Origin: Micromonospora tarapacensis
GTDB lineage: Bacteria; Actinomycetota; Actinomycetes; Mycobacteriales; Micromonosporaceae
Assembly (NCBI RefSeq): GCF_019697375.1
Contig: NZ_JAHCDI010000003.1
Coordinates: forward strand, 62,001-126,000
Length of the DNA: 64,000 bases
Direction: 5' to 3'
Shown: positions 1 through 64,000 of the stretch, in pieces
Numbering within the stretch: the first letter of the stretch is position 1
Layout of the letters: the number at the start of each line of letters is the position of its first letter
Program-made: the position numbers and the translations under genes
Notes under the pieces: generated by a model
What the model was told of the DNA's origin: nothing
The model's database searches: none
The model's input: the letters and a program-made list of their open reading frames with translations, nothing else

Positions 1-2
1 AC

Positions 3-485
3 CGCAAGGCCGTCCCGCCGGGCGCGGCTGGTGAGGTCTTCACCAACGAGGCGGGCGGATCGATGCGCCGCACCGTGTTTCGCGCCTGGATCTGGCGACC
101 GGCGCTCGTGCGCGCTGGACTTCTCGGCCAGGTCGTCCAGGTCGGCCCCCGCGCGTGGCGTGCGACCTGGCGCGATCGCAGCGGCAGTGAAGTCAGCGAG
201 GAACTTGCCAACCGCCGGGTAGCCCGCGCTCGCGTCTCTCGCATGGCGCAAGGTGGGCTGCGGTTCCATGACCTGCGGCACTCGTACGCGACGTGGCTCA
301 TCACGGACGGCGTGCCGGTCAACGACGTGGCCCGGGTGATGGGGCACGAGCAGATCTCGACCACGCTCGACCGCTACACGCACGCCTTCGAGGCCGGCGC
401 TGACCGGGTGCGGGAGTCGTTCGCTGACTTTCCGCTGACTTCCGAAGAGAACGACGACCAGGACGGCGGGACGGCAGTGGCGTAA
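3..485 (+). CDS. Tyrosine recombinase (integrase) of an upstream element, 3' part only
   Basis: The gene enters from outside the window and its last 160 codons are seen. The reading frame is open from the first complete codon. The catalytic C-terminus of a phage-type integrase is clear: an HDLRHSYATW motif (His and Arg of box II, from base 267), a GHEQ motif, and the nucleophile Tyr in LDRYTH (base 375). The tail is acidic and non-conserved, as is common. A strong hairpin terminator follows, and 75 bases after the stop lies a copy of the 45-bp tRNA-Pro attachment core. In this element class int sits beside its attachment site, so I infer that this integrase belongs to a second element integrated at the same tRNA to the left. 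The protein differs clearly from the integrase at 10810-12335. The family is certain; that the element is functional is not. Confidence 0.85.
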   Translation, partial: RKAVPPGAAGEVFTNEAGGSMRRTVFRAWIWRPALVRAGLLGQVVQVGPRAWRATWRDRSGSEVSEELANRRVARARVSRMAQGGLRFHDLRHSYATWLITDGVPVNDVARVMGHEQISTTLDRYTHAFEAGADRVRESFADFPLTSEENDDQDGGTAVA

Positions 486-517
486 ACCAATGAGCTAGAT
501 CGCGCCAGATATGGCAA

Positions 518-550
518 AAGGCCAGGTGAGATGCCTTCTCACCTGGCCTT
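518..550. terminator. Strong hairpin terminator after the left integrase
   Basis: Arms AAGGCCAGGTGAG (518-530) and CTCACCTGGCCTT (538-550) pair perfectly over 13 bp with a 7-base loop. A-rich sequence precedes the hairpin and TT ends it, so it could stop transcription from both sides. It lies between the integrase stop and the attachment core and would insulate the two neighbouring elements. Confidence 0.75.
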
Positions 551-559
551 GCCTATCTC

Positions 560-604
560 GGTCGGGGTGGCCGGATTCGAACCGACGACCTCTTCGTCCC
601 GAAC
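560..604. repeat. Left attachment site (3' half of tRNA-Pro)
   Basis: These 45 bases are identical to 12439-12483. They cover the tRNA from the anticodon loop through the T arm and acceptor end to the CC of the CCA tail, but lack the 5' half, so this copy cannot make a tRNA. The identity stops exactly at base 559 (C here, T in the right copy) and base 605. It is the left end of the AICE and at the same time the right end of whatever element carries the integrase at 3-485. Confidence 0.92.
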
Positions 605-702
605 TAGGTCAAGGTCACTTTTTGACATGGACCTCTGGCTATTCCTGCTGGTCAGGGTGTTGGTGCTTGTTGGTTTGGCGAGGTGTCGAAAGCGTCTCCG
701 GG

Positions 703-732
703 CAAGATCGTCTCCCCATTCTCTCCCAGGAC
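703..732 (+). repeat. Candidate integrase arm-type site, left copy
   Basis: This 30-base segment matches 12341-12370 at 26 of 30 positions in the same orientation. Within each copy the motif TCTCCC occurs twice, about one helical turn apart. In the circular form of the element the two copies would flank the 45-bp core, at about 98 bp on one side and 68 bp on the other, as arm sites of tyrosine recombinases do. Confidence 0.55.
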
Positions 733-796
733 GAGGGGCCCGTACTTGGCTCCTACCGGTACCGGCATCCCGTCGCGCAGGCTCCGCCCTGCCGGG

Positions 797-860
797 CCGC
801 GCCGACCTGGTCCAGGTGGAGCGCCCCACTGGACGTACGACCTGGACCAGGTCGGCGCGG
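797..860. repeat. Perfect 21-bp inverted repeat, candidate transfer or replication site
   Basis: Bases 797-817 and 840-860 are exact reverse complements, with 22 bases between them. Each arm itself holds a near-palindrome (ACCTGG-N-CCAGGT). It lies in non-coding DNA at the left end of the AICE. AICE transfer proteins bind short repeats in a cis-acting transfer locus, and this is one candidate. A protein-binding operator or a bidirectional terminator is possible too. Confidence 0.5.
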
Positions 861-947
861 TCTGGTGGCCTCTGGTGGGCGACGGGTCCCCGGTCGCAGC
901 CGGGGCATCCCAGAGTCGCCGAGGGTCCGGGGCGAGTAGCCCCGGCC

Positions 948-998
948 GCCGGAGGCCATCCCCGGGTCGTAGGGCCGGAGGCCCTGCCCGCCGGAGGC
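948..998 (+). repeat. Three GCCGGAGGC repeats
   Basis: The 9-mer GCCGGAGGC occurs at 948-956, 974-982 and 990-998 in the same direction, within 51 bases of non-coding DNA. TraB-type translocases of Streptomyces plasmids recognise short direct repeats (TRS), so the cluster is a candidate recognition site. GC-rich chance repetition cannot be excluded. Confidence 0.35.
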
Positions 999-1085
999 GA
1001 GGTCCTCGCCGCCTGGGAAGCTCTGATGTGCTCCCGTCACGATCTGTGCTTTCCCGCTCACAGTGGCGTCGCTACCTTGATACGT

Positions 1086-1430
1086 ATGGATGAACCGGAC
1101 TGGGACGAGCAGGAGCGGGGCGAACCTGACTGGGTCTACGACCCACCGGCCGAGGAGGACGGGTACGACCTGGCCGACACGGGCGCCGGTCCCAAGAGCC
1201 ACCCCGTTGGGATCGCGAAGATCCGGCAGCATCACCCGAAGGCGTACCGCCTGTGGACACGTCAGGCTGACTCGGAGCTGATGAAGGGCTACCTGGCCGG
1301 TCGCAGCATTGACGAGCTGGCCGTGTCTTTCGAGCGGCAATCAAGCGCCGTCCAGCGACGCCTTGAGCGGCTGGCCTTCGTCGAGTTGAGTCGACATCGC
1401 ACTGTGCCAGGTGCGCCCGAGCCGGGCTGA
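1086..1430 (+). CDS. Small acidic protein with helix-turn-helix-like segment
   Basis: The ATG at 1086 gives 114 residues. Residues 1-32 are very acidic. Residues 63-96 read as a helix-turn-helix of the kind found in sigma-70 region 4-like proteins (a GRSIDELA turn followed by SSAVQRRLERL). There is no Shine-Dalgarno sequence; TTGATA lies only a few bases upstream, so a leaderless transcript is possible. A hairpin terminator follows the stop. I do not recognise a named family. The position at the AICE end suggests an element-encoded DNA-binding regulator, which is inference. The open frame continues upstream, but that part looks like translated repeats and I excluded it. Confidence 0.6.
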   Translation: MDEPDWDEQERGEPDWVYDPPAEEDGYDLADTGAGPKSHPVGIAKIRQHHPKAYRLWTRQADSELMKGYLAGRSIDELAVSFERQSSAVQRRLERLAFVELSRHRTVPGAPEPG

Positions 1431-1761
1431 CCCAACCGATCCTCCATGCCCTGCGCTGAGTTCCAAGCGGCGCAGGGCATCTGTGCGTCCGACTGCCGGT
1501 CCGCCGTTGCCGCAGGCATAAGGCGGAACCGGCAGGGGTCCGGCTACGCGGCCCGAAGGGCCGCCTTGAAGACGTATGGAAAGTTCTCACCGGGCCGACA
1601 CCAGCACAATTTAGGGTGCGCTTCTCTGGTCTACGGACGCCAAGTGCCGGCTCGCGCCCTGGTGCGTGGTGCCACACCGACTCACCCTGCGCCCTGACGA
1701 GCATGCCCGAGAGCGGCTCTGTCGTCCAAGCGGATGCCGCTCGACCTCGCTCGCTCCGAGC
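1431..1761. other. 331-bp gap with convergent gene ends
   Basis: The stretch separates the rightward HTH gene from the leftward cargo operon. Apart from the hairpin at 1447-1481 I see no gene, repeat or recognisable site. A short open frame starts inside the hairpin, but it has no ribosome-binding site or recognisable product. Confidence 0.5.
1447..1481. terminator. Hairpin terminator
   Basis: ATGCCCTGCGC (1447-1457) pairs perfectly with GCGCAGGGCAT (1471-1481) across a 13-base loop. It lies 16 bases after the stop of the 1086 gene. There is no T-tract, as usual for actinobacterial terminators. Confidence 0.65.
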
Positions 1762-2763
1762 CTAGGACTGTGGAATTAGCCTGGCCCCGCGACCGCCTCC
1801 GAGCAGACGACGGATGCTGTCGACGGAAGCTGCGCAGCGAAAGCCGGTGTCGTCATCCAACATATCGGCCGACGCATCGTTGAAGATGGAGGGCGTGCAG
1901 CGAAGAAACGGGCTTGTGAAGGCGCTTCCTTTTAGCTCGTATCTGCCAGTAGTTGATCCCGTTGCACACCACTCCCAGACGTTGCCACATAGGTCATACA
2001 CCCCGTATTGGCTTACGCCGCTGGCGTAAGTGCTAACCGGGGTAGTACTTCGGATTCCGCTCTCCCGACAATTGCACTTGGCCGGCGTTCGCTGGCTCCC
2101 CCACGGGTAGATATCACCTCGGGTGCCCCGGGCGGCTTTTTCCCACTGGTGGGAGGTGGGAAGCTCCTTCCCTGCCCAACGACAATAGGAATCGGCGTCG
2201 CGCCAGGTCACGAAGACTACCGGGTGACTGAGCTGATTGGCGGGAGGGCTGCCGTCAAGCCAATGCTGAGGAGCGTTAGCCTGAGTTGCGGCTACGTATC
2301 GGGCATAGTCAGCATTGGTGGTGGGGTAGATGTCCATGTAGAAAGCTGGGAGGTAGATGGGCTCGTTCCGGTCCCCCGCGAAGAACACTCCCGCCTCGAC
2401 TAACGTCATCAGCTTGCCGTCGATCGGATGCCTGATGTGGTTCTCGTCTCCGGCCGGTGTCGACACTTCGTCGTTCACCTCGGATTGTTTGACGGCAGGC
2501 CCAGGGCCGGCAGGCCGATCGGCTGTGAGGTCGAGCTCCCGGGCAAACCGCTCTTGAACTTCCTGGCTGGAAGCAGCGAGTGATGTGTCTAAAGCAGACT
2601 GGTTGACTGGTCTGGGAACGAGGTTTTCGCCGCCCGCCTCCCACTTCGACACCATGCGCTCGCTGATGCCGAGATGTCCGGCGAACTCACGGAGGCTCAT
2701 GCGCTTCGCTTTTCGCAGGACGCGGACCTCGCGTCCAGACCACCGTTGGACCGTGATCGCCAT
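1762..2763 (-). CDS. XRE helix-turn-helix fused to an FGE-sulfatase (SUMF1-like) domain
   Basis: The protein has 333 residues. Residues 10-45 form an XRE-type HTH (MSLREFAGHLGISERMVSKWE). A Pro- and Ser-containing linker follows to about 105, then an FGE-sulfatase/C-lectin-fold domain to about 320, with the family signatures PVVFVTWRDADSYCRWAG, PTSHQWEKAARG, YDLCGNVWEWC and a final DDTGFRCA. True formylglycine-generating enzymes carry a Cys pair (C-x4-C) for copper just before the end; here only one Cys (LRCTPSIFND) is visible, so the domain may bind rather than oxidise. It follows the aminotransferase gene by 18 bp, on the same strand, with a GGAG upstream of the ATG. It is cargo on the AICE. 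I infer a sensor-regulator that may control its own operon; no substrate can be named. Confidence 0.8.
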   Translation of the reverse strand: MAITVQRWSGREVRVLRKAKRMSLREFAGHLGISERMVSKWEAGGENLVPRPVNQSALDTSLAASSQEVQERFARELDLTADRPAGPGPAVKQSEVNDEVSTPAGDENHIRHPIDGKLMTLVEAGVFFAGDRNEPIYLPAFYMDIYPTTNADYARYVAATQANAPQHWLDGSPPANQLSHPVVFVTWRDADSYCRWAGKELPTSHQWEKAARGTRGDIYPWGSQRTPAKCNCRESGIRSTTPVSTYASGVSQYGVYDLCGNVWEWCATGSTTGRYELKGSAFTSPFLRCTPSIFNDASADMLDDDTGFRCAASVDSIRRLLGGGRGARLIPQS

Positions 2764-2781
2764 AGCTCGCGGCTCCGTACC

Positions 2782-3564
2782 TCATAGGGGCTCGGCTGGG
2801 ATCGCCTCGTACTCCTTGCATAGATCATCTAGGATCGCGTGCTCGGTTGGCAACTCGACGTCATCGATCTGGCTGATCGGCCGCATGCCGAACGTGACGT
2901 TGGTAGCGAACGCTGCTTCCATCCCGCGAAGGTCTGCAAGGTTGACCGGGGCAAGGATGGTGTGGTCGTGGACCTGCTGGAGTAGGCGCATCGTTACGCC
3001 TGGCAGAACCTCCGCGTTGGGCCACACCACGTCAGCACCATCGAAGAAGCCGAGATTCCATGTGGGACCTTCGGAAAGGTAGCCATCGGCGTCGCTAAAG
3101 ACGGCGTCGTCGAAGCCGGTGAGCTGGGCGGCACGACGGTGCCACAGCGCTCCAAACAGCCCGATGTGCTTTGCCTCGGGAAGGTCACGGGTGTAGGTCC
3201 TGGACTGGACACGCAGCGGAGGCAACGGCAGCGTGCTGGCTTCCCGCAGGGTCACCAGTACGCCGGGATAGCTGGGGCTGCGGCTGGGACTGGCCATGTC
3301 AAGACCTGGATCGAACACAGTGACCCGTGCAGCGAATAAGCCGTCACGATCGTCGAGGGCCTGGTGCACATACTGGCGTATGAGGCCACGGTCCAGCTCG
3401 ACGGCAAACAGCTTCCGGCAGTCTCGTACCAACCGCTCTAGGTGGTGTGAAAGCCCTCGGACGCACCCGTTCTCGACTCGCATGGACGTGAAGTGCCCGT
3501 AGTTGATCAGGGCAAGGGACTGAAGTTCCTTGGGCGTGATCGGGGTGCCGTTCAGCTCTGCCAT
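2782..3564 (-). CDS. Class IV aminotransferase (PLP-dependent)
   Basis: The protein has 260 residues from the ATG at 3564; a GTG at 3588 would add eight residues and neither start has a clear ribosome-binding site. The fold-type IV family (branched-chain aminotransferase, D-amino acid transaminase, aminodeoxychorismate lyase) is shown by the PLP lysine region (LPEAKHIGLFG), GFDDAVFSDADGYLSEG, a TWNLGFF strand and LPGVT near 205. The substrate loop does not match one subfamily strongly enough to choose between transaminase and lyase. It is the first gene of a two-gene operon with the XRE/FGE protein. It is not a normal AICE backbone gene. I take it as the metabolic or effector half of a cargo pair. 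Three GTTCAGC direct repeats lie upstream. Confidence 0.82.
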   Translation of the reverse strand: MAELNGTPITPKELQSLALINYGHFTSMRVENGCVRGLSHHLERLVRDCRKLFAVELDRGLIRQYVHQALDDRDGLFAARVTVFDPGLDMASPSRSPSYPGVLVTLREASTLPLPPLRVQSRTYTRDLPEAKHIGLFGALWHRRAAQLTGFDDAVFSDADGYLSEGPTWNLGFFDGADVVWPNAEVLPGVTMRLLQQVHDHTILAPVNLADLRGMEAAFATNVTFGMRPISQIDDVELPTEHAILDDLCKEYEAIPAEPL

Positions 3565-3605
3565 AGGAGCAAGTCTCGCAGGCCGCACGGGCTGAATCGG
3601 CCAAG

Positions 3606-3659
3606 GTTCAGCGGGAGTTCAGCGCTGGGGCAGCGCGGAGAAGTTCAGTGCTGAGGCAG
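3606..3659 (-). promoter_or_regulatory. Direct repeats upstream of the cargo operon
   Basis: GTTCAGC/T occurs at 3606, 3617 and 3643. The longer copies, 3617-3633 and 3643-3659, agree at 15 of 17 positions and are 26 bp apart. They lie 40-95 bases upstream of the aminotransferase start, where an operator would be. The XRE-domain protein of the same operon is the natural candidate to bind them; this is inference. Confidence 0.45.
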
Positions 3660-3720
3660 TTACGGGGCGTGGCTGACGCGAGAGAAGTCCGCGATTCTCG
3701 ATGCATGGACAGAGAAGCGA

Positions 3721-3954
3721 TCAGCTTGACCGTTTGGGTCCGGGAGATGCGGGCGGCACGCCGTGCTCGCGGGCAAGCCGACGGACATAGGTCGCCGTGA
3801 AGGGTGACAGGCGTACGACTTCGGTCGGGCTGATGTTCGCCCGGAGCGCTTGGATGACCGCACTGATTGTCTCTTGCCGCGCCTCCTCCTGGGCGGCTTC
3901 GGCGGTTCGATAGCGCCTGGTAGCGGCGGCGAGCTGCTGGCGAGGATCGGTCAC
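3721..3954 (-). CDS. Small helix-turn-helix regulator
   Basis: From a GTG at 3954 the protein has 77 residues; a TTG just before it is an alternative. The first 38 residues are helical and charged. Residues 40-66 resemble a DNA-binding helix pair (ISPTEVVRLSPFTATYVRRLAREHG), as in small regulators of actinobacterial mobile elements. It is divergent from the membrane-protein gene at 4045, and a perfect palindrome lies 10-32 bases upstream of the start. No Shine-Dalgarno sequence is seen. The upstream extension of the frame is the mirror of the opposite gene and is not real. I infer an autoregulator of the transfer operon. Confidence 0.65.
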   Translation of the reverse strand: MTDPRQQLAAATRRYRTAEAAQEEARQETISAVIQALRANISPTEVVRLSPFTATYVRRLAREHGVPPASPGPKRSS

Positions 3955-3963
3955 CAAGAGAGA

Positions 3964-3986
3964 GTACCGCAACTTACTTGCGGTAC
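3964..3986. promoter_or_regulatory. Palindromic operator between divergent genes
   Basis: GTACCGCAA (3964-3972), a 5-base spacer and TTGCGGTAC (3978-3986) form a perfect 9-9 palindrome. It sits between the start of the leftward HTH gene (3954) and the rightward transfer operon (4045). The placement fits the operator of a KorSA/GntR-like switch for AICE transfer genes. The binding protein is not known from sequence. Confidence 0.65.
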
Positions 3987-4044
3987 TGCCTGTCGTATCG
4001 CTACTCTGTTGCGCAACACCGTTTCCTATCGATTGGAGTGTCTG

Positions 4045-4893
4045 ATGAACCGAGGACTGTTCAACACACGCCCGGTGGGCGCGGTGACGCTGGTGGAGAC
4101 GCCGGTGTCGCGGTCGTACGCGCAGAAGGCTCGGGTGGCGTTCGTCGTCGTGGCGGCGTCGGTCGCGCTGGTGGTGTCCGCTACCGCGTCGGTGGCGCTG
4201 CCGCTGGTGCTCGCGGTGGTGGTGGGGCTGTTGTCGGGCGGGGTGTGCGGCCTGGTGGTCGCGTGTGTGGTCCGGGTGTGGCCGGCGTTGCGGGTGCTGT
4301 GGTGGTGGGCGGTCGAGATCGTTTCTGCGGTCACGCTGTTCGTGGGCATGGCGTACCTGTCTCGGGCGACGCATCCGGCGGTGCCGCTGGTGCTCCTGGC
4401 GGTGGTGCTGGGTGTGGTCTTCGGTGTCGGTCGGCTTCGTCGGCGGGTGTCGGCGTGGGTGTGGTGCGTGGTGGTGCGGCATCGGCTGCGGTTGTGCTTC
4501 GCGGAGTTCATCCGGTCGGCGTCGCGGCTGCATCCGGGTCGGTTGCCGCTGATTCTGTGGGCGCGGCCGACGCCGGCCGGGGAGCGGGTGTGGGTGTGGC
4601 TGCGGCCGGGCCTGGATCTGATGGACCTGGACGGCAAGGCGGACAAGCTCGCGGTGGCTTGCTGGGCGGGTGAGGCGCGGATGGTTCGTGCGTCAGCCCG
4701 GCATGCCGCGCTGGTGCGGGTCGACATCACCCGTCGTGACCCGCTGACCGGCTTGGTGGCCTCACCGCTGTCGGCCTGGGTGACGTGGATGCGCGACGAG
4801 AACGCCCCGGTGTCCCCGGCTGTGCCGCCGCTGGGCCTGGACCTGCTGGACGTGCCGGAGCCGGCACCGGAGCAGCGCAACCCGCGCCGCTGA
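4045..4893 (+). CDS. AICE membrane protein, SpdB-like
   Basis: The ATG at 4045 follows a GGAG at 4034, which decides the start; the open frame upstream is not used. The protein has 282 residues. Four hydrophobic segments lie at about 30-48, 50-75, 84-103 and 110-127, followed by a basic stretch (GRLRRRV) and a soluble C-terminal half without motifs I recognise. Proteins of this kind stand before the FtsK-like gene in many AICEs and are thought to help spread the element along the mycelium. It begins the rightward backbone operon, under the palindrome at 3964-3986. Confidence 0.7.
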   Translation: MNRGLFNTRPVGAVTLVETPVSRSYAQKARVAFVVVAASVALVVSATASVALPLVLAVVVGLLSGGVCGLVVACVVRVWPALRVLWWWAVEIVSAVTLFVGMAYLSRATHPAVPLVLLAVVLGVVFGVGRLRRRVSAWVWCVVVRHRLRLCFAEFIRSASRLHPGRLPLILWARPTPAGERVWVWLRPGLDLMDLDGKADKLAVACWAGEARMVRASARHAALVRVDITRRDPLTGLVASPLSAWVTWMRDENAPVSPAVPPLGLDLLDVPEPAPEQRNPRR

Positions 4894-4902
4894 ACCAAGA
4901 CT

Positions 4903-4926
4903 CACACGCCCTGACCGGGGCGTGTG
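4903..4926 (+). terminator. Hairpin between membrane gene and ssb
   Basis: CACACGCCC (4903-4911) pairs with GGGCGTGTG (4918-4926) over 9 bp with a 6-base loop, 10 bases after the stop at 4893. It may be a partial terminator or attenuator, because the next gene runs in the same direction and has its own strong ribosome-binding site. Confidence 0.5.
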
Positions 4927-4978
4927 CGGTGACCGCCACGAGGGCGGCTCACCTCCAACAATCTCGAAGGAGATCGCA

Positions 4979-5422
4979 ATGGCAAACGACACGACCGTGA
5001 CGGTGGTCGGGAACCTGACCGCCGACCCGGAGCTGCGGTTCACCCCGGCCGGGGTGGCGCTGGTGAAGTTCACCGTGGCGTCCACGCCTCGGGTGTTCGA
5101 CCGCAGCTCGGGCGAGTACCGCGACGGTGACCCGCTGTTCCTGACCTGCACCGCGTGGCGGGACCTGGCCGAGCACATCGCCGAGTCCCTCGCCAAGGGC
5201 ACCCGTGTGGTGGTGGCCGGGCGGCTGCGGCTGTCGCGGTGGGAGAACGAGCAGGGCGAGAAGCGCTCCGCGTACGGCCTGGACGTGGACGAGGTCGGCC
5301 CGTCGCTGCGGTTCGCCACCGCGACGGTGAAGAAGATGGCCCGCACCCGTAACGGGGACGGGTTCACTCCGGAGACGCCGGCGGATGACCCGTGGTCGAC
5401 CGCCGCGCCGGCGGTGGGCTGA
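4979..5422 (+). CDS. ssb: Single-stranded DNA-binding protein
   Basis: The ATG at 4979 follows AAGGAG (4967-4972). The protein has 147 residues with an OB fold over about 1-110, showing VTVVGNLTADPELRFTP, the FTVAS strand, DPLFLTCTAWRDLAEH and the VVVAGRLRLSRWE strand. The C-terminus lacks the acidic DDIPF tip of housekeeping SSB, ending in a short Pro/Ala tail. The shorter form suggests a specialised SSB for the element, protecting single-stranded DNA during rolling-circle-like replication. Its stop overlaps the ATG of the translocase gene by one base, so the two are translationally coupled. Confidence 0.92.
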   Translation: MANDTTVTVVGNLTADPELRFTPAGVALVKFTVASTPRVFDRSSGEYRDGDPLFLTCTAWRDLAEHIAESLAKGTRVVVAGRLRLSRWENEQGEKRSAYGLDVDEVGPSLRFATATVKKMARTRNGDGFTPETPADDPWSTAAPAVG

Positions 5423-6264
5423 TGTCGACGCTGACCGTTTCCGCCGTACCGGGTGGCATGCCCGCTGACCCGTCCGTGTCGATCTTCGACCCGGTGCATG
5501 TCGGGGTGGACGAGTTCGGCCACCCGGTGCGGGTCCCACTGATCTACCGCAACTTGTTGATCGGTGGGGAACCGGGCGGCGGCAAGTCGACCCTGCTGAA
5601 CCTGATCGTGGCTCACGCCGCCCTGTCGCTGGACTGCCGGCTGTGCCTGCTCGACGGCAAGCAGGTCGAGTTGGGTCAGTGGAAGAGCTGCGCTGACGTG
5701 TTCGTCGGCCCGGACATCACGCATGCCCTGGCCACGCTGCGACGGATGCAGATCGTGATGGACAACCGGTACGCCTACCTGGAAGTGGCCGGCCGCCGGA
5801 AGACCCAACGCGATGACGTGTTCAGCCCGATCCTGGTCGCGATTGATGAGATCGCCTATTTCTCGGCCACCGTCGGGGACAAGAAGACCCGGGAGGACTT
5901 CGCGGGTCTGCTGCGGGACCTGGTGGCTCGGGGCCGGGCGGTCGGCATCATCGTCGTCGCGGCGACGCAACGCCCCTCGTCCGACATCATCCCCACCTCG
6001 CTGCGGGACCTGTTCGCGTGGCGGTGTGCCTTCCGGTGCACCACCAACGTGTCCTCCGACATCGTGCTGGGGCACGGGTGGGCCGATCGTGGCTGGTCGT
6101 CCAACACGGTCAGTCCGACCAATCCCGGTGTGGGCCTGCTCATCGCCGAGGGCGGCATCCCGCAACTGATCAAAGCCGCGTACCTGGATGACGCGGCCTG
6201 CGCCCGGATCGCCATCCACGCCGCCCGCATGCGGGCTGACCGCAGCAAGGAGCGTGCGGCATGA
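5422..6264 (+). CDS. FtsK/SpoIIIE-type DNA translocase, conjugation protein
   Basis: The ATG at 5422 overlaps the ssb stop. The protein has 280 residues. Walker A is GEPGGGKST (49-57) and Walker B is ILVAIDE (137-143), followed by VVAATQRPSSDIIP, the usual FtsK sensor motif. The protein is short and has no obvious membrane segment, unlike chromosomal FtsK, but agrees with the compact translocases of AICEs. In pSAM2-type elements one such ATPase is the only transfer protein needed and moves double-stranded DNA between hyphae. No separate winged-helix gamma domain is evident, so DNA recognition may come from another protein. ATGA overlap with the next gene. Confidence 0.88.
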   Translation: MSTLTVSAVPGGMPADPSVSIFDPVHVGVDEFGHPVRVPLIYRNLLIGGEPGGGKSTLLNLIVAHAALSLDCRLCLLDGKQVELGQWKSCADVFVGPDITHALATLRRMQIVMDNRYAYLEVAGRRKTQRDDVFSPILVAIDEIAYFSATVGDKKTREDFAGLLRDLVARGRAVGIIVVAATQRPSSDIIPTSLRDLFAWRCAFRCTTNVSSDIVLGHGWADRGWSSNTVSPTNPGVGLLIAEGGIPQLIKAAYLDDAACARIAIHAARMRADRSKERAA

Positions 6265-6590
6265 GTATCCGTATCCGCCCCCGGTCGGCCACGTCGCCAA
6301 CCTGGCCCGCCACCGACGACCACCTGCCGCACCCGGACTGGTGCGCCCGAGGGCACGCCTGCGGCCTGGGCGAGCACCGGGCGCAGCCGGTCACGCTCCG
6401 GGTTCCCGGTCACGGTGTGGTGGTCCTGACCCGCGTGCTGGCCGCCGACGGTCGTCAGCACGCCGAGATCCGCACCCGCATCAGCCTCGCGGCCGGCGAC
6501 GCAGGGGCCCGGGCGCATCTGATGCGGATCGTCACCGAGTTCGACGCGGCCCTGAGGCGGATGGTCCGCCTCCAGCGCCGAACGCCATAG
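6261..6590 (+). CDS. Small conserved AICE protein with Cys/His cluster
   Basis: The start overlaps the translocase stop (ATGA). The 109 residues include a Cys/His cluster near residue 28 (PDWCARGHACGLGEHR), which could bind a metal, followed by a beta-rich part and an Arg-rich end. I do not recognise a defined family. Its coupling to the translocase suggests a transfer-related or regulatory helper; this is position-based inference only. Confidence 0.65.
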   Translation: MSIRIRPRSATSPTWPATDDHLPHPDWCARGHACGLGEHRAQPVTLRVPGHGVVVLTRVLAADGRQHAEIRTRISLAAGDAGARAHLMRIVTEFDAALRRMVRLQRRTP

Positions 6591-6680
6591 AAACGGGCCG
6601 GCAGCACCGGGATTCGCCCTGGAAAAGCACCCCGGACGCCGCCGACCCGCCCCATCAACAGCCCGGAAGGAGCTGCCGTC

Positions 6681-7097
6681 ATGCACGCTACCCAAAACGA
6701 GGTCGCCGAGCAGGTGACCACCCCGGCCCGCACGCTGCGGGACGCCGCCCTGTACCTGTCCCGCCACGGCTGGACGCAGGGCGCCTACTACGACGCCACG
6801 TCGGGGTCGTTCACGCCCCCGGCCTGTCTGGTCGGTGCGGTCGGCATGGTCTGCTACGGCGGACCGGTCGACGCCCCGGCGCAGATGTTCGACGCCCCCG
6901 AGTTCGCCGACTTCGAGTCCGCGTTGGTTCACCTTGACCGGCACTTGGACGCGGTAGTCAGCGACGACGAGTACAAGTCCGGGTTCGACACTGTCTACGA
7001 CTTCAACGACGCCAAGGACCGCACCTCTGGCGAGGTGATCGCGGTCCTGCGGGCGGCAGCGAACGAGTGGGACCGCACCAACGGCGGTGCGGCATGA
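6681..7097 (+). CDS. DUF6197 family protein
   Basis: The ATG at 6681 follows AAGGAG. The protein has 138 residues and matches the general form of DUF6197 proteins: a helical start (LRDAALYLSRHGWTQGAYYD), then CLVGAV and an acidic C-terminal half ending in AANEWDR. These are common on Streptomyces and Micromonospora elements and have no known biochemical role. The stop overlaps the ATG of the next gene (ATGA). Confidence 0.7.
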   Translation: MHATQNEVAEQVTTPARTLRDAALYLSRHGWTQGAYYDATSGSFTPPACLVGAVGMVCYGGPVDAPAQMFDAPEFADFESALVHLDRHLDAVVSDDEYKSGFDTVYDFNDAKDRTSGEVIAVLRAAANEWDRTNGGAA

Positions 7098-7774
7098 ACG
7101 AGAACACTGTCAAGCCTGGCTTGACGCGCACTCGCACCAAGCGCGCCAAGCGGTCGGTGGAGACCACCGAGTTCGATGCGTTCGTGCGGCGCATCCTGCG
7201 GGCGTACGCCCGTCGGGTCGCTGCCGGCGACATCGAGGCGCTGCGGTCGCTCGCGGTGCTGTCCACCGATGTGGACGCCGTGACCCGGCTCGCTGTCGCT
7301 GGTCTGCGTCAGCCTCCGTACCGGTACTCGTGGGCGGAGATCGCCGATCGGCTGGGTGTGTCCCGGCAGGCGGTGCAGATGCGCTACGGCGACCGGTCCG
7401 ACCGCGTCGCCCTGGACGAGCGGCTCGTCCGCGCCGGCCTGGGTGTCACGGTGGCGACCCTCGCGCAGGTGTTCGCCGACCATCACCCCGGTAGCCCGGC
7501 ATCGTCACTGTGCCCGGGCTGCGGCTTCCGCTACCCCGACGGGGTGACGGACTGCCCGACCAACGCCACTGTCCGCCCCCTGCTCTACCGGCGGCGTGGC
7601 GAGGACAAGCAGGCGCTCACCGTGCTGACGCCTGACCAACTCGCCGACCTGCACAACCTGAAAGCCGCCCGGACCAACCGGACGGCAACCCGCAGGGCGG
7701 CCCAACCCACGCCACCGGCTTCCCGTGAGGAACCGACTCTGTTCGGCCTCGCTGACGGGAGGGCCACGGCGTGA
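7094..7774 (+). CDS. Helix-turn-helix protein with zinc-ribbon-like motif
   Basis: The protein has 226 residues. An HTH lies at about 78-98 (YSWAEIADRLGVSRQAVQMRYG), like the recognition helix of sigma-70 region 4 or Trp repressor-like proteins. A C-x2-C with a later Cys (CPGCGFRYPDGVTDCP) near 145 may bind zinc. The C-terminus is Pro/Arg-rich. Its first codons contain the palindrome 7109-7125, which recurs upstream of xis, so it may act at these sites; this is unproven. The stop overlaps the GTG of the next gene. Confidence 0.7.
   Translation: MNENTVKPGLTRTRTKRAKRSVETTEFDAFVRRILRAYARRVAAGDIEALRSLAVLSTDVDAVTRLAVAGLRQPPYRYSWAEIADRLGVSRQAVQMRYGDRSDRVALDERLVRAGLGVTVATLAQVFADHHPGSPASSLCPGCGFRYPDGVTDCPTNATVRPLLYRRRGEDKQALTVLTPDQLADLHNLKAARTNRTATRRAAQPTPPASREEPTLFGLADGRATA
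7109..7125. promoter_or_regulatory. Palindrome GTCAAG-N5-CTTGAC, copy 1
   Basis: The 17-base palindrome lies 15 bases inside the 7094 gene. A second copy with the same arms and spacing is upstream of xis (10414-10430); 14 of 17 bases agree. Two matching palindromes in an 11.9-kb element suggest a common regulator. Confidence 0.5.
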
Positions 7775-8835
7775 ACACCAACCCGAATCCACCCACTGTC
7801 CGGCCGGCGGCCGGTGAGCCCCGGCTGGCGTCGATCGCCTCGTGGGCGGTGCTGGTCGCGTCGTTCGGCCTGTCCGCCGCTACCTGGATCGCGCTGGCGG
7901 AACTCGCCGGCTTCACCGACCGCATCACGGTCCCCGGCACCTCGGTCCGCCTCGCCTTGGCCTGGCTGATGCCCATCGCGGTCGACGGCTACGTGGTCGT
8001 CGCCCTGGTGCTGTGGATGGCTCCCGTGCCCGCACGGGTGGCCGCGTTCGCCAAGAAGAACACCTACGGTGCGGCCGGCATCGGCATCGCAGCCCAGTCG
8101 GCCTACCACCTGCTAGACACCATGTCCACAAACGGCGAACTCTGGCGCGTGGTCCTGGCCGCGATCGTCGGCGCACTGCCGCCGGCCGTCGCTGGCTTGG
8201 CCGTGCACATGCGCGCCCTGATCCGCCGGGAAAGCGGCCGAACCCTGACCGCCGCCACCGGCACCGCGCCAGCGTCCCCGGCACCCGCCGAGACGCCAAC
8301 CCTGACCGTGAACGTTCCCGCCGTCCCGGCACCGACGCCCGGCCGGCCCGAGCTGCCCATCGTTCCTACCGCCGACCCGGCCGATCCGGCACCGCTGCCG
8401 GCCCGGCCTGAGATCCCGACCCCGGCCCAAGTGGTCACCCGGCTCGCCACGCCGCGAACGGCCTCCAACCCGGAGTCGTCGGCGTCCCGGCCCGATGCGA
8501 CTGCCCGCCCCGCCCGTCCCCGACCGAGCAAGCCCGAGCACACTCCGGCTCCGACGTTGGCACCGTCCACCACTGACATTCCTGTCACCGCGTCTGACGC
8601 TGCCCAACTTTCGCTGCCGACCGTGGCCCCGGACCTGCTCGCCCGAGCGACCCGCGTCGCGAAGCAGTACCGCACCGAGCACGGCACGCCGATCACCCCG
8701 GGCCAACTGGCCGTCCGCCTCAAGGTGACCTCCGACGAGGCCACGCAAGCCCTAGCGGTCATGGACCTCGACCCCAACACCAGCAACCGAACCGTCCAGC
8801 CCGCCAACGGCCGCCCCACGAAGGCGACCCGTTGA
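7771..8835 (+). CDS. DUF2637 membrane protein (SpdB-like spread protein)
   Basis: The GTG at 7771 overlaps the previous stop. The protein has 354 residues. The N-terminal 140 residues have four hydrophobic helices (about 18-42, 57-79, 88-105, 117-143) with LAWLMPIAVDGY, the signature of DUF2637. A long Ala/Pro-rich segment (150-285) leads to a C-terminal winged-helix-like part (QYRTEHGTPITPGQLAVRLK). DUF2637 proteins accompany replication genes in Streptomyces plasmids and AICEs. A membrane anchor with a DNA-binding end fits a link between element DNA and membrane; this is inference. The stop overlaps the TTG of repSA. Confidence 0.8.
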   Translation: MNTNPNPPTVRPAAGEPRLASIASWAVLVASFGLSAATWIALAELAGFTDRITVPGTSVRLALAWLMPIAVDGYVVVALVLWMAPVPARVAAFAKKNTYGAAGIGIAAQSAYHLLDTMSTNGELWRVVLAAIVGALPPAVAGLAVHMRALIRRESGRTLTAATGTAPASPAPAETPTLTVNVPAVPAPTPGRPELPIVPTADPADPAPLPARPEIPTPAQVVTRLATPRTASNPESSASRPDATARPARPRPSKPEHTPAPTLAPSTTDIPVTASDAAQLSLPTVAPDLLARATRVAKQYRTEHGTPITPGQLAVRLKVTSDEATQALAVMDLDPNTSNRTVQPANGRPTKATR

Positions 8836-10400
8836 CCGTCTCGACGCTGACCGTCGTACCCGAAGCACCTGCTTCGGGTACGGCCCCGTGCGCCGAGCCG
8901 ACCACGCCACCCTGGTACGCCACCTCCACCGACATCCGGCTCCAGGCCGCCGCCCGGCTCACCCAACCCGACCTCGCCGGCTGGCTGCGCCATGTCCGCC
9001 CGGCCGCCGGCTGCACCCGCCCGGTACGCCTCGTCGGCACCATCGCCACCATCGAGGCCACCACCGGCCGGCTTCTCGCGGAGCGGTCAACGGCGGACAT
9101 GCCCGACGGCGTCATCTACAAGCCGTGCGGCAACCGCCGCGCCGCCGTCTGCCCGACCTGCTCGAAGCTCTACCAACGTGACGCCTACCAGGTCGTGCGG
9201 GCCGGGCTGGTTGGCGGCAAGGGTGTGCCGGAGCAGGTCGCCCACCATCCGGCGGTGTTCCCCACCTTCACCGCCCCCAGCTTCGGCGAGGTGCACACCC
9301 GCTACGTCAAGCGGCACACCTGCAACCGCCGCACCTCCTGCGACTGCCGACCCGAACCCTGTCACCCCCGCCGGGAGTCGACCGTCTGCCCGCACGGTGT
9401 GCGGCTGGTCTGCTTCGCCCGCCACGAGGACACCGACGCCCGGTTGGGCGCGCCGCTGTGCCTGGACTGCTACGACCACGACGCGCAAGCCGTGTGGAAC
9501 GTCTCGGCCGGGGAACTGTGGCGGCGCACCACCATCGCCATCAACCGCTACATGCACCGCCTGGCCACCGCACGCGGCATCCCCAGCATCCCCGTGACCT
9601 CGCCGCGTACCGGCAAGACCCGGTGGGTGTCCCCGGTGCGGTTGTCGTTCGGCAAGGCCGCCGAGATGCAACGACGCGGCGTCGTGCACTTCCACGCCAT
9701 CATCCGCCTCGACGGCCGCGACGCCGACGACCCGGATGCCATCATCCCGGCCCCGCCGCAGCTCGACGCCGCCGACCTGGTCGCCGCCGTCGACCACGCC
9801 GCCGCCACCGTCGGCTTCACCACCCCCGACCACCCCAACCAGCCCGGCGGCTGGCCAATCACCTGGGGCACACAGGCGCTCACCAAAGTAATCACCGTGG
9901 CCGGCCGGGGCGAGGTGACCGACGCCCAAGTGGCCGCCTACCTCGCCAAGTACGCCACCAAGTCCACCGAGGTCACCGGCCACGCCTCCAACCGGCTCAC
10001 CGCCGACAGCATCGACATCTACGCCGACCCGGCCGGCAACCACACCGAACGCCTCATCGACGCCTGCTGGATGCTCGGCCTCCCCCGCGACTGGCGGCGG
10101 CTGCGCCGCTGGGCACACATGCTCGGCTTCGGCGGCCACTTCCTCACCAAGTCCCGCCGCTACTCGATCACCTTCGCCCTGCTCCGCAACCAACGCGTCA
10201 TCTTCCGCCGTGCCCAGAGCAGCGGACCGCAGGAAACCGCGGCCGGCACCGAGCCGACAACGCTCGTCGTCAACTTCCTGCAATTCGTGGGCGCCGGATG
10301 GCACACCACCGCAGACGCGCTGCTCGCCAACGCCTCCGCCGCAATGGCCCGAGAGCACCAGGACGCCGCCCGCGAGTACCTACAGACCCTCGTCGCCTGA
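8832..10400 (+). CDS. repSA: RepSA-like replication initiator
   Basis: The TTG at 8832 overlaps the previous stop and no better in-frame start is seen nearby. The protein has 522 residues. Cys-rich zinc-like segments occur at about 95-115 and 155-200. The HUH motif is VVHFHAII (His286 and His288), and the candidate catalytic tyrosines are in AAYLAKYATK (Tyr370, Tyr374). This is the usual architecture of the pSAM2 RepSA family, which nicks the origin and starts rolling-circle replication of the excised element. A perfect 12-bp hairpin lies in its first codons. xis and int follow after 57 and 22 bases. Confidence 0.9.
   Translation: MTVSTLTVVPEAPASGTAPCAEPTTPPWYATSTDIRLQAAARLTQPDLAGWLRHVRPAAGCTRPVRLVGTIATIEATTGRLLAERSTADMPDGVIYKPCGNRRAAVCPTCSKLYQRDAYQVVRAGLVGGKGVPEQVAHHPAVFPTFTAPSFGEVHTRYVKRHTCNRRTSCDCRPEPCHPRRESTVCPHGVRLVCFARHEDTDARLGAPLCLDCYDHDAQAVWNVSAGELWRRTTIAINRYMHRLATARGIPSIPVTSPRTGKTRWVSPVRLSFGKAAEMQRRGVVHFHAIIRLDGRDADDPDAIIPAPPQLDAADLVAAVDHAAATVGFTTPDHPNQPGGWPITWGTQALTKVITVAGRGEVTDAQVAAYLAKYATKSTEVTGHASNRLTADSIDIYADPAGNHTERLIDACWMLGLPRDWRRLRRWAHMLGFGGHFLTKSRRYSITFALLRNQRVIFRRAQSSGPQETAAGTEPTTLVVNFLQFVGAGWHTTADALLANASAAMAREHQDAAREYLQTLVA
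8855..8882 (+). promoter_or_regulatory. Perfect hairpin in the first codons of repSA
   Basis: Bases 8855-8866 pair exactly with 8871-8882 over 12 bp around the loop ACCT. It begins 23 bases after the TTG start. In RNA it would be very stable and could limit repSA translation or transcription; on DNA it could be part of a replication origin. Neither role is proven. Confidence 0.5.
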
Positions 10401-10413
10401 CGCTCGATTCAGC

Positions 10414-10430
10414 GTCAAGCCCACCTTGAC
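10414..10430. promoter_or_regulatory. Palindrome GTCAAG-N5-CTTGAC, copy 2
   Basis: It is the partner of the 7109-7125 palindrome. It lies 14 bases after the repSA stop and 27 bases before the xis GTG, where a repressor could control xis-int separately from repSA. The CTTGAC half could double as a -35 element, but I see no good -10. Confidence 0.55.
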
Positions 10431-10457
10431 ACCAATTCGGAGAGGAGCACGGAGACC

Positions 10458-10787
10458 GTGAGCGGCATCGGAGCGGCACGCGCGACCTTCTACCGCTCGG
10501 CGGAGGTCGCGGAGATGCTGCGCTGCTCTGAGTGGTGGGTGAAGGAGCAGGCCCGTAGACGCCGCATTCCGTACTGCTGGATCGGTGGCAGCTACCTGTT
10601 CACCGAGGAGCACATCAGGGAGATCCTCCGGCTGTTCGAGGTCAGGCCGAGCGGCGATTCCGCCCAGGCACCTGCACCCGGCCGGAGTCCCCTCCGGACC
10701 GTCGGCGCGGAGGACGTCCCGGTTGTCCAGCTCAGCGCGCGTGTACCGCGTCGCGCACGTCGCGCCGCGCCGGGCGCGGCGGCATAG
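10458..10787 (+). CDS. xis: Excisionase (Xis), MerR-like helix-turn-helix
   Basis: The GTG at 10458 follows a GGAG-rich leader (10439-10453). The protein has 109 residues. Residues 10-60 form the winged helix of the excisionase/MerR class (FYRSAEVAEMLRCSEWWVKE, then IPYCWIGGSYLFTEEHI). The C-terminus is Pro/Arg-rich. It helps the integrase to bend and bind att DNA for excision. It lies 22 bases before int, the conserved AICE order. Confidence 0.88.
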   Translation: MSGIGAARATFYRSAEVAEMLRCSEWWVKEQARRRRIPYCWIGGSYLFTEEHIREILRLFEVRPSGDSAQAPAPGRSPLRTVGAEDVPVVQLSARVPRRARRAAPGAAA

Positions 10788-10809
10788 GCACCGAAGGAGA
10801 CAACAGGTC

Positions 10810-12335
10810 ATGGGGTACGCGGAGAAGCGCGGCGACTACTGGCGTGGCCGGTTCAAGTTGGCGTCGGGGAAGTACGGCACGGTGGTCGACTCCACCGGGG
10901 TGACGGTCCGTTTTCGGACCAAGCGGGAGGCAGAGCAGGCCGCGAACGACGCCGAGGCGAGGGTTCGCGCAGGCGCGCGACGTGATCCTAGCGCCGGGCG
11001 GATGACGTTCGGGGACTACGTGAGCCGCTGGTATGCGGCGCAGGATCTCGCGGCGTCGACCATGCAGAACTACCGCAGGCACATTGAGGAACACTTGCTG
11101 CCGGTCTTCGAGCATCGGGCTGTCGCGGACATCGTGGCCTCTGATGTCGCCGCGTGGGAGAAGCAGGAGCGGGCGGCGGGCTACGCGGACTCCAGCGTGA
11201 AGACGTGGCGGGGGACTCTGCATCTCGTCCTGGCCGACGCGGTGGAGGAAGGGCTTCGAGACTCCAACCCGGCGGCGAGGCGGCGCGGAAGGGGCAAGCG
11301 TGCCGGGCGGTCCCGCAACCGTGGCCCGGAGAAGGTGGTGACCACGGGGTTGGGCGTCCTGCTCGTTGCCGAGCGGGCTGCCCTGCTGTCGGGTCGCGAT
11401 GACGAGTTCGTCGCCATCGTGCTCAAGGGTTTCACCGGTATGCGGTGGGGCGAGGTCGTCGGGCTGGAAGCCAGTTTTGTCCGCCCGGCTGCCGTGCGGG
11501 TCGAATGGCAGTTGTACGAGCTGGACACGGGGGTGCTACACCGTTGCCCGCCGAAGGACGACTCACGCCGCACGGTCGACGCCCCGCAGTGGTTGACAAA
11601 GCTCCTGGCGGATCACCTGGCCCGGACCTCGCCGAAGCCTTGCAGCTGCCATGACCGGACGTACGTGTTCCGGGGTCACGGGGTGGCCAACGGCGTGGCG
11701 GGACGAACGGGCGCGAAGCTGGTCGACGTGGCCCGTCGTGCCGGGGTGGCAACGGGGACGGTGTCGGCGGTGCTGAATCGCTCGGCGTCCGTGTCTGAGG
11801 CGACGCGGGTCAAGGTTGAACGAGCTGCGGCTGATCTCGGTTATGCGCGAGGGGGTTCGGTGGGGGAGCCGGCCGCGCACTGGCGTCGCAACGGCTTCTC
11901 GACGTGGCTGTTTCAGCCGGCCGTCACGGGCTGGTACCCAAGGAAGGCACCTCAGAATGCGCGGCCGGTGCCGGTGCTGGCCGAGCCGTGGCCCGGCGTG
12001 CCGGTGCGGGGCGGAACGCCCAGGCGCGAGCCGACGTCTGCTGGCTGCCGGTCGCCCAGGGCCTGACGCCGCACGGGCTGCGGCACACCCACAAGACGCT
12101 GATGGAGGAGTTGGGCACGCCGCCCAAGCTGATGGATGAGCGGATGGGGCACGAGGACGGGTCGGTGCAGGCCCGGTACTCCCACGTCACGGCGGAGATG
12201 CGCCGACGGCTGCTCGATGGCCTGACCCAGGTGTGGGCGTCGGCCCTGGAGGAGCGGTGGGCGATGGCTCCGGGCTCGCCGGTGGCGGCGCTGGATCGGC
12301 TGCTGGCGACCGGGCGGGGAGAGGCGCGAGAGTGA
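10810..12335 (+). CDS. int: Tyrosine integrase with an internal LacI-type HTH; frame broken by one missing base
   Basis: The ATG at 10810 starts an arm-binding N-domain (MGYAEKRGDYWRGRFK), a SAM-like core-binding domain (about 60-160) and the catalytic domain. Box I Arg is in FTGMRWGEV (Arg212), the beta-hairpin Lys in PPKDDSRRTV, then HGLRHTH (base 12072), GHEDG and the nucleophile Tyr in ARYSH (12177). Between hairpin and box II, residues 303-348 are a complete LacI-type HTH (VDVARRAGVATGTVSAVLN, SEATRVKVERA, LGYARG). The frame breaks at GGGG 12008-12011: one base is missing, and codons resume in the next frame as RNAQARADVCWLP. With one base restored the length is 508 residues. All catalytic residues of box II onwards lie after the break, so if it is real the protein is dead. 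I judge sequence error more likely. Confidence 0.85.
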
Positions 12336-12340
12336 ACGCA

Positions 12341-12370
12341 CAAGATCGTCTCCCAGATTTCTCCCAGGAC
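12341..12370 (+). repeat. Candidate integrase arm-type site, right copy
   Basis: This matches 703-732 at 26 of 30 positions. It lies just after the int stop and 68 bases before the right attachment core, with two TCTCCCAG motifs 11 bp apart. It is the expected position for an arm site in a tyrosine-recombinase attP. Confidence 0.55.
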
Positions 12371-12437
12371 AAGCCTGGAACGCAAATCAGGACCAGTCTC
12401 CCTCGGCGGAAAACTGGCCCTGACCTGGCGTTTCCTC

Positions 12438-12514
<77 letters not shown>

Positions 12515-12582
12515 AGGCGTGCCGACAAATAGTAGCCCACCCGTCCCGGGGCTCAAACTCGGTACCCTCGGGCGCGGGGTGG

Positions 12583-13476
12583 TCAGCTCGGGATCAGGGT
12601 GAGCAGGCTGGCCTCGGGCGCGCAGGCGAACCGGACTGGGGCGGTCGGATGGGTGCCGAGCCCGGCAGAGACGTGCAACCAGGAGTCCGAGCCGGGCCAG
12701 CGGTGCAGCCCCTTCGCCATCGACCGGGGCAGTCCGCAGTTGGTGACCAGCGCGCCGAACCCCGGTACGCAGACCTGGCCACCGTGGGTGTGGCCGGCCA
12801 GCAGCAGGCCGAAGCCGTCGGCGGCCATCTCGTCGAGCAGCGCCGGCTCGGGTGAGTGGGTGAGTGCGATGGAGAGGTCGGCCGCGGCCGAGATGGGCCC
12901 GGCGACCGAGGCGTAGTCGTCCCGTTCGACGTGCGGGTCGTCGACGCCGGCCATGTCGATCGCCCGGCCGCCGGCCTTCACCGTTGTCCGCCGGTTGTTG
13001 AGGTCGGCCCAGCCGGCCCCGGTGAGCACGTCCCGCAGCTCCTCGAAGGGCAGCTCGACCCCCTCGGTGTACTCCCGGTCGGGCAGGAAGTAGGTGAAGG
13101 GGTTCTTCCAGACGGGCCCGGTGTAGTCGTTGGAGCCGAAGACGAACGCGCCCGGGTAGTCGAGCAGGGGTTGCAGCGCCCGCAGCACGCCCGGCACCGC
13201 CCCGGGGTGCGCCATGTTGTCCCCGGTCACCACGACCAGATCGGGGTCGAGGGCGGCCAGTGAGGCGACCCACTGCTGCTTGCGTACCTGATTGGGGGTC
13301 ATGTGCAGGTCCGACAGGTGCAGGACGCGCAGTGGCTCGGTGCCGGCCGGCAGCACCGGCACATCGAAGCGGCGGAGGGTGAACATGTTGCGCTCGACGA
13401 GCGACGCGTACGCCAGGGCGGCGGCACCCGTCGCGGCGGTAATCGTCGCGAGCCGGAATAGTGTGCGCTTTCGCAT
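12583..13476 (-). CDS. Membrane-anchored metallophosphoesterase
   Basis: The ATG at 13476 gives 297 residues. An N-terminal helix (residues 6-26) is followed by a calcineurin-like phosphoesterase domain with its five motifs: [22 protein letters not shown] (for GNHD), ALTHSPEP and LAGHTHGGQ. It probably acts at the outer face of the membrane on phosphate esters; the substrate is unknown. It is divergent from the YqeY gene by 25 bases. In M. tuberculosis the ponA2 locus has a related gene at this place (Rv3683), which supports orthology. Confidence 0.88.
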
Positions 13477-13501
13477 GCCGATCAGGGTAGTTTGACCGTC
13501 C

Positions 13502-13957
13502 ATGAGCACGCTGAAGGACCGCCTCACCGCCGACATGCGCGCCGCCCTGAAGGCCCGCGACGAGTTGACCACCTCCACCCTGCGGATGGCCCTGGCCGCC
13601 GTCGGCAACGCCGAGGTCTCCGGCAAGGCCAAGCGCGAGCTCAGCGACGACGAGGTGCTGTCCGTGCTGACCAAGGAGGCCAAGAAGCGCCGGGAGGCCG
13701 CGGCCGCCTTCGCCGACGCGGGTCGTACCGAGCAGGCCGCGAAGGAGACCGCCGAGGGTGCGGTGCTGGACCGCTACCTGCCCAGACAGCTCTCCGACGC
13801 GGAGCTGACCGAGCTGGTCGCGGGGGCGCTCGCCGCGGGCGGCTTCACCGGCAAGGCTCAGATGGGCCCGGCGATGAAGGCGGCCCAGGCCGCGGTGGCC
13901 GGCCAGGCCGAGGGCGGTCGGGTGGCCGCCGAGGTACGCCGCCAACTCGGCCTCTGA
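13502..13957 (+). CDS. GatB/YqeY domain protein
   Basis: The protein has 151 residues and is helical throughout, with MSTLKDRLTADMRAALKARD at the start and RYLPRQLSDAEL in the middle. This is the full length of the YqeY family, whose fold resembles the tail domain of the GatB tRNA amidotransferase subunit. The role is not established. It is single, divergent from the phosphoesterase, and ends at a strong terminator shared with the penicillin-binding protein gene. Confidence 0.9.
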   Translation: MSTLKDRLTADMRAALKARDELTTSTLRMALAAVGNAEVSGKAKRELSDDEVLSVLTKEAKKRREAAAAFADAGRTEQAAKETAEGAVLDRYLPRQLSDAELTELVAGALAAGGFTGKAQMGPAMKAAQAAVAGQAEGGRVAAEVRRQLGL

Positions 13958-14008
13958 CGACTCCCCCCGGCGTCCCGACCGACAACTCGCCCGGCGCCCG
14001 GACATCGA

Positions 14009-14045
14009 AACGGGCGGGCACCCCGTTGAGGGATGCCCGCCCGTT
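14009..14045. terminator. Bidirectional terminator
   Basis: AACGGGCGGGCA (14009-14020) pairs perfectly over 12 bp with TGCCCGCCCGTT (14034-14045). It lies between two converging genes with A-rich sequence before and TT after the stem, so it can serve both. Confidence 0.8.
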
Positions 14046-14065
14046 CGTCTCGACTCGGCTGCCGA

Positions 14066-16522
14066 TCAGCCGCCAGGGCGGTCGTCCGGCGGCCGGCCCG
14101 GGTTGCTGGGTGGACCGTTGCTGGGCCGGCCGTTGCCGCCGTCGTTGTCGTTGTCGTTGTTGCCACCACCGGAGCTGATCAGGATCGTCACGATCCCGCC
14201 CTTGATGGTGCGACCGCCGGGGCTGGTGCCGGCGGCGGTGCCCGCCGGGCATTCCGAGGTGATCCGGCTGCTGGAGACGATCGGCTGGAAGCCGGCGCCG
14301 GAGATGCGCGACTTCGCCCGCGCGATGTCGACACACCGGACGCCGGGGATGCTGCGCTGGTCGCCCTCGGAAATCTTCTTCCCCGGCGCGTCGAAGTTGA
14401 TCCGCTTCTTGCCCTTCATGGCGTCGCGCAGCGTCTGCCAGACCGGCGGGTTGATGCCGTCCGCCTGATTGTGCTTCATCTTGACGTTGGTCTGCGGCCA
14501 GTCCGGGTCGGCCATGATGCCGGCCACCGCGTACTGCTTGGTCATCGCGACCAGGGCGGCGGTCTTCTCCGAGTCGGTGGTGCCCGACTTGCCGGCCACC
14601 GGGGCGTCGACGATGCCCTTGGTCTGTGCGGCGGTGCGGCTGCCGCCGCACTTGGTGGTGGAGGAGTTGTCTCCGACCGGGCAGCGGGCGACGTCGACGG
14701 CGGCCCGGGCGACCTCGGTGCTGACCCGCTTCTCGCAGCGCGGGTTGGCCACGTCCAGCTTGTTGCCGTCCAGGTCGCGGATCTGCTGCACCGGGATCGG
14801 TTCGCAGTACTTACCGTCGGCGGCGAGGGTGGCGTACGCGTTGGCCAGCTCCAGCGGGGTGGCCTGCGACACGCCCAGGGTGAACGCGCCCCACTGGTGC
14901 GCGGCCTCCTTGTCGTTGGCGAACTTCGCGTCCTCGCTCTGCCGGAACTGGATGCCGAGCCGCTTGGCCGCGTCGACCACGTTCTCCGCGCCGACCTGCT
15001 GTTGCAGCGGGACGAAGTAGGTGTTGATGGATGCGGAGAAGGCACTCCACATGTTCTGTACGCCGCCGGCCTTCTTGCCGGAGTTGGTCGGGCAGTAGAG
15101 GTTGGTGCCCGGGCAGGCCGCGTCGCTGCTGCTGTCGATGATGTACTCGGACTTGAAGGTCTGCGGCGCGTTGATGGTGTAGCTGAGCGGGATGCCCTTC
15201 TCCAGCGCGGCGACGATGGTGAAGATCTTGAAGGTCGAGCCGGCCTGGTAGCCGGTGATCCCGTCGCCACCGCTCAGCAGCGGGTTGACCGTGTTCGGGT
15301 AGTTGCCGAGCTTCCCCTTCTTGCGCTTGGCCGGGTCGCTGTGCGGCTTGTTCTTCGGGCTCTTCGGGTTGTCGAGCTTGAAGTTCCGGTTGACCGACAG
15401 CGCGCGGACCCGGCCGGTGCCGGGCTCGACCACGGCGACCATGGCGGCTTCCTTGGAGGTCTCCGGCTTGGCCCTGCGGACGGCCTTGTCGGCGCCGTCC
15501 TGCGCCTGCTTGTCCAGCGTGGTGATGATCGTGTAGCCGCCGCTCTTGAGCCGCCGCTCCCGGTCGTAGGAGGTCGAGCCGAACGTCTCCTGGGCCATCC
15601 ACCAGCGGTAGAAGTAGTCGCAGAAGAAGCCCCAGGCGTTCTTGTTGGTGGCGACGCAGCCGTTCGGTGCCCGCTTGCCCTTGACCTTGAGCTCGGCGGC
15701 CTTGGCCGTGTCGGCCTGCTGCTGGGTGATCGCGCCGATCTTGGCCATGTTGTCGATCACGTAGTCGCGCCGGGCGATCGCCTGCGGGCGGCCGCTCTTG
15801 GTGGTCGGGTCGAACGCCGTCGGCGCCTTGACCAGGCCGGCCAGCATGGCAGCCTCTTCGATCTTCAGGTCCTTCGGGTGCTTGTTGAAGTAGACCTGGC
15901 TGGCGGCGTAGACGCCGTACGCGCCGTTGCCGAAGGCGGCGAGGTTGAGGTAGCTCTCCAGGATCTGATCCTTGCTGAGCTTCTTCTCGATCTGCAGCGC
16001 GTAGTTCATCTCGCGCAGCTTGCGGGCGCTGGTGTCCTCGGTCGCGGCGACCACGTCGGCCGGGTGGGTGGCCGAGTACGCGATGCCCATCCGGACGTAC
16101 TGCATCGTCAGCGTCGAGGCGCCCTGCCGGTCGTTGCCCGCGGCGCTGTTGTTGACGAAGGCCCGGGCCACGCCGTTGAGGTCGACCCCGTTGTGCTTGT
16201 AGAAGTCGTGATCCTCGGCGGCGATGATCGCGTTGCGCATGTTCTCCGAGATGTCGGCGAATTCCACGTCCCGCCGGTTCTCGTCGTACATGGTGGCCAG
16301 CGGTGTCTTGCCGTCCGAGGCGAGCAGGTAACTGATCTGGGGCGCACGGGACACGGTCAGCTCGTTCGGCAGCGCACCGAAGGTCTCCGCGCCGGCCTTC
16401 GCGGCCAGGCCCGACATCGCCACCGCGGGGAAGGCCGCAGCGGCGACCACCACACCGGCCAACAGCCCACAGATGAGCAGCGATGCGGCGTTGGTCAGGA
16501 CGTTGTGGTCACGTTTCCGCAT
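14066..16522 (-). CDS. ponA2: Bifunctional class A penicillin-binding protein with PASTA domain
   Basis: The ATG at 16522 follows GAGGTG and gives 818 residues. After a short cytoplasmic end and one membrane helix (about 13-37) comes a GT51 glycosyltransferase (EDHDFYKHNGV, RQGASTLTMQYVRMG), then a transpeptidase with SxxK (GSTFKI), SxN (SASINTYF) and KSGTT. One PASTA domain (from RSIPGVRCVDIA) and a Gly/Asn/Pro-rich tail end it. It polymerises and crosslinks peptidoglycan. It lies next to a wblA/whiB4 gene, two ArsA-like ATPases and a metallophosphoesterase, exactly the order of M. tuberculosis Rv3679-Rv3683, so I equate it with ponA2. Confidence 0.9.
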   Translation of the reverse strand: MRKRDHNVLTNAASLLICGLLAGVVVAAAAFPAVAMSGLAAKAGAETFGALPNELTVSRAPQISYLLASDGKTPLATMYDENRRDVEFADISENMRNAIIAAEDHDFYKHNGVDLNGVARAFVNNSAAGNDRQGASTLTMQYVRMGIAYSATHPADVVAATEDTSARKLREMNYALQIEKKLSKDQILESYLNLAAFGNGAYGVYAASQVYFNKHPKDLKIEEAAMLAGLVKAPTAFDPTTKSGRPQAIARRDYVIDNMAKIGAITQQQADTAKAAELKVKGKRAPNGCVATNKNAWGFFCDYFYRWWMAQETFGSTSYDRERRLKSGGYTIITTLDKQAQDGADKAVRRAKPETSKEAAMVAVVEPGTGRVRALSVNRNFKLDNPKSPKNKPHSDPAKRKKGKLGNYPNTVNPLLSGGDGITGYQAGSTFKIFTIVAALEKGIPLSYTINAPQTFKSEYIIDSSSDAACPGTNLYCPTNSGKKAGGVQNMWSAFSASINTYFVPLQQQVGAENVVDAAKRLGIQFRQSEDAKFANDKEAAHQWGAFTLGVSQATPLELANAYATLAADGKYCEPIPVQQIRDLDGNKLDVANPRCEKRVSTEVARAAVDVARCPVGDNSSTTKCGGSRTAAQTKGIVDAPVAGKSGTTDSEKTAALVAMTKQYAVAGIMADPDWPQTNVKMKHNQADGINPPVWQTLRDAMKGKKRINFDAPGKKISEGDQRSIPGVRCVDIARAKSRISGAGFQPIVSSSRITSECPAGTAAGTSPGGRTIKGGIVTILISSGGGNNDNDNDGGNGRPSNGPPSNPGRPPDDRPGG

Positions 16523-16925
16523 CCAGGTCACCTCGACAGGGTACGCGAACAGGTAACGAGGGGCGCTGGGGCGTCTTTTCCCCATTTCCTGCGCGCGCCG
16601 TCCTCGTTGTGCTAGACGCGTGGCACCGGGTGTCCGGTTGCGTGGATCCGTGCCGAGTTTCCTCCTCGCGGAGGTGACCCGCAGCGTTTTCGCGGACTCC
16701 GGTGGGGTAAGCGGCCGGTCCCGAGCCCGAGAAGCCGGGAGTGTCCGGAATGATGGATTTGGCCGACAACGTTGCGTAATCGGGCGACTACAGAGCATGA
16801 TGGAGGCGGCGACAGCGCCACATGTCGTCCGTGCCGCCTTGGGGGTAAGGCGTGCCGGACGACCGGGGGGATTGCCGGCTGGCCCGCGACGGCGTCGGTA
16901 GTACTGCAAGGGGGGACGTGTACAG
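16523..16925. other. 403-bp divergent promoter region of ponA2 and wblA
   Basis: No gene is supported. The stretch must hold the promoters of the penicillin-binding protein (left) and wblA (right). I see a short inverted repeat CCTCCTCGCGGAGG (16663-16676), but no promoter boxes I can place with confidence. Confidence 0.45.
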
Positions 16926-17246
16926 ATGGGCATGATCACTGACTGGCCGTCGTTGGCGGCGTGTCAGAACGGGGACCCGGACGCGTTGTTCGTACAGGGC
17001 GCCGAACAGAACGTGGCGAAGCGGATCTGCCGGAGCTGCCCAGTCCGGTACGAATGCCTGGCCGACGCGCTGGACAACCGGATCGAGTTCGGCGTGTGGG
17101 GTGGCATGACCGAACGGGAACGCCGCGCGCTGCTGCGCCGCCACCCGCAGGTCACCAGCTGGCGGAAGATGTTCGAGGCGGCGATGAAGAAGAACGCGAA
17201 GGACAAGGCCGGCCAGGACAAGATCCTGGCCGCCGCCGGCAGTTAG
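16926..17246 (+). CDS. wblA: WhiB-family transcription factor, WblA/WhiB4 type
   Basis: The ATG at 16926 follows GGGGGGAC and gives 106 residues. The four iron-sulfur cysteines are present (AACQNGD, then CRSCPVRYEC), followed by the GVWGGMTERERRALLRR turn and basic region of the family. Such proteins bind a 4Fe-4S cluster, sense redox or NO and act with the primary sigma factor. The position beside ponA2 and two ArsA-like ATPases is that of whiB4 in mycobacteria and wblA in Streptomyces, where it controls development and antibiotic production or oxidative response. Confidence 0.92.
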   Translation: MGMITDWPSLAACQNGDPDALFVQGAEQNVAKRICRSCPVRYECLADALDNRIEFGVWGGMTERERRALLRRHPQVTSWRKMFEAAMKKNAKDKAGQDKILAAAGS

Positions 17247-17250
17247 ACCG

Positions 17251-18465
17251 TCACGGTCGGTCGCGGCTCATCGCCGCACCGATCGTCCGCAGCCCGTCGA
17301 CGTCGTGCACGTCGGCGGGCTGCGCCGGCACCGAGACGGCCGGCACCTGCGGAAACGCCTCGGTGAACCGGGTGGCCACCTGCTGCTCGCGTACCGCCTG
17401 CTCGGCCAGGGCCGCGTGCGCCCGCAGCACCTCGACGGTGCCCTCGTGGCCGCCGGCCGAAGCCAGCTGGTCTGCGGCGGCGCGACTGGCCGGCGCCTCC
17501 AGCCCGGGTACCGCCGGGCGGTGCACCCGGTTGAGCACCAGGCCGGCAAGCGGCATCTTCTCCTCGCGCAGCCGGCCGGCGAAGTAGGCGGCCTCCCGCA
17601 CCGCGTCCGGCTCCGGCGCGGCGACCAGCAGGAACGCCGTCTCGCGGGCCTGAAGAATGCGGTACGTCTGCTCCGCGCGCTGCCGGAACCCGCCGAACAT
17701 CGAGTCGAGCGCGGCGACGAAGCCGGACAGGTCGGTCAGCAGTTGCGTGCCGATGACCTTCTGCACGACCCGGGAGAACATCCCGAAGGAGGCGGTGACC
17801 AGGCTGAACATGCTGCGCCCGCCGGTCCGGGCCGGGGCCAGCAACAGCCGCAGCATCCGCCCGTCGAGAAAACGGGACAGCCGGGCCGGCGCGTCGAGGA
17901 AGTCCAGCGCCGAGCGGGAGGGTGGGGTGTCCACCACGATGAGTTCCCACTCGCCCCGCGCGTGCAGCTGGCCGAGCTTCTCCATCGCCATGTACTCCTG
18001 CGTACCGGCGAAGGTGGAGCTCATCGCCTGGTAGAAGGGGTTCGCGAAGATCTCCGCGGCCTTCGCCGGATCGGTGTGCTGGAGCACCACGTCGTCGAAG
18101 GTGCGCTTCATGTCCAGCATCATGGCGTGCAGCTCGCCGCCGCTGTCCTCGGCGTCGATCCCCTTCACCTGCCGGGGTGTGTTGTCCAGCTCGTTCAGAC
18201 CGAGCGACTGGGCCAGCCGCCGCGCCGGGTCGATGGTGAGCACCACCGTGCGCCGGCCGTGCCGCTCGGCGGCACGCAGCGCGAGCGCGGCGGCGGTGGT
18301 CGTCTTGCCCACCCCGCCCGCTCCGCAGCAGACCACGATCCGTACGCCCGGGTCGGCCAGGATCTGGTCGACGTCCAGCGGCGGCGCGGCGGTGTCGGAA
18401 GGCACCAATCGAGCGTATCGGGCCGGCTCGCTCCGCGCGGCAGGCCGAGGTGAGGTGTGCGTCAA
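17251..18465 (-). CDS. ArsA/GET3-like ATPase, second of the pair
   Basis: The protein has up to 404 residues with a deviant Walker A (GAGGVGKTTTAAA, residues 48-60), a switch segment (LTIDPARRLAQSLGL) and VVDTPPSRSALDFLD. It belongs to the anion-transporting ATPase family of actinobacteria (Rv3680-like). The start is uncertain: a TTG at 18465 overlaps the preceding stop by four bases; a GTG at 18405 also fits. It is translated after its paralogue at 18462-19439, and the two probably form a complex. No arsenite genes are near, and the cellular role is not established. Confidence 0.85.
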   Translation of the reverse strand: MTHTSPRPAARSEPARYARLVPSDTAAPPLDVDQILADPGVRIVVCCGAGGVGKTTTAAALALRAAERHGRRTVVLTIDPARRLAQSLGLNELDNTPRQVKGIDAEDSGGELHAMMLDMKRTFDDVVLQHTDPAKAAEIFANPFYQAMSSTFAGTQEYMAMEKLGQLHARGEWELIVVDTPPSRSALDFLDAPARLSRFLDGRMLRLLLAPARTGGRSMFSLVTASFGMFSRVVQKVIGTQLLTDLSGFVAALDSMFGGFRQRAEQTYRILQARETAFLLVAAPEPDAVREAAYFAGRLREEKMPLAGLVLNRVHRPAVPGLEAPASRAAADQLASAGGHEGTVEVLRAHAALAEQAVREQQVATRFTEAFPQVPAVSVPAQPADVHDVDGLRTIGAAMSRDRP

Positions 18466-19439
18466 TCGCCGCGGACGAGTGCCCTGGCGAGGACATCGAG
18501 GCCGGCGCGGTCCACCCCGTCGGGCAGCAGCGGGAGTTCCACCAGGGGCCGGCCCAACTCCACCAGGTCGGCGCGGAGCGAATCCTCCAGTTCCCGGCGG
18601 ATGACCAGGTCGCGGGCCTCCTCGTGCAGCCCGGTCACGACCCGTTGGTCGACCGGCAGCCCGGCGGCACGCAGCCCCCGCGTCAACTCCGCCTCGGTGA
18701 CCAACCGGCCCGCCGGCAGCGGTGCCCGGGTGCCGTTGACGATCAGCCGGCCCACACCGAAACCCAGCGCGGTCAGCTCGGCGATCGCGTCGACGGTCTC
18801 CTGCACCGGCATCTCCTCAAGCAGGGTCACCACGTGCACCGCGGTCATCGGCGAGCGCAGCAGCGCCGAGACCCCCTCGCTCTGGGTCTTGATCGGCCCC
18901 ACCTTGGCCAGCCGGGCGGTCTCGGCGGTGACGTTCAGGAACCGCCCGATCCGACCGGTGGGCGGGGCGTCCAGCACCACCGCGTCGTACACCCGTCGCT
19001 GGTCGACGGTGCGGGTGGTCGCCTCCTTGAGCTTGCCGGTGAGTAGCACGTCGCGCAGGCCCGGGGCGATAGTGGTGGCGAAGTCGATCGCACCGAACTT
19101 GCGTAGCGCCCGGCCGGCCGCGCCGAGCTTGTAGAACATGTCCAGGTATTCGAGCAGCGCCTCCTCGGCGTCCACCGCGAGCGCGCAGACCTCGCCGCCG
19201 CCGGGCGCGTCGGCCAGGCGCCGTTCGGCGTACGGCAGCGGCTCGGTGCCGAACAACTGGGCGATGCCCTGACGCCCCTCCGCCTCGACCAGCAGCGTGC
19301 GCCGACCGCCGGTGGCCAGGCCCAGGGCCAGGGCGGCGGCCACGCTGGTCTTGCCCGTGCCTCCCTTGCCGGTCACCACGTGCAGGCGGGCGGGCCAATC
19401 GGTGCCGGCCCGGTCAGCCGGGCGCTGCGCTGCTCCCAC
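18462..19439 (-). CDS. ArsA/GET3-like ATPase, first of the pair
   Basis: A GTG at 19439 gives 325 residues. Walker A is GKGGTGKTSVAAA (24-36), followed by LLVEAEGRQGIAQLFG and VLDAPPTGRIGRFL. It is a member of the same SIMIBI-class ATPase group (Rv3679-like) as its neighbour. Its stop overlaps the neighbour's TTG start, so they are coupled. The pair stands convergent to wblA, as in Mycobacterium and Streptomyces. Confidence 0.87.
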   Translation of the reverse strand: MGAAQRPADRAGTDWPARLHVVTGKGGTGKTSVAAALALGLATGGRRTLLVEAEGRQGIAQLFGTEPLPYAERRLADAPGGGEVCALAVDAEEALLEYLDMFYKLGAAGRALRKFGAIDFATTIAPGLRDVLLTGKLKEATTRTVDQRRVYDAVVLDAPPTGRIGRFLNVTAETARLAKVGPIKTQSEGVSALLRSPMTAVHVVTLLEEMPVQETVDAIAELTALGFGVGRLIVNGTRAPLPAGRLVTEAELTRGLRAAGLPVDQRVVTGLHEEARDLVIRRELEDSLRADLVELGRPLVELPLLPDGVDRAGLDVLARALVRGD

Positions 19440-19465
19440 CCGTCGAGCCTATCCATCCGGCGAGG

Positions 19466-20056
19466 TCAGGCGACCTCGCAGACCCACCAGCCGGTTTTCC
19501 GGATCACGGTGAAGCGCAGGTCCTGGTCGGCGATCTTCTCGTCGGCGGTGGTCACCGTCACCGTGGTGGTGACGGTTGCCCGGTCACCGGTCTCGTTGTC
19601 CACCGTCGGGGTGTCCCAGCGGAATCGGGGACTCTGGTGGGTCGAGACGTACTCCTCGACCTCGGCGACCTTGGCCCTGATCTTGTCCTGGTCGCGGGCG
19701 GCCGTGCAGACCAGCTTCGCCGCCTTGGCCGCGTCCCGCTCCTGGTAGACCGCGGTGAGGAAGTCGTCGACCGCCACCGACGGATCCTGCGCACCTTCGC
19801 CGGACTCGGTGTTGCGCAGGGTCAGGAACGCCGCCACGCCGCCTCCCACGCAGAGCAGCAGCACCACGACCAGTGCGACCGAGGCCAACAGTGCCCCCCG
19901 CTTGCGGGGTGGGCCGGCTGGCGACTGGTACGCCGGATAGCCGGACGGGGGTGGGCCCGCCGAGCCGTGGCCGTCGGCCGGGGCGGCCGGCGGGGAGGAC
20001 TGGGCCGGTGGATGGTCGGCGGGGCCGGTCGGGCCGCCGACGGGTGGCTGGGTCAT
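19466..20056 (-). CDS. Membrane-anchored protein with Pro-rich N-terminus
   Basis: The protein has 196 residues: about 50 Pro/Gly/Ser-rich residues, a membrane helix at 55-80 (RKRGALLASVALVVVLLL) and an outside domain with a DUF4878-like form (VDDFLTAVYQERDAAKAAKLVC) ending in a beta-rich half with WWVCEV. The outside part has two cysteines that could pair. The function is unknown. It precedes the ATPase pair on the same strand with 26 bases between, so it may be co-transcribed. Confidence 0.75.
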   Translation of the reverse strand: MTQPPVGGPTGPADHPPAQSSPPAAPADGHGSAGPPPSGYPAYQSPAGPPRKRGALLASVALVVVLLLCVGGGVAAFLTLRNTESGEGAQDPSVAVDDFLTAVYQERDAAKAAKLVCTAARDQDKIRAKVAEVEEYVSTHQSPRFRWDTPTVDNETGDRATVTTTVTVTTADEKIADQDLRFTVIRKTGWWVCEVA

Positions 20057-20379
20057 CGGTCCCCCCGGGTGCGACGCAGCACCGCGCTACGGCGGTGAGC
20101 GTGGGATCGGGTGGTCGGGCCGGGCGCCCGTCCAGACCGGAAGGGTATCGGTCCCCGGTGCCGTTGCGGAGGGCCCGGTGCCGCGCGCGGGCGGGGTGCC
20201 ATCGGCTTCCGCTGCTGGGTGTCGCAAATGTGACCGAATGCCATCGGGCGTGCGCGTCCTGTTGATGGGACCGGCCGGCCGGTCCTACGGTCGCTCCGGC
20301 ACGCCCGGCTCGGGCCGGGCGGATGCGGCCCGGATCGGCGGGCGGCGCCGTGACCAGGTACGACGCCGGGAGGCAGTGC
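20057..20379. other. 323-bp divergent intergenic region
   Basis: It lies between the leftward membrane protein and the rightward 20380 gene and should hold both promoters. I find no gene, repeat or clear site. Confidence 0.4.
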
Positions 20380-20889
20380 ATGCGCGACACGGACAACACC
20401 CTCCGAGCCCAGTTCCCGGCCGGGCCACAGCGGGGCGGCCGGACGGCTGGCGGCCACTCCTCCGGCCGGCCGCCGACGAACGAGCGGTCGTACCGGCGGC
20501 CCGCCGAGTCGGGCACCAGCGCCGAGCCGGCCGGGGGACGGGAGGAGGACGGCCCCGGGTACGTGATCCACCTGCCCATCCGGGTGACCGACCTGGCTGC
20601 CGCGACGGCCCTGGCCGGCCGGGTGGCGACCTCGTTGAACTTCCTGCTCGAACTGGACGCCGGCGAGACCGAGGTGTCGACGGCCGACGACCAGAACAAC
20701 CGGCACCGGGTCTTCTGCGATCTGTTGCTGCCCGACCGCAGCCGTTGCCCCCAGCCCTACGACCACACCGGCCCGTGCGGGGAGTTGCCGCCCGCCCCCG
20801 AGCAGCGGCCCGCGGTCGGGCAACTACCCGCCGAGGAGCGGTCCGCTGTCGAGCAGCGTCCCGCGTCCCGGCCGGCCGGTGGACCGTAG
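20380..20889 (+). CDS. Hypothetical protein with conserved core and Cys motif
   Basis: The ATG at 20380 follows GGGAGG (20368-20373), which favours it over earlier starts. The 169 residues have a Gly/Arg-rich low-complexity start, a compact core (YVIHLPIRVTDLAAATALAG, LNFLLELDAGETEVS, HRVFCDLLLPDRSRCPQPYD) and a Glu/Pro/Ala-rich end. Two Cys and a His in the core may bind metal. I do not recognise the family. Confidence 0.65.
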   Translation: MRDTDNTLRAQFPAGPQRGGRTAGGHSSGRPPTNERSYRRPAESGTSAEPAGGREEDGPGYVIHLPIRVTDLAAATALAGRVATSLNFLLELDAGETEVSTADDQNNRHRVFCDLLLPDRSRCPQPYDHTGPCGELPPAPEQRPAVGQLPAEERSAVEQRPASRPAGGP

Positions 20890-20932
20890 GCTGTGCCCCG
20901 AAGTGTCCACGCCACCGAGGGAGCCCTCCACG

Positions 20933-21088
20933 ATGCAGAAGTGGGAATACGCCACGGTCCCGCTGCTGGTCCACGCGACCAAGCAGATCCTCGACAACTG
21001 GGGTGAGGACGGCTGGGAACTCGTTTCCGTCGTTCCCGGGCCGAATCCGGAGCAGCTCGTCGCCTACCTGAAACGACCGAAGGCATGA
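20933..21088 (+). CDS. DUF4177 family protein
   Basis: The protein has 51 residues, beginning MQKWEYATVPLLVHATKQIL and containing NWGEDGWELVSVVPG, the signature of DUF4177. It is the full length for this small family in actinobacteria. It stands before ridA, as in related genomes. Role unknown. Confidence 0.8.
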   Translation: MQKWEYATVPLLVHATKQILDNWGEDGWELVSVVPGPNPEQLVAYLKRPKA

Positions 21089-21110
21089 GTGAGCGCGGCG
21101 GAGTAGCGGC

Positions 21111-21572
21111 ATGAGCAAGGGGCCGCACGCCAAGCTGGCGGAACTCGGACTGGAGCTGCCGGAGGTGGTGCCGCCGGTGGCGAGCTACGTGCCGGCCGTG
21201 CAGTCCGGGCAGCACGTGTACGTCTCCGGGCAGTTGCCGATGGCCGAGGGCAAGCTGCTGGCCACCGGCAAGGTCGGTGCCGGCGTCTCCGCCGAGCAGG
21301 CCAAACAGCTCGCCCAGCGGTGCGCCCTCAACGCGCTTGCCGCCATCGATTCGCTGGTCGGCCTGGATAACGTCGTCAAGGTGGTGAAGCTGACCGGCTT
21401 CGTGGCGAGCGCACCGGGATTCACCGGCCAGCCCGGTGTGATCAACGGCGCCTCGGACCTGCTCGGCGCGGTCTTCGGTGAGGCCGGTCGACACGCCCGA
21501 TCGGCCGTCGGCGTCGCCGAGCTTCCGCTGGACGCCCCGGTCGAGGTCGAGGTCATCGTCGAGGTCTCCTGA
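21111..21572 (+). CDS. RidA/YjgF family protein
   Basis: The protein has 153 residues. The family fold is shown by SYVPAVQSGQHVYVSGQLP, a central VKVVKLTGFVAS and the last strand VEVEVIVEVS. RidA proteins hydrolyse reactive enamines or imines from PLP enzymes. The usual active-site Arg near the end is replaced in this context (GRHARSAVGVAELPLDAPVE retains an R), so activity is likely but not certain. Orthologue of Rv3678c by position. Confidence 0.88.
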   Translation: MSKGPHAKLAELGLELPEVVPPVASYVPAVQSGQHVYVSGQLPMAEGKLLATGKVGAGVSAEQAKQLAQRCALNALAAIDSLVGLDNVVKVVKLTGFVASAPGFTGQPGVINGASDLLGAVFGEAGRHARSAVGVAELPLDAPVEVEVIVEVS

Positions 21573-21577
21573 CCCTG

Positions 21578-21654
21578 CCGCGATCTTGCAGTTCCCACCC
21601 GGACGAAGAGCCCTGACTCCGGACGAATCGGGGACCGGAACTGCAAGATCGCGG
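21578..21654. repeat. Long inverted repeat, likely dispersed palindrome and terminator
   Basis: CCGCGATCTTGCAGTTCC (21578-21595) and its exact complement (21637-21654) flank a 41-base loop. It begins 5 bases after the ridA stop. An 18-bp perfect stem can terminate transcription. The GCGATCTTGCA core resembles palindromes repeated between genes in Micromonosporaceae, which I state from general knowledge. Confidence 0.6.
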
Positions 21655-21686
21655 GGGGTCGCGCCCGGAGTCGTACGATCGCAGCC

Positions 21687-22514
21687 ATGGGAGGGCATGT
21701 GACGGGGGCGGTGACCGCCCTCGCCAGCGAACTGCCGGAGTGGGTGACGCTGTTGCGCGCGCCGAACCCCGGGCCGATGACGCTGGACGGCACCAACACC
21801 TGGCTGCTGCGGGCCGCGCCCGACGAGCCGGCCCTGGTGGTCGACCCGGGGCCGGCGGACGAGGCGCACCTCGCGGCGATCGTCGCGCAGGGGCCGGTCG
21901 GGCTGGTGCTGATCACCCACGGACACCCGGACCACACCGAGGGCGCTGCCCGCCTGCACGACCTGCTCGGCGGGGCGCACGTTCTCGCCGCCGACCCGGC
22001 GCACACCATCGGCGGTACGCCGCTGACCGAGCCGGGCGAGGACTTCGGTGGCTTCGGCCTGGAGATCCGCCTGCTCGCCACTCCCGGTCACACCGCAGAC
22101 TCGGTTTGCTTCCTGGCCGAGCGCGACGGTCAGCACGTGGTCCTCACCGGCGACACGATCCTCGGCCGGGGCACCACCGTGGTCGCCCACCCGGACGGGC
22201 ACCTCGGCGACTACCTGGCCAGCCTGGAGTTGCTGTCGACGTACCGCGGGATTCCGGCGCTGCCCGGACACGGCCCGGCGCTGGCCGACTGCGGCGCCGC
22301 CGCCGACTTCTATCTCGCCCACCGCCGCGCCCGCCTCGACCAGGTCCGGACGGCGCTCGACGAGGGTGCGCGGAGCGCCGCCGAGGTGGTCGCGCGGGTC
22401 TACGCGGACGTGGACCGGTCGCTGTGGTGGGCGGCCGAGTGGTCCGTCCGCGCCCAACTCGAATACCTCGACCGGGAATCCGACGGCGGCAGCGCGGGGT
22501 TGGACCGACCGTGA
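21687..22514 (+). CDS. MBL-fold metallo-hydrolase
   Basis: The protein has 275 residues. The zinc-binding motif is THGHPDHTEG (about residue 78), with later ATPGHTADSVCF and LTGDTIL. The C-terminal winged-helix segment is typical of LACTB2-like hydrolases. It is the positional counterpart of Rv3677c. The substrate is unknown. The stop overlaps the GTG of the cyclase regulator gene. Confidence 0.88.
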   Translation: MGGHVTGAVTALASELPEWVTLLRAPNPGPMTLDGTNTWLLRAAPDEPALVVDPGPADEAHLAAIVAQGPVGLVLITHGHPDHTEGAARLHDLLGGAHVLAADPAHTIGGTPLTEPGEDFGGFGLEIRLLATPGHTADSVCFLAERDGQHVVLTGDTILGRGTTVVAHPDGHLGDYLASLELLSTYRGIPALPGHGPALADCGAAADFYLAHRRARLDQVRTALDEGARSAAEVVARVYADVDRSLWWAAEWSVRAQLEYLDRESDGGSAGLDRP

Positions 22515-25500
22515 CCTGCCCGGTGTGTGGAACCGTGGCCGTGCCCGGCGCCCGGTTCTGCCACAACTGCGGCGCCGCGCTGCCGGCCGCCGCCAGCCTG
22601 CCGGCCGCCGAGCGCCGGGTGGTGACCGTGCTCTTCGGCGACCTGTCGGACTTCACCTCCTGGTCGGAGGACCTCGACCCGGAACGCGTGGGTGCGGTCA
22701 CCGACCGGGTGCTGGCCGCCCTCGCCGGGGCGGTCAAGACCTTCGGCGGGCACGTCGACAAGCTGACCGGTGACGGGATCATGGCGGTCTTCGGTGCGCC
22801 GGTGGCGCACGAGGACGACGCCGAGCGAGCGGTTCGCGCCGCGCTCTCCATGCAGCGGGCGGTCCGCCGGGTGCTCGACGACGAGCGGGGCGGCGGCGCA
22901 CCACTGGGCCTGCGGGTCGGCCTGAACACCGGTGACGTGATCGCCGGTATCCAGGCCGCCATCGAGTACACGGTCATCGGCGACACCGTCAACACCGCCG
23001 CCCGGCTGGCCGACGCCGCCGCCGTCGGAGCGGTCTACGCCGGCGGGCGCACCGCCGCGGCCACCCGGCACGTCGCGAGCTGGCGGGCGCTGCGTCCGCT
23101 GCGGCTCAAGGGCAAACGGGAACCGGTCGAGGCGTACGAGCTGCTCGGCCTGCTGGACGCGCCGGGCACCCGCTCCGGCCTCGGCGACGAGGCGCCCTTC
23201 GTCGGCCGGGAGACCGAGATCGGTCGCGTCGCCGGCCGGCTGGCCGAGGTGATCGACCGCGGTGAACCCCGGGTGCTGCTGATGACCGCCGAGGCGGGCA
23301 TCGGCAAGTCCCGGTTCGCCGCCGAGGTGGAGCGCCTCGCCGCCGGCTACGACGTGGGCGCGGGCCGGTACGCCGCGCACACCGGAGCCCGGGTGCTCTC
23401 GGTGCGCTGCGCCGCGTTCGGCGAGCGTCGCCGGCTGGCCCCCTCGCCGACCTGGTGCGCGCCGCCACGGGGCTGCCCAACGACCCGGCCACCGCGGTCA
23501 CCCGCCCGGCCGTCGAGGAGCGGCTGCGCCGCCTCGGGCAGCGACTCAGCCGCAGCCGCGCCGAACCGGCCCCGGTCGCCGTCGACCAGTTGCTGGCCCT
23601 GCTCGGGTACGCCGAGCTGCCCACCGGTGGCCCCACGGACCAGGGCGAGTGGAGCGGTGCCCAGCCGCCCGTCGACGCCGACGCGGTACCCAACGCGGTT
23701 GCCGACCTGCTCAGTGCGCTCGCCGAGGAGGCGCCGCTGGTGATGGTCGTGGACGACCTGCACGACGCCACCGCCGAAACCATCCAGGCGCTGGAGCTGA
23801 CGCTGTCCCGGCTCACCGGGCCGGTGCTGGTGCTGCTGCTCGGCCGGCCCGAGCTGGTGCGTACCGCCGGCACCCTGGCCCGGGTCGCGGACGCCGAGGT
23901 GCAGCCGCTGCCGCCACTGCGCGGTGCCGACGCGGCCCGGCTGCTGACCAGCTACCTCGGCGGCGGGCGGCTGCACCAGGCCGACACCGACCGGCTGCTC
24001 GCCACCGCCCAGGGCAACGCGTTCTACCTGGCCGAACTGGTCACCCTGTTGATGGAGCGCGGCGCGCTCACCGCCGGCATGGGCAACGACTGGCGGCTGG
24101 CGCCCGGTTCACTGGGCAGCCGGCTGCTCTCCCGTGACCTCGCGGCGGTGCTCGCCGCCCGGATCGACGCCCTGCCCAACGAGGCCCGTTCGGTGCTACG
24201 CGACGCCGCGGTGGTCGGCGACGCGGTGCCCGACGGCGCGCTGGAGGCGCTGCGGGATCAGCGGGCCGGTCGCGACGGCCGGCCGGCCGCGGTCGCCGCG
24301 GTCGAGATGGAACGCGCGGTCGAGGAACTGCTGCAACGCCGGATGCTGCACCGCACCCGCAGCGGGTATGCCTTCGCCACCCCGCTCATGCGGGAGGCCG
24401 CGTACTCCGGGATCAGCAAGGCGGAGCTGGCCGAGCGGCACGCCGCACTGGCCCGCTGGGCGGCCCCATGGGCAGCCCAGGCGCCCTCGCGACCGGCCCG
24501 GCCGCCATCGCGAGCGGCACGGGCGGGGTCGCGACCGGCCCCGGCGGCTTCACCGAGGCGACCCGGGACGAGTTCGTGGCCGAACACGTCGAACGGGCCA
24601 CCGCGCTGGCCGACGCCGTCACGCTGCGTCCGGACGCGCCGGCCCGGGCGGTCGCGCCGCTGGGCGTCACCGCCCTCGGCCGGGCCACCCGCCGGGCACT
24701 GCACGCGGGCGAGCCGGCGCTCGCCGTCGAGTACGCCGAACGCGCCGCCGAACTGGCCCGCGACGGGGTGCCGGCGGTAGATCGGGTGGTGCACGCCCGG
24801 GCGCTGCTCCAGGTCGGCCGGGCCGCCGACGCGCTGGCCTCGGCCGAGAAGATCGCCGCCAACGCGGGGGACCCGTCGACCCGAACCAGTGCCCTGCTGC
24901 TCGGCGGTCAGGCCCAGCAGGTGATGGGCGACCTGCGGCGGGCCGAGTCGTGCTGGCGGGAGGCGTTGCAGGTGGCCACCGACGCCGACCTGCCGACCCT
25001 GCGAGCGTCGGCGATGCGCCGGCTGGGCATGGCGGACTTCGTGGCCGGGCGGCTGGGGCAGGCGAGCAGCCGGCTCGCGGCCGCGTACCAGGTGAGCCTG
25101 GCCGCGCGGGACCGCCGGGGGCAGGCCTGGTCGTTGCAGAACCTGGCCTGGGTGACCACCACCCGCGGCGACTTCGCCGGCACGGACGCGGTGCTGGGCC
25201 GGGCGGCCCGGCTCTTCGCCGAGCTGAAGGACCCGTACGGACGGGCGTGGTTGCGTGGCACCACCGCGTTCGCCCGGCTGCTCGCCGGTCGGTTGCGGGA
25301 GGCGCGCCGGCTGGCCCGGATCTTCCTGCCGTTCGGTGAGCGGGTCGGTGAGGCGTGGGCGGTCGGCACCCTGCGGGCGGTCGACGCGTACGCCAACGCC
25401 GAGCTGGGGGAGTTGGTCGACGCCGACCGGGAGGCCCGTCGGGCGTACCGGGATTTCGCCGCCGCCTCCGACGACTGGGGGCAGGGCTTCGCGCTGGTGG

Positions 25501-26125
25501 TCCGTGGCGTCGTCGCTCGTGGCCTGGGTGAGCCGGAGCACGCCGCGGACCTGCTCACCGACGCGCTGTCGTACGGCCATCGGACCGCCCATCCGCTGCT
25601 CACCGGGATGGCCGGCACGCTGCGCGGTTTCGTCGCCCTGGACATGGGCGACGTGGCCGCCGCGGAGCGGGACGCCCGTGCGGTGCTCACCACCGTGGAG
25701 CCACACAACCCGCAGGCGCCGGCCCAGGTCGCCCCCGGGTGCTGCTGGCGACGGCCCGACTGGCGGCCGGCGACTCCGGCACCGCGGTCGGCCTGCTCGC
25801 TCCGGTCGCCACCGCCGCCGCCACCACCGGGTCACTGATCTTCTCCCGCCGACAGTCGATGGCGCGTTACGCCTCGGCCCTGCTCGCCCATGGCCAGCGG
25901 GAGCAGGCGCTGGACTGGGCCCGGCGGGCGGTGAAGGCGCCGGCCGAGGACGTCCGTAGCCAGGTCATCGCCGCGAGCGTGCTGGCCGAGGCGCTGGTCG
26001 CCTGCGGGCGACCGGCGGAGGCGAAGGCCTGGGCCGAGGACGCGGTCCGGCTGGCGTACGCCACCGAGCAACGCAGCGAGCGGGCCGCCGCCGAGGCACT
26101 GCACACCCGACTCCGCACCGCCTGA
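22511..26125 (+). CDS. Zinc-ribbon/class III cyclase/AAA/TPR regulator, three single-base frame breaks
   Basis: The GTG at 22511 overlaps the previous gene. The product is about 1205 residues once three missing bases are restored. Order: zinc ribbon (CPVCG then CHNCG, 2-22), class III nucleotide cyclase domain (VTVLFGDLSDFTSW, DKLTGDGIMAVFG, YTVIGDTVNTAARL), an AAA/STAND ATPase (TAEAGIGKSRF, VMVVDDLHDA) and a long TPR-like helical end. Breaks lie in C-runs at 23439-23443, 24464-24467 and 25732-25736; each time one base is missing and the protein resumes at once, for example LAP then LADLVRAATG. The family couples a cyclase-like domain to a STAND switch and probably senses a signal. Whether the cyclase is active is unclear. 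Confidence 0.82.
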
Positions 26126-26334
26126 CGGGCCGCCCCCGACGAGGCCACCCGATCCCGGATCGAGCAGGATCCCGGATGGCCGACCGATGGAGCCGGGCCG
26201 ATTCGTCCGATCGTTGCCGGCCGGGTGCGGATCTGACGGTTTCGGGGATGTGGCCTGTCGGTGGTGGCCGCTAGCGTGAATCCTGCACGGGACCGTCAAC
26301 ATGGACGGTCGGGCCGGTCAATGGGAGGGTTCAG

Positions 26335-26895
26335 ATGAGGTTGCCGCGTTCGGTCGCAGGTTGGACGATCGCGGTGTTCGGCCTGCTGGCGCTGGTGCTG
26401 GGCGCGGTCGGCCTGCTCTGGCCGGAGGCCCTGCTGGGGGTGCTCGGTTTCGAGATTCCGGAGACCCGCGCGCCGGGGGACCACACGGGCACCTTCGTGA
26501 CGGCGTCGTCGATGGCCTCTTTCAACATGGGGGTCTACTACCTGCTCGCCACCGCGACCGAGTGGCGGCCCTTCTACCGCTTCACGGTCGTGTTCCGGCT
26601 GGTGACGTTCACGGTGTTCACCCTCGCGGTGCTGGCCGACGTGGCACCCGGGCAGTTCTTCGGGGTGGCGGCCTGGGAGGGCCTGGGTGCGCTCGCCACC
26701 GCCGCCGGGCTCTGGTGGGACGCGCGTCGCGGGAGCCGGTCCGCCGGCAGCACAGTGACCTCGGCCGATGGTGCGGGGGCGGTAGGCGCCGCCGCTGCGG
26801 GCGGGGACGGATCGAGCGCCGGCGAGCCGGTGTCGGGCGACCGGCGTGGTGTCCCGGCGCCGGGCACGGGGCCGGCAACCGATGCGGTTCACTGA
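26335..26895 (+). CDS. Small integral membrane protein
   Basis: The ATG follows GGGAGG and gives 186 residues. Four hydrophobic segments cover residues 8-30, 54-72, 80-103 and 107-124; the rest is a Gly/Ala-rich tail. It looks like the DoxX-like/DUF4345 type of small membrane proteins, but no catalytic motif is visible. The kinase gene begins 31 bases after. Confidence 0.65.
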   Translation: MRLPRSVAGWTIAVFGLLALVLGAVGLLWPEALLGVLGFEIPETRAPGDHTGTFVTASSMASFNMGVYYLLATATEWRPFYRFTVVFRLVTFTVFTLAVLADVAPGQFFGVAAWEGLGALATAAGLWWDARRGSRSAGSTVTSADGAGAVGAAAAGGDGSSAGEPVSGDRRGVPAPGTGPATDAVH

Positions 26896-26926
26896 GCGGC
26901 CGGCCCGATTCGGTATTTTCGAAGTT

Positions 26927-28404
26927 GTGACCGACACCCCGCCCGGCGCCCTGCCGACGCCCATCGTGCCTGGTCTGACTGATTTGCAGGTTTTTGCCCG
27001 AGGTGGCTACGCGACGGTCTACCGGGCCACGCAGATCTCGGTGGGTCGTGAGGTCGCCGTCAAGGTGGAGAACCGGACCCTGGTCAGCGAGCGGGACCAG
27101 GCGCGCTTCCTGCGTGAGGCGCGCGCCGCCGGCCGGATGTCCTCCCATCCGCACGTGGTCGATTTGTTCGACGTCGGGGTGACCATCGACCAGCACCCCT
27201 ACCTGATCATGGAGCTCTGCGACGGGTCGTACGCGGAGCGGATGCGAAACTCCCCGCTGGGCGCGGTCGAGGCCCGTGACCTCGGCGTCAAGATCGCGGA
27301 TGCGATCGCCCACTCGCATGCCGCCGGAGTGCTGCACCGCGACGTCAAGCCGGCCAACATCCTCCACTCGCACTTCAACCCGGCGGTGCTGGCCGACTTC
27401 GGGCTGGCCGTGGTCGCCGAGATGCGCGACGCTTCGGTCGCACTGGAGGTGCTCACCCCGGCGTACGCGCCGCCGGAGATGTTCAACCACAGCCCGCCGT
27501 CGCCGGCCGTCGACGTGTACGCGCTCTGCGCCACGCTCTACGCGGTCATGCACGGCCGGCCGCCGCGCTGGCAGGCCGAGCGCAACCCGAGCCTGGTCAC
27601 CGTGCTGGAGATGTTCCACCAGCCGATTCCGGGACTGCCCGGCATCCCCGAGGAACTGCTCGACGTGCTGCGCGTGGGGATGGCCAACGATCCCGGCGAC
27701 CGCCCCTCCGCCGCAGAGCTTCGCGACCTGCTCACCAACCTGCCGCTGGGCACGCCGGCCGGCGGGGTGACCGCACCGACCGCACCGACCGCACCGACGG
27801 GTGCCGTCGGTGGCCGCCACCCGGCCGGCCCCGACCAGGCGGCGGCCCCCGTGGAGGGTGGCTCGACGGAGCGGCGCCGCGGGCGACGTTGGTTCCTGGG
27901 TGCCGCCGGTGCGGTCGCTCTCGCCGCCTCGGCGGGGTCGGGGCCTGGGCGGCGGGTGGCGTCCCGTCGCCGCAGCCCACGCTTCCGGCCCGACCGGCGG
28001 CGACCGGCGTGTTCCGTCCGGGCTGCGCCGCCCTGCCCGGGGCGCTTCCCGACGGTGCGCAGTGCGCGCCGGAGTTGGAGTGCTTCGGGCCGGTGCAGGT
28101 GCGCGCCCAGCGGGCCGTGGCCAGCCGGGTGCCCTGCGACGCCCGGCACACCTGGGAGAGCTACGCCCAGGGGCAGTTGCGGGCAGCCTTGGCCGACGCC
28201 GATCACGACGAGGTCGTCGCCGATCCGGCCGTCCGCCGGGTCTGCAACGCGGAGACCTTCCGGTTGGTCAGCGGGATCCGCCAGATCACCGGTTGGAATC
28301 TGGAGGTGCTGCCGCCGGCCGACGCGGACGGTGACCTCACCTATCGCTGTCTGGCCGGGCAGGGCCTCAACGGCCTCGCCTCGCCGACCCTCACGAACGG
28401 CTAA
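26927..28404 (+). CDS. Membrane Ser/Thr protein kinase, one single-base frame break
   Basis: From a GTG at 26927 and with one base restored the product has 492 residues; an ATG at 26882 is possible. The kinase domain has FARGGYATVY, the AVKVEN Lys, HRDVKPANIL and DFGLAVV. An Ala/Thr/Pro-rich linker, one membrane helix and an outside domain with five cysteines (VPCDARHTWESYAQGQL, RRVCNAETF) follow. The outside part resembles septum-formation domains of actinobacteria. The break is at GGGG 27934-27937; the frame resumes as VGAWAAGGVPS. It probably senses an envelope signal. Confidence 0.82.
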
Positions 28405-28429
28405 GCGCCGGCGACGATCGCCGCCGTGG

Positions 28430-28765
28430 TCAGTGCCGGCCGTCGTCGCGGCGGTGGCGGTCCCGCATCGCCCGGACCGCGTCCCGGTCGCCAAGCGTCT
28501 CCAGCGTGTCCGCGTCAATTCCGGGCAGCTCGGCCCCGGGGTGGGTGGTCGGCTGGCCCGGACCTGGCTGGCCGTCCGCGTCATGCTGCCTGGCAGCGGT
28601 CACGGCCACCCCGGCGATGGTGGCGAGCAGGACGCAGAGCAGGGCCATCGCCACCCCCAGCAGATCCTGCCGGCGCCCGACGACCAGCGTGACCAGCAGC
28701 CAGGTCGCCGCGAGTGCCGTGACCACGGCCACGGTCCGAGCGTCGGGTCCGGGGAACCGTCTCAC
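28430..28765 (-). CDS. Small membrane protein
   Basis: The protein has 111 residues with two hydrophobic helices (about 11-29 and 33-57) and a hydrophilic tail with DTLETLGDRDAVRAMRDRHR. It runs against the kinase gene with 25 bases between the stops. Function unknown. The tail may be cytoplasmic and helical. Confidence 0.6.
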   Translation of the reverse strand: MRRFPGPDARTVAVVTALAATWLLVTLVVGRRQDLLGVAMALLCVLLATIAGVAVTAARQHDADGQPGPGQPTTHPGAELPGIDADTLETLGDRDAVRAMRDRHRRDDGRH

Positions 28766-28867
28766 CGGTCCAGAATGTCGGAGATCGCCGATCTGTCAAC
28801 AGTGGCCGGATCCCGGATGTGTAACAGCTGTCACTGATCAACGTCACCGGCCGCTGACTGAACCTGC

Positions 28868-30052
28868 TCAATACGACTTGTCCTGGCCGAGGACGTGTTG
28901 GGCGACGAAGTTGAGAATCATCTCGCGGCTGACCGGGGCGATCCGGCCCGCCCTGACCGCACCCAGCAGCGTTGCCACCCCGTATTCGGTGGTCATGCCG
29001 GCGCCACCGAGCGCCTGCACCGCCGTGTCGACGGCGAGGGCGGCGGCCTCGCCGGAGGCGTACTTGGCCATGTTGGCGGAGCTGCCGGCCTCCAGGTCGC
29101 GGCCGGCGTCGTACAGCGTCGCGGCCTTCTGGATCATCAGGCGGGCCAGCTCCACCTGCACCGCGGCGTGCGCCAGCGGGTGCGACACGCCCTGGTGCGA
29201 GCCGATGGTCCTGCCGCCCCAGACCGACCGGGTAGCGGTGTACTCCGACGCCCGCTCGATGGCGTACCGGCCGGTGCCGGCGCCCATCGCGGCGACCGTG
29301 ATGCGCTCCGGGTTCAGCCCGGAGAACAGCGCCGGCAGGCCGGCGTCCAGCGACTCGCCGACCAGCGCGGCGGCGGGTAGCCGCACCTCGTCCAGGTAGA
29401 GCAGGAACTGGTTCTCCGGGGAGACGATCTCCATGTCCAGCTTGGACCAGGTCAATCCGGGTGCGCCGGTCGGCACGATGAACAGCGCCGGCTTCAGTTG
29501 CCGCGCGCCCGCCGAGCCGCCACCGCCCTCCCCGGTCGAGACCCGGGCCACCACGAGGACATGGCCCGCCTCGTCCACCCCGGAGATGTAGCACTTGCGT
29601 CCGGAGAGGACCCAGTCGTCGCCGTCGCGGCGGGCGAGGGTGCCGAGGCGGTGGAAGTTGGAACCGGCCTCCGGCTCGGTGATCGCGAAGACGATCTTCT
29701 GGGAGCCGTCGGCCAGGCCGGGTAGGTGCCGGTTGCGCTGCTCCTCGGTGCCGTGCCGGTTGATCACGGTGGCGGCGATGGCGGGGGAGACCACGAGCAG
29801 CAGCAACGGGCAGCCGGCGGCGGCCAACTCCTCGCAGACGATGGCCAGGTCGGTGATGCCGCCGCCTCCGCCGCCGTACTCGGTGGGGATGTTGACGCCG
29901 AGGTAGCCGAGCTGGCCGGCCTCGTGCCACAGCTCGGTGGTGTGCTCGCCGGCCTTCGCCTTGGCCACGAAGTAGCTGTGGCCGTACCGCCGGCCCAGCG
30001 ACCGGACGGCGTCGCGGAGCTGCTCCTGCTCCGCGCTGAGGTCGAAGCTCAT
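28868..30052 (-). CDS. Acyl-CoA dehydrogenase, last gene of the carboxylase operon
   Basis: The protein has 394 residues from the ATG at 30052; a GTG three bases earlier overlaps the previous stop. FAD-binding and active-site regions are clear (ITEPEAGSNFHRLGT, YGGGGGGITDL, MAKYASGEAAA, QALGGAGMTTEYGV). The enzyme oxidises an acyl-CoA to the 2,3-enoyl-CoA. It is the second such enzyme of the operon, which suggests two oxidation steps or two substrates. It ends 102 bases before the neighbouring rightward-start region. Confidence 0.88.
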   Translation of the reverse strand: MSFDLSAEQEQLRDAVRSLGRRYGHSYFVAKAKAGEHTTELWHEAGQLGYLGVNIPTEYGGGGGGITDLAIVCEELAAAGCPLLLLVVSPAIAATVINRHGTEEQRNRHLPGLADGSQKIVFAITEPEAGSNFHRLGTLARRDGDDWVLSGRKCYISGVDEAGHVLVVARVSTGEGGGGSAGARQLKPALFIVPTGAPGLTWSKLDMEIVSPENQFLLYLDEVRLPAAALVGESLDAGLPALFSGLNPERITVAAMGAGTGRYAIERASEYTATRSVWGGRTIGSHQGVSHPLAHAAVQVELARLMIQKAATLYDAGRDLEAGSSANMAKYASGEAAALAVDTAVQALGGAGMTTEYGVATLLGAVRAGRIAPVSREMILNFVAQHVLGQDKSY

Positions 30053-32079
30053 CACGATGCCTCCTCAACAGGGGTGACCACGGCGAGCACGGCGCCGGTG
30101 TCGACCTGGCCGCGGGCCGGTGCCGGCAGCTCGGTGACCACACCGTCGGTCGGGGCGAGCACCGGGTGTTCCAGCTTCATCGCTTCCAGGGTCAGCAGCA
30201 GGTCACCGGCGGCGACCCGCTGGCCGACCTCGACGTGCACCCGGGCCACCGCGCCGGGCAGCGGCGCCAGCAGCGACCCGGCGGCCAGTTCCACGCCCGG
30301 CAGCGGGAAACGCGGCAGCTCGACCAGGCTCGCCGCCCCGTCCGGGCCGTCCACGAAGATCTCCGATCCGACCTCGTGTACGCGGTACGCCCGGCGCACC
30401 CCGCCCACGTCGAGCACCACCCGCTCCGGGGTGGCCTCGACCAGGGCGAGGGCCGGCGGCCCGTCCTCGGGTCCGTCTCCGGCCGTCGGGGCGACCGCCG
30501 TCCGCGTGGAGGCTTCGCGGACCGCCCGCACGGACCACTCGGCGAGCCGGCCGGCGCGGTCCAGCCGGTAGCGGACCTCGATCTCGCCGTCGGGGCCGGT
30601 GTATCGGGTGGCCTGGGGGAACGCCGGCACGTTCCGCCAGCCGGAGGGGATCCCGGCCAGCAGCGGTGCGGCGGCCCGACGGGCGGCGGCCGAGGCGAGC
30701 GCCGCCGCCAGGGCGGCCAGCGGGAGCTGCGCGGCGGGCAGCAGCGGAGCGAAGAGCCCGGCGTGTCGGTCCAGGAAGCCGGTGTCGACGTCGACCGCGC
30801 CGAACTCCTGGCTGCGCAGCACCCGGACCAGCAGGTCGCGGTTGGTGGTCACGCCGTGTAGTTCGGCCCGGGCGAGGGCGCCGGCCAGGGTGCGGGCCGC
30901 GTCGGCACGGGTGGGTGCCCAGGCGATCACCTTGGCCAGCATCGAGTCGTAGTGCACGCCCACCGGCGAACCGTCCAGCACACCCGAATCGAGCCGCAGG
31001 CCCCGCGTCGGCGTGAACTCGCCGGTCACCCCCGGAATCGTGAACCGGTGCAGGGTGCCGGCGGCCGGGCGGAAGCCCTGGGCCGGGTCCTCGGCACAGA
31101 GGCGTACCTCGATGGCGTGGCCCTCGACCGGCGGAGTCGCCGCCAGCGGCAGCGGTTCGCCCTCGGCGACCAGCAGTTGCAGCCGGACCAGGTCCAACCC
31201 GGTGACCGCCTCGGTGACCGGATGTTCGACCTGGAGGCGGGTGTTCATCTCCAGGAAGTGGAACGTGCCGTCGGGGGCGAGCAGGAACTCCACCGTGCCC
31301 GCGCCGACGTAGTCGACCGCCCGGCCGGCGGCCACCGCCGCCGCGTGCAGCCGTGCCCGCAACTGCGGCCCGACGATTGCCGGTGCCTCCTCGACGATCT
31401 TCTGGTGCCGGCGCTGGATCGAGCAGTCCCGCTCGCCGAGGGCCAGCACCGTACCGTGCCGGTCGCCGACGATCTGCACCTCGACGTGCCGGCCACCTTC
31501 GACGTACCGCTCGATGAAGACGGTGCCGTCGCCGAACGCCGCAGCGGCCTCGCGGCGTGCGCCGGCGACGGCCTCGGCGAGCCCCGCGGCGCCGCGGACG
31601 ACCCGCATGCCGCGACCGCCGCCCCCGGCGGTCGCCTTGACCAGCACCGGGAATCCGGTGACCTGCTCCGCGTCGGTCCAACTGGGCAGCATCGGCACGC
31701 CTGCGTCGGCGAGCAGCTCCTTCGCGGCCAGCTTGTCGCCCATCGCGGCGATCGCCATCGCGGACGGGCCGACCCAGGTCAACCCGGCATCGGTCACCGC
31801 CGCGGCGAAATCGGCGTTCTCGGCGAGGAAGCCGTAACCCGGATGGACGGTGTCCGCACCGGACCTGCGGGCCGCGTCCAGGACCGCGTCGAGGCGCAGG
31901 TACGTCTCGACGGGCGTGTTACCCGGCAGGTGTACCGCCTGGTCGGCCTCGGCGACGAAGGGCGCGTCGGCATCCGCGTCGGAGTGCACCGCGACCGTCT
32001 CGACACCCAGCGTCCGGCAGGTGGCGAAGACCCGACGGGCGATCTCCCCCCGGTTGGCCACCAGCAGTCTAGTGATCAT
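30052..32079 (-). CDS. Biotin-dependent acyl-CoA carboxylase alpha subunit
   Basis: The protein has 675 residues. The biotin carboxylase half shows LLVANRGEIARRVFATCRTL, the Gly-rich loop KATAGGGGRGMR and FLEMNTRLQVEHPVTE. The end is a biotinyl domain with EAMKLEH, the Lys being biotinylated. It works with the carboxyltransferase encoded upstream, like MccA/AtuF/AccA. It is separated from that gene by the 60-bp tandem repeats, unusual inside an operon. The specific acyl-CoA cannot be told from this subunit. Confidence 0.93.
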   Translation of the reverse strand: MITRLLVANRGEIARRVFATCRTLGVETVAVHSDADADAPFVAEADQAVHLPGNTPVETYLRLDAVLDAARRSGADTVHPGYGFLAENADFAAAVTDAGLTWVGPSAMAIAAMGDKLAAKELLADAGVPMLPSWTDAEQVTGFPVLVKATAGGGGRGMRVVRGAAGLAEAVAGARREAAAAFGDGTVFIERYVEGGRHVEVQIVGDRHGTVLALGERDCSIQRRHQKIVEEAPAIVGPQLRARLHAAAVAAGRAVDYVGAGTVEFLLAPDGTFHFLEMNTRLQVEHPVTEAVTGLDLVRLQLLVAEGEPLPLAATPPVEGHAIEVRLCAEDPAQGFRPAAGTLHRFTIPGVTGEFTPTRGLRLDSGVLDGSPVGVHYDSMLAKVIAWAPTRADAARTLAGALARAELHGVTTNRDLLVRVLRSQEFGAVDVDTGFLDRHAGLFAPLLPAAQLPLAALAAALASAAARRAAAPLLAGIPSGWRNVPAFPQATRYTGPDGEIEVRYRLDRAGRLAEWSVRAVREASTRTAVAPTAGDGPEDGPPALALVEATPERVVLDVGGVRRAYRVHEVGSEIFVDGPDGAASLVELPRFPLPGVELAAGSLLAPLPGAVARVHVEVGQRVAAGDLLLTLEAMKLEHPVLAPTDGVVTELPAPARGQVDTGAVLAVVTPVEEAS

Positions 32080-32093
32080 TTTGGGCTGAGCCA

Positions 32094-32270
32094 GCCTTTC
32101 GTTTCGCGACTGCGGGACTCCGCTTCGCTGCGTTCCTCGCGCTCACGGGTGCCGGCCTTTCGTTCGCGACTGCGGGACTCCGCTTCGCTGCGTTCCTCGC
32201 GCTCACGGGTGCCGGCCTTTCGTTCGCGACTGCGGGACTCCGCTTCGCTGCGTTCCTCGCGCTCACGGGG
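32094..32270. repeat. 60-bp tandem repeat, three copies, between two carboxylase genes
   Basis: Units start at 32094 (61 bases), 32155 (60) and 32215 (56, partial). The last 60-base units are near identical. The unit length is a multiple of three, so a frame stays open on the minus strand from a GTG at 32266 to 32069, coding three identical 20-residue blocks. The repeat sequence (GTGAGCGCGAGGAACGC on the gene strand) resembles short intergenic elements common in Micromonospora. The most likely nature is a dispersed non-coding element that expanded locally. Confidence 0.9.
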
Positions 32271-33872
32271 TCACATCCGGAAGACGCCGAAGCCGCCGGC
32301 GCCCCGCACCGGTGCGTTGTGCACGGCCGACAGGCAGAGGCCGAGGACGGTACGGGTGTCCCGAGGGTCGATCACCCCGTCGTCGTAGAGCCGGCCGGAG
32401 AGGAACAGCGCGCCGGACTGCGACTCGATCTGCTGCTCGACCATCATCCGCATCGCCGCGTCGGAGTCCTCGTCGAACTCGTGACCGCGGGCGGCGGCGG
32501 CCTGTCGGGCCACGATGGACAGCACCCCGGCCAGCTGCGCAGGCCCCATCACCGCCGAGCGCGCGTTCGGCCAGGTGAACAGGAACCGTGGCTCGTACGC
32601 CCGGCCGCACATGCCGTAGTTGCCCGCCCCGTACGAGGCACCCAGGTTGACCGTCAGGTGCGGCACCTTGGAGTTCGACACCGCATTGATCATCAGCGCG
32701 CCGTGCTTGATGATGCCGCGCTGTTCGTACTCGGTGCCGACCATGTAGCCGGTGGTGTTCTGCAGGAAGATCAGCGGGGTGTCGGCGGCGTTGGCGAGCT
32801 GGATGAACTGGGTCGCCTTCTGCGCCTCCTCGCTGAACAGCACGCCCCTGGCGTTGGCCAGCACGCCGACCGGATAGCCGTGCAGCTCGCCCCAGCCCGT
32901 CACCAGCGCGGTGCCGTAGGCCGGCTTGAACTCGTCGAACTCGCTGCCGTCGAGCACCCGGGCCAGCACGTCACGCGGGTCGAACGGCACCTTGAGGTCG
33001 GCGCTGACGATGCCGAGCAACTCCTCCGGGTCGTACTTCGGCGGCTGTGGCATCGGGTTGCGCGGCCCCGGCCCCTGCTTGCGCCAGTTCAGCCGGCGTA
33101 CGCACTGCCGGGCCAGCCGGATGCCGTCGCGCTCGTCGGCGGCGAGGAAGTCGGCCAGTCCGCTCCTGGTGGCATGCATCGCCGCACCGCCCAGCGACTC
33201 GTCGTCGGCGTCCTCGCCGGTGGCCATCCTCACCAGCGGCGGCCCGGCCAGGTAGACCTGCGACCGCTCCTTGATCATAATGGTGAAATCCGACATACCG
33301 GGCACATAGGCGCCGCCGGCCGTGGCGTTTCCGAAGACCACGCTGACCGTGGGGATCTTCTCGGCGGAGAGCCGGGTCAGGTCGCGGAACACCCGGCCGC
33401 CCGGGATGAAGATCTCCGCCTGGGTGGGCAGGTCCGCCCCGGCCGACTCGACCAGATTGACCATCGGCAGCCGGTTGGCCAGGGCGATCTCGCCGGCCCG
33501 CCGGGTCTTGGCGAGCGACCACGGGTTGACCGCGCCGCCGCGTACCGTCGGGTCGTTGGCGACGACCAGGCACTCGACGCCCTCCACCACACCGATCCCG
33601 GTCACCACGCTGGCCCCGACGGGGAAGTCGGTGCCGTACGCGGCGACCGGGGACAGTTCCAGGAACGGGCTGTCCCGGTCCAGCAGCAGCTCGACACGCT
33701 CCCGGGCAAGCAGCTTGCCACGCCTGTGGTGCCGGGCCACGTACTTCTCGCCGCCGCCCGCCCGCGCGTGATCGAGCGCGGCGTCCAGGTCGGCGAGGCG
33801 CTCCAGCAGCGCCGCCCGGTTGGCCTGGTGCGTCGGCGAGGCCGGGTCGACCGGGCTCTCCAGTGTGGTCAC
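32271..33872 (-). CDS. Acyl-CoA carboxylase beta subunit (carboxyltransferase)
   Basis: The GTG at 33872 overlaps the stop of the dehydrogenase gene. The protein has 533 residues. Family motifs include RGKLLARERVELLLD, NDPTVRGGAVNP, FGNATAGGAYVPGMSD and NTTGYMVGTEYEQRGIIKHG. The sequence is of the methylcrotonyl/geranyl-CoA carboxylase kind (MccB, LiuB, AtuC) rather than the AccD acetyl/propionyl kind, judged from the YMVG and GYGMCGRAY segments. It transfers the carboxyl group from biotin to the acyl-CoA. Confidence 0.9.
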   Translation of the reverse strand: MTTLESPVDPASPTHQANRAALLERLADLDAALDHARAGGGEKYVARHHRRGKLLARERVELLLDRDSPFLELSPVAAYGTDFPVGASVVTGIGVVEGVECLVVANDPTVRGGAVNPWSLAKTRRAGEIALANRLPMVNLVESAGADLPTQAEIFIPGGRVFRDLTRLSAEKIPTVSVVFGNATAGGAYVPGMSDFTIMIKERSQVYLAGPPLVRMATGEDADDESLGGAAMHATRSGLADFLAADERDGIRLARQCVRRLNWRKQGPGPRNPMPQPPKYDPEELLGIVSADLKVPFDPRDVLARVLDGSEFDEFKPAYGTALVTGWGELHGYPVGVLANARGVLFSEEAQKATQFIQLANAADTPLIFLQNTTGYMVGTEYEQRGIIKHGALMINAVSNSKVPHLTVNLGASYGAGNYGMCGRAYEPRFLFTWPNARSAVMGPAQLAGVLSIVARQAAAARGHEFDEDSDAAMRMMVEQQIESQSGALFLSGRLYDDGVIDPRDTRTVLGLCLSAVHNAPVRGAGGFGVFRM

Positions 33873-35128
33873 AGGCCCATGCCCTTCGCGACGATCTCGT
33901 TCATGATCTCGGTGGTGCCGCCGCCGATGCCGAGAATCCGGGCGTCCCGGTAGTGCCGCTCCACCTCGGCGTCCCGCAGGTAGCCGAAGCCGCCGTGCAG
34001 TTGCAGCGCCTGGTCGACCACCCAGTCGCCGGCCGCCACCGCCACGTTCTTCGCCATCGCCACCTCGGTCACCACCGGCTCGCCGGCCGCCACCCGGGCC
34101 GCCACCTCGTGGACGTACGCGCGGGCGGCCTCGGCGCGGGTGTGCATCTCCGCCAGCCGATGCCGGACCAGCTGCCGGCTGGCCAGCGGTCGACCGAAGG
34201 TGGACCGGTCCCGGCACCAGTTCACGGTCAGTTCGACGCAGCGCTGCGCGATGGCGTACGCCTGGGTGGCCAGCGAGAGCCGTTCGGCGGCGAGCTGCTG
34301 CATGATCGCGAGGAAACCGGTGTCCTCCTCGCCGATCCGGTTCGCCACCGGCACGCGAACGTCGGCGAAGGAGAGTTCGGCGGTGTCCGAGCAGTGCCAA
34401 CCCAGCTTCTCCAGCCGCCGTCCGACGGTGAATCCGGGCGTGCCCTTGTCGATCACCAGTAGGCTCAGCGAGCCGCCGCCCGGAAGGCCGGTGCAGACCG
34501 CGGTGGTCACGAAGTCGGCCCGTACGCCGCTGGTGATGTAGGTCTTCGCGCCGTTGACCACGTAGTGGTCGCCGGCGCGGCGGGCGTGGGTGCGGATGCT
34601 CGCCACGTCGGAGCCGGCGTCCGGTTCGGTGATCGCCAACGCGCCGATCATCGAACCGGCCAGCGTCGGCCGGACGTAGCGGTCGATCAGGTCGCTCCCG
34701 GTGCTGGCCGGGCTCTCGGCGCCGGCGGTCCCGGTGGCTCCGGTCGGGCCGACGGCGCTCTCGGGGCCGGTCGACCGGCCGCCGAGCCGGCCACGGAGTC
34801 CGCCAGCGAGCCGGCCTCCGGCCGCGGCGACCATGTGCGGCAGCGCGATGCCGTGCGTGAAGAGCGCGGCGACCAGCCCCGACGAGCCGCCGCAGCGGAT
34901 GATTTCCTCGGTCACGACGATCGAGTCGAGCAGATCCCCGCCGCTGCCGCCCATCGACTCGGGAAAGCCGATGCCGAGCAGACCGATCTTCGCGGCGCTG
35001 GCGTGCAACTCGCGGGGCACCTCGCCGGCCCGCTCCCAGTCGGCCAGGTGCGGCAGCACCTCGCGGGTCACGAAGGCCCGGGTCAGCTCGCGCAGTTGCC
35101 GCCGCTCCGGCGTGTCCACGATGGTCAT
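33869..35128 (-). CDS. Acyl-CoA dehydrogenase with a low-complexity insertion
   Basis: The ATG at 35128 overlaps the AtuA-family stop (ATGA). The protein has 419 residues. ITEPDAGSDVASIRT, TYITSGVRADF and QLHGGFGYLRDAEVERHYRDARI identify the family. Around residues 108-148 there is a Gly/Ser/Thr/Ala-rich insertion (LRGRLGGRSTGPESAVG and on) absent in typical family members, between the N-terminal helices and the middle beta domain. Same frame and composition as the rest, so it is not a sequencing break. It acts in the same pathway as the carboxylase. Confidence 0.88.
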   Translation of the reverse strand: MTIVDTPERRQLRELTRAFVTREVLPHLADWERAGEVPRELHASAAKIGLLGIGFPESMGGSGGDLLDSIVVTEEIIRCGGSSGLVAALFTHGIALPHMVAAAGGRLAGGLRGRLGGRSTGPESAVGPTGATGTAGAESPASTGSDLIDRYVRPTLAGSMIGALAITEPDAGSDVASIRTHARRAGDHYVVNGAKTYITSGVRADFVTTAVCTGLPGGGSLSLLVIDKGTPGFTVGRRLEKLGWHCSDTAELSFADVRVPVANRIGEEDTGFLAIMQQLAAERLSLATQAYAIAQRCVELTVNWCRDRSTFGRPLASRQLVRHRLAEMHTRAEAARAYVHEVAARVAAGEPVVTEVAMAKNVAVAAGDWVVDQALQLHGGFGYLRDAEVERHYRDARILGIGGGTTEIMNEIVAKGMGL

Positions 35129-36807
35129 GCCCGCAACTCCGTAGGCAGGTCGACGATCCGGGAGCGCAGCAGTTCGCCGAGGGCCTTGGCCTGCGGGTCG
35201 AACCGGGTGGAGGCGGCCACCCCCGGCCCGAGCAGCCCTTCGATCACGAAGTTGACCGCACGCAGGTTCGGCAGTTCGTACCGCGCGACGGCCAGCGGGG
35301 CGGTCTCCGGCAGCAGCTCGGCGAGCCGCGCCACGGTGAGCCACCCACGCAACCAGGCCCAGGTGGCATCCGTGCGCGCCCAGACGCCGAGGTTGGCATC
35401 GCCGCCCTTGTCGCCCGAGCGCGCTCCCACCACCTCGCCCAGCGGCGCGCGCCGGCTCGGGCCGGTCGAGTGCGAGGAAGGTCCGGTCGATGCCTGGTGT
35501 CCTAGCGGGGTCTCCGCGGGGCACGTCACCGGCGGCGGGGCGATCGGCTGCCGGGTGCCGTCCGGCAGCACGGCGAGATGGGCGACGGCGTCCTGCGGCA
35601 CCGTGTCGGCGGTGAAGACGCCGTACGGGGTGGCGTCGCCGGGCAGCGTGGTCAGCGTGCAGCCCGGGTAGGAGGCCAGCGCCAGTTCCACCGCCGCCGC
35701 CGAGAACGCCCGCCCGGCCCGCGCCCGGTCACCGTCGCGCAGGTGTACGTGCAGCAGTGCGCTCGCCGACTCGGTGTCGGCGGCGTCCGGGTGGTCGGTG
35801 CGGGCCAGGATGAACTCCAGCCCCTCCTTGCCGACCGCCTGCTCCAGTTGTGCCCGGACCAGGGCCGCCTTCGCCGGTATGTCGAGCCCGCAGAGCACGA
35901 ACGTCATCGAGTTACGGAAGCCACCCAGGTTGTTGACGCCGACCTTGAGCGTCTCCGGCGGGGGCGTGCCCCGGACGCCCCGGACGCGCACCCGGTCGGG
36001 TCCGTCCTGGTCCAAGCGCACCGTGTCCAGCCGGGTCACCACGTCCGGCCCGAGGTAGGCCGGTCCGCCCACCTCGTACAGCAGTTGGGCGGTGACCGTC
36101 TCGACGGTGACCGCGCCGCCGGTGCCGGGATGTTTGGTGAGCACCGCCGAGCCGTCCGGGTGCAGCTCCGCGATCGGGAAGCCCGGCCGGTGCCCGCGGT
36201 CGGGCAGCTCGGTGAAGAAGCTGAAGTTGCCGCCGGTGACCTGCGCCCCGCACTCGACGAGGTGCCCGGCGACGGTCGCCCCGGCCAGCGCGTCGAGGTC
36301 CTCGCGCCGCCAGCCGAAGCGGGCGACGGCCGGGCCGACGACCAGCGAGGCGTCGGTGACCCGGCCGGTCACCACGACATCCGCCCCGGCGTCGAGGCAG
36401 GCGGCGATGCCGAACGCCCCGAGGTACGCGTTGGCGGTGAGCGCCTCCGGCCTCGCCAGGGCGTCGCCCTGGACGTACCCGATCCGGACGGGCAGGCCGA
36501 GGCGGCCGGCGAGCGAGCGGATCGCGGCGGCCAACCCGGCCGGGTTGAGCCCACCGGCGTTGGTGACCAGCGTGACCCCGCGGTCGAGCGCGGCGCCCAG
36601 GCAGCCCTCCAGCTGCCGGAGGAACGTCTTCGCGTAGCCGAGGTCGGGGTCGCGCATCCGGTCCCGGCCGAGGATGAGCATGGTCAACTCGGCCAGGTAG
36701 TCGCCGGTCAGCACGTCCAGATCGCCGCCGTCGAGCATCTCCCGCCAGGCGGAGAACCGGTCACCGTAGAAGCCGGAGGCGTTGCCGACCCGGAGCACCC
36801 CGCTCAT
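35125..36807 (-). CDS. AtuA (DUF1446) family protein
   Basis: The ATG at 36807 overlaps the previous stop (ATGA). The protein has 560 residues. The family core is clear (VLRVGNASGFYGDRFSA, LTGDYLAELTM, TNAGGLNPAGLA, CLDAGADVVVTGRVTDA) and the C-terminal AtuA domain follows after a short low-complexity linker (RSGDKGGDANLGVWAR). In Pseudomonas atuA opens the acyclic terpene utilisation cluster together with geranyl-CoA carboxylase. Its reaction is not established. Its presence suggests this operon handles a branched or terpenoid acyl-CoA. Confidence 0.88.
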   Translation of the reverse strand: MSGVLRVGNASGFYGDRFSAWREMLDGGDLDVLTGDYLAELTMLILGRDRMRDPDLGYAKTFLRQLEGCLGAALDRGVTLVTNAGGLNPAGLAAAIRSLAGRLGLPVRIGYVQGDALARPEALTANAYLGAFGIAACLDAGADVVVTGRVTDASLVVGPAVARFGWRREDLDALAGATVAGHLVECGAQVTGGNFSFFTELPDRGHRPGFPIAELHPDGSAVLTKHPGTGGAVTVETVTAQLLYEVGGPAYLGPDVVTRLDTVRLDQDGPDRVRVRGVRGTPPPETLKVGVNNLGGFRNSMTFVLCGLDIPAKAALVRAQLEQAVGKEGLEFILARTDHPDAADTESASALLHVHLRDGDRARAGRAFSAAAVELALASYPGCTLTTLPGDATPYGVFTADTVPQDAVAHLAVLPDGTRQPIAPPPVTCPAETPLGHQASTGPSSHSTGPSRRAPLGEVVGARSGDKGGDANLGVWARTDATWAWLRGWLTVARLAELLPETAPLAVARYELPNLRAVNFVIEGLLGPGVAASTRFDPQAKALGELLRSRIVDLPTELRA

Positions 36808-37607
36808 GACGGCGTGCCGGTGTCGGCCGTGGCCTGCGGGGCACGACCGGTGCCGGGCGGGCCGGCGAACGCCTGGGCCACGTCCAGCCACCCGTCGGCG
36901 ACCGGCCCGGTGGCGACCAGGGCAAGGTCGGCGCGGTGCCGGCGCCGGGTCACCAGCAGGCAGAAGTCGAGGGCCGGGCCGGTCACCCGGTCGGCCGCCC
37001 CGGCCGGGCCGAAGGACCAGGTGCCGCCGGTGGGAGCCGCCAGCTCCACCCGGACCGCCGCGGTCGGCACCGGACGGCCGTGCGCGGCGAAGCTGTGCCC
37101 GAGTGTACGGAAACCCAGGAACGCGATGTGCCGCAGCCGTCCGGTGGCCGGCCGGGTGACGCCGAGCGCCTCGGCCACGTCCTCGCCGTGCGCCCAGGTC
37201 TCCATGATCCGGGCGGTCGCCATCGAGGTCGGCGACATCCGGGTGCCGTACCAGGGCAGCTTGTCGCCGGCCGGGACGGCGGCGAGGTCGGCCGCGAGCG
37301 CCGAGCGGCCGGCCCGCCAGCGGGCCAGCAGCGCATGGGGCGGGGCGAGGAACGACTCCGCCCCGGCGTCGACCAGCCGGGCCGGACCCGGCGTGGAGGT
37401 GAGCGTGGCGTAGAACGCGTCCGCGTCGGTCGCGGCGAGCCGGGCCACGTGATCCGTCCACGCCAGGTGGGCGATCTGGTGGGTGATCGTCCAGCCCTCG
37501 GCCGGGGTCTGCCGCGCCCAATCCTGCGCCGGCAGCGGCGCGACGAGCGCATCGAGTTGCTCGGACTCGGCGGCCAGATCCGTGAGCAGTGCGGTCAGGT
37601 CGACCAT
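36804..37607 (-). CDS. TIGR03084 family protein (mycothiol maleylpyruvate isomerase fold)
   Basis: The protein has 267 residues. The N-terminal DinB/MDMPI-like helical bundle has WTITHQIAHLAWTD and the metal-ligand type RIMETWAHGEDVAEALG; a C-terminal beta domain follows. TIGR03084 proteins stand next to AtuA-family genes in actinobacteria. They may be mycothiol- or metal-dependent; the reaction is unknown. It follows the TetR gene by 25 bases. Confidence 0.83.
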   Translation of the reverse strand: MVDLTALLTDLAAESEQLDALVAPLPAQDWARQTPAEGWTITHQIAHLAWTDHVARLAATDADAFYATLTSTPGPARLVDAGAESFLAPPHALLARWRAGRSALAADLAAVPAGDKLPWYGTRMSPTSMATARIMETWAHGEDVAEALGVTRPATGRLRHIAFLGFRTLGHSFAAHGRPVPTAAVRVELAAPTGGTWSFGPAGAADRVTGPALDFCLLVTRRRHRADLALVATGPVADGWLDVAQAFAGPPGTGRAPQATADTGTPS

Positions 37608-37632
37608 CGAACCTCCGGGCGGGTTGGACCGG

Positions 37633-38250
37633 TCAGCGGGTCTCCGCGGCGGTCAGCAGCATCGCGAGCTGGTGTTTCCAGGGGTGCAGCAGGGCGGCTC
37701 GGCGGGCCGAGTCGTCGCTGAGCAGGTTGGCCACGCCGAGGCCGCGCAGCAGGTCGAGGGTCGCCTGGACCGCCTCGCGCACGCCGGGCCGCCGCTCGTC
37801 CACGCCGAGCAGCTCGACCGCCAGCCGGTGCATCTCGCGGCCGATCCGGGTCTCCACGGGCAGCAGCGCGGCGCGCAGCTCGGCGTCGGTGCGGGCGGCC
37901 ACCCACAGCTCCAGTGCGGCGACGAAGAGCGGCCCGGTGAAGGCGGCGGCGAGCAGGTCGACCACCCGGTCCAGCCGGCGGGGACCGGCGGGCAGGGTGT
38001 CGGCCTCGGCGCGCAGCTCCGCCGCCCGGCGCTCGGTGAGATGACCGACGGCGGCGGTGACCAGGGCGGTCCGGGTCGGGTAGTGATGCAGCTGGGCTCC
38101 CCGGGAGACGCCGGCCCGGGCCGCCACGACCGTGGTGGTGGTGCCGGACCAGCCGTGCTCCACCAGGCACTCGACGGTCGCCTCCAGCAGCCGGGCCTGG
38201 GTGGCGCGGCTGCGTTCCTGTTGCGGGACGCGGGTCGATGCGGGAGGCAC
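37633..38250 (-). CDS. TetR family repressor of the carboxylase operon
   Basis: A GTG at 38250 gives 205 residues; a TTG at 38286 would start inside the operator and is less likely. The HTH is TTTTVVAARAGVSRGAQLHHYPTRTAL (two parts, about 30-58), and the rest is the helical ligand domain. It is the first gene of a seven-gene leftward operon. A 26-bp palindrome starts 25 bases upstream, so it probably represses itself and the operon until an acyl-CoA ligand binds. Confidence 0.9.
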   Translation of the reverse strand: MPPASTRVPQQERSRATQARLLEATVECLVEHGWSGTTTTVVAARAGVSRGAQLHHYPTRTALVTAAVGHLTERRAAELRAEADTLPAGPRRLDRVVDLLAAAFTGPLFVAALELWVAARTDAELRAALLPVETRIGREMHRLAVELLGVDERRPGVREAVQATLDLLRGLGVANLLSDDSARRAALLHPWKHQLAMLLTAAETR

Positions 38251-38274
38251 CCGCCCAGCCTGCCGCCCGGACAA

Positions 38275-38300
38275 ACAAACAGTCAAGACTGACTTTTTGT
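38275..38300. promoter_or_regulatory. TetR operator
   Basis: ACAAACAGTCA (38275-38285), spacer AGAC, and TGACTTTTTGT (38290-38300) form a palindrome with 10 of 11 base pairs matching. TTGACT on the minus strand (38286-38281) within it can be the -35 box of the operon promoter, so binding would block transcription. It fits the size and spacing of TetR-family operators. Confidence 0.75.
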
Positions 38301-38458
38301 GGTCGCGTCAGGCAGGCCGTTTCAGCCGGGAGAACGGACCCGCACTGCGCCCTTGTGCTACGTCAGCCAGCGCAACGGGTTCAACCTGAGCCGTCGCGCG
38401 GTTGAACGCAGCGCAAGGGCGCGTGCGCAGAGACGGTTGGCCGGGCGTCGGCCGGGTC

Positions 38459-39136
38459 TCAGACCCGTGCGCGGCGGGCCAGGCGCTCCGGGTCGAGGAT
38501 GATGATGCTCTTGCCGTCCAGCCGCAGCCAGCCACGCGAGGCGAAGTCGGCCAGCGCCTTGTTCACCGTCTCGCGGGAGGCGCCGACGAGCTGGGCGATC
38601 TCCTCCTGGGTCAGGTCGTGCGTCACCCGCAGCACGCCGCCGTCGCGGGTGCCGAAGCGGCCGGCCATCTGGAGCAGGTTCTTGGCGACCCGGCCGGGCA
38701 CGTCGGTGAAGATCAGGTCGGCCAGCGCGTCGTTGGTCCGGCGCAGCCTACGGGCGAGCACCCGCAACAGCTGCTCGGCGATCTCCGGACGGTTGTTCAG
38801 CCACGGCCGCAGGGCCTGCTTGCGCAGCCGGGCCAGCCGGCTGTCGGTGACCGCCGTGGCCGTCGCCGTACGCGGCCCCGGGTCGAACAACGACAGCTCG
38901 CCGACCATGTCCGACGGGCCCATCACGGCGATCAGGTTCTGCCGGCCGTCCGCCGCCCGGCGACCCACCTTGATCTTGCCGGACAGCAGGATGTAGAGAC
39001 TGTCGCCGGGCTCACCCTCGTTGAAGACGACCTCGCCCTTGCGGACGTCGATCGTCTCCATCTCCTTGGCGAGTGCCTCGGCAGCCTCCGGGTCGACACC
39101 CTGGAAGATCCCGCTGCGAGCCAGTACCTCGTCCAT
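38459..39136 (-). CDS. crp: Crp/Fnr family transcription regulator
   Basis: The ATG at 39136 follows GGAGGTG and gives 225 residues. The cyclic nucleotide domain has [17 protein letters not shown] and [15 protein letters not shown] (the cAMP Arg region), and the HTH has [24 protein letters not shown]. It matches Crp of Streptomyces and Rv3676 of M. tuberculosis, which bind cAMP and control metabolism, sporulation or antibiotic production. nth lies nearby, as in those genomes. Confidence 0.92.
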
Positions 39137-39279
39137 CGCGCACCTCCGGTTGCGCGTGCCGCCCATCGGCCGGGTCCGCCGTCCGCTGATCCCTCGCGCG
39201 CCGACCAGTCTAGGCGCACGTGAGCAGGAATCAGAGGTCCACCCCTGGAATCTTGATCGTTGGGCGTAACGTGCCCGTC

Positions 39280-39291
39280 GTGATCGCGCAC
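39280..39291. promoter_or_regulatory. Possible Crp half-site pair GTG-N6-CAC
   Basis: GTGATCGCGCAC matches the core of the actinobacterial Crp/GlxR site. It lies between crp and cbiZ, 144 bases upstream of the crp start. The match is short and outer bases do not fit well, so it may be chance. Confidence 0.3.
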
Positions 39292-39353
39292 TAGGATCCC
39301 GCCCCTGGTCGGGCCGGTGCGGGCCGGTCGGGTCCCGGCCATAGGGTCACGGC

Positions 39354-40013
39354 GTGCTGAACGAGCCCCTGCTGACCGCCCGGCGCGAGGATGAACGGGA
39401 CATTCCGCTGCTCATGTGGCGTGCCGCGCGGCCGCTGCGGGCGATCAGCTCCGCCCCGCTGGGCGGTGGGCTCGGCCTGCGGCGGTGGGTGCTGAACGCG
39501 ACGGTGCCGATGTCGTACGACCGGGACGACCCCGCCGACCACCTGGCGGCGATGGCCCGCGGGCTCGGCCTCGACGGGCCTGGAGTGGGCCTGCTGACCG
39601 GCGTCGACGTCGGCGAGGTGGTCACCCGGACCGACACGGGCGTGCAGGTCTGGACCACCGTCGGCCTGGGCACCCCGGTCCCCGCCGCCGCTCCCGCGAC
39701 GGGCGCACCGGCGCAGCCGGTCGGCACGGTCAACATCGTGGCCTACGTACCGGCCCGGCTCGGCGACGCGGCACTGGTCAACACGGTGGCCACGGCCACC
39801 GAGGCGAAGGCCCAGGCGATCGCGGAGCTGGGGCTGCCCGGCACCGGCACCCCGACGGACGCCGTCGTCGTGCTCTGCCCGCCGGACGGGCCGGCCTGCC
39901 CCTACGGTGGCCCCCGTTCCACCTGGGGAGCGCCGCTGGCCAGGGCGGTACACGCCGCCGTACTGACGGTCGGGGCCGACACCGTCGGATGGTCGGATCG
40001 GCTTCCGGGCTGA
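39354..40013 (+). CDS. cbiZ: Adenosylcobinamide amidohydrolase (CbiZ)
   Basis: A GTG start gives 219 residues. The CbiZ fold is recognised from RAISSAPLGGGLGLRRWVLN, VGLLTGVDVGEVV, TVNIVAYVPARLGDAALVN, EAKAQAIAEL and PTDAVVVLCP. CbiZ cleaves the aminopropanol side chain of adenosylcobinamide so that the corrinoid can be salvaged as cobyric acid. It stands alone without other cobalamin genes. The gene has spread by horizontal transfer in bacteria, which its isolated place fits. Confidence 0.85.
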   Translation: MLNEPLLTARREDERDIPLLMWRAARPLRAISSAPLGGGLGLRRWVLNATVPMSYDRDDPADHLAAMARGLGLDGPGVGLLTGVDVGEVVTRTDTGVQVWTTVGLGTPVPAAAPATGAPAQPVGTVNIVAYVPARLGDAALVNTVATATEAKAQAIAELGLPGTGTPTDAVVVLCPPDGPACPYGGPRSTWGAPLARAVHAAVLTVGADTVGWSDRLPG

Positions 40014-40071
40014 ATCTCCTCACCCGATCGGCCGTCGTCGTCGCGTTTTCCGCACGGTAGGGTCGCCTCCG

Positions 40072-41220
40072 ATGTACTCTCCCGCCCCCCTCGCGTCCCG
40101 ACCGCGCCGCCGCGCCGCGGCCGCGCTCGGCGCGCTGCTCGCCGCACTCCTCCTCGCCGGCTGCGCCACGACCGACGAGGGCCCGATCTGGCAACCCGGT
40201 GCGGGCGGTGGTGACACGGGCGCACCGGTCGAGTCGAGCGCCCCCGCCGTCAAGAAGATCTCGCTCTCCGCCACCGGTGACATCGTCATGGCCATGGCGC
40301 CCGACCGGCTGCCGCCCGACGACGGCAAGGGCTTCTTCGACTCGGTGAAGAAGGCGATCGCCGCGGACGTCGCGATGGGCAACCTGGAAGAGCCGTTGAC
40401 CGTGGACACCGGGGCCGGCAAGTGCGGGGCGAACTCCACCCGCTGCTTCCAGTTCCGGGCCCCGCCGGAGTATGCCGCGCACCTCGCCGACGCCGGGTTC
40501 GACCTGCTCAACCAGGCCAACAACCACGGCTACGACTTCGGGCCGGAGGGGTACGAGAACACCCAGAAGGCACTGGAGGAGCACGATCTCGCCCACACCG
40601 GGGCGCCCGACCAGATCACGGTGGTTCAGGCCAAGGGTGTCAAGGTCGCCGTCGCCGGCTTCTCGTCGTACCGCTGGTCGAACAGCCTGGTCGACATCCC
40701 GGCGGCCAAGAAGGTGATCGCCAAGGCGGCCACCATGGCGGACATCGTCGTGGTGCAGGTGCACATGGGCGCCGAGGGGTCGGAGATGACGCGGGTGCGC
40801 CCGGGTACCGAGATGTTCCTCGGCGAGAACCGGGGCGACCCGATCAAGTTCTCCCGCGCGATGATCGACTCCGGTGCCGACCTGGTCGTCGGCCACGGAC
40901 CGCACGTGCTGCGCGGCATGGAGTTCTACCAGGGCCGGCTCATCGCGTACAGCCTGGGCAACTTCGCCGGTGGCGGCAACTCGCTGAGCAACAACGGCCG
41001 CCTCGGCTGGGGCGGCGTCCTCAAGGTGTCGCTCGAGGCGGACGGCAGCTGGGCCGGAGGCTCGTTCACCTCCACCTACATGAACGGTGCCCGCCTGCCG
41101 ACGATCGACCCGGACGACCGGGGCCTGGGGCTGCTCCGGGATCTCACCAAGCTCGATTTCCCGGACACCGGTGCCCGGTTCACCGACGCCGGAAAGATCA
41201 GCCCACCGGCCGAGGACTGA
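40072..41220 (+). CDS. CapA-family lipoprotein
   Basis: The protein has 382 residues. A lipoprotein signal ends at LLLAGC (Cys near 30), so it is anchored outside the membrane. The CapA/metallophosphatase-like domain has [35 protein letters not shown] and [15 protein letters not shown]. The family includes poly-gamma-glutamate synthesis protein CapA, but without capB/capC nearby this role is not supported; a cell-envelope phosphatase is equally likely. Confidence 0.87.
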
Positions 41221-41281
41221 TCAACGGCCCACCGGGATGGGTCGGCGGAAGGTGTCGTCCCGGCGACGTAGGCTGGCCGTC

Positions 41282-42061
41282 GTGACCAGAAGCGCCACCG
41301 AGACCGACCTGGGTCGTACGCGCCGGGCGCGCCGGATCGGCCGCGTGCTCGCCGAGACGCACCCCGACGCGCACTGCGAACTCGACCATGGCAACGCGCT
41401 GGAGCTGGCCGTCGCCACGATCCTCTCGGCACAGTGCACGGACAAGAAGGTCAACGAGGTAACTCCGAAGCTGTTCGCCCGCTACCCGGGCGCCGCCGAC
41501 TATGCCGGGGCGGATCGCGGCGAGTTGGAGGAGATGATCCGACCGACCGGCTTCTACCGCAACAAGACCAACTCGCTGATCCAGCTCGGCCAGGCCCTCG
41601 TCGAGCGGTACGACGGCCGGGTTCCCGGCCGGCTGGCCGACCTGGTCACGCTGCCCGGGATCGGCCGCAAGACCGCCAACGTCATCCTCGGCAACGCCTT
41701 CGACGTGCCCGGCATCACCGTCGACACCCACTTCCAGCGGCTGGTGCAGCGCTGGGGGCTGACCACCGAAAGTGACCCGGTCAAGATCGAGCACGAGATC
41801 GGGGCGATGTTCCCGAAGCGGGACTGGACCATGCTGTCGCACCGGATCATCTTCCATGGGCGCCGGGTCTGCCACGCACGCAAGCCCGCCTGCGGGGCGT
41901 GCACACTGACGAAGCTCTGCCCGTCGTACGGCGCCGGGCCGACCGAGCCGCCCGCCGCGGCGAAGCTGCTGAAGGGACCCCGGGCCCGCGACCTCGCGGT
42001 GGCCGCCGGAGTCGATCCCGAACTCGTCCCGGTGCAGGCGGTCCAGGCGGAGGCACCGTGA
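41282..42061 (+). CDS. nth: Endonuclease III
   Basis: A GTG gives 259 residues. It shows the catalytic Lys region ([14 protein letters not shown]), the helix-hairpin-helix ([14 protein letters not shown]), the catalytic Asp (VDTHFQRL) and the 4Fe-4S loop with C-x6-C-x2-C-x5-C ([17 protein letters not shown]). It removes oxidised pyrimidines and cuts the abasic site. Its stop overlaps the GTG of the TlpA-like gene. Order crp-nth-TlpA-Nudix-marP is as in M. tuberculosis. Confidence 0.95.
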
Positions 42062-42666
42062 TCCGCCGGCTCGCCCTGCTGTCACTGCCGCTGTTGCTGC
42101 TGGTCACGGTGGCCTGCACCACCGAGACCGAGGCTCCGGAACCCGCCCGGGAGGATGCGGTGGCCACCCGTCCGTCGCCGTTCCAGGACTGCGCCGGTCT
42201 CACCGACGGCCCGGCGGACCCCGTCGACGGTGCGGCGGCGGGCGACCCGCTGCCCGAGTTGACCCTGACCTGCTTCACCGGCGGCGACCCGGTCGCCCTC
42301 CGCGACGTGCGCGGGCCGGCCGTGTTCAACATCTGGGCCTCCTGGTGCCCACCCTGCCGCAAGGAGTTGCCCGCCTTCCAGCGGCTCAGCGAACGGGCCG
42401 AGGGCCGGTTGCGGGTGATCGGGGTGAACAGCCGGGACAGCCGCGGTGCGGCCCAGTCGATCGGCGAGGACTTCGGCGTCCGGTTCCCGATGCTTGTCGA
42501 CCAGGGTGAGGCGGTGCAGCGGGCGCTGCGCCGCAACGCGGTCCCGCTGACCGTCTTCGTCGACGCCCAGGGCCGGGTCCGGCATGTCGACAGCTCCGGT
42601 GCGCTGGACGATGCCCGCCTCGCCGAACTCGTCCAACAGCACCTCGGCCTCACGGTAACGGCGTGA
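42058..42666 (+). CDS. TlpA-like thioredoxin lipoprotein
   Basis: The GTG start overlaps nth by four bases. The 202 residues have a lipoprotein signal (LLLLVTVAC, Cys near 20), then a TlpA/ResA-type domain with [14 protein letters not shown] and the cis-Pro [10 protein letters not shown]. It is an extracytoplasmic disulfide reductase, perhaps for cytochrome c maturation or envelope repair. Positional match to Rv3673c. The stop overlaps the next gene. Confidence 0.92.
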
Positions 42667-43388
42667 GCGAGCACCAGCGGGCGAGGAGTCAGCGAGCGGG
42701 CCAGCCACCGCCGGAGTGGATGCAGCCGCTGCTGGGTCGGCTCGGCACCGCGCGCACCGAGGACTTCACCCAGCTGCGTACGCCGGAGCGCGGCGGCCGG
42801 GACAGCGCCGTGCTGGTGCTGCTCGGCGAGGATGTCGCCACCGGCCCGGACGTGCTGGTCCTTCAGCGGGCCGCCACTCTGCGTAACCACCCTGGTCAGC
42901 CGGCGTTTCCCGGTGGTGCCGCCGACCCGGGGGACACCGACGCCGCGGCCACGGCCCTGCGCGAGGCGAACGAGGAGGTCGGGCTCGATCCGGTGAGCGT
43001 CACCGTCCTGGCGCAGCTGCCGAGGTTGTGGATCCCGGTCAGCGACTTCGTGGTGACGCCCGTGCTCGCCTGGTGGCACGAGCCACACCCGGTGCATTCC
43101 CGGGAGCCGGCGGAGGTCGCGCACGTCGCCCGACTGCCGATCGACGAGCTGGTCGACCCGGCGAACCGGGTCCGGGTACGCCACCCGAGCGGCTGGGTCG
43201 GCCCGGCCTTCTCCGTCCGCGGGATGCTCGTCTGGGGCTTCACCGCCGGGGTGCTGGCCGCGCTGCTGGAGATGGGCGGCTGGAGCCGGCCGTGGCCGCA
43301 TGGCCGATTGATCGATCTTCCACCGACCGGCGCGTCGCCCGCCCCGTCGGCCGGCACCGACGAGGTCGACGAGAGCGCCCTGCGCTGA
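42663..43388 (+). CDS. Nudix hydrolase, CoA pyrophosphatase type
   Basis: The protein has up to 241 residues. The Nudix box is GGAADPGDTDAAATALREANEEVG, given here by its end REANEEVG (about 106), and RNHPGQPAFPGG is typical of CoA diphosphatases. The first 16 codons match the short GTGAGCG intergenic element of this genome, so the true start may be the ATG at 42720. It lies between TlpA-like and marP, like Rv3672c. Confidence 0.88.
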   Translation: MSEHQRARSQRAGQPPPEWMQPLLGRLGTARTEDFTQLRTPERGGRDSAVLVLLGEDVATGPDVLVLQRAATLRNHPGQPAFPGGAADPGDTDAAATALREANEEVGLDPVSVTVLAQLPRLWIPVSDFVVTPVLAWWHEPHPVHSREPAEVAHVARLPIDELVDPANRVRVRHPSGWVGPAFSVRGMLVWGFTAGVLAALLEMGGWSRPWPHGRLIDLPPTGASPAPSAGTDEVDESALR

Positions 43389-43451
43389 CCTGACCGTCAC
43401 CTTGCGCAAGCGATCGTCATCTCGCGAGCCTGCTGCCCGTACGCTTGAGTC

Positions 43452-44630
43452 GTGTCGGCCGTGGATCTCGTTCTGCTGTTGCTCATGCTCGTGTTCGCGA
43501 TCAGCGGATATCGACAGGGGTTCGTCATCGGGGTGCTCTCGTTCTCCGGCTTCTTCCTCGGCGCCCTGATCGGTCTCCAGGTCGGGCCGCGGTTCGCCCA
43601 GCAGTTCGTGGACAGCGGCACCCGGGTGCTGATCTCACTGGTGGCCATCTTCGGCCTGGCCGTGGTGGGTCAGGCCCTCGCCGGCTGGCTCGGCTCCCAC
43701 CTGCGCCGCACGATCGCCAGTGACGTCGGGCGGCAGGCCGACGACATCGGCGGTGCCTTCGTCTCGCTCTTCGCGGTGCTCCTGGTCGCCTGGCTCGTCG
43801 CCGTGCCGCTCGGTTCCTCCTCGCTGCCCTGGCTCGCCGCCTCCGTGAAGAGCAGCGCACTGCTCAACGTGGTCGACCGGGTGCTGCCCGACCAGGCCCA
43901 GCAGCTCTCCACCGCGCTGCGGGACACCGTCGACACCAACGGCTTCCCGGACGTCTTCGACGGGCTTCGGCGCACCCCGGCCCAGCAGGTCGAGCCGCCC
44001 GACCCGGCGCTCGCCGGCTCCGAGGTGGTGAGCAGCGGCCAGCGTTCGGTGGTGAAGGTGCTCGGTTCGGCGCCGAGCTGTTCCCGGCGGATCGAGGGCT
44101 CCGGCTTCGTCTACGCCGACGACCGGGTGATGACCAACGCGCACGTGGTCGCCGGCACCCGTTCGGTGGCGGTGGAGCTGCGCGGGGACCGGTACGAGGG
44201 TGAGGTGGTCGCCTACGACCCGGACCGGGACCTGGCCGTGCTCTACGTGCCCGGCCTGCCCGGCCCGTCGCTGCGGTTCGCCGCCGGCAACGCCTCCACC
44301 GGCGCGGACGCCATCGTGCTCGGTTTTCCGTTGGACGGGCCGTACAACGCGCAGTCGGCCCGGGTCCGCGACGTCGACCGGATCACCGCGCCGGACATCT
44401 ACTCGTCGGGGAACGTGACCCGGGAGATCTACACGATCCGGGCGCTGGTCCGCAGTGGCAACTCGGGCGGGCCGCTGATGTCCTCGAACGGCCTGGTGCT
44501 CGGAGTGATCTTCGCGGCTGCGGCCGAGGACCCGAACACCGGTTTCGCGGTCACCGCCGCCGAGGCCCGCCCGGTGGCGTTGGCCGGCGCCGAGCGTACC
44601 CGGGGTACCGACACCGGCGACTGCACCTGA
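43452..44630 (+). CDS. marP: Membrane serine protease MarP
   Basis: A GTG gives 392 residues. Four membrane helices of the colicin V production type fill residues 1-125. A trypsin-like domain follows with His (MTNAHVVAGTR), Asp (YDPDRDLAVLYV) and Ser (VRSGNSGGPLMSS). Two Cys (PSCSRR and the last GDC) may form the redox-sensitive disulfide known in M. tuberculosis MarP (Rv3671c). MarP supports acid and oxidative resistance by processing a peptidoglycan hydrolase. Confidence 0.92.
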   Translation: MSAVDLVLLLLMLVFAISGYRQGFVIGVLSFSGFFLGALIGLQVGPRFAQQFVDSGTRVLISLVAIFGLAVVGQALAGWLGSHLRRTIASDVGRQADDIGGAFVSLFAVLLVAWLVAVPLGSSSLPWLAASVKSSALLNVVDRVLPDQAQQLSTALRDTVDTNGFPDVFDGLRRTPAQQVEPPDPALAGSEVVSSGQRSVVKVLGSAPSCSRRIEGSGFVYADDRVMTNAHVVAGTRSVAVELRGDRYEGEVVAYDPDRDLAVLYVPGLPGPSLRFAAGNASTGADAIVLGFPLDGPYNAQSARVRDVDRITAPDIYSSGNVTREIYTIRALVRSGNSGGPLMSSNGLVLGVIFAAAAEDPNTGFAVTAAEARPVALAGAERTRGTDTGDCT

Positions 44631-44668
44631 CGTCCGCACCCGGCCGGACGCGCGGTGAAGCCGGCGGG

Positions 44669-45388
44669 TCAGCCGGGCCAGGCCCGGGGCCAGACGGCGA
44701 AGGCGGTGCTGGTGGCGGCGACCACCGCCACTCCGAGCAGCCATCCGGCGAGCACGTCGCTGGTCCAGTGGACGCCGAGGGCGATCCGGCTGAGCCCGGT
44801 CACCAGGGCGATCAACAGGGCGCCGAGCCGGACCGCCAGGCGGGCCGTGGACCGGTCCCCGGCCCGGGGCAGGAACACCACCACGAGAACCCCGGCGGCG
44901 AGTACCGCGTTCAGCGCGTGCCCCGAGGGAAAGGCCAGACCGGGCGCCTCCGCCACCGGGTCGGCCAGGTCCGGTCGGTGGCGACCGACCAGCAGCTTGA
45001 GCAGCGGTCCGAGCAGTCCGCCGAGCAGCACGGTCGTGGCGACCCAGACGGCGAGCCGCCGGGCACCGCGGCGGATCAGCCAGATCACCAGCACCAGCGC
45101 CGCGGCACGCAACGGCATCGGCGCGAGGGTGTCGGTCCAGACGCTCATCACCCACACCCAGGCCGGATGGTCGAGGGCGTACCGGTGCAGGTGCGCGGCG
45201 ATCGCCGCGTCCAGCCGGAGCAGCGGCGGCCAGTCGCCCACCACCAGCGTGGCGAGCAGCGTGAACGGCACCAGGGTCAGCAGGCCCGAGGTGGTGGGTG
45301 CGGACCGCGGCCCCGATGGATCGTCCGGGCGCCGGCGAGGGCGCCACCCGGTTGGTGGCGCCGCACCGCGCCGGCCGTAGCTGTTCAC
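44669..45388 (-). CDS. PAP2 family membrane phosphatase
   Basis: The GTG at 45388 gives 239 residues; a GTG at 45448 would add 20. Six membrane helices carry the three active-site motifs KLLVGRHRP, FPSGHALN and SRIALGVHWTSD. The family dephosphorylates lipid phosphates such as undecaprenyl pyrophosphate or phosphatidic acid. It is convergent with marP and lies after mycP. Confidence 0.88.
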   Translation of the reverse strand: MNSYGRRGAAPPTGWRPRRRPDDPSGPRSAPTTSGLLTLVPFTLLATLVVGDWPPLLRLDAAIAAHLHRYALDHPAWVWVMSVWTDTLAPMPLRAAALVLVIWLIRRGARRLAVWVATTVLLGGLLGPLLKLLVGRHRPDLADPVAEAPGLAFPSGHALNAVLAAGVLVVVFLPRAGDRSTARLAVRLGALLIALVTGLSRIALGVHWTSDVLAGWLLGVAVVAATSTAFAVWPRAWPG

Positions 45389-45470
45389 GGCGATTGTTGT
45401 ACCCGCTGTCCGGGCCGGAGTAGCCGCGATCTGCCGAATCTGTTCCACCCGGCACCCGGACGGCGGCCGG

Positions 45471-46792
45471 TCAGCGGTGGGAGTGCCGGAACCTGCGCAC
45501 CATGAGCGCAGCTCCGCTGAGCAGGGCGACGAAGATGGCCGACCCGAACCAGAGCCGCTCCGACGCGGCGTCGTCCTGTGCTCCGGCGGCCCGGGCCCGC
45601 CACTGCGTCTCCTGCCGCGACCCGTCGAGGCCGAGCTGCTCGGCGTCCGGGTCGCCCGCCGTCAGGGAGCCGGGTGCCGGGCCGAACCCGGCCACCCCCG
45701 GCGGGTCGTTGTCGTCCAGCGGGTTCTGGTGCACCAGCGGCACCTGCGCGGTCAGTGCCCGGATCGGGTCGATCAGGCCGTAGCCGAACCGGTCGTCCCG
45801 GCCGGTGGGGCCGATGTCCTTCGCGGTGACCAGCAGCCGGTTCACCACGTCCCCGGCGGACATCCGCGGGTAGCGGGACCGGACCAGGGCCGCGGTGGCG
45901 GTGACCAGCGGCGCCGCGAAGCTGGTGCCCTGCACCCGCCAGTACCCGCCGGGAGGGCGAGCGCCGACCAGCCCACTGGCGGGGGCGGTGAGGATGGTGG
46001 CGCGCCCGGTGATCGCACCGTTCCAGAGGTTGTCGCTGCTGCGTTCCAGACCGGAAACGGCGATCACGCCCGGCTCCCGGGCCGGGTACCAGACCTTCGC
46101 GTCGGGTGAGGTGGCGAGGTTCCCGGTGCAGGCGACCACCACCACGTCCTTGGCGAAGGCGTAGTCGATCGCCGCGGCCAGGGCTGCGCTGTCGCCACTC
46201 CCACCCAGCGACAGGTTGATCACCTTGGCGCCGTTGTCGACCGCCCACCGTACGCCCTTCGCCACGATGAGCGCGTCGTCGTAACGGTTCTCCTCGTCGA
46301 GAACCCGCACCGGCAGGATCCGGGCGTCCGGTGCCAGCCCCACCACGCCCCGACGGTCGTCGTTGCGCCCGGCGATCAGGCCGGCCACCGTCGTGCCGTG
46401 CCCGACCGGATCCGGATCGAGCGCCCCGCCGGAGGCGACCAGGTCGAGCCCGGGCAGCACCTGACCGGCCAGATCCGGGTGGGAACCGTCCACCCCGGAA
46501 TCGATCACGGCGACGACCACGCCACGCCCGGTCGACGTGCGCCAGGCGAGCTGGGCGCCCAGTTTGTCGAGCTGCCACTGTTCGTCACGGACCTGGTCGG
46601 GGCGTTCGGCCGGGTCGGGCGCGTAGGCCACCGGAACGCCGAGGGCGGGTGCGGCGCCCGGCACGGCGGCGGCGGAACGACCGCGACGGCGGCCGACAGC
46701 ACGGTGGCGGCCGCCGCGAGCAGCGCCCGGTGAGCGAACCGTCGGGGCCCTGGCGGGCCGCTGTGCCGCACCCTGGTCACATCCTCAGCCAT
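45471..46792 (-). CDS. mycP: Mycosin (type VII secretion subtilase), one single-base frame break
   Basis: The ATG at 46792 starts a signal peptide (RALLAAAATVLSAAVAV). The catalytic triad is in VAVIDSGVDG (Asp), GHGTTVAGLIAG (His) and VQGTSFAAPLV (Ser). A C-terminal membrane helix (SAIFVALLSGAALMV) and basic end anchor it. The break lies in the GGC repeat at 46665-46675; adding one base joins signal and mature protein to 440 residues. It is a structural protease of ESX systems and lies 73 bases after eccC. Confidence 0.85.
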
Positions 46793-46865
46793 TCGTCGCA
46801 GGACACATGACGATCGGAGATTACCCGTTCCATCCCTCTCCCAGGGACGTTCCGTGGAGTCGGCG

Positions 46866-49800
46866 TCACTGTGGCGGCAGATGGGCCAACTGGACCAGGC
46901 GTACGCCCTCGCGCCGGGTGGACAACCGGCCGCGCCCGGGCGGCAGCGGACCGGGGCGGACCGGGCCGACCAGCGCACCCTCCTCCGGGCTGCCCGACAT
47001 CACCAGGCCCGAGGTGGACAGCTCGCGCAGTCGCTGCACGACCGGCTCGTACTGGGCGCGGGCGGCACCGCCGCAGCGCCGGACCAGCACCAGGTGCAGC
47101 CCGACGTCGCGGGCGTGCGGCAGGTGCTCCTCCAACGCCCGTAGCGGGTTCGCCGGCCCGCTCGCCACCAGGTCGTAGTCGTCGACCAGTACGAACAGTT
47201 CCGGGCCGGACCACCACGACCGGTCGCGTAGCTGCGTCGGGCTGACCTCGGGGCCGGGGATGCGGCCCTGCATGTAACCGGCGGCCGACTCGACCAGTTC
47301 GGCGGTGTGCGCGGCGGCGGTGCCGTACCCGATCAGGTGCGGCGTCGAGACGGCACCGAGCAGGCTGCGCCGGTAGTCGACGAGGATCACCCGAGCCTGT
47401 TCCGGCGTGAACCGGGTGATGATCGAGGCGGCCAGGGCGCGTAGGAACGACGACTTGCCGCACTCGGCGTCGCCGTAGACCACGAAGTGCGGTTCGGCGG
47501 CGAAGTCGAGGACCACCGGACGCAGATCCGCCTCGGCGATGCCCACCGGGATCCGTAGCCCGGCGGCGGCGTCGAGGTCGAGGTCGGCGTACGGCAGCAC
47601 GGCCGGTAGCCGCCGCACCGGGGCGCGGCCGGCCCGGACCAACCCTCGCTGACCTGCTTCACCAGCCCGGCGGTGTCCGTGCCGGCCGCCTGCGGCAGCG
47701 CGGTGAGGAAGTGCAGGCTCTCCGAGGTGATGCCACGCCCCGGCGTCTGCTCCGGCACCTGCGTCGCCGCGCGCCGGGCGACCAGCGAGTCGGACGGGTC
47801 GCCGAGTCGCAGTTCGAGCCGGGAGCCGAAGAGATCCCGGATGCCCGCCCGGAAGTCCAGCCAGCGCACCGCGGTGGCCACCACGTGCAGGCCGTAGGAG
47901 AGCCCCCGGGTGGCCAGGTCGGTGATCAGCGGTTCCAGGTCGTCGTACTCGCCGCGCAGGGTCGCCCAACCGTCGACGACGAGAAAGACGTCGCCGAACC
48001 GGTCGGCATCGGCTTCACCGGCGACCCGGGTGCCGCGCCGCTGCCGCCAGGTGGCCATCGACTCCACGCCGGACTCGGCGAAGGCGCGCTCCCGTTCGGC
48101 GAGCAGGGTGGACATCTCGCCCACCGTGCGCCGGACGCCGGTCGGGTCGGCCCGCCCGACGACCCCGCCGACGTGCGGCAGGTCGCGCAGCGCGGCCAGC
48201 CCGCCGCCACCGAAGTCGAGGCAGTAGACCTGCGCCTCGGCCGGGGTGTGGGTCAGCGCCAGCGCGCAGATCAGCGTACGCAGCGCGGTCGACTTGCCGC
48301 TCTGCGTACCGCCGACCACCGCGACGTGGCCGGCCGCCCCGTCCAGCGCCAGCCAGAGCAGGTCCCGGCGCTGTTCGTACGGCTTGTCGACCACGGCCAC
48401 CGGCACCTGCAGGGCCCCGTGCAGCTCGGGGTTGCCGAAGGTCAGCCCGCGTACCGGATCCACCGCGAGCGGGCCGACCAACTCGTCCAGCACGGGAGCG
48501 CCGGCCAGCGGGGGCAGCCACACCTGGTGTGCCGGCGGACCCTGCCCGGCCAGCCGGCCGATCAGCAGCTCCAGCAGGATCTCCCGGCTGTCGTTCTCGT
48601 CCGGCACGGTTGGCGGGGCGGGCGGTTGCGGCACGGGGGTGAAATGGGTGCCGAAGGCGAGCAGGCGCGGGCGGCCCGGTCCGGCCGCACCGGCCGCCGG
48701 GTCGCGCCGGCGCACCGGCCCGGAGACGTACGCGGCCTTGAAGCGCAGCAGCGGCTCGGTGCCGAAGCGCAGGTAGCCATGCCCCGGAGAGCGGGGCAGC
48801 TCGTGCGCGTCCGGTGCACCGAGCACCGTGCGGGACTCCAGGGCGGAGAAGGTCCGCAGCCCGATCCGGTACGACAGGTGTGTGTCGAGTCCCCGCAGCC
48901 GGCCCTCCTCCAGGCGCTGGCTCGCCAGCAGCAGGTGCACGCCGAGTGACCGGCCCAGGCGGCCGATCTGGACGAACAGGTCGATGAAGTCGGGCTTGGC
49001 CGACAGCAGTTCGGAGAATTCGTCGCAGATCAGCAGCAGCGACGGCAGCGGGGCCAGTGGACTGCCCGCCGCCCGCGCCCGCTCGTAGTCGCGCAGGCTG
49101 GCGAAGTTGCCGGCCCGGCGCAACAGCTCCTGCCGGCGGACCAGTTCGCCGTTGATCGCGTCGACCATCCGGTCGACCAGCGGCAGCGCGTCCGCCAGGT
49201 TGGTGATCACGGCGGCGGTGTGCGGCAGCCGGTCGAACGAGGCGAAGGTCGCCCCGCCCTTGAAATCGACAAGCACGAAGTTGAGTTGCTCGGAGGAGTG
49301 CGTGGCGGTCAGCCCGAGCACCAGCGTACGGAGCAGCTCGGACTTGCCCGACCCGGTGGCCCCGATCAGCAGCCCGTGCGGACCCATGCCGTCCTGCGCC
49401 GACTCCTTCAGATCCAACTCGATCGCGCCGCCGTCCACGCCGACGCCGATCGGCACCCGCAGCCGCTCGCGCGCGGGCCTCGACGCCCAGCCCTGCTCGG
49501 CGGTGTAGCCCTCCGGTTCGCCGATGCCGAGCAACTCCGGTAGGCCCGGCTCGGCGCCGGGTGACGCGTCGGCGCCCCGGGCACCGGCCAGCCGCAGCGG
49601 TGCCAGCCGGCGTCCCGTCGCCTCGGCCTCGGTGACCTCCAGCGCGTCGGCGGTGCCGACCTCGACCGCCCCGTCCGCGGAGTGCGAGTGCAGGCGACCG
49701 CCCCGCAGTTCCAGCAGCAGCGCCGACCGGTCGAGCAGGCGCGGCGGTGGGTTGTCCAGGTCGAGCAGGGTTACCGCGTCGATCCCGCCGTCCCCGGCCA

Positions 49801-50806
49801 GCTCGGTGGCGCCGGTCAGGTCACCACCGTCGAGCACGACCACCACGTGCGGCCCGCCGGTGGCCGGCCCGGCCGGGCTGAACCGGGAGCGGCTGGCCAG
49901 CACGTCGTCGAGCAGTCGCTCCAGCTCCACCGCGGAGCTGCTCACCAGCCGGGCCGGGCCGAGGGCGTCGCTGCGGGTCGGATGCTGGGCGTGCGGCAGC
50001 CACTTGACCCATTCCCAGACGGCACGCCGTTCCGGTCCGGCGCAGACGGCGACGAGCAGTTCGTCCGGCGCGTGGAACACCGCGAGCTGGGTGAGCATCG
50101 CCCGGGTCAGTGCCTGTGCGGGCGGCGACCCGGTCGGACCGACCGGTGCGGCCCGGACGAAGACCCGGGCGAAGCTGCGCAGCGACAGGGCCACCGGCAG
50201 GTCGGGCACCACCGAGTAGGCGTCCAGGAAGCGACGCAGCGCTCCCGCGGTCATCGGCTCCAGCTCCTCCAGCGGGCGAGTGACCGGCGGCACCAACGGA
50301 GTGGCCAGAGTCTGCGGCCCGACGGCGACCCGGACCACGGCGAAGTCCGGATCGCCGGGGCGCCGCTCCCAGACCCGGTGGCTGTCCACCGTCGACCAGA
50401 GCAGCGAGGGATCCGGGTGCCGGTAGGAGAGGCCCGCGCGTTGCCTCGCCGCGGTCTGGCGTACCTGCCGCCGCAGCGTCGCCAGGTGCCGCAGGTACTC
50501 CCGGCGGGCCGCCATCATCTCGGACTTCTTCGGCGTGCCCGAGGCGCTGCCCCAGGAGGTCACCAGCATGGCCAGCGAGGAGAGGCCGAACATGCCGCCG
50601 ACCACGTACGAGTACGCCCCGCCGCCCCGGCCGAACATCATCGCCATCGCCACCGTACCGCCGAGCATCGGCAGCACCATCAGCAGCTGCTGCCAGCGTG
50701 CGCCGGTGACGGCCGGGATCTCCGGCGGTGCCGGTACCGGCAGCTCACCGAGCGGAATCTCGGGCGCCGGGCGTCGCGGCGGCCGCCGGATGACGACAGT
50801 GGACAC
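46866..50806 (-). CDS. eccC: Type VII secretion ATPase EccC, one single-base frame break
   Basis: The GTG at 50806 follows AGGAGG. With one base restored the product is 1313 residues. Two membrane helices (about 40-80) precede three FtsK/SpoIIIE domains: Walker A GATGSGKSELL, GGTQSGKSTAL and GDAECGKSSFL; Walker B LLICDEFSEL, FLVVDGWATL and FVLVDDYDLV. The break is at GGGG 47620-47623, before the third domain, and the frame resumes as RRLPAVLPYADLD. EccC recognises ESX substrates and drives export. All three ATPase domains are complete. Confidence 0.9.
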
Positions 50807-50906
50807 TCGACCTCCTGACAGCGCACGGTAACCCGAGCCTGGCTCATGGTAGGTAAAGTCCTATCGTCCGCGCAGCAGCCGCCCCGCCAGATATGGAGAT
50901 CAGCCG

Positions 50907-52307
50907 ATGACAGTCGGCCTGGCCCGGGTCACCGTCAGCGCGCCCCAACGACGGGTCGACGTGGCCCTGCCGGAGCACGTCCCCCTCGCCGAGTTGCTGC
51001 CCGAGGTGCTCCGTCACGCCGGCGAGGGGCTCGCCGACGACGGTGAACGGCACGGCGGCTGGGTGCTCCGGCGGGCCGACGGCACTGTCCTGGTCACCGG
51101 GCAGGCCCTGCTCGCCCAGGGCGTCCGCGACGGCGAGGTGCTGCACCTGGTGCCGGCCCGGTCGCAGTGGCCCGAGTTGGAGTACGACGACGTGGTGGAG
51201 GCCGTCGCCGACGGCGCCCGCCGGCGGGGCGGAGCCTGGTCGCCCGGTGCCACCCGGGCGGTGGCGCTCGCCGGTGCCGGCGTCCCGCTCACCGTCGGAC
51301 TGCTCGCCCTGGCCGCCGGCGGGCCGGCCGACGCCGCCGGCTGGCCGGCCGCGACCGTGGTGGCGGTGCTGCTGGTGCTGGCCGGCACCGTGCTGTCCCG
51401 AGCACAGGGCGACGGACCGGCCGGCGCCACCCTCGGCGGTTACGCGTTGCCGTACGCGGCCATGGCCGGTGCCCTCGCCGTCAGCTCGGGCGACCCGGTC
51501 GGCCCGGTCGGCGCGCTGCCGTGGATCGGCGCCCCGGAACTGCTGGCCGGCTCGGTGGCGTTGCTGCTGGGGTCGGTGCTCGGCCTGCTCGGGGTGGCCA
51601 CCCGGCTGCGGGTCTTCGTGGCCGGCGTGGTGGTCGGCGCGGCCGGCGCCCCGGCCGCCGTCGGCGGGATGCTGCTCGGGCCGGCCGGTGCCGCCGCCGT
51701 GCTGCTCTGCGTGCTGGCCTTCGCGATCGGGGCGATCCCGCTGTTGGCGATCCGGTTGGGCAAGGTGCCGCTACCGCCCGTGACCCTGCCCAGTGGCGCT
51801 CCGGACGATCCGGACCGGGCCCGTGACCTGCCGGACCGGGGTCGGGTGTACGCGGCCGTGACCCGCACCGAGGAGATGCTCAGCGGCATGCTGATCGGGC
51901 ACGGGGTGCTGGCCGTGGGTGCCGCCGTGCTTCTCGGCGTCGCCGGCGCTACGGCCGGCCGGCTGCTCGTCGGGGTGACCTCGGCGGTGCTGCTGCTGCG
52001 GGCCCGGGTCTTCGCCGCGGTGCGGCACCGGGTGCCGCCGGTGCTCGCCGGGCTGGCCGGCTACGCGGTCCTCGGCGGGGCGCTCGCCGGTGCTGGCGGC
52101 GCGCCGGGCCGGCTCGCCCTGGTGGCTGGTGGGCTGCTGCTCGCCCTGCTGGTGGTGGCCGGTGGCACCACGTACGCCCGCCGCCCGGTCTCGCCGTACG
52201 TCGGCCGGGTCGCCGACCTCACCGACACCGTCCTGGTGGTTTCCGTGGTGCCGACCGCCTGCGCGGTGCTCGGCCTCTACGAACGGGCCCGGGGACTGCT
52301 CGGTTGA
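50907..52307 (+). CDS. eccD: Type VII secretion membrane protein EccD
   Basis: The ATG gives 466 residues. A ubiquitin-like YukD domain fills residues 1-85, followed by about eleven membrane helices to the end. This is the EccD architecture, the channel subunit of ESX. It is divergent from eccC by 100 bases, which probably hold both promoters. Neither eccB, eccE, esx nor PE/PPE genes are in this window. Confidence 0.9.
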   Translation: MTVGLARVTVSAPQRRVDVALPEHVPLAELLPEVLRHAGEGLADDGERHGGWVLRRADGTVLVTGQALLAQGVRDGEVLHLVPARSQWPELEYDDVVEAVADGARRRGGAWSPGATRAVALAGAGVPLTVGLLALAAGGPADAAGWPAATVVAVLLVLAGTVLSRAQGDGPAGATLGGYALPYAAMAGALAVSSGDPVGPVGALPWIGAPELLAGSVALLLGSVLGLLGVATRLRVFVAGVVVGAAGAPAAVGGMLLGPAGAAAVLLCVLAFAIGAIPLLAIRLGKVPLPPVTLPSGAPDDPDRARDLPDRGRVYAAVTRTEEMLSGMLIGHGVLAVGAAVLLGVAGATAGRLLVGVTSAVLLLRARVFAAVRHRVPPVLAGLAGYAVLGGALAGAGGAPGRLALVAGGLLLALLVVAGGTTYARRPVSPYVGRVADLTDTVLVVSVVPTACAVLGLYERARGLLG

Positions 52308-52334
52308 GCGCCCCGGGAACCGCCGGGACGTGGG

Positions 52335-52841
52335 TCAGTGGGTGGACTCGCCGCGCTCCTCGGCCTCCTTGGCCCGCCGGTACGACGCCCGGATCTCGGC
52401 CTCGGCCTCGGTGCGCCCCACCCAGGTCGCACCCTCGACCGACTTGCCCGGTTCCAGGTCCTTGTACACCTCGAAGAAGTGCTGGATCTCCAGCCGGTCG
52501 AACTCGCCGAGGTGGTGGATGTCGCGTAGGTGTTCCTGCCGCGGGTCCTCGTAGGGGACGCAGAGGACCTTGTCGTCGCCGCCCTTCTCGTCCGTCATCC
52601 GGAACATGCCGATGGTGCGGCACCGGATCAGGCAGCCCGGGAAGGTCGGCTCGGGCACCAGCACCAGGGCGTCCAGCGGGTCGCCGTCCTCGCCCAGGGT
52701 GCCCTCGATGAAGCCGTAGTCGGCTGGGTACTGGGTGGAGGTGAAGAGCGTGCGGTCCAGCCGGATCCGGCCGGTCGCGTGGTCCACCTCGTACTTGTTG
52801 CGGTGACCCTTGGGGATCTCAACCGTGACGTCGAAATCCAT
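52335..52841 (-). CDS. ppa: Inorganic pyrophosphatase
   Basis: The ATG at 52841 follows GGGAG and gives 168 residues. Family I motifs are present: [36 protein letters not shown] (in two parts here) and the acidic DPRQEHL region. It hydrolyses pyrophosphate and so drives biosynthesis. It is divergent from dacB by 151 bases, as Rv3628 and Rv3627c are in M. tuberculosis. Confidence 0.95.
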
Positions 52842-52992
52842 CTGCACGCTCCCTCGCTCGCCGGCGCTGGCTTGACGGAACCGGCGGCAGGGCCAGGCAG
52901 GCGAATGCTCACCCACCGACTCCGGCCGCCGCATAGTCTTCGGACCGAAGTAGTGTCACCCAGGCGCGTTCCCGGTGGGGGAGGAGGGGGTC

Positions 52993-54893
52993 GTGGGGAG
53001 GGAAGATTCACACTACCGTCCGGGCGGTGCCGCCGAAGGTGGTACGGGCCAACCGTCCGTGAAGCCGGCTGCCGGGCGGGTGCCGGTGCCGGAGGCGCAG
53101 ATCCTCCGGCCGCAGCCGCCGACACCTCCGGCCCCCGGTCCCGCCTCGCCGTCCCCGACACCGCCCGCCCCAAATCCCGCCTCGCCGTCCCCGGCGACGC
53201 CGGCCCGGGGTGTCGCCACCGGCCGGGCCGTGGCGCCCGCCGCCGCCGTCCCGGCGAGCCCCGCCGCCGCTGCGACCGATCCGGCACCGGTGCCGACCGG
53301 CTCGGCGTCCGCCCCGACCGGCTCGGCGGCGATCCGGTCCTCGGCGGAGCCGACCCAGGAGCCGAGCACCGGGACCGGCCCCGGGCCGACCCTGGCCCCC
53401 GCCCGACCGCCGGGAGCCGCCGCCGGCACCCCGGCGACCCGCCGGGCGGCGCGGTGTCCCCGTCCCCGCGGCACCGGCTGCCACTGGTGCTCAGCGCTGT
53501 GCTCGTGCTCGTCCTGGTCGCGGTGGGGCTGGTCGTGGTCCGGCCCGGGCCGGTGGGCCGGTGGCTGGGCGGCGCTCCGGCAACACCGACGGCCACCGGG
53601 CCAGCCGAACCCGCACCGGTCGCGGTGCTGACCGGCGCCGACATCGGCGCACCGCTACCCAGCGCCGACGGGCTCCGGGCCGCGCTCGACCCGCTGGTCG
53701 GCGACGACGCCCTCGGCGGCCGGGTCAACGTGGCGGTGGCCGACGCGCTGACCGGGGAGCCGCTCTTCGACCGCGGTGGCGGTGAGGGGACCGTGCCGGC
53801 GTCGGTCACCAAACTGTTGACCGCGGTGACGGCCCTGACCGCCCGCGGTCCCGGCCACCGGATCCCGACCCGGGCGGTGGCCGGCGCGCAGCCGGGTGAG
53901 GTGGTGATCGTCGGTGGCGGAGACCCGACGCTGGCGGTCGACACGAAGGGCTTCTACCCGGGTGCCGCCAGCCTCACGGACCTCGCCGACCAGGTGCGCG
54001 CGGCGCTGGACGGAGTCGCACCGACCAGGGTCGTCGTCGACTCCTCGCGCTACTCCGGCCCGGTGTACGGACCCGGCTGGGACAGCGACGTCCCCACCGG
54101 CGGATACGGCGGTGCGATCACCGCGCTGATGCTCGACGGGGCGCGCAGGGACCCGAAGGCCGGCCCGGGCTGGGCCGAACGGGTGTCCCAGCCCGACCTG
54201 ACCGCCGGTCGGGCCTTCGCCCAACTGCTCGGTGTGCCGGCTGACGCCGTGCGCAAGGGCACCGCACCGGCGGCGGCCGGGACGACCGGGGCACCATCCG
54301 GCAGCACCGGGCCCGGCACCGAGCTGGGCGTGGTGCATTCGCCACCGCTGATCCGCCTGGTCGACATCATGATCAGCGAGAGCGACAACATCGTCGCCGA
54401 GTCGCTGGCCCGCCAGGTTGCCCTGGCCCGCGAACGGCCCGCGTCGTTCGCCGGTGCCGCCGCGGCGATGGCCGAGGTGGTGTCCGAGCTGGCACTGCCG
54501 ACGAGCGGGCTGACCCTCGCCGACGGCAGTGGCCTGTCCCGGCAGAACCTGATCAGCCCCGTGCTGCTGACCGAGCTGTTGACGCTCGCGGCCAGCCCCG
54601 ACCGGCCCGAACTCGGCGGCATCTTCGGTGGGCTGCCGGTAGGTGGTTGGTCCGGCACGCTGCGTGACCGCTACGGGGCGGCAGCCGGTACGGCCGCCGG
54701 CGCCGGCGTGGTCCGCGCCAAGACGGGCACGTTGACCCGGGTGCACGCCATCGCGGGAGTGGTGACCACGGCCGAGGGCCGTCTGCTCACCTTCGCCGTG
54801 CTCACCGACGACGTGCCGCCGGACGGGATGGACGCGGCGCGGGCGGCACTCGATCGGATCGCCGCCGCCCTCGCCGCCTGCGGCTGCCACTGA
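52993..54893 (+). CDS. dacB: D-alanyl-D-alanine carboxypeptidase, PBP4 family, one single-base frame break
   Basis: The GTG at 52993 follows GGAGGAGGGGG. With one base restored at CCCC 53429-53432 the product has 633 residues. A Pro/Ala/Ser-rich cytoplasmic arm of 155 residues leads to a membrane helix (VLSAVLVLVLVAVGL), then the S13 peptidase with SVTK, SDN and KTGT. It trims or cuts peptidoglycan crosslinks outside the cell. Orthologue of Rv3627c by order. Confidence 0.9.
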
Positions 54894-55020
54894 TCCGGCC
54901 GCGGCCGTGCCTGACCCCGGCCGGCGGGCGGTCCATGCCGGCTGGCGCCGGGCCACGCCCCCGGTCGCCCGTGCGCCGACCGGCGAGGTCGGGTGTCGTG
55001 GCGCGGGTACGGTGGGTCGC

Positions 55021-56088
55021 ATGGCGCAGTTCGTGGACTGGGATCTGGCCACCGCGACCGCGGGGGCCCTGGGCAAGTCGGGCCCTCGGGTGACGTACCC
55101 GGAGGCCACCGAGGTGGTCGCCGAGCTGCGCCGGTTGACCGACGAGGCGGCCGGGCACGTCGCCGACTACACCGGGCTGACCTCGCAGGTGGTGCACCCG
55201 CCGGTGCGGGTGGTCGATCGGCGTGACTGGGCTGCGACCAACATCGCCGGCCTGCGCGAGGTGATCACACCGCTGGTCGGCCGGCTCGCACAGGACAAGC
55301 AGCCCGGTGTGTTCACCGAGGCCGTCGGGTCCCGGGTGACCGGCGTGCAGGCGGGCACCGTGCTTGCCTACCTGTCCGGCCGGGTGCTCGGGCAGTACGA
55401 GGTCTTCTCCGCCGACCCGGGGCAACTGCTGCTGGTCGCGCCGAACATCGTCGAGGTGGAACGCAAGCTGGCTGCCGATCCGCGTGACTTCCGGCTCTGG
55501 GTGTGCCTGCACGAGGTGACCCACCGGACGCAGTTCACCGCCGTGCCGTGGATGCGTGCGTACTTCCTCGGTGAGGTGCAGGCATTCGTGGACGCCGCGC
55601 AGGGCGGCGAGCATCTGCTGGAGCGGCTGCGCCGGGGGATGGGCACCCTCGCCGACGTGGTGCGGAACCCGCAGAGCCGAACCAGTGTGCTGGATCTCGT
55701 GCAGACGCCGGGACAGCGCGCCGTGCTGGACCGGCTGACCGCGCTGATGACCCTGCTGGAGGGCCACGCCGAGTTCGTGATGGACGGCGTCGGCCCCCGG
55801 GTGATCCCGAGCGTCGAGCGGATCCGGGCCAGCTTCAACCGTCGCCGCGAGGCGGGCAACCCGGTGGAGAAGGCGGTCCGGCGGCTGATCGGCATCGACG
55901 TCAAGATGCGGCAGTACGCGGAGGGCCGCAAGTTCGTGCACGCGGTGGTGGACCGGGTCGGGATGGCCGGCTTCAACCGCGTCTTCGAGTCACCGTTGAC
56001 CCTGCCCCGGCTCGCCGAGTTGAGCGAACCGGACGCCTGGGTGGCGCGGGTGCACGGGCCGGTCGGCCCGGTGCCGACCGCCGGCTGA
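55021..56088 (+). CDS. Zinc-dependent metalloprotease, DUF2342
   Basis: The protein has 355 residues. The HExxH-type site is LHEVTHRTQF (near 165) and a later Glu in LLEGHAEFVMDGVG completes the zinc site. The family is placed near tilS in actinobacteria and is annotated with coenzyme F420 biosynthesis without clear proof. Matches Rv3626c by position. tilS starts 13 bases after. Confidence 0.88.
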   Translation: MAQFVDWDLATATAGALGKSGPRVTYPEATEVVAELRRLTDEAAGHVADYTGLTSQVVHPPVRVVDRRDWAATNIAGLREVITPLVGRLAQDKQPGVFTEAVGSRVTGVQAGTVLAYLSGRVLGQYEVFSADPGQLLLVAPNIVEVERKLAADPRDFRLWVCLHEVTHRTQFTAVPWMRAYFLGEVQAFVDAAQGGEHLLERLRRGMGTLADVVRNPQSRTSVLDLVQTPGQRAVLDRLTALMTLLEGHAEFVMDGVGPRVIPSVERIRASFNRRREAGNPVEKAVRRLIGIDVKMRQYAEGRKFVHAVVDRVGMAGFNRVFESPLTLPRLAELSEPDAWVARVHGPVGPVPTAG

Positions 56089-56101
56089 GCACGCCGCGTC
56101 G

Positions 56102-57160
56102 ATGGCCCCGCTCGCCCCGCCGGTCGCCGCGATCCGGGTCGCGGTCCGCCATGCGCTGGCCGACCTGCCGGCGGACGGGCCGGTGCTGGTCGCCTGTTCC
56201 GGTGGTGCCGACTCGCTCGCCCTGGCCGCGGCGACCGCCTTCGTGGCACCCCGGGCCGGCCGCCGCGCCGGACTGGTGACCGTCGACCACGGATTGCAGG
56301 CCGGGTCGGCGACCCGGGCCGAGGCGGTGGCGCGGTGGGCGGAACAGGCGGGCCTGGCACCGGTGGAGGTGGTCCGGGTCGAGGTCGCCGGCCGGCCGGG
56401 CGGCCCGGAGGCGGCGGCCCGCGAGGCCCGCTACCAGGCGCTGGTCGAGGTCGCCGGGCGGCACCGCGCGGCGGCCCTGCTGACCGGGCACACCCGGGAC
56501 GACCAGGCCGAGACGGTGCTGCTCGCGCTGGCCCGGGGCGCCGGCCCACGAGGGCTGGCCGGGATGCCGCCACGCCGGGACCTGGGCGGTGTCGCCTTGG
56601 TGCGACCGCTGCTGGAAATCGCGCGGGCCGAGACCCGCGGCGCGTGCGCGGCGCTCGGGTTGACGCCGTGGGAGGACCCGCACAACAGTGATCCCGCGTA
56701 CACCCGGTCCCGGGTCCGCGCCGACGTGCTGCCCGTACTGGTCCGGACCCTCGGGGCGGGCGTGCTGGACAATCTCGCCCGCACCGCCCGGCTGCTGGCG
56801 GCGGACAACGCGGTCCTGGACGACCTCGCCGGGGAGGCACTGGCCGCGGCCCGGCATCCCGACGGCGGGCTGGCCGTCAGGGCGCTCGCCGACCTCCCCA
56901 CCGCCGTGCGGGGTCGGGTGCTGCGTGTCTGGGCCCACGAACTCGGCGCGCCGCCGGCCGCGCTGTCGCACCGGCACATGGCCGCGCTCGACACGCTCGT
57001 CACGGCGTGGCGGGGACAGGGTGCGGCGTACCTGCCGGGCGGGCTGCGGGTGCTCCGCCGGGACGGCCGCCTGCTGCCGGAGCGGCCCCCGCCGCCGGGG
57101 CCGGCCGGTGCGGGGCGCCCGCCCGGCCGGCGGGTGGGGGACGGTGTGCTCGGGGAATGA
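56102..57160 (+). CDS. tilS: tRNA(Ile)-lysidine synthase
   Basis: The protein has 352 residues. The PP-loop is ACSGGADSLALAA (about 36-48), with VDHGLQAGS and TGHTRDDQAET. It changes the wobble cytidine of tRNA-Ile(CAU) to lysidine. The C-terminal half is helical and ends in a Pro/Gly-rich tail. The gamma-glutamyltransferase gene starts within its last codons. Confidence 0.93.
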   Translation: MAPLAPPVAAIRVAVRHALADLPADGPVLVACSGGADSLALAAATAFVAPRAGRRAGLVTVDHGLQAGSATRAEAVARWAEQAGLAPVEVVRVEVAGRPGGPEAAAREARYQALVEVAGRHRAAALLTGHTRDDQAETVLLALARGAGPRGLAGMPPRRDLGGVALVRPLLEIARAETRGACAALGLTPWEDPHNSDPAYTRSRVRADVLPVLVRTLGAGVLDNLARTARLLAADNAVLDDLAGEALAAARHPDGGLAVRALADLPTAVRGRVLRVWAHELGAPPAALSHRHMAALDTLVTAWRGQGAAYLPGGLRVLRRDGRLLPERPPPPGPAGAGRPPGRRVGDGVLGE

Positions 57161-58790
57161 CCTACCCCGGCAGCCACTCTTCGCCCCGCGCGCGGCCGTG
57201 GCCACCAGCCAGCCGTTGGCCGCGGCAGCGGGCCTGGGCGTGCTGCGGCGCGGCGGAAACGCCGTCGACGCCGCGCTGGCCACCGCCGTCACCCTGACCG
57301 TCGTGCAGCCTCCGTCGAACGACATCGGTGGCGACCTGTTCGCCATCGTTTGGGACGGGGAGCGGCTGCACGGTCTGAACGCCTCCGGCCGGTCACCGGC
57401 CGGGTTGACCCGCGAACTGGTACTGGCCGCGACCGGCGGCCGGGGCGTCGCGCCCGTCGAGGCGCTGGGCGGCGCCCAGGCCACCGGCCCGGCGATGCCG
57501 GCCCGGGGCTGGCTGCCGGTGACCGTGCCGGGCGTGCCGGCGGGCTGGCGCGATCTGCACGACCGGTTCGGTTCGCTGCCCTTCGCCGAGCTGTTCGTCG
57601 ACGCCATCCGTTATGCCGAGCGCGGGCATCCCGTCTCCACCGCCACGGCGACGGCGTGGGCCCGGGCGGTCGCCGGCCACGCCGGGTCGACCGGTCCGGA
57701 GTGTGCGGACTTCGCCCGGGTCTTCGCGCCGGGCGGACGGGCACCCGGTGCGGGCGAGTGGTGGCGCAACCCGGACGCGGCGCGGACGCTGCGGCTGATC
57801 GCGCAGAGCCGGGCGGAGGAGTTCTACCGGGGGCGGATCGGCGCGGCCCTGGCCGACCACGCCGCCCGCACCGGCGGGCTGCTCACCGCCGACGACCTGG
57901 CGGCCCACACGAGCAGCTGGGTCGATCCGATCTCGGTGCGCTACCGGGGGCACGAGGTATGGGAACTGCCGCCGAACGGGCAGGGTCTGGCCGCCCTGCT
58001 CGCCCTGGGCATCCTCGACGGCTTCGACCCGGCCGAGGCGTCGCTCTGGCCGCACCGGCAGATCGAAGCGATCAAGCTCGGCTTCGCCGACGCACACGCC
58101 CACGTCGCGGATCCCGACCGGAGACCCGTACCGGCGGCGTTGCTCACGCCCGGGTACCTGGCCCGGCGCCGCGCGGCCATCACCGCGGGCGCCGCCGACC
58201 CGGTTGCCGGCGAGCCCGAGCGCGGCGGCACGGTCTACCTCTGCACGGCCGACGACGGCGGCATGATGGTCAGTCTGATCCAGTCCACCTACCTGGCCTT
58301 CGGCTCGCACGTGGTGCTGCCCGGGTACGGCTTCGCGGTGCAGAACCGTGGCCTCGGCTTCCGGCTCGACGCGGACCACCCGAACGTGGTCGGCCCGGCG
58401 AAGCGGCCGTATCACACCATCATCCCCGGCTTCCTGAGCCGGGACGGAGCGCCGGTCGGGCCGTTCGGGGTGATGGGCGGGCACATGCAGCCCCAGGGCC
58501 ACGTCCAGCTGATCTCCGCGACCGTGGACGCGGGGCTCGACCCGCAGGCGGCGCTGGACGCGCCCCGTTGGTATTGGCACACGGGCCGCTCGCTGCTCGT
58601 CGAGGAACACCTGGCCGCCGGGCCGGGCGGTGCGGCGCTCGTCGCCGACCTGCGGGCCCGGGGTCACCGGGTCACCGTCGCGCCGGAGCCCAGCGTCTTC
58701 GGGTACGGACAGGCGATCTGGCGCCGTGCCGAGGGCGGGTACGTCGTCGGCTCCGAGTCCCGGGTCGACGGGGGTGTGGGCGGCTTCTGA
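57144..58790 (+). CDS. Gamma-glutamyltransferase family protein, YwrD-like
   Basis: The GTG at 57144 overlaps tilS by 17 bases and is the only good start before the conserved GVLRRGGNAVDAALATA. The product has 548 residues. The self-cleavage Thr is in ERGGTVYLCTADDGG (about 358), then GYGFAVQNRGLGF and HTIIPGF. No signal peptide is visible, so it is probably cytoplasmic, unlike classical GGT. It breaks tilS-hpt order relative to M. tuberculosis and is an insertion in this lineage. Confidence 0.87.
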   Translation: MCSGNDLPRQPLFAPRAAVATSQPLAAAAGLGVLRRGGNAVDAALATAVTLTVVQPPSNDIGGDLFAIVWDGERLHGLNASGRSPAGLTRELVLAATGGRGVAPVEALGGAQATGPAMPARGWLPVTVPGVPAGWRDLHDRFGSLPFAELFVDAIRYAERGHPVSTATATAWARAVAGHAGSTGPECADFARVFAPGGRAPGAGEWWRNPDAARTLRLIAQSRAEEFYRGRIGAALADHAARTGGLLTADDLAAHTSSWVDPISVRYRGHEVWELPPNGQGLAALLALGILDGFDPAEASLWPHRQIEAIKLGFADAHAHVADPDRRPVPAALLTPGYLARRRAAITAGAADPVAGEPERGGTVYLCTADDGGMMVSLIQSTYLAFGSHVVLPGYGFAVQNRGLGFRLDADHPNVVGPAKRPYHTIIPGFLSRDGAPVGPFGVMGGHMQPQGHVQLISATVDAGLDPQAALDAPRWYWHTGRSLLVEEHLAAGPGGAALVADLRARGHRVTVAPEPSVFGYGQAIWRRAEGGYVVGSESRVDGGVGGF

Positions 58791-58860
58791 GGGTCGGCGC
58801 AACCGATCGCTTCCGACGCCGTCGCGCCGGGCGGCCGACCGGAGCGACGGCTGCGGCCGG

Positions 58861-59823
58861 TCAGCCGGTCGGGGCGCGGTCGCGAAACGTGGTGCGGTAC
58901 GCGTGCGGGGTGGCGCCGACCCGGCGGGTGAAGTGGTGTCGCAGGGCGGCGGCGTCGCCGAAGCCGGCCCGGTCGGCGACCGCCTCCACGGAGAGCCCGG
59001 TGTCCTCCAGCAGCCGCCGGGCCAGCAGGACCCGCTGGTTGGTCAACCAGTCGTGCGGCGTGGTGCCGGTCTCGGCGCGGAACCGGCGGGCGAAGGTACG
59101 CGGCGCCATCCCGGCTCGCGCCGCCAGCTCGTCGACCGTGATCTGCCGGTCCAGGCGCCCCATCAACCACTCCAGCACCGGCTCCAGGGTGGGTGCCTCC
59201 GGTGCCCTCGGGATCGGCGCCTCCACGTACTGCGACTGGCCGCCGTCGCGGTGCGGTGGCACCACCATCCGACGGGCCAGCTTGGTGGCGGTGGCCGAGC
59301 CGTGTTCCTGGCGTACCAGGTGCAGGCAGGCGTCGATGCCGGCGGCGGTGCCCGCGCTGGTGAGCAGCCTCCCGTCCTGCACATACAGCGAATTGCAGCG
59401 GACCTGGGCCTTCGGGTGCCGTCGCTGCAGTTCGTCGACGTGCCGCCAGTGGGTGGTGCACTCCCGGCCGTCGAGCAGCCCCGCCTCCCCCAGCAGGTAG
59501 GCGCCGGCACACACGCTGAACAGGTGGGCCCCCCGTTCGGCGGCCCGACGCAGCGCCTCGTGCACCTGCACCGAAGCGGTGGTGGCGGGGTCGTGCGCGG
59601 GGACGGCGACCAGATCCGCTTCGTCGAGCGGGCCAAGGTCGGCGCTGGGCACCAGGTGGAAGCCGGCGGAGGTGCGCACCGTGGCACCCTGCGGGCTGCA
59701 CACGTCGAAGCGGTAGCCGGGCAGGCCGTCGGCGGTGCGGTCGGTGCCGAACACCTCGGCGAGCACGCCGAGCTCGAACGGGGCCACCCCGTCCAGGGCG
59801 AGCACTGCGACCGAGCGGAGCAT
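58861..59823 (-). CDS. GlxA-type AraC regulator with DJ-1/PfpI domain
   Basis: The protein has 320 residues. A DJ-1/PfpI-like domain (residues 1-190) has VCAGAYLLGEAGLLDG at the nucleophile elbow (Cys kept), and an AraC HTH ends it (ELAARAGMAPRTFARRFRAE, VADRAGFGDAAALRHHF). Such GATase1-AraC regulators sense small metabolites. The two neighbours diverge or converge from it, so the target is not clear. Confidence 0.88.
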   Translation of the reverse strand: MLRSVAVLALDGVAPFELGVLAEVFGTDRTADGLPGYRFDVCSPQGATVRTSAGFHLVPSADLGPLDEADLVAVPAHDPATTASVQVHEALRRAAERGAHLFSVCAGAYLLGEAGLLDGRECTTHWRHVDELQRRHPKAQVRCNSLYVQDGRLLTSAGTAAGIDACLHLVRQEHGSATATKLARRMVVPPHRDGGQSQYVEAPIPRAPEAPTLEPVLEWLMGRLDRQITVDELAARAGMAPRTFARRFRAETGTTPHDWLTNQRVLLARRLLEDTGLSVEAVADRAGFGDAAALRHHFTRRVGATPHAYRTTFRDRAPTG

Positions 59824-59973
59824 GTGACGAGGGTAACCGCACGGGTGGCGGAAAATCGAGCATGGATGGCATCCCTGCCACTGTCCGGTGGGTGGCGCGA
59901 ACCGCAGACTGGCAGTTGTCCGGTGCGCACCGGCGGCGACAGACACCAGCAACGCGTGAAAGCGAGCGCCGCC

Positions 59974-60111
59974 ATGGGATTCCTGCTCTTCCTGCTCTTC
60001 TTCCTGCTCCTTGCCCTCCTGTCCGCCGTGGGACTGACCGCCGACAGCCGTGACTCCGCGGACTGGAAGCCGTCCGAGGGGGGTCGCCGGTGGCGATCTC
60101 ACCCCTGCTGA
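59974..60111 (+). CDS. Very small membrane protein
   Basis: The ATG at 59974 gives 45 residues; a GTG at 59956 is possible. One hydrophobic helix (GFLLFLLFFLLLALLSAVGL) is followed by a polar end with DSRDSADWKPSEGGRRWR. The ribosome-binding site is weak. Codon third positions are GC-rich, in favour of coding. Function unknown. Confidence 0.5.
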   Translation: MGFLLFLLFFLLLALLSAVGLTADSRDSADWKPSEGGRRWRSHPC

Positions 60112-60210
60112 GGTGATTGGTCCTGCCAGTCGGGAAAATCCGGGCCGGGGTCGCGCCGAAAGGGGCGGCCCCGCCGACGAAGAACCCGGGGCGTACGGCA
60201 GGCTATGGGC

Positions 60211-60786
60211 ATGGCTGACGGCTCCTGGTACGACGCCGACATCGACCACGTGATCATTTCCGAGGCGCAGATTCGCGAGAAGACCGCGGAACTGGCCAAG
60301 CAGGTCTCCGCGGACTACGCCCACGTCTCCGACGGGTTGCTGCTCGTCTGCGTGCTCAAGGGTGCGGTCATGTTCATGGCCGACTTCGCGCGGGCGCTCG
60401 GTCGTCAGGGTCCCCCCGCTGAGTTGGACTTCATGGCCATCTCGTCCTACGGGCAGGGCACCACCTCCTCCGGCGTGGTGCGCATCCTCAAGGACCTCGA
60501 CCGGGACATCGCCGGCCGGCACGTGGTGGTCGTGGAGGACATCGTCGACTCCGGGCTCACCCTCTCCTGGCTGCTGCGCTACCTGGAGTCGCGGTCGGCG
60601 GCCAGCGTCGAGGTGGTCGCGCTGTTCCGCAAGCCGGACGCGGTCAAGGTGCCGGTGCCGGTCAGGTACGTCGGCTTCGACATCCCGACCGAGTTCGTCG
60701 TCGGCTACGGTCTCGACTTCGGCGAGCGCTACCGCGAGTTGCCGTACGTCGGCGTGCTCAAGCCGGAGGTGTACGCCCGCTCCTGA
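60211..60786 (+). CDS. hpt: Hypoxanthine phosphoribosyltransferase
   Basis: The ATG at 60211 gives 191 residues; an ATG two codons earlier is equally possible. The PRPP motif is VVVVEDIVDSGLTL (near 108), with VCVLKGAVMFMADFARAL and the base-contact VGYGLDFGERYRELPYVG. It salvages hypoxanthine and guanine to IMP and GMP. It stands between tilS and ftsH as in many actinobacteria. Confidence 0.94.
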   Translation: MADGSWYDADIDHVIISEAQIREKTAELAKQVSADYAHVSDGLLLVCVLKGAVMFMADFARALGRQGPPAELDFMAISSYGQGTTSSGVVRILKDLDRDIAGRHVVVVEDIVDSGLTLSWLLRYLESRSAASVEVVALFRKPDAVKVPVPVRYVGFDIPTEFVVGYGLDFGERYRELPYVGVLKPEVYARS

Positions 60787-61112
60787 CCGTCCCCGCCGCC
60801 GGCTCCCGGCGCCGCGCCCGACCGGCGTTCAGCCGACTTTCAGCTGATCGGACTACCGTGGACCCCGGTGGCGCGGGGGTCAGCTCCGGGTCACGCCGGC
60901 TGACAGCCGGTTCGCCGTGCGCGTAAGTGCCGGGCTCGCCAGCTCACATCCGTCTCGCACGGTGTACCGTCGAATGACCGTGGTGCGGCAATCCGCGCCC
61001 CGGGGCCGAGGCCGGCCCGCACGGCGGCTCCGGCAGCCGCCCCGCGGCGACACCCACAGTCGGTCAGGACGTCGATCAGGAGGATGCGGGCGTCTCGGCG
61101 CTCGACAACAGC
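60787..61112. other. 326-bp region before ftsH
   Basis: It should hold the ftsH promoter. I see no gene, but AGGAGG followed by an ATG at 61084 stands in a frame that does not lead into ftsH. With one base restored between 61087 and 61112 it would join ftsH, so the start of ftsH may be misread here. Confidence 0.4.
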
Positions 61113-63128
61113 ATGGAACGTACGCGTTTCTTCCGCCGACCGGTGTTCTGGGTCATCCTGGTCATCCTCGGCGCCGTCGTGCTCAGTCAGTTGTTCACCG
61201 GTGGTCCCAGCTACCACCGCGTGGACACATCCGTCGCGCTGGACCAGCTCAACAAGGGCGGCATAGAAAAGGTCGTCTTCCAGGACAAGGAACAGACGAT
61301 CCAGCTCGAACTGGCCGAGGAGGCCGAGTTCGGTGACACCACGACCAAGCTGATCGAGGCTCAGTTCCCGTACGAGGTCGGCAACGAGGTCTGGAACCAG
61401 GTCCTCGACGCCAAGGCCAACAACCGGGTCACCGGGCCGGCCGACACCGAGGTGTCGTCCGACAGCATCTGGGTCAGCCTGCTGGTCAACCTGCTCCCCA
61501 TCGTCCTGCTCGTGCTCCTGCTGCTGTTCTTCATGTCGCAGATGCAGGGCGGCGGCTCCCGGGTGCTCAACTTCGGCAAGTCCAAAGCCAAGATGATCAC
61601 CAAGGACACGCCGAAGACGACGTTCGCGGACGTCGCCGGCGCCGAGGAGGCCGTCGAGGAGCTGTACGAGATCAAGGACTTCCTGCAGAACCCGGCGAAG
61701 TACCAGGCGCTCGGCGCGAAGATCCCGAAGGGCGTACTCCTGTTCGGCCAGCCCGGCACCGGCAAGACGCTGCTCGCCCGGGCGGTCGCCGGCGAGGCCG
61801 GGGTGCCGTTCTACTCGATCTCCGGTTCCGACTTCGTGGAGATGTTCGTCGGTGTCGGGGCCAGCCGAGTCCGTGACCTGTTCGAGCAGGCCAAGGCGAA
61901 CGCGCCCGCCATCGTCTTCGTCGACGAAATCGACGCCGTCGGCCGGCACCGTGGTGCCGGCATGGGCGGCGGCCACGACGAACGCGAGCAGACTCTCAAC
62001 CAGTTGCTCGTAGAGATGGACGGGTTCGACGTCAAGGGCGGCGTCATCCTGATCGCCGCCACCAACCGGCCGGACATCCTCGACCCGGCGCTGCTGCGCC
62101 CGGGTCGGTTCGACCGTCAGATCCCGGTCGACGCCCCCGACATGGAGGGCCGCAAGGCGATCCTCCGGGTGCACGCCAAGGGCAAGCCGTTCACGCCCGA
62201 CGCGGACCTCGACGCGGTGGCCAAGCGGACGCCCGGCTTCAGCGGCGCCGACCTGGCGAACGTCATCAACGAAGCGGCCCTGCTGACCGCCCGTAAGGAG
62301 CAGCGGGCGATCTCCAACGAGTCGTTGGAGGAGTCGATCGACCGGGTCATCGCCGGCCCGCAGCGGCGTACCCGGGTGATGAGCGACCAGGAAAAGAAGA
62401 TCACCGCCTACCACGAGGGTGGGCACGCCCTGGTCGCCTGGGCGCTGCCGCACGCCGCGCCGGTGCACAAGGTGACGATCCTGTCCCGCGGCCGGTCCCT
62501 CGGTCACACCCTGGTGCTGCCCACGGAGGACAAGTACACCCAGACCCGCGCCGAGATGATCGACACCCTGGCGTACGCGCTGGGCGGCCGGGCCGCCGAG
62601 GAGCTCGTCTTCCACGAGCCCACCACCGGTGCCGGCAACGACATCGAGAAGGCCACCCAGCTGGCCCGCGCGATGATCACGCAGTACGGCATGAGCTCCA
62701 AGCTCGGCGCGATCAAGTACGGCACCAGCGGCGACGAGCCGTTCCTCGGTCGCAACATGGGCCACGAGCGGGACTACTCCGACGTGGTCGCCGCCGAGAT
62801 CGACGGCGAGATGCGGGCACTTATCGAACTGGCCCACGACGAGGCCTGGGAGATCCTGGTCGAGTACCGGGACGTCCTGGACAACGTGGTGCTCGAGTTG
62901 ATGGAGAAGGAGACCCTCTCCACCGCCGACATGGCCCGGATCTGCGCCCGGGTGGTCAAGCGGCCGCCGATGGCTCCGTACAACGGCTTCGGCAAGCGGC
63001 AGCCCTCCACCGAGCCGCCGGTGCTCACCCCGGCTGAGAAGGACGCGCTCAAGGTGCAGGCCGAGGCCGACGGCGCGCAGGCGACCGTGGGTGGCCCCAG
63101 CTCGAACAACTCGGACGGTTCGCACTGA
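61113..63128 (+). CDS. ftsH: Membrane ATP-dependent zinc protease FtsH
   Basis: The ATG at 61113 gives 671 residues without a good ribosome-binding site. Two membrane helices (about 9-26 and 122-144) flank a short outside domain. The AAA domain has [30 protein letters not shown] and the [22 protein letters not shown]; the protease has [10 protein letters not shown]. The C-terminus is polar. It degrades membrane and short-lived proteins. folE follows. Confidence 0.95.
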
Positions 63129-63265
63129 GCACCGACGACACGGCGGCCAGTTCCCCACAGCGGGGACTGGCCGCCTCCGCAACCGAGCCCGACAACGGCA
63201 ACCTCGACTACATCGCCGCACGGCTGGTCAACGGTCGCCTCACCGGCCGCCCGGTCGAGGAAACC

Positions 63266-63829
63266 ATGGATCTCGGCCGGATCGAGAAGGCCGTGCGCGA
63301 GATCCTCATCGCCGTCGGCGAGAACCCGGACCGTGACGGCCTCCTGCAGACCCCGGCCCGGGTGGCCCGCGCGTACGCCGAACTCTTCGCCGGCCTGCGC
63401 GTCGACCCGGCCACCGTGCTCACCACCACCTTCGAGGCCAACCACGAGGAACTGGTCCTCGTCCGGGACATCGACGTGATGAGCCTCTGCGAACATCACC
63501 TGCTGCCGTTCCGCGGCAGTGCCCACATCGGCTACATCCCCGGGCCCGACGGGCGGATCACCGGCCTGTCCAAGCTGGCCCGGCTGGTCGAGGTCTTCGC
63601 TCGCCGGCCGCAGGTGCAGGAGCGGCTCACCTCGCAGGTCGCCGACCTGCTGATGGAGCGGCTGGCACCGCGGGGCGTGATCGTGGTGCTGGAGTGCGAG
63701 CACATGTGCATGGCGATGCGCGGCATCCAGAAATCCGGTGCCAAGACCATCACGTCGGCGGTGCGCGGCACCCTGCAGCGGGATGCCAAGTCCCGCGCCG
63801 AGGCGATGGCCCTGATCATCCCGCGCTGA
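63266..63829 (+). CDS. folE: GTP cyclohydrolase I
   Basis: The ATG at 63266 follows GAGGAA and gives 187 residues. Zinc and catalytic residues are in [12 protein letters not shown] and [12 protein letters not shown]. It starts folate biosynthesis by forming dihydroneopterin triphosphate. The frame is open back to a CTG that overlaps the ftsH stop, and the extra 47 residues ([17 protein letters not shown]) look like the natural N-terminus of the family in this lineage, so the start may be upstream. Confidence 0.93.
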
Positions 63830-63840
63830 CCGGCACGAGA

Positions 63841-64000
63841 TCAGGCGGCCAGCATCGCCAGGACGATCCCGGCGGTGGTCACCACCGCCGGCACCAGGCA
63901 GGCCAGCGCGCCGAAGCGGGCAGTGCGATCCACCCGCTCGCCGGACCGGGGCGGGAAGAGCCGGCCCACCGCCAGCCAACCCACGCCGAACGCGACCGCC
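63841..64000 (-). CDS. Membrane protein, C-terminal end only
   Basis: The minus strand is open from the window edge to a TGA at 63841-63843. The 52 residues seen include two hydrophobic stretches (AVAFGVGWLAVGRLF and a last LVPAVVTTAGIVLAMLAA) joined by a charged loop. It is convergent with folE. No family can be named from this part. Confidence 0.55.
   Translation of the reverse strand, partial: AVAFGVGWLAVGRLFPPRSGERVDRTARFGALACLVPAVVTTAGIVLAMLAA

Follow-up and report, generated by a model that had tools for sequence, protein, structure and literature searches.

A predicted autoregulated operon pairs a class IV aminotransferase with a probable XRE-FGE fusion regulator on actinobacterial mobile elements

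The window, i.e. the whole 64,000-nt stretch of Micromonospora tarapacensis DNA analysed here, contains a gene pair in which a class IV aminotransferase (AT) is coupled to a protein fusing an XRE-type HTH to an FGE-sulfatase fold (XRE-FGE). Our favoured reading, held with moderate confidence, is that the pair constitutes a mobile, self-contained and autoregulated AT operon, with XRE-FGE as a one-component regulator and its FGE fold as the sensor. The XRE domain would bind tandem 11-bp repeats upstream of AT, a step that we infer from the conservation of the repeats, their covariation with the recognition helix and their near-uniqueness. The FGE-fold domain, its copper site gone, would sense a small polar molecule or the substrate or product of AT, and XRE-FGE, placed at an operator upstream of the core promoter, would more likely activate than repress a leaderless operon transcript, with AT acting as the output enzyme. 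In soil actinobacteria, AICEs bear the pair at the end opposite the integrase and on the strand opposite the transfer genes, with plasmids as further carriers, and the pair would probably serve as a conditional metabolic module benefiting the element or its host. Among the options offered in an earlier note on this DNA, that of a small-molecule sensor with its metabolic enzyme is the one supported, the sensing itself being predicted.

Within the operon, AT is the first gene (positions 2782..3564, minus strand, 260 aa) and lies upstream of the XRE-FGE gene (1762..2763, minus strand, 333 aa), from which it is separated by an 18-bp gap. XRE-FGE comprises an HTH (residues about 8-62), a low-confidence linker (82-105) and the FGE-fold domain (about 109-319). 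In a Pfam profile search, the latter scored 125.8 bits against FGE-sulfatase (PF03781; cut-off 23.3), and the HTH was borderline (HTH_3, 23.0 bits for a cut-off of 23; HTH_31, 26.1 for 27); structure prediction returned five helices at the N-terminus in a block with pLDDT 84-98. The structure-match list for this protein spans residues 106-319 and barely probes the HTH. AT matched Aminotran_4 (PF01063, 118.3 bits, cut-off 28.5) in Pfam and NF006734/PRK09266 (311.4 bits, cut-off 202) in NCBIfam, a subfamily that carries only the name 'hypothetical protein'. Residues K132, R44, E165 and T191 were invariant in 45/45, and we take K132 to be the PLP lysine and E165 the PLP-site glutamate. By its sequence, AT belongs to the class IV aminotransferases and has kept the PLP residues. 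Relatives share the ATG at 3564 as its start, not the GTG at 3588, in agreement with the earlier note, whose claims of an XRE/FGE-fold fusion (both ORFs on the minus strand, with HTH and FGE-sulfatase matches) and of its coupling to a PLP enzyme (a class IV fold match with the PLP residues kept) were likewise borne out. AT missed all listed equivalog cut-offs (ADC lyase, 49 versus 273 bits; BCAT, 28 versus 279 bits), and we rejected a substrate assignment from the fold, structures of the D-amino acid, branched-chain, (R)-amine and ADC-lyase types being tied within about 2 Z units.

Adjacency of the two families in other genomes, which the earlier note had proposed as a check, is conserved. Of 575 confirmed stretches, the best 80 were used; 72 of these were actinobacterial (L006-L077), and 66 of the 72 carried a near-full-length XRE-FGE. 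In 59 of these 66 loci, AT was encoded on the same strand no more than 300 bp upstream, with gaps of 5-111 bp; the exceptions in this best-80 set were L059, where the genes overlap, L011, with AT about 3 kb away, and five loci in which no AT was found at all (L026, L037, L050, L058 and L060). Ten full-length XRE-FGE proteins came from an even sampling of 394 genomes across the class, nine of them AT-paired by this criterion and the tenth overlapping, five of the ten being the same sequences as in the first locus set. On plasmid records with XRE-FGE, AT was adjacent in 12/12, three of which are from S. clavuligerus and two from S. jietaisiensis. With 2996 XRE-FGE and 1787 AT homologues at E<=1e-3, adjacency in 59/66 loci exceeds chance by far. 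FGE and AT distances correlated with r=0.80 over 1711 locus pairs, a value uncorrected for species history.

The earlier note had also supposed that the FGE domain lacks the usual copper cysteines, and indeed, a profile-based alignment with S. coelicolor FGE placed F286 of XRE-FGE at the second copper cysteine and, counting back five residues, A281 at the first; we take the aligned S. coelicolor residues to be the copper cysteines themselves. Relatives follow suit, with Cys in column 286 in 1/58 family members and in column 281 in 0/58. The same loop now bears other conserved residues (K278, S284, R288, N295, D303, D305 and T306). By sequence, the closest solved structure is SUMF2 (1y4j, E=1.7e-35), which we take to be a non-catalytic FGE paralogue. 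The FGE fold is known in the roles of an oxidase, a sulfoxide synthase and a variable binding protein. Since the copper site is lost and the fold is conserved, the domain most likely senses a small polar molecule, or else what AT consumes or makes. A catalytic role of another kind (PvdO-, EgtB- or ToxD-like), with the XRE domain tethering or timing the enzyme and AT and FGE acting in one biosynthetic pathway, appears improbable: XRE-FGE fell far below the curated equivalog cut-offs (SenA, 64 versus 420 bits; EgtB, 61 versus 360; PvdO, 24 versus 500), and AT often occurs alone. Many relatives that have a name are labelled 'SUMF1/EgtB/PvdO family nonheme iron enzyme', which is probably misleading: with a DNA-binding domain and no copper site, they look like regulators.

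Promoters of the paired genes share direct repeats arranged in tandem every 11 bp (typical sequence CACTGAACTTTCACTGAACTT; typical unit CYGAACTTNCN), which mostly begin 60-83 nt upstream of the AT ATG. In the window, the predicted XRE-FGE operator consists of a proximal cluster (3604..3633, minus strand) with CTGCC, CTGAAC and CTGAAC half-sites in 11-bp steps and a distal cluster (3641..3660, minus strand) with a CTGCC and a CTGAAC half-site 11 bp apart. Across 61 distinct promoters (L011, L059, L095 and L126 being excluded as non-adjacent by rule), a period of 11 at >=7/8 identity was detected in 46, where Markov shuffles predict 3.05. A period of 10 was found in eight (2.75 expected) and period 14 in seven (2.55 expected), and the rest of the range from 6 to 24 was near expectation. 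Two-unit arrays were present in 50/61 promoters (8.4 expected) and three-unit arrays in 17/61 (0.4 expected). The repeat threshold was missed by 15 of the 61; in one Streptomyces clade the half-sites are spaced by 10 bp, and the position of the operator differs from clade to clade.

Occurrence of the repeats followed the regulator. The pattern GAAN-N7-GAAN was present in 37/60 paired promoters versus 0/19 AT genes without XRE-FGE (those lacking an XRE-FGE match among the best 30 AT loci), and only 1/19 of the latter reached the 7/8 repeat threshold. Conversely, XRE-FGE genes without an adjacent AT had repeats at most 200 nt from their own start in 4/6 cases (L037, L050, L058 and L060), where chance predicts 0.085 repeats and 0.018 GAAN-N7-GAAN matches per gene; these four, whose repeats lie at a greater distance of about 130 nt from the start, may represent a single lineage. 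L011 and L026, where AT is not adjacent, had no repeats within 250 nt. In genome G088 (L101/L112), only an 81-aa HTH stub is left beside AT and the repeats are still there.

The half-sites also change together with the protein. Covariation was computed for 48 of the 61 promoters (13 lacked two identical listed half-sites) and then for 47, as L068 has no HTH. Five of the seven variable helix columns (residues 33-42) ranked in the top 10 of 214 variable columns (p=1.4e-6), and among 36 representatives below 80% identity, four helix columns ranked in the top 10 of 228 (p=6e-5). At residue 37, Met went with AAC in 20/20 and Gln with AAG, AAT or ACT in 9/9 representatives, a rule broken by plasmid locus L167, where Met37 occurs with AAA/AAG half-sites. 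A helix of the form VNPR...RW pairs with TGACG in Nocardia (L041, L044) and with TGACT/TGACG in Streptomyces, and this VNPR...RW/TGAC association apparently arose separately in the two genera. Column 233, which lies outside the HTH, ranked first in the uncollapsed analysis and third after collapsing; because a non-HTH column ranks so high, shared ancestry contributes to the covariation.

Matches to the operator were scarce elsewhere in the genomes. With one mismatch allowed, the common-type pattern gave 22 sites in 20 genomes, 21 of them beside XRE-FGE and one elsewhere (L149); these genomes had been picked for operons with, or nearly with, the common operator type, 19/20 matched, and the reversed control gave one match. 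The Streptomyces-type pattern occurred once each in 9/12 genomes and not at all in three, and the operon promoters of the nine bear that sequence. In the genome of the window, the exact pattern occurred once, and two mismatches added three more sites versus one control match. We rejected control of the AICE transfer genes by XRE-FGE: the window has one exact site (3604) and one 3-mismatch site at 30188, outside the AICE (0.15 expected). XRE-FGE most likely governs its own operon and little else, although further sites of lower affinity may exist. Taken together, the repeats, their association with XRE-FGE, the helix covariation and the near-unique sites argue for a dedicated own-operon regulator. 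The operator being readable, the DNA specificity of the XRE domain should be testable by swapping a few residues or bases, and since the regulon appears to be one operon, AT is the main output to explain.

The periodicity raises the question of whether the repeats are instead Pho boxes, bound by PhoP and not by XRE-FGE. The Pho box GTTCA-N6-GTTCA is also 11-bp periodic, and the commonest half-site, reversed, reads GTTCA. We find this scarcely credible, as the half-site changes along with the XRE recognition helix, each genome has one or two sites, nearly all at XRE-FGE promoters, as opposed to the many targets of PhoP, and the repeats are missing from AT-only genes.

As to the direction of control, 41 of the 61 promoters were used for a promoter logo, 20 being dropped because the aligned start was not ATG or GTG. 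A -10-like hexamer ending 5-10 nt before the start was present in 40/41, whereas the same search shifted upstream by 15, 25, 35 or 95 nt found it in 1, 2, 3 and 1 of 41, respectively; a shift of 55 nt, which leads into the operator, returned 21/41. In the window the hexamer is GAGACT (3572..3577, minus strand), 7 nt before the ATG. A hexamer so near the start, together with the rarity of an SD-like motif (2/41), indicates that the AT message is probably leaderless. No conserved -35 box was seen in the 41 promoters. As the operator lies upstream of a core promoter with a good -10 and no recognisable -35, XRE-FGE is predicted to be somewhat more likely an activator than a repressor. Alternatively, it could be a repressor or homeostatic switch on the same operator that keeps the operon off as long as the FGE domain has no ligand bound. 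The placement of the regulator as second gene suits negative feedback, small XRE autoregulators are mostly repressors, and the varying distance between operator and ATG, with operator positions differing between clades, fits poorly with a fixed activator contact and so keeps repression in play. With repeats upstream of, and not over, the predicted core promoter and no conserved -35, we consider this alternative possible, if on the unlikely side.

AT is the sole clear output of the predicted operon. In a tree of 84 AT sequences (61 paired, 23 unpaired), the paired state requires 15 changes. Supported branches force at least 11 of these, and unpaired ATs fall inside groups of paired ones; without a known root, losses and gains of XRE-FGE are not separable everywhere. 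Visible decay or displacement of the regulator was seen in three of the unpaired rows, namely L056 (XRE-FGE in two pieces), L101 (an HTH stub) and L011 (moved). Because unpaired ATs are many and nested among paired ones, AT looks like a useful output and unlike a toxin. This bears on the addiction unit that the earlier note had listed among its options, a toxin-antitoxin-like module in which AT or what it makes would be toxic and XRE-FGE would protect. Two genes with a predicted shared operator on AICEs and plasmids would suit such a module. However, the tree shows AT without XRE-FGE in many lineages, as a toxin dependent on its antitoxin would not be (some of the 15 label changes are maybe gains), and XRE-FGE without AT is the rarer state (5/66 in the best 80 of 575). 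Moreover, the active-site residues of AT are kept, no PADLOC model matched AT, and no toxin family was among its listed NCBIfam matches. The addiction option is thus not upheld, and we rate it very unlikely.

Turning to the genomic context, the pair lies in an 11.9-kb AICE, at its non-integrase end. The element is bounded by a 45-bp perfect direct repeat that corresponds to the 3' part of tRNA-Pro(CGG); one copy (560..604) marks the end away from the integrase and is identical to the other (12439..12483), which lies inside the intact tRNA-Pro(CGG) gene (12438-12514, minus strand). Between these att repeats, on the plus strand, are genes for a single-strand binding protein (4922..5422, PF00436), an FtsK/SpoIIIE-type transfer protein (5392..6264, PF01580), the replication initiator RepSA (8832..10400, PF20199, E=5.6e-146), an HTH_17 protein that is xis-like by position (10458..10787, PF12728) and a tyrosine integrase in two frames (10585..12335; PF14659/PF22022 in the first, 10585-12066, and PF00589 in the second, 11904-12335). 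With its integrase split over two frames, present mobility of this AICE is doubtful, and the copy may no longer be mobile. To its left lies a second element in tandem, which has an integrase ORF of its own (L137:17241-18485) and whose att copies are at L137:11180 and 18566. The host is a Micromonospora relative, one of its penicillin-binding proteins sharing 89% identity, over 85% of the query, with a homologue from Verrucosispora sp. WMMA2044.

Similar surroundings recur elsewhere. With AICE markers built from the window genes and neighbouring matches and a reach of 10 kb, we found an FtsK gene in 14 of the 72 loci from the best 80 of 575 stretches (truncated loci included). In 14/14 of these it was encoded upstream of the pair and on the other strand, the distance being 5.2-8.3 kb in 13/14, and in 9/14 an integrase, RepSA or primase-polymerase gene lay farther out on the same side. 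The pair of the window has the same orientation to FtsK at a distance of 2.6 kb. At least two core AICE genes within 10 kb were present in 11 of the 72 loci of this best-80 set, the second one in L039 and L049 being primase-like and on the other side. The remaining loci gave no AICE signal because they are degraded or chromosomal, or because AICE genes lie past the 10-kb reach or escape the markers. The earlier note had called the pair accessory to AICE movement: its place on an AICE stands, within att repeats shared with SSB, FtsK-type, RepSA and integrase genes, but plain accessory cargo is too loose a description given the single orientation to FtsK in 14/14. Among the same best 80 of 575 stretches, a GntR gene was found 1.36-1.65 kb upstream on the strand of the pair in ten loci (two confirmed as PF00392). 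Clustering the neighbours in L006-L077 of this set gave no recurrent third gene, the largest groups being, by eye and from their sequence starts, general actinobacterial genes; in AICE-type loci the neighbour groups were transfer genes and the GntR gene. The AT promoter of G199 is nearly the same as one in a S. jietaisiensis plasmid. On plasmid locus L167, a fic-type toxin gene lies immediately downstream of the pair.

Mobility invites the proposal of an anti-phage or anti-element defence, in which the enzyme would make or remove a metabolite under attack and XRE-FGE would sense it. The mobile and sporadic distribution agrees with this, the regulator being present in 2/160 genomes of its own genus (E<=1e-60) and in 18/199 genomes of the genus of G199, taken as Streptomyces (E<=1e-80), as does the fic-type gene just 3' of the pair on L167. 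AICEs also carry exclusion genes, such as that for the Nudix protein Pif, in the available part of PMC3218068. Against it, PADLOC returned only weak HTH-range matches for XRE-FGE (best E=0.0011), phage records contained no XRE-FGE at E<=1e-10, and no neighbour gene was common to the three plasmid regions examined, so that we judge defence quite improbable. Returning to the autoregulated AT operon, a bolder form of it would hold that the FGE fold became the ligand sensor of a transcription factor family co-evolving with its operator and governing one enzyme, and that its place on AICEs is fixed because the metabolite helps the element, e.g. by signalling its presence or excluding relatives. This we put forward tentatively, as an unlikely extension.

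Several known systems resemble parts of the pair. XRE-FGE shares the fold and core motifs (WEKAARG, YPWG, GNVWEW and GFRC) of FGE/SUMF1 and SUMF2, unlike which it has neither copper cysteine, is fused to an XRE HTH and is paired with AT. AT in turn differs from the D-amino acid, branched-chain and (R)-amine transaminases and from ADC lyase in missing their listed equivalog cut-offs and falling into PRK09266 instead. The N-terminal HTH subfamily (residues about 2-90) is shared with XRE-TPR regulators of actinobacteria, presumably NsdA-like, which have a different C-terminal part; CTGCC-type 11-bp repeats were seen by eye in 2/4 of their inspected promoters. We rejected XRE-TPR genes as AT partners, no class IV AT directly adjoining them in the regions examined; L142 has a weaker AT relative, roughly 8 kb from its XRE-TPR gene. 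In the part of the literature searched, with most subscription journals outside its scope, no description of the XRE-FGE/AT pair was found. What is new here is the tandem 11-bp repeat as a predicted operator that goes with XRE-FGE more than with AT. The pair also resembles the AICE accessory module mdp-nud-xre and Pif of pSAM2, a Nudix protein, which similarly combine an HTH regulator with a small-molecule enzyme on AICEs (PMC3218068, as far as its text was available). The available text of that source has no occurrence of 'formylglycine' or 'sulfatase' and one of 'aminotransferase', which refers to a class I/II gene that a Frankia element carries. The enzymes of mdp-nud-xre and Pif are, in the same part of PMC3218068, Nudix and HD hydrolases, unlike AT. 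The pair would enlarge the known accessory repertoire of AICEs by a PLP enzyme module.

Across the XRE-FGE operons, whose regulator joins an XRE helix-turn-helix to an FGE-fold domain, column 233 of the protein alignment (R233 in the window's protein, within the FGE domain) matched the recognition helix in how strongly it covaried with the type of operator. This covariation could reflect ancestry or a contact between the two domains. The tandem direct repeats predicted to form the operator vary in geometry: in a Streptomyces-type clade carrying the helix VSDRIVSRW (loci L033, L036, L039, L049, L092, L173, L175 and L176), the CGAAC half-sites are spaced by 10 rather than 11 bp. Judged by eye, 11-bp repeats resembling CTGCCCTTGCGCYGCC also lie upstream, in the promoters of two XRE-TPR relatives (L142 and L143), and the XRE subfamily as a whole may therefore use direct-repeat operators.

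XRE-FGE also occurs without the class IV aminotransferase. Such genes, near position 9995 of loci L037, L058 and L060 (hosts Thermocrispum, Haloechinothrix and Actinophytocola), share similar surroundings, with repeats ~130 nt upstream of their own start, and apparently constitute a chromosomal branch. The aminotransferase is likewise missing at L050. Locus L011 carries XRE-FGE twice (8670-9617, minus strand; 9995-10915, plus strand), with the aminotransferase ~3 kb away; one copy, immediately 3′ of a small GntR-like ORF, lacks repeats. Two loci from the genus of G199, which we take to be Streptomyces, hold decaying copies: in-frame stops break up XRE-FGE in L183, and only a fragment of the aminotransferase is left in L185.

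Within the pair-bearing AICE, integrase coding (window 10585-12335) is split across two overlapping frames, the first encoding a SAM-like part and a LacI-type HTH, the second the catalytic C-terminus. This AICE also has two small plus-strand ORFs: one at 1086-1430, separating the pair from the att repeat, encodes a 114-aa protein with no Pfam match, and the other, at 6681-7097, encodes a protein of the DUF6197 family (PF19698). A second element of ~7.4 kb with its own integrase, to the left of this AICE (L137:11180-18590; contig C3 about 55180-62590), uses the same tRNA-Pro att site in tandem arrangement. At its distal end lies a GntR-UTRA regulator gene (L137:11885-12718), overlapped by one for a cytidine/deoxycytidylate-type deaminase (L137:11347-11991); like the AICE pair, these combine a regulator with a small-molecule enzyme.
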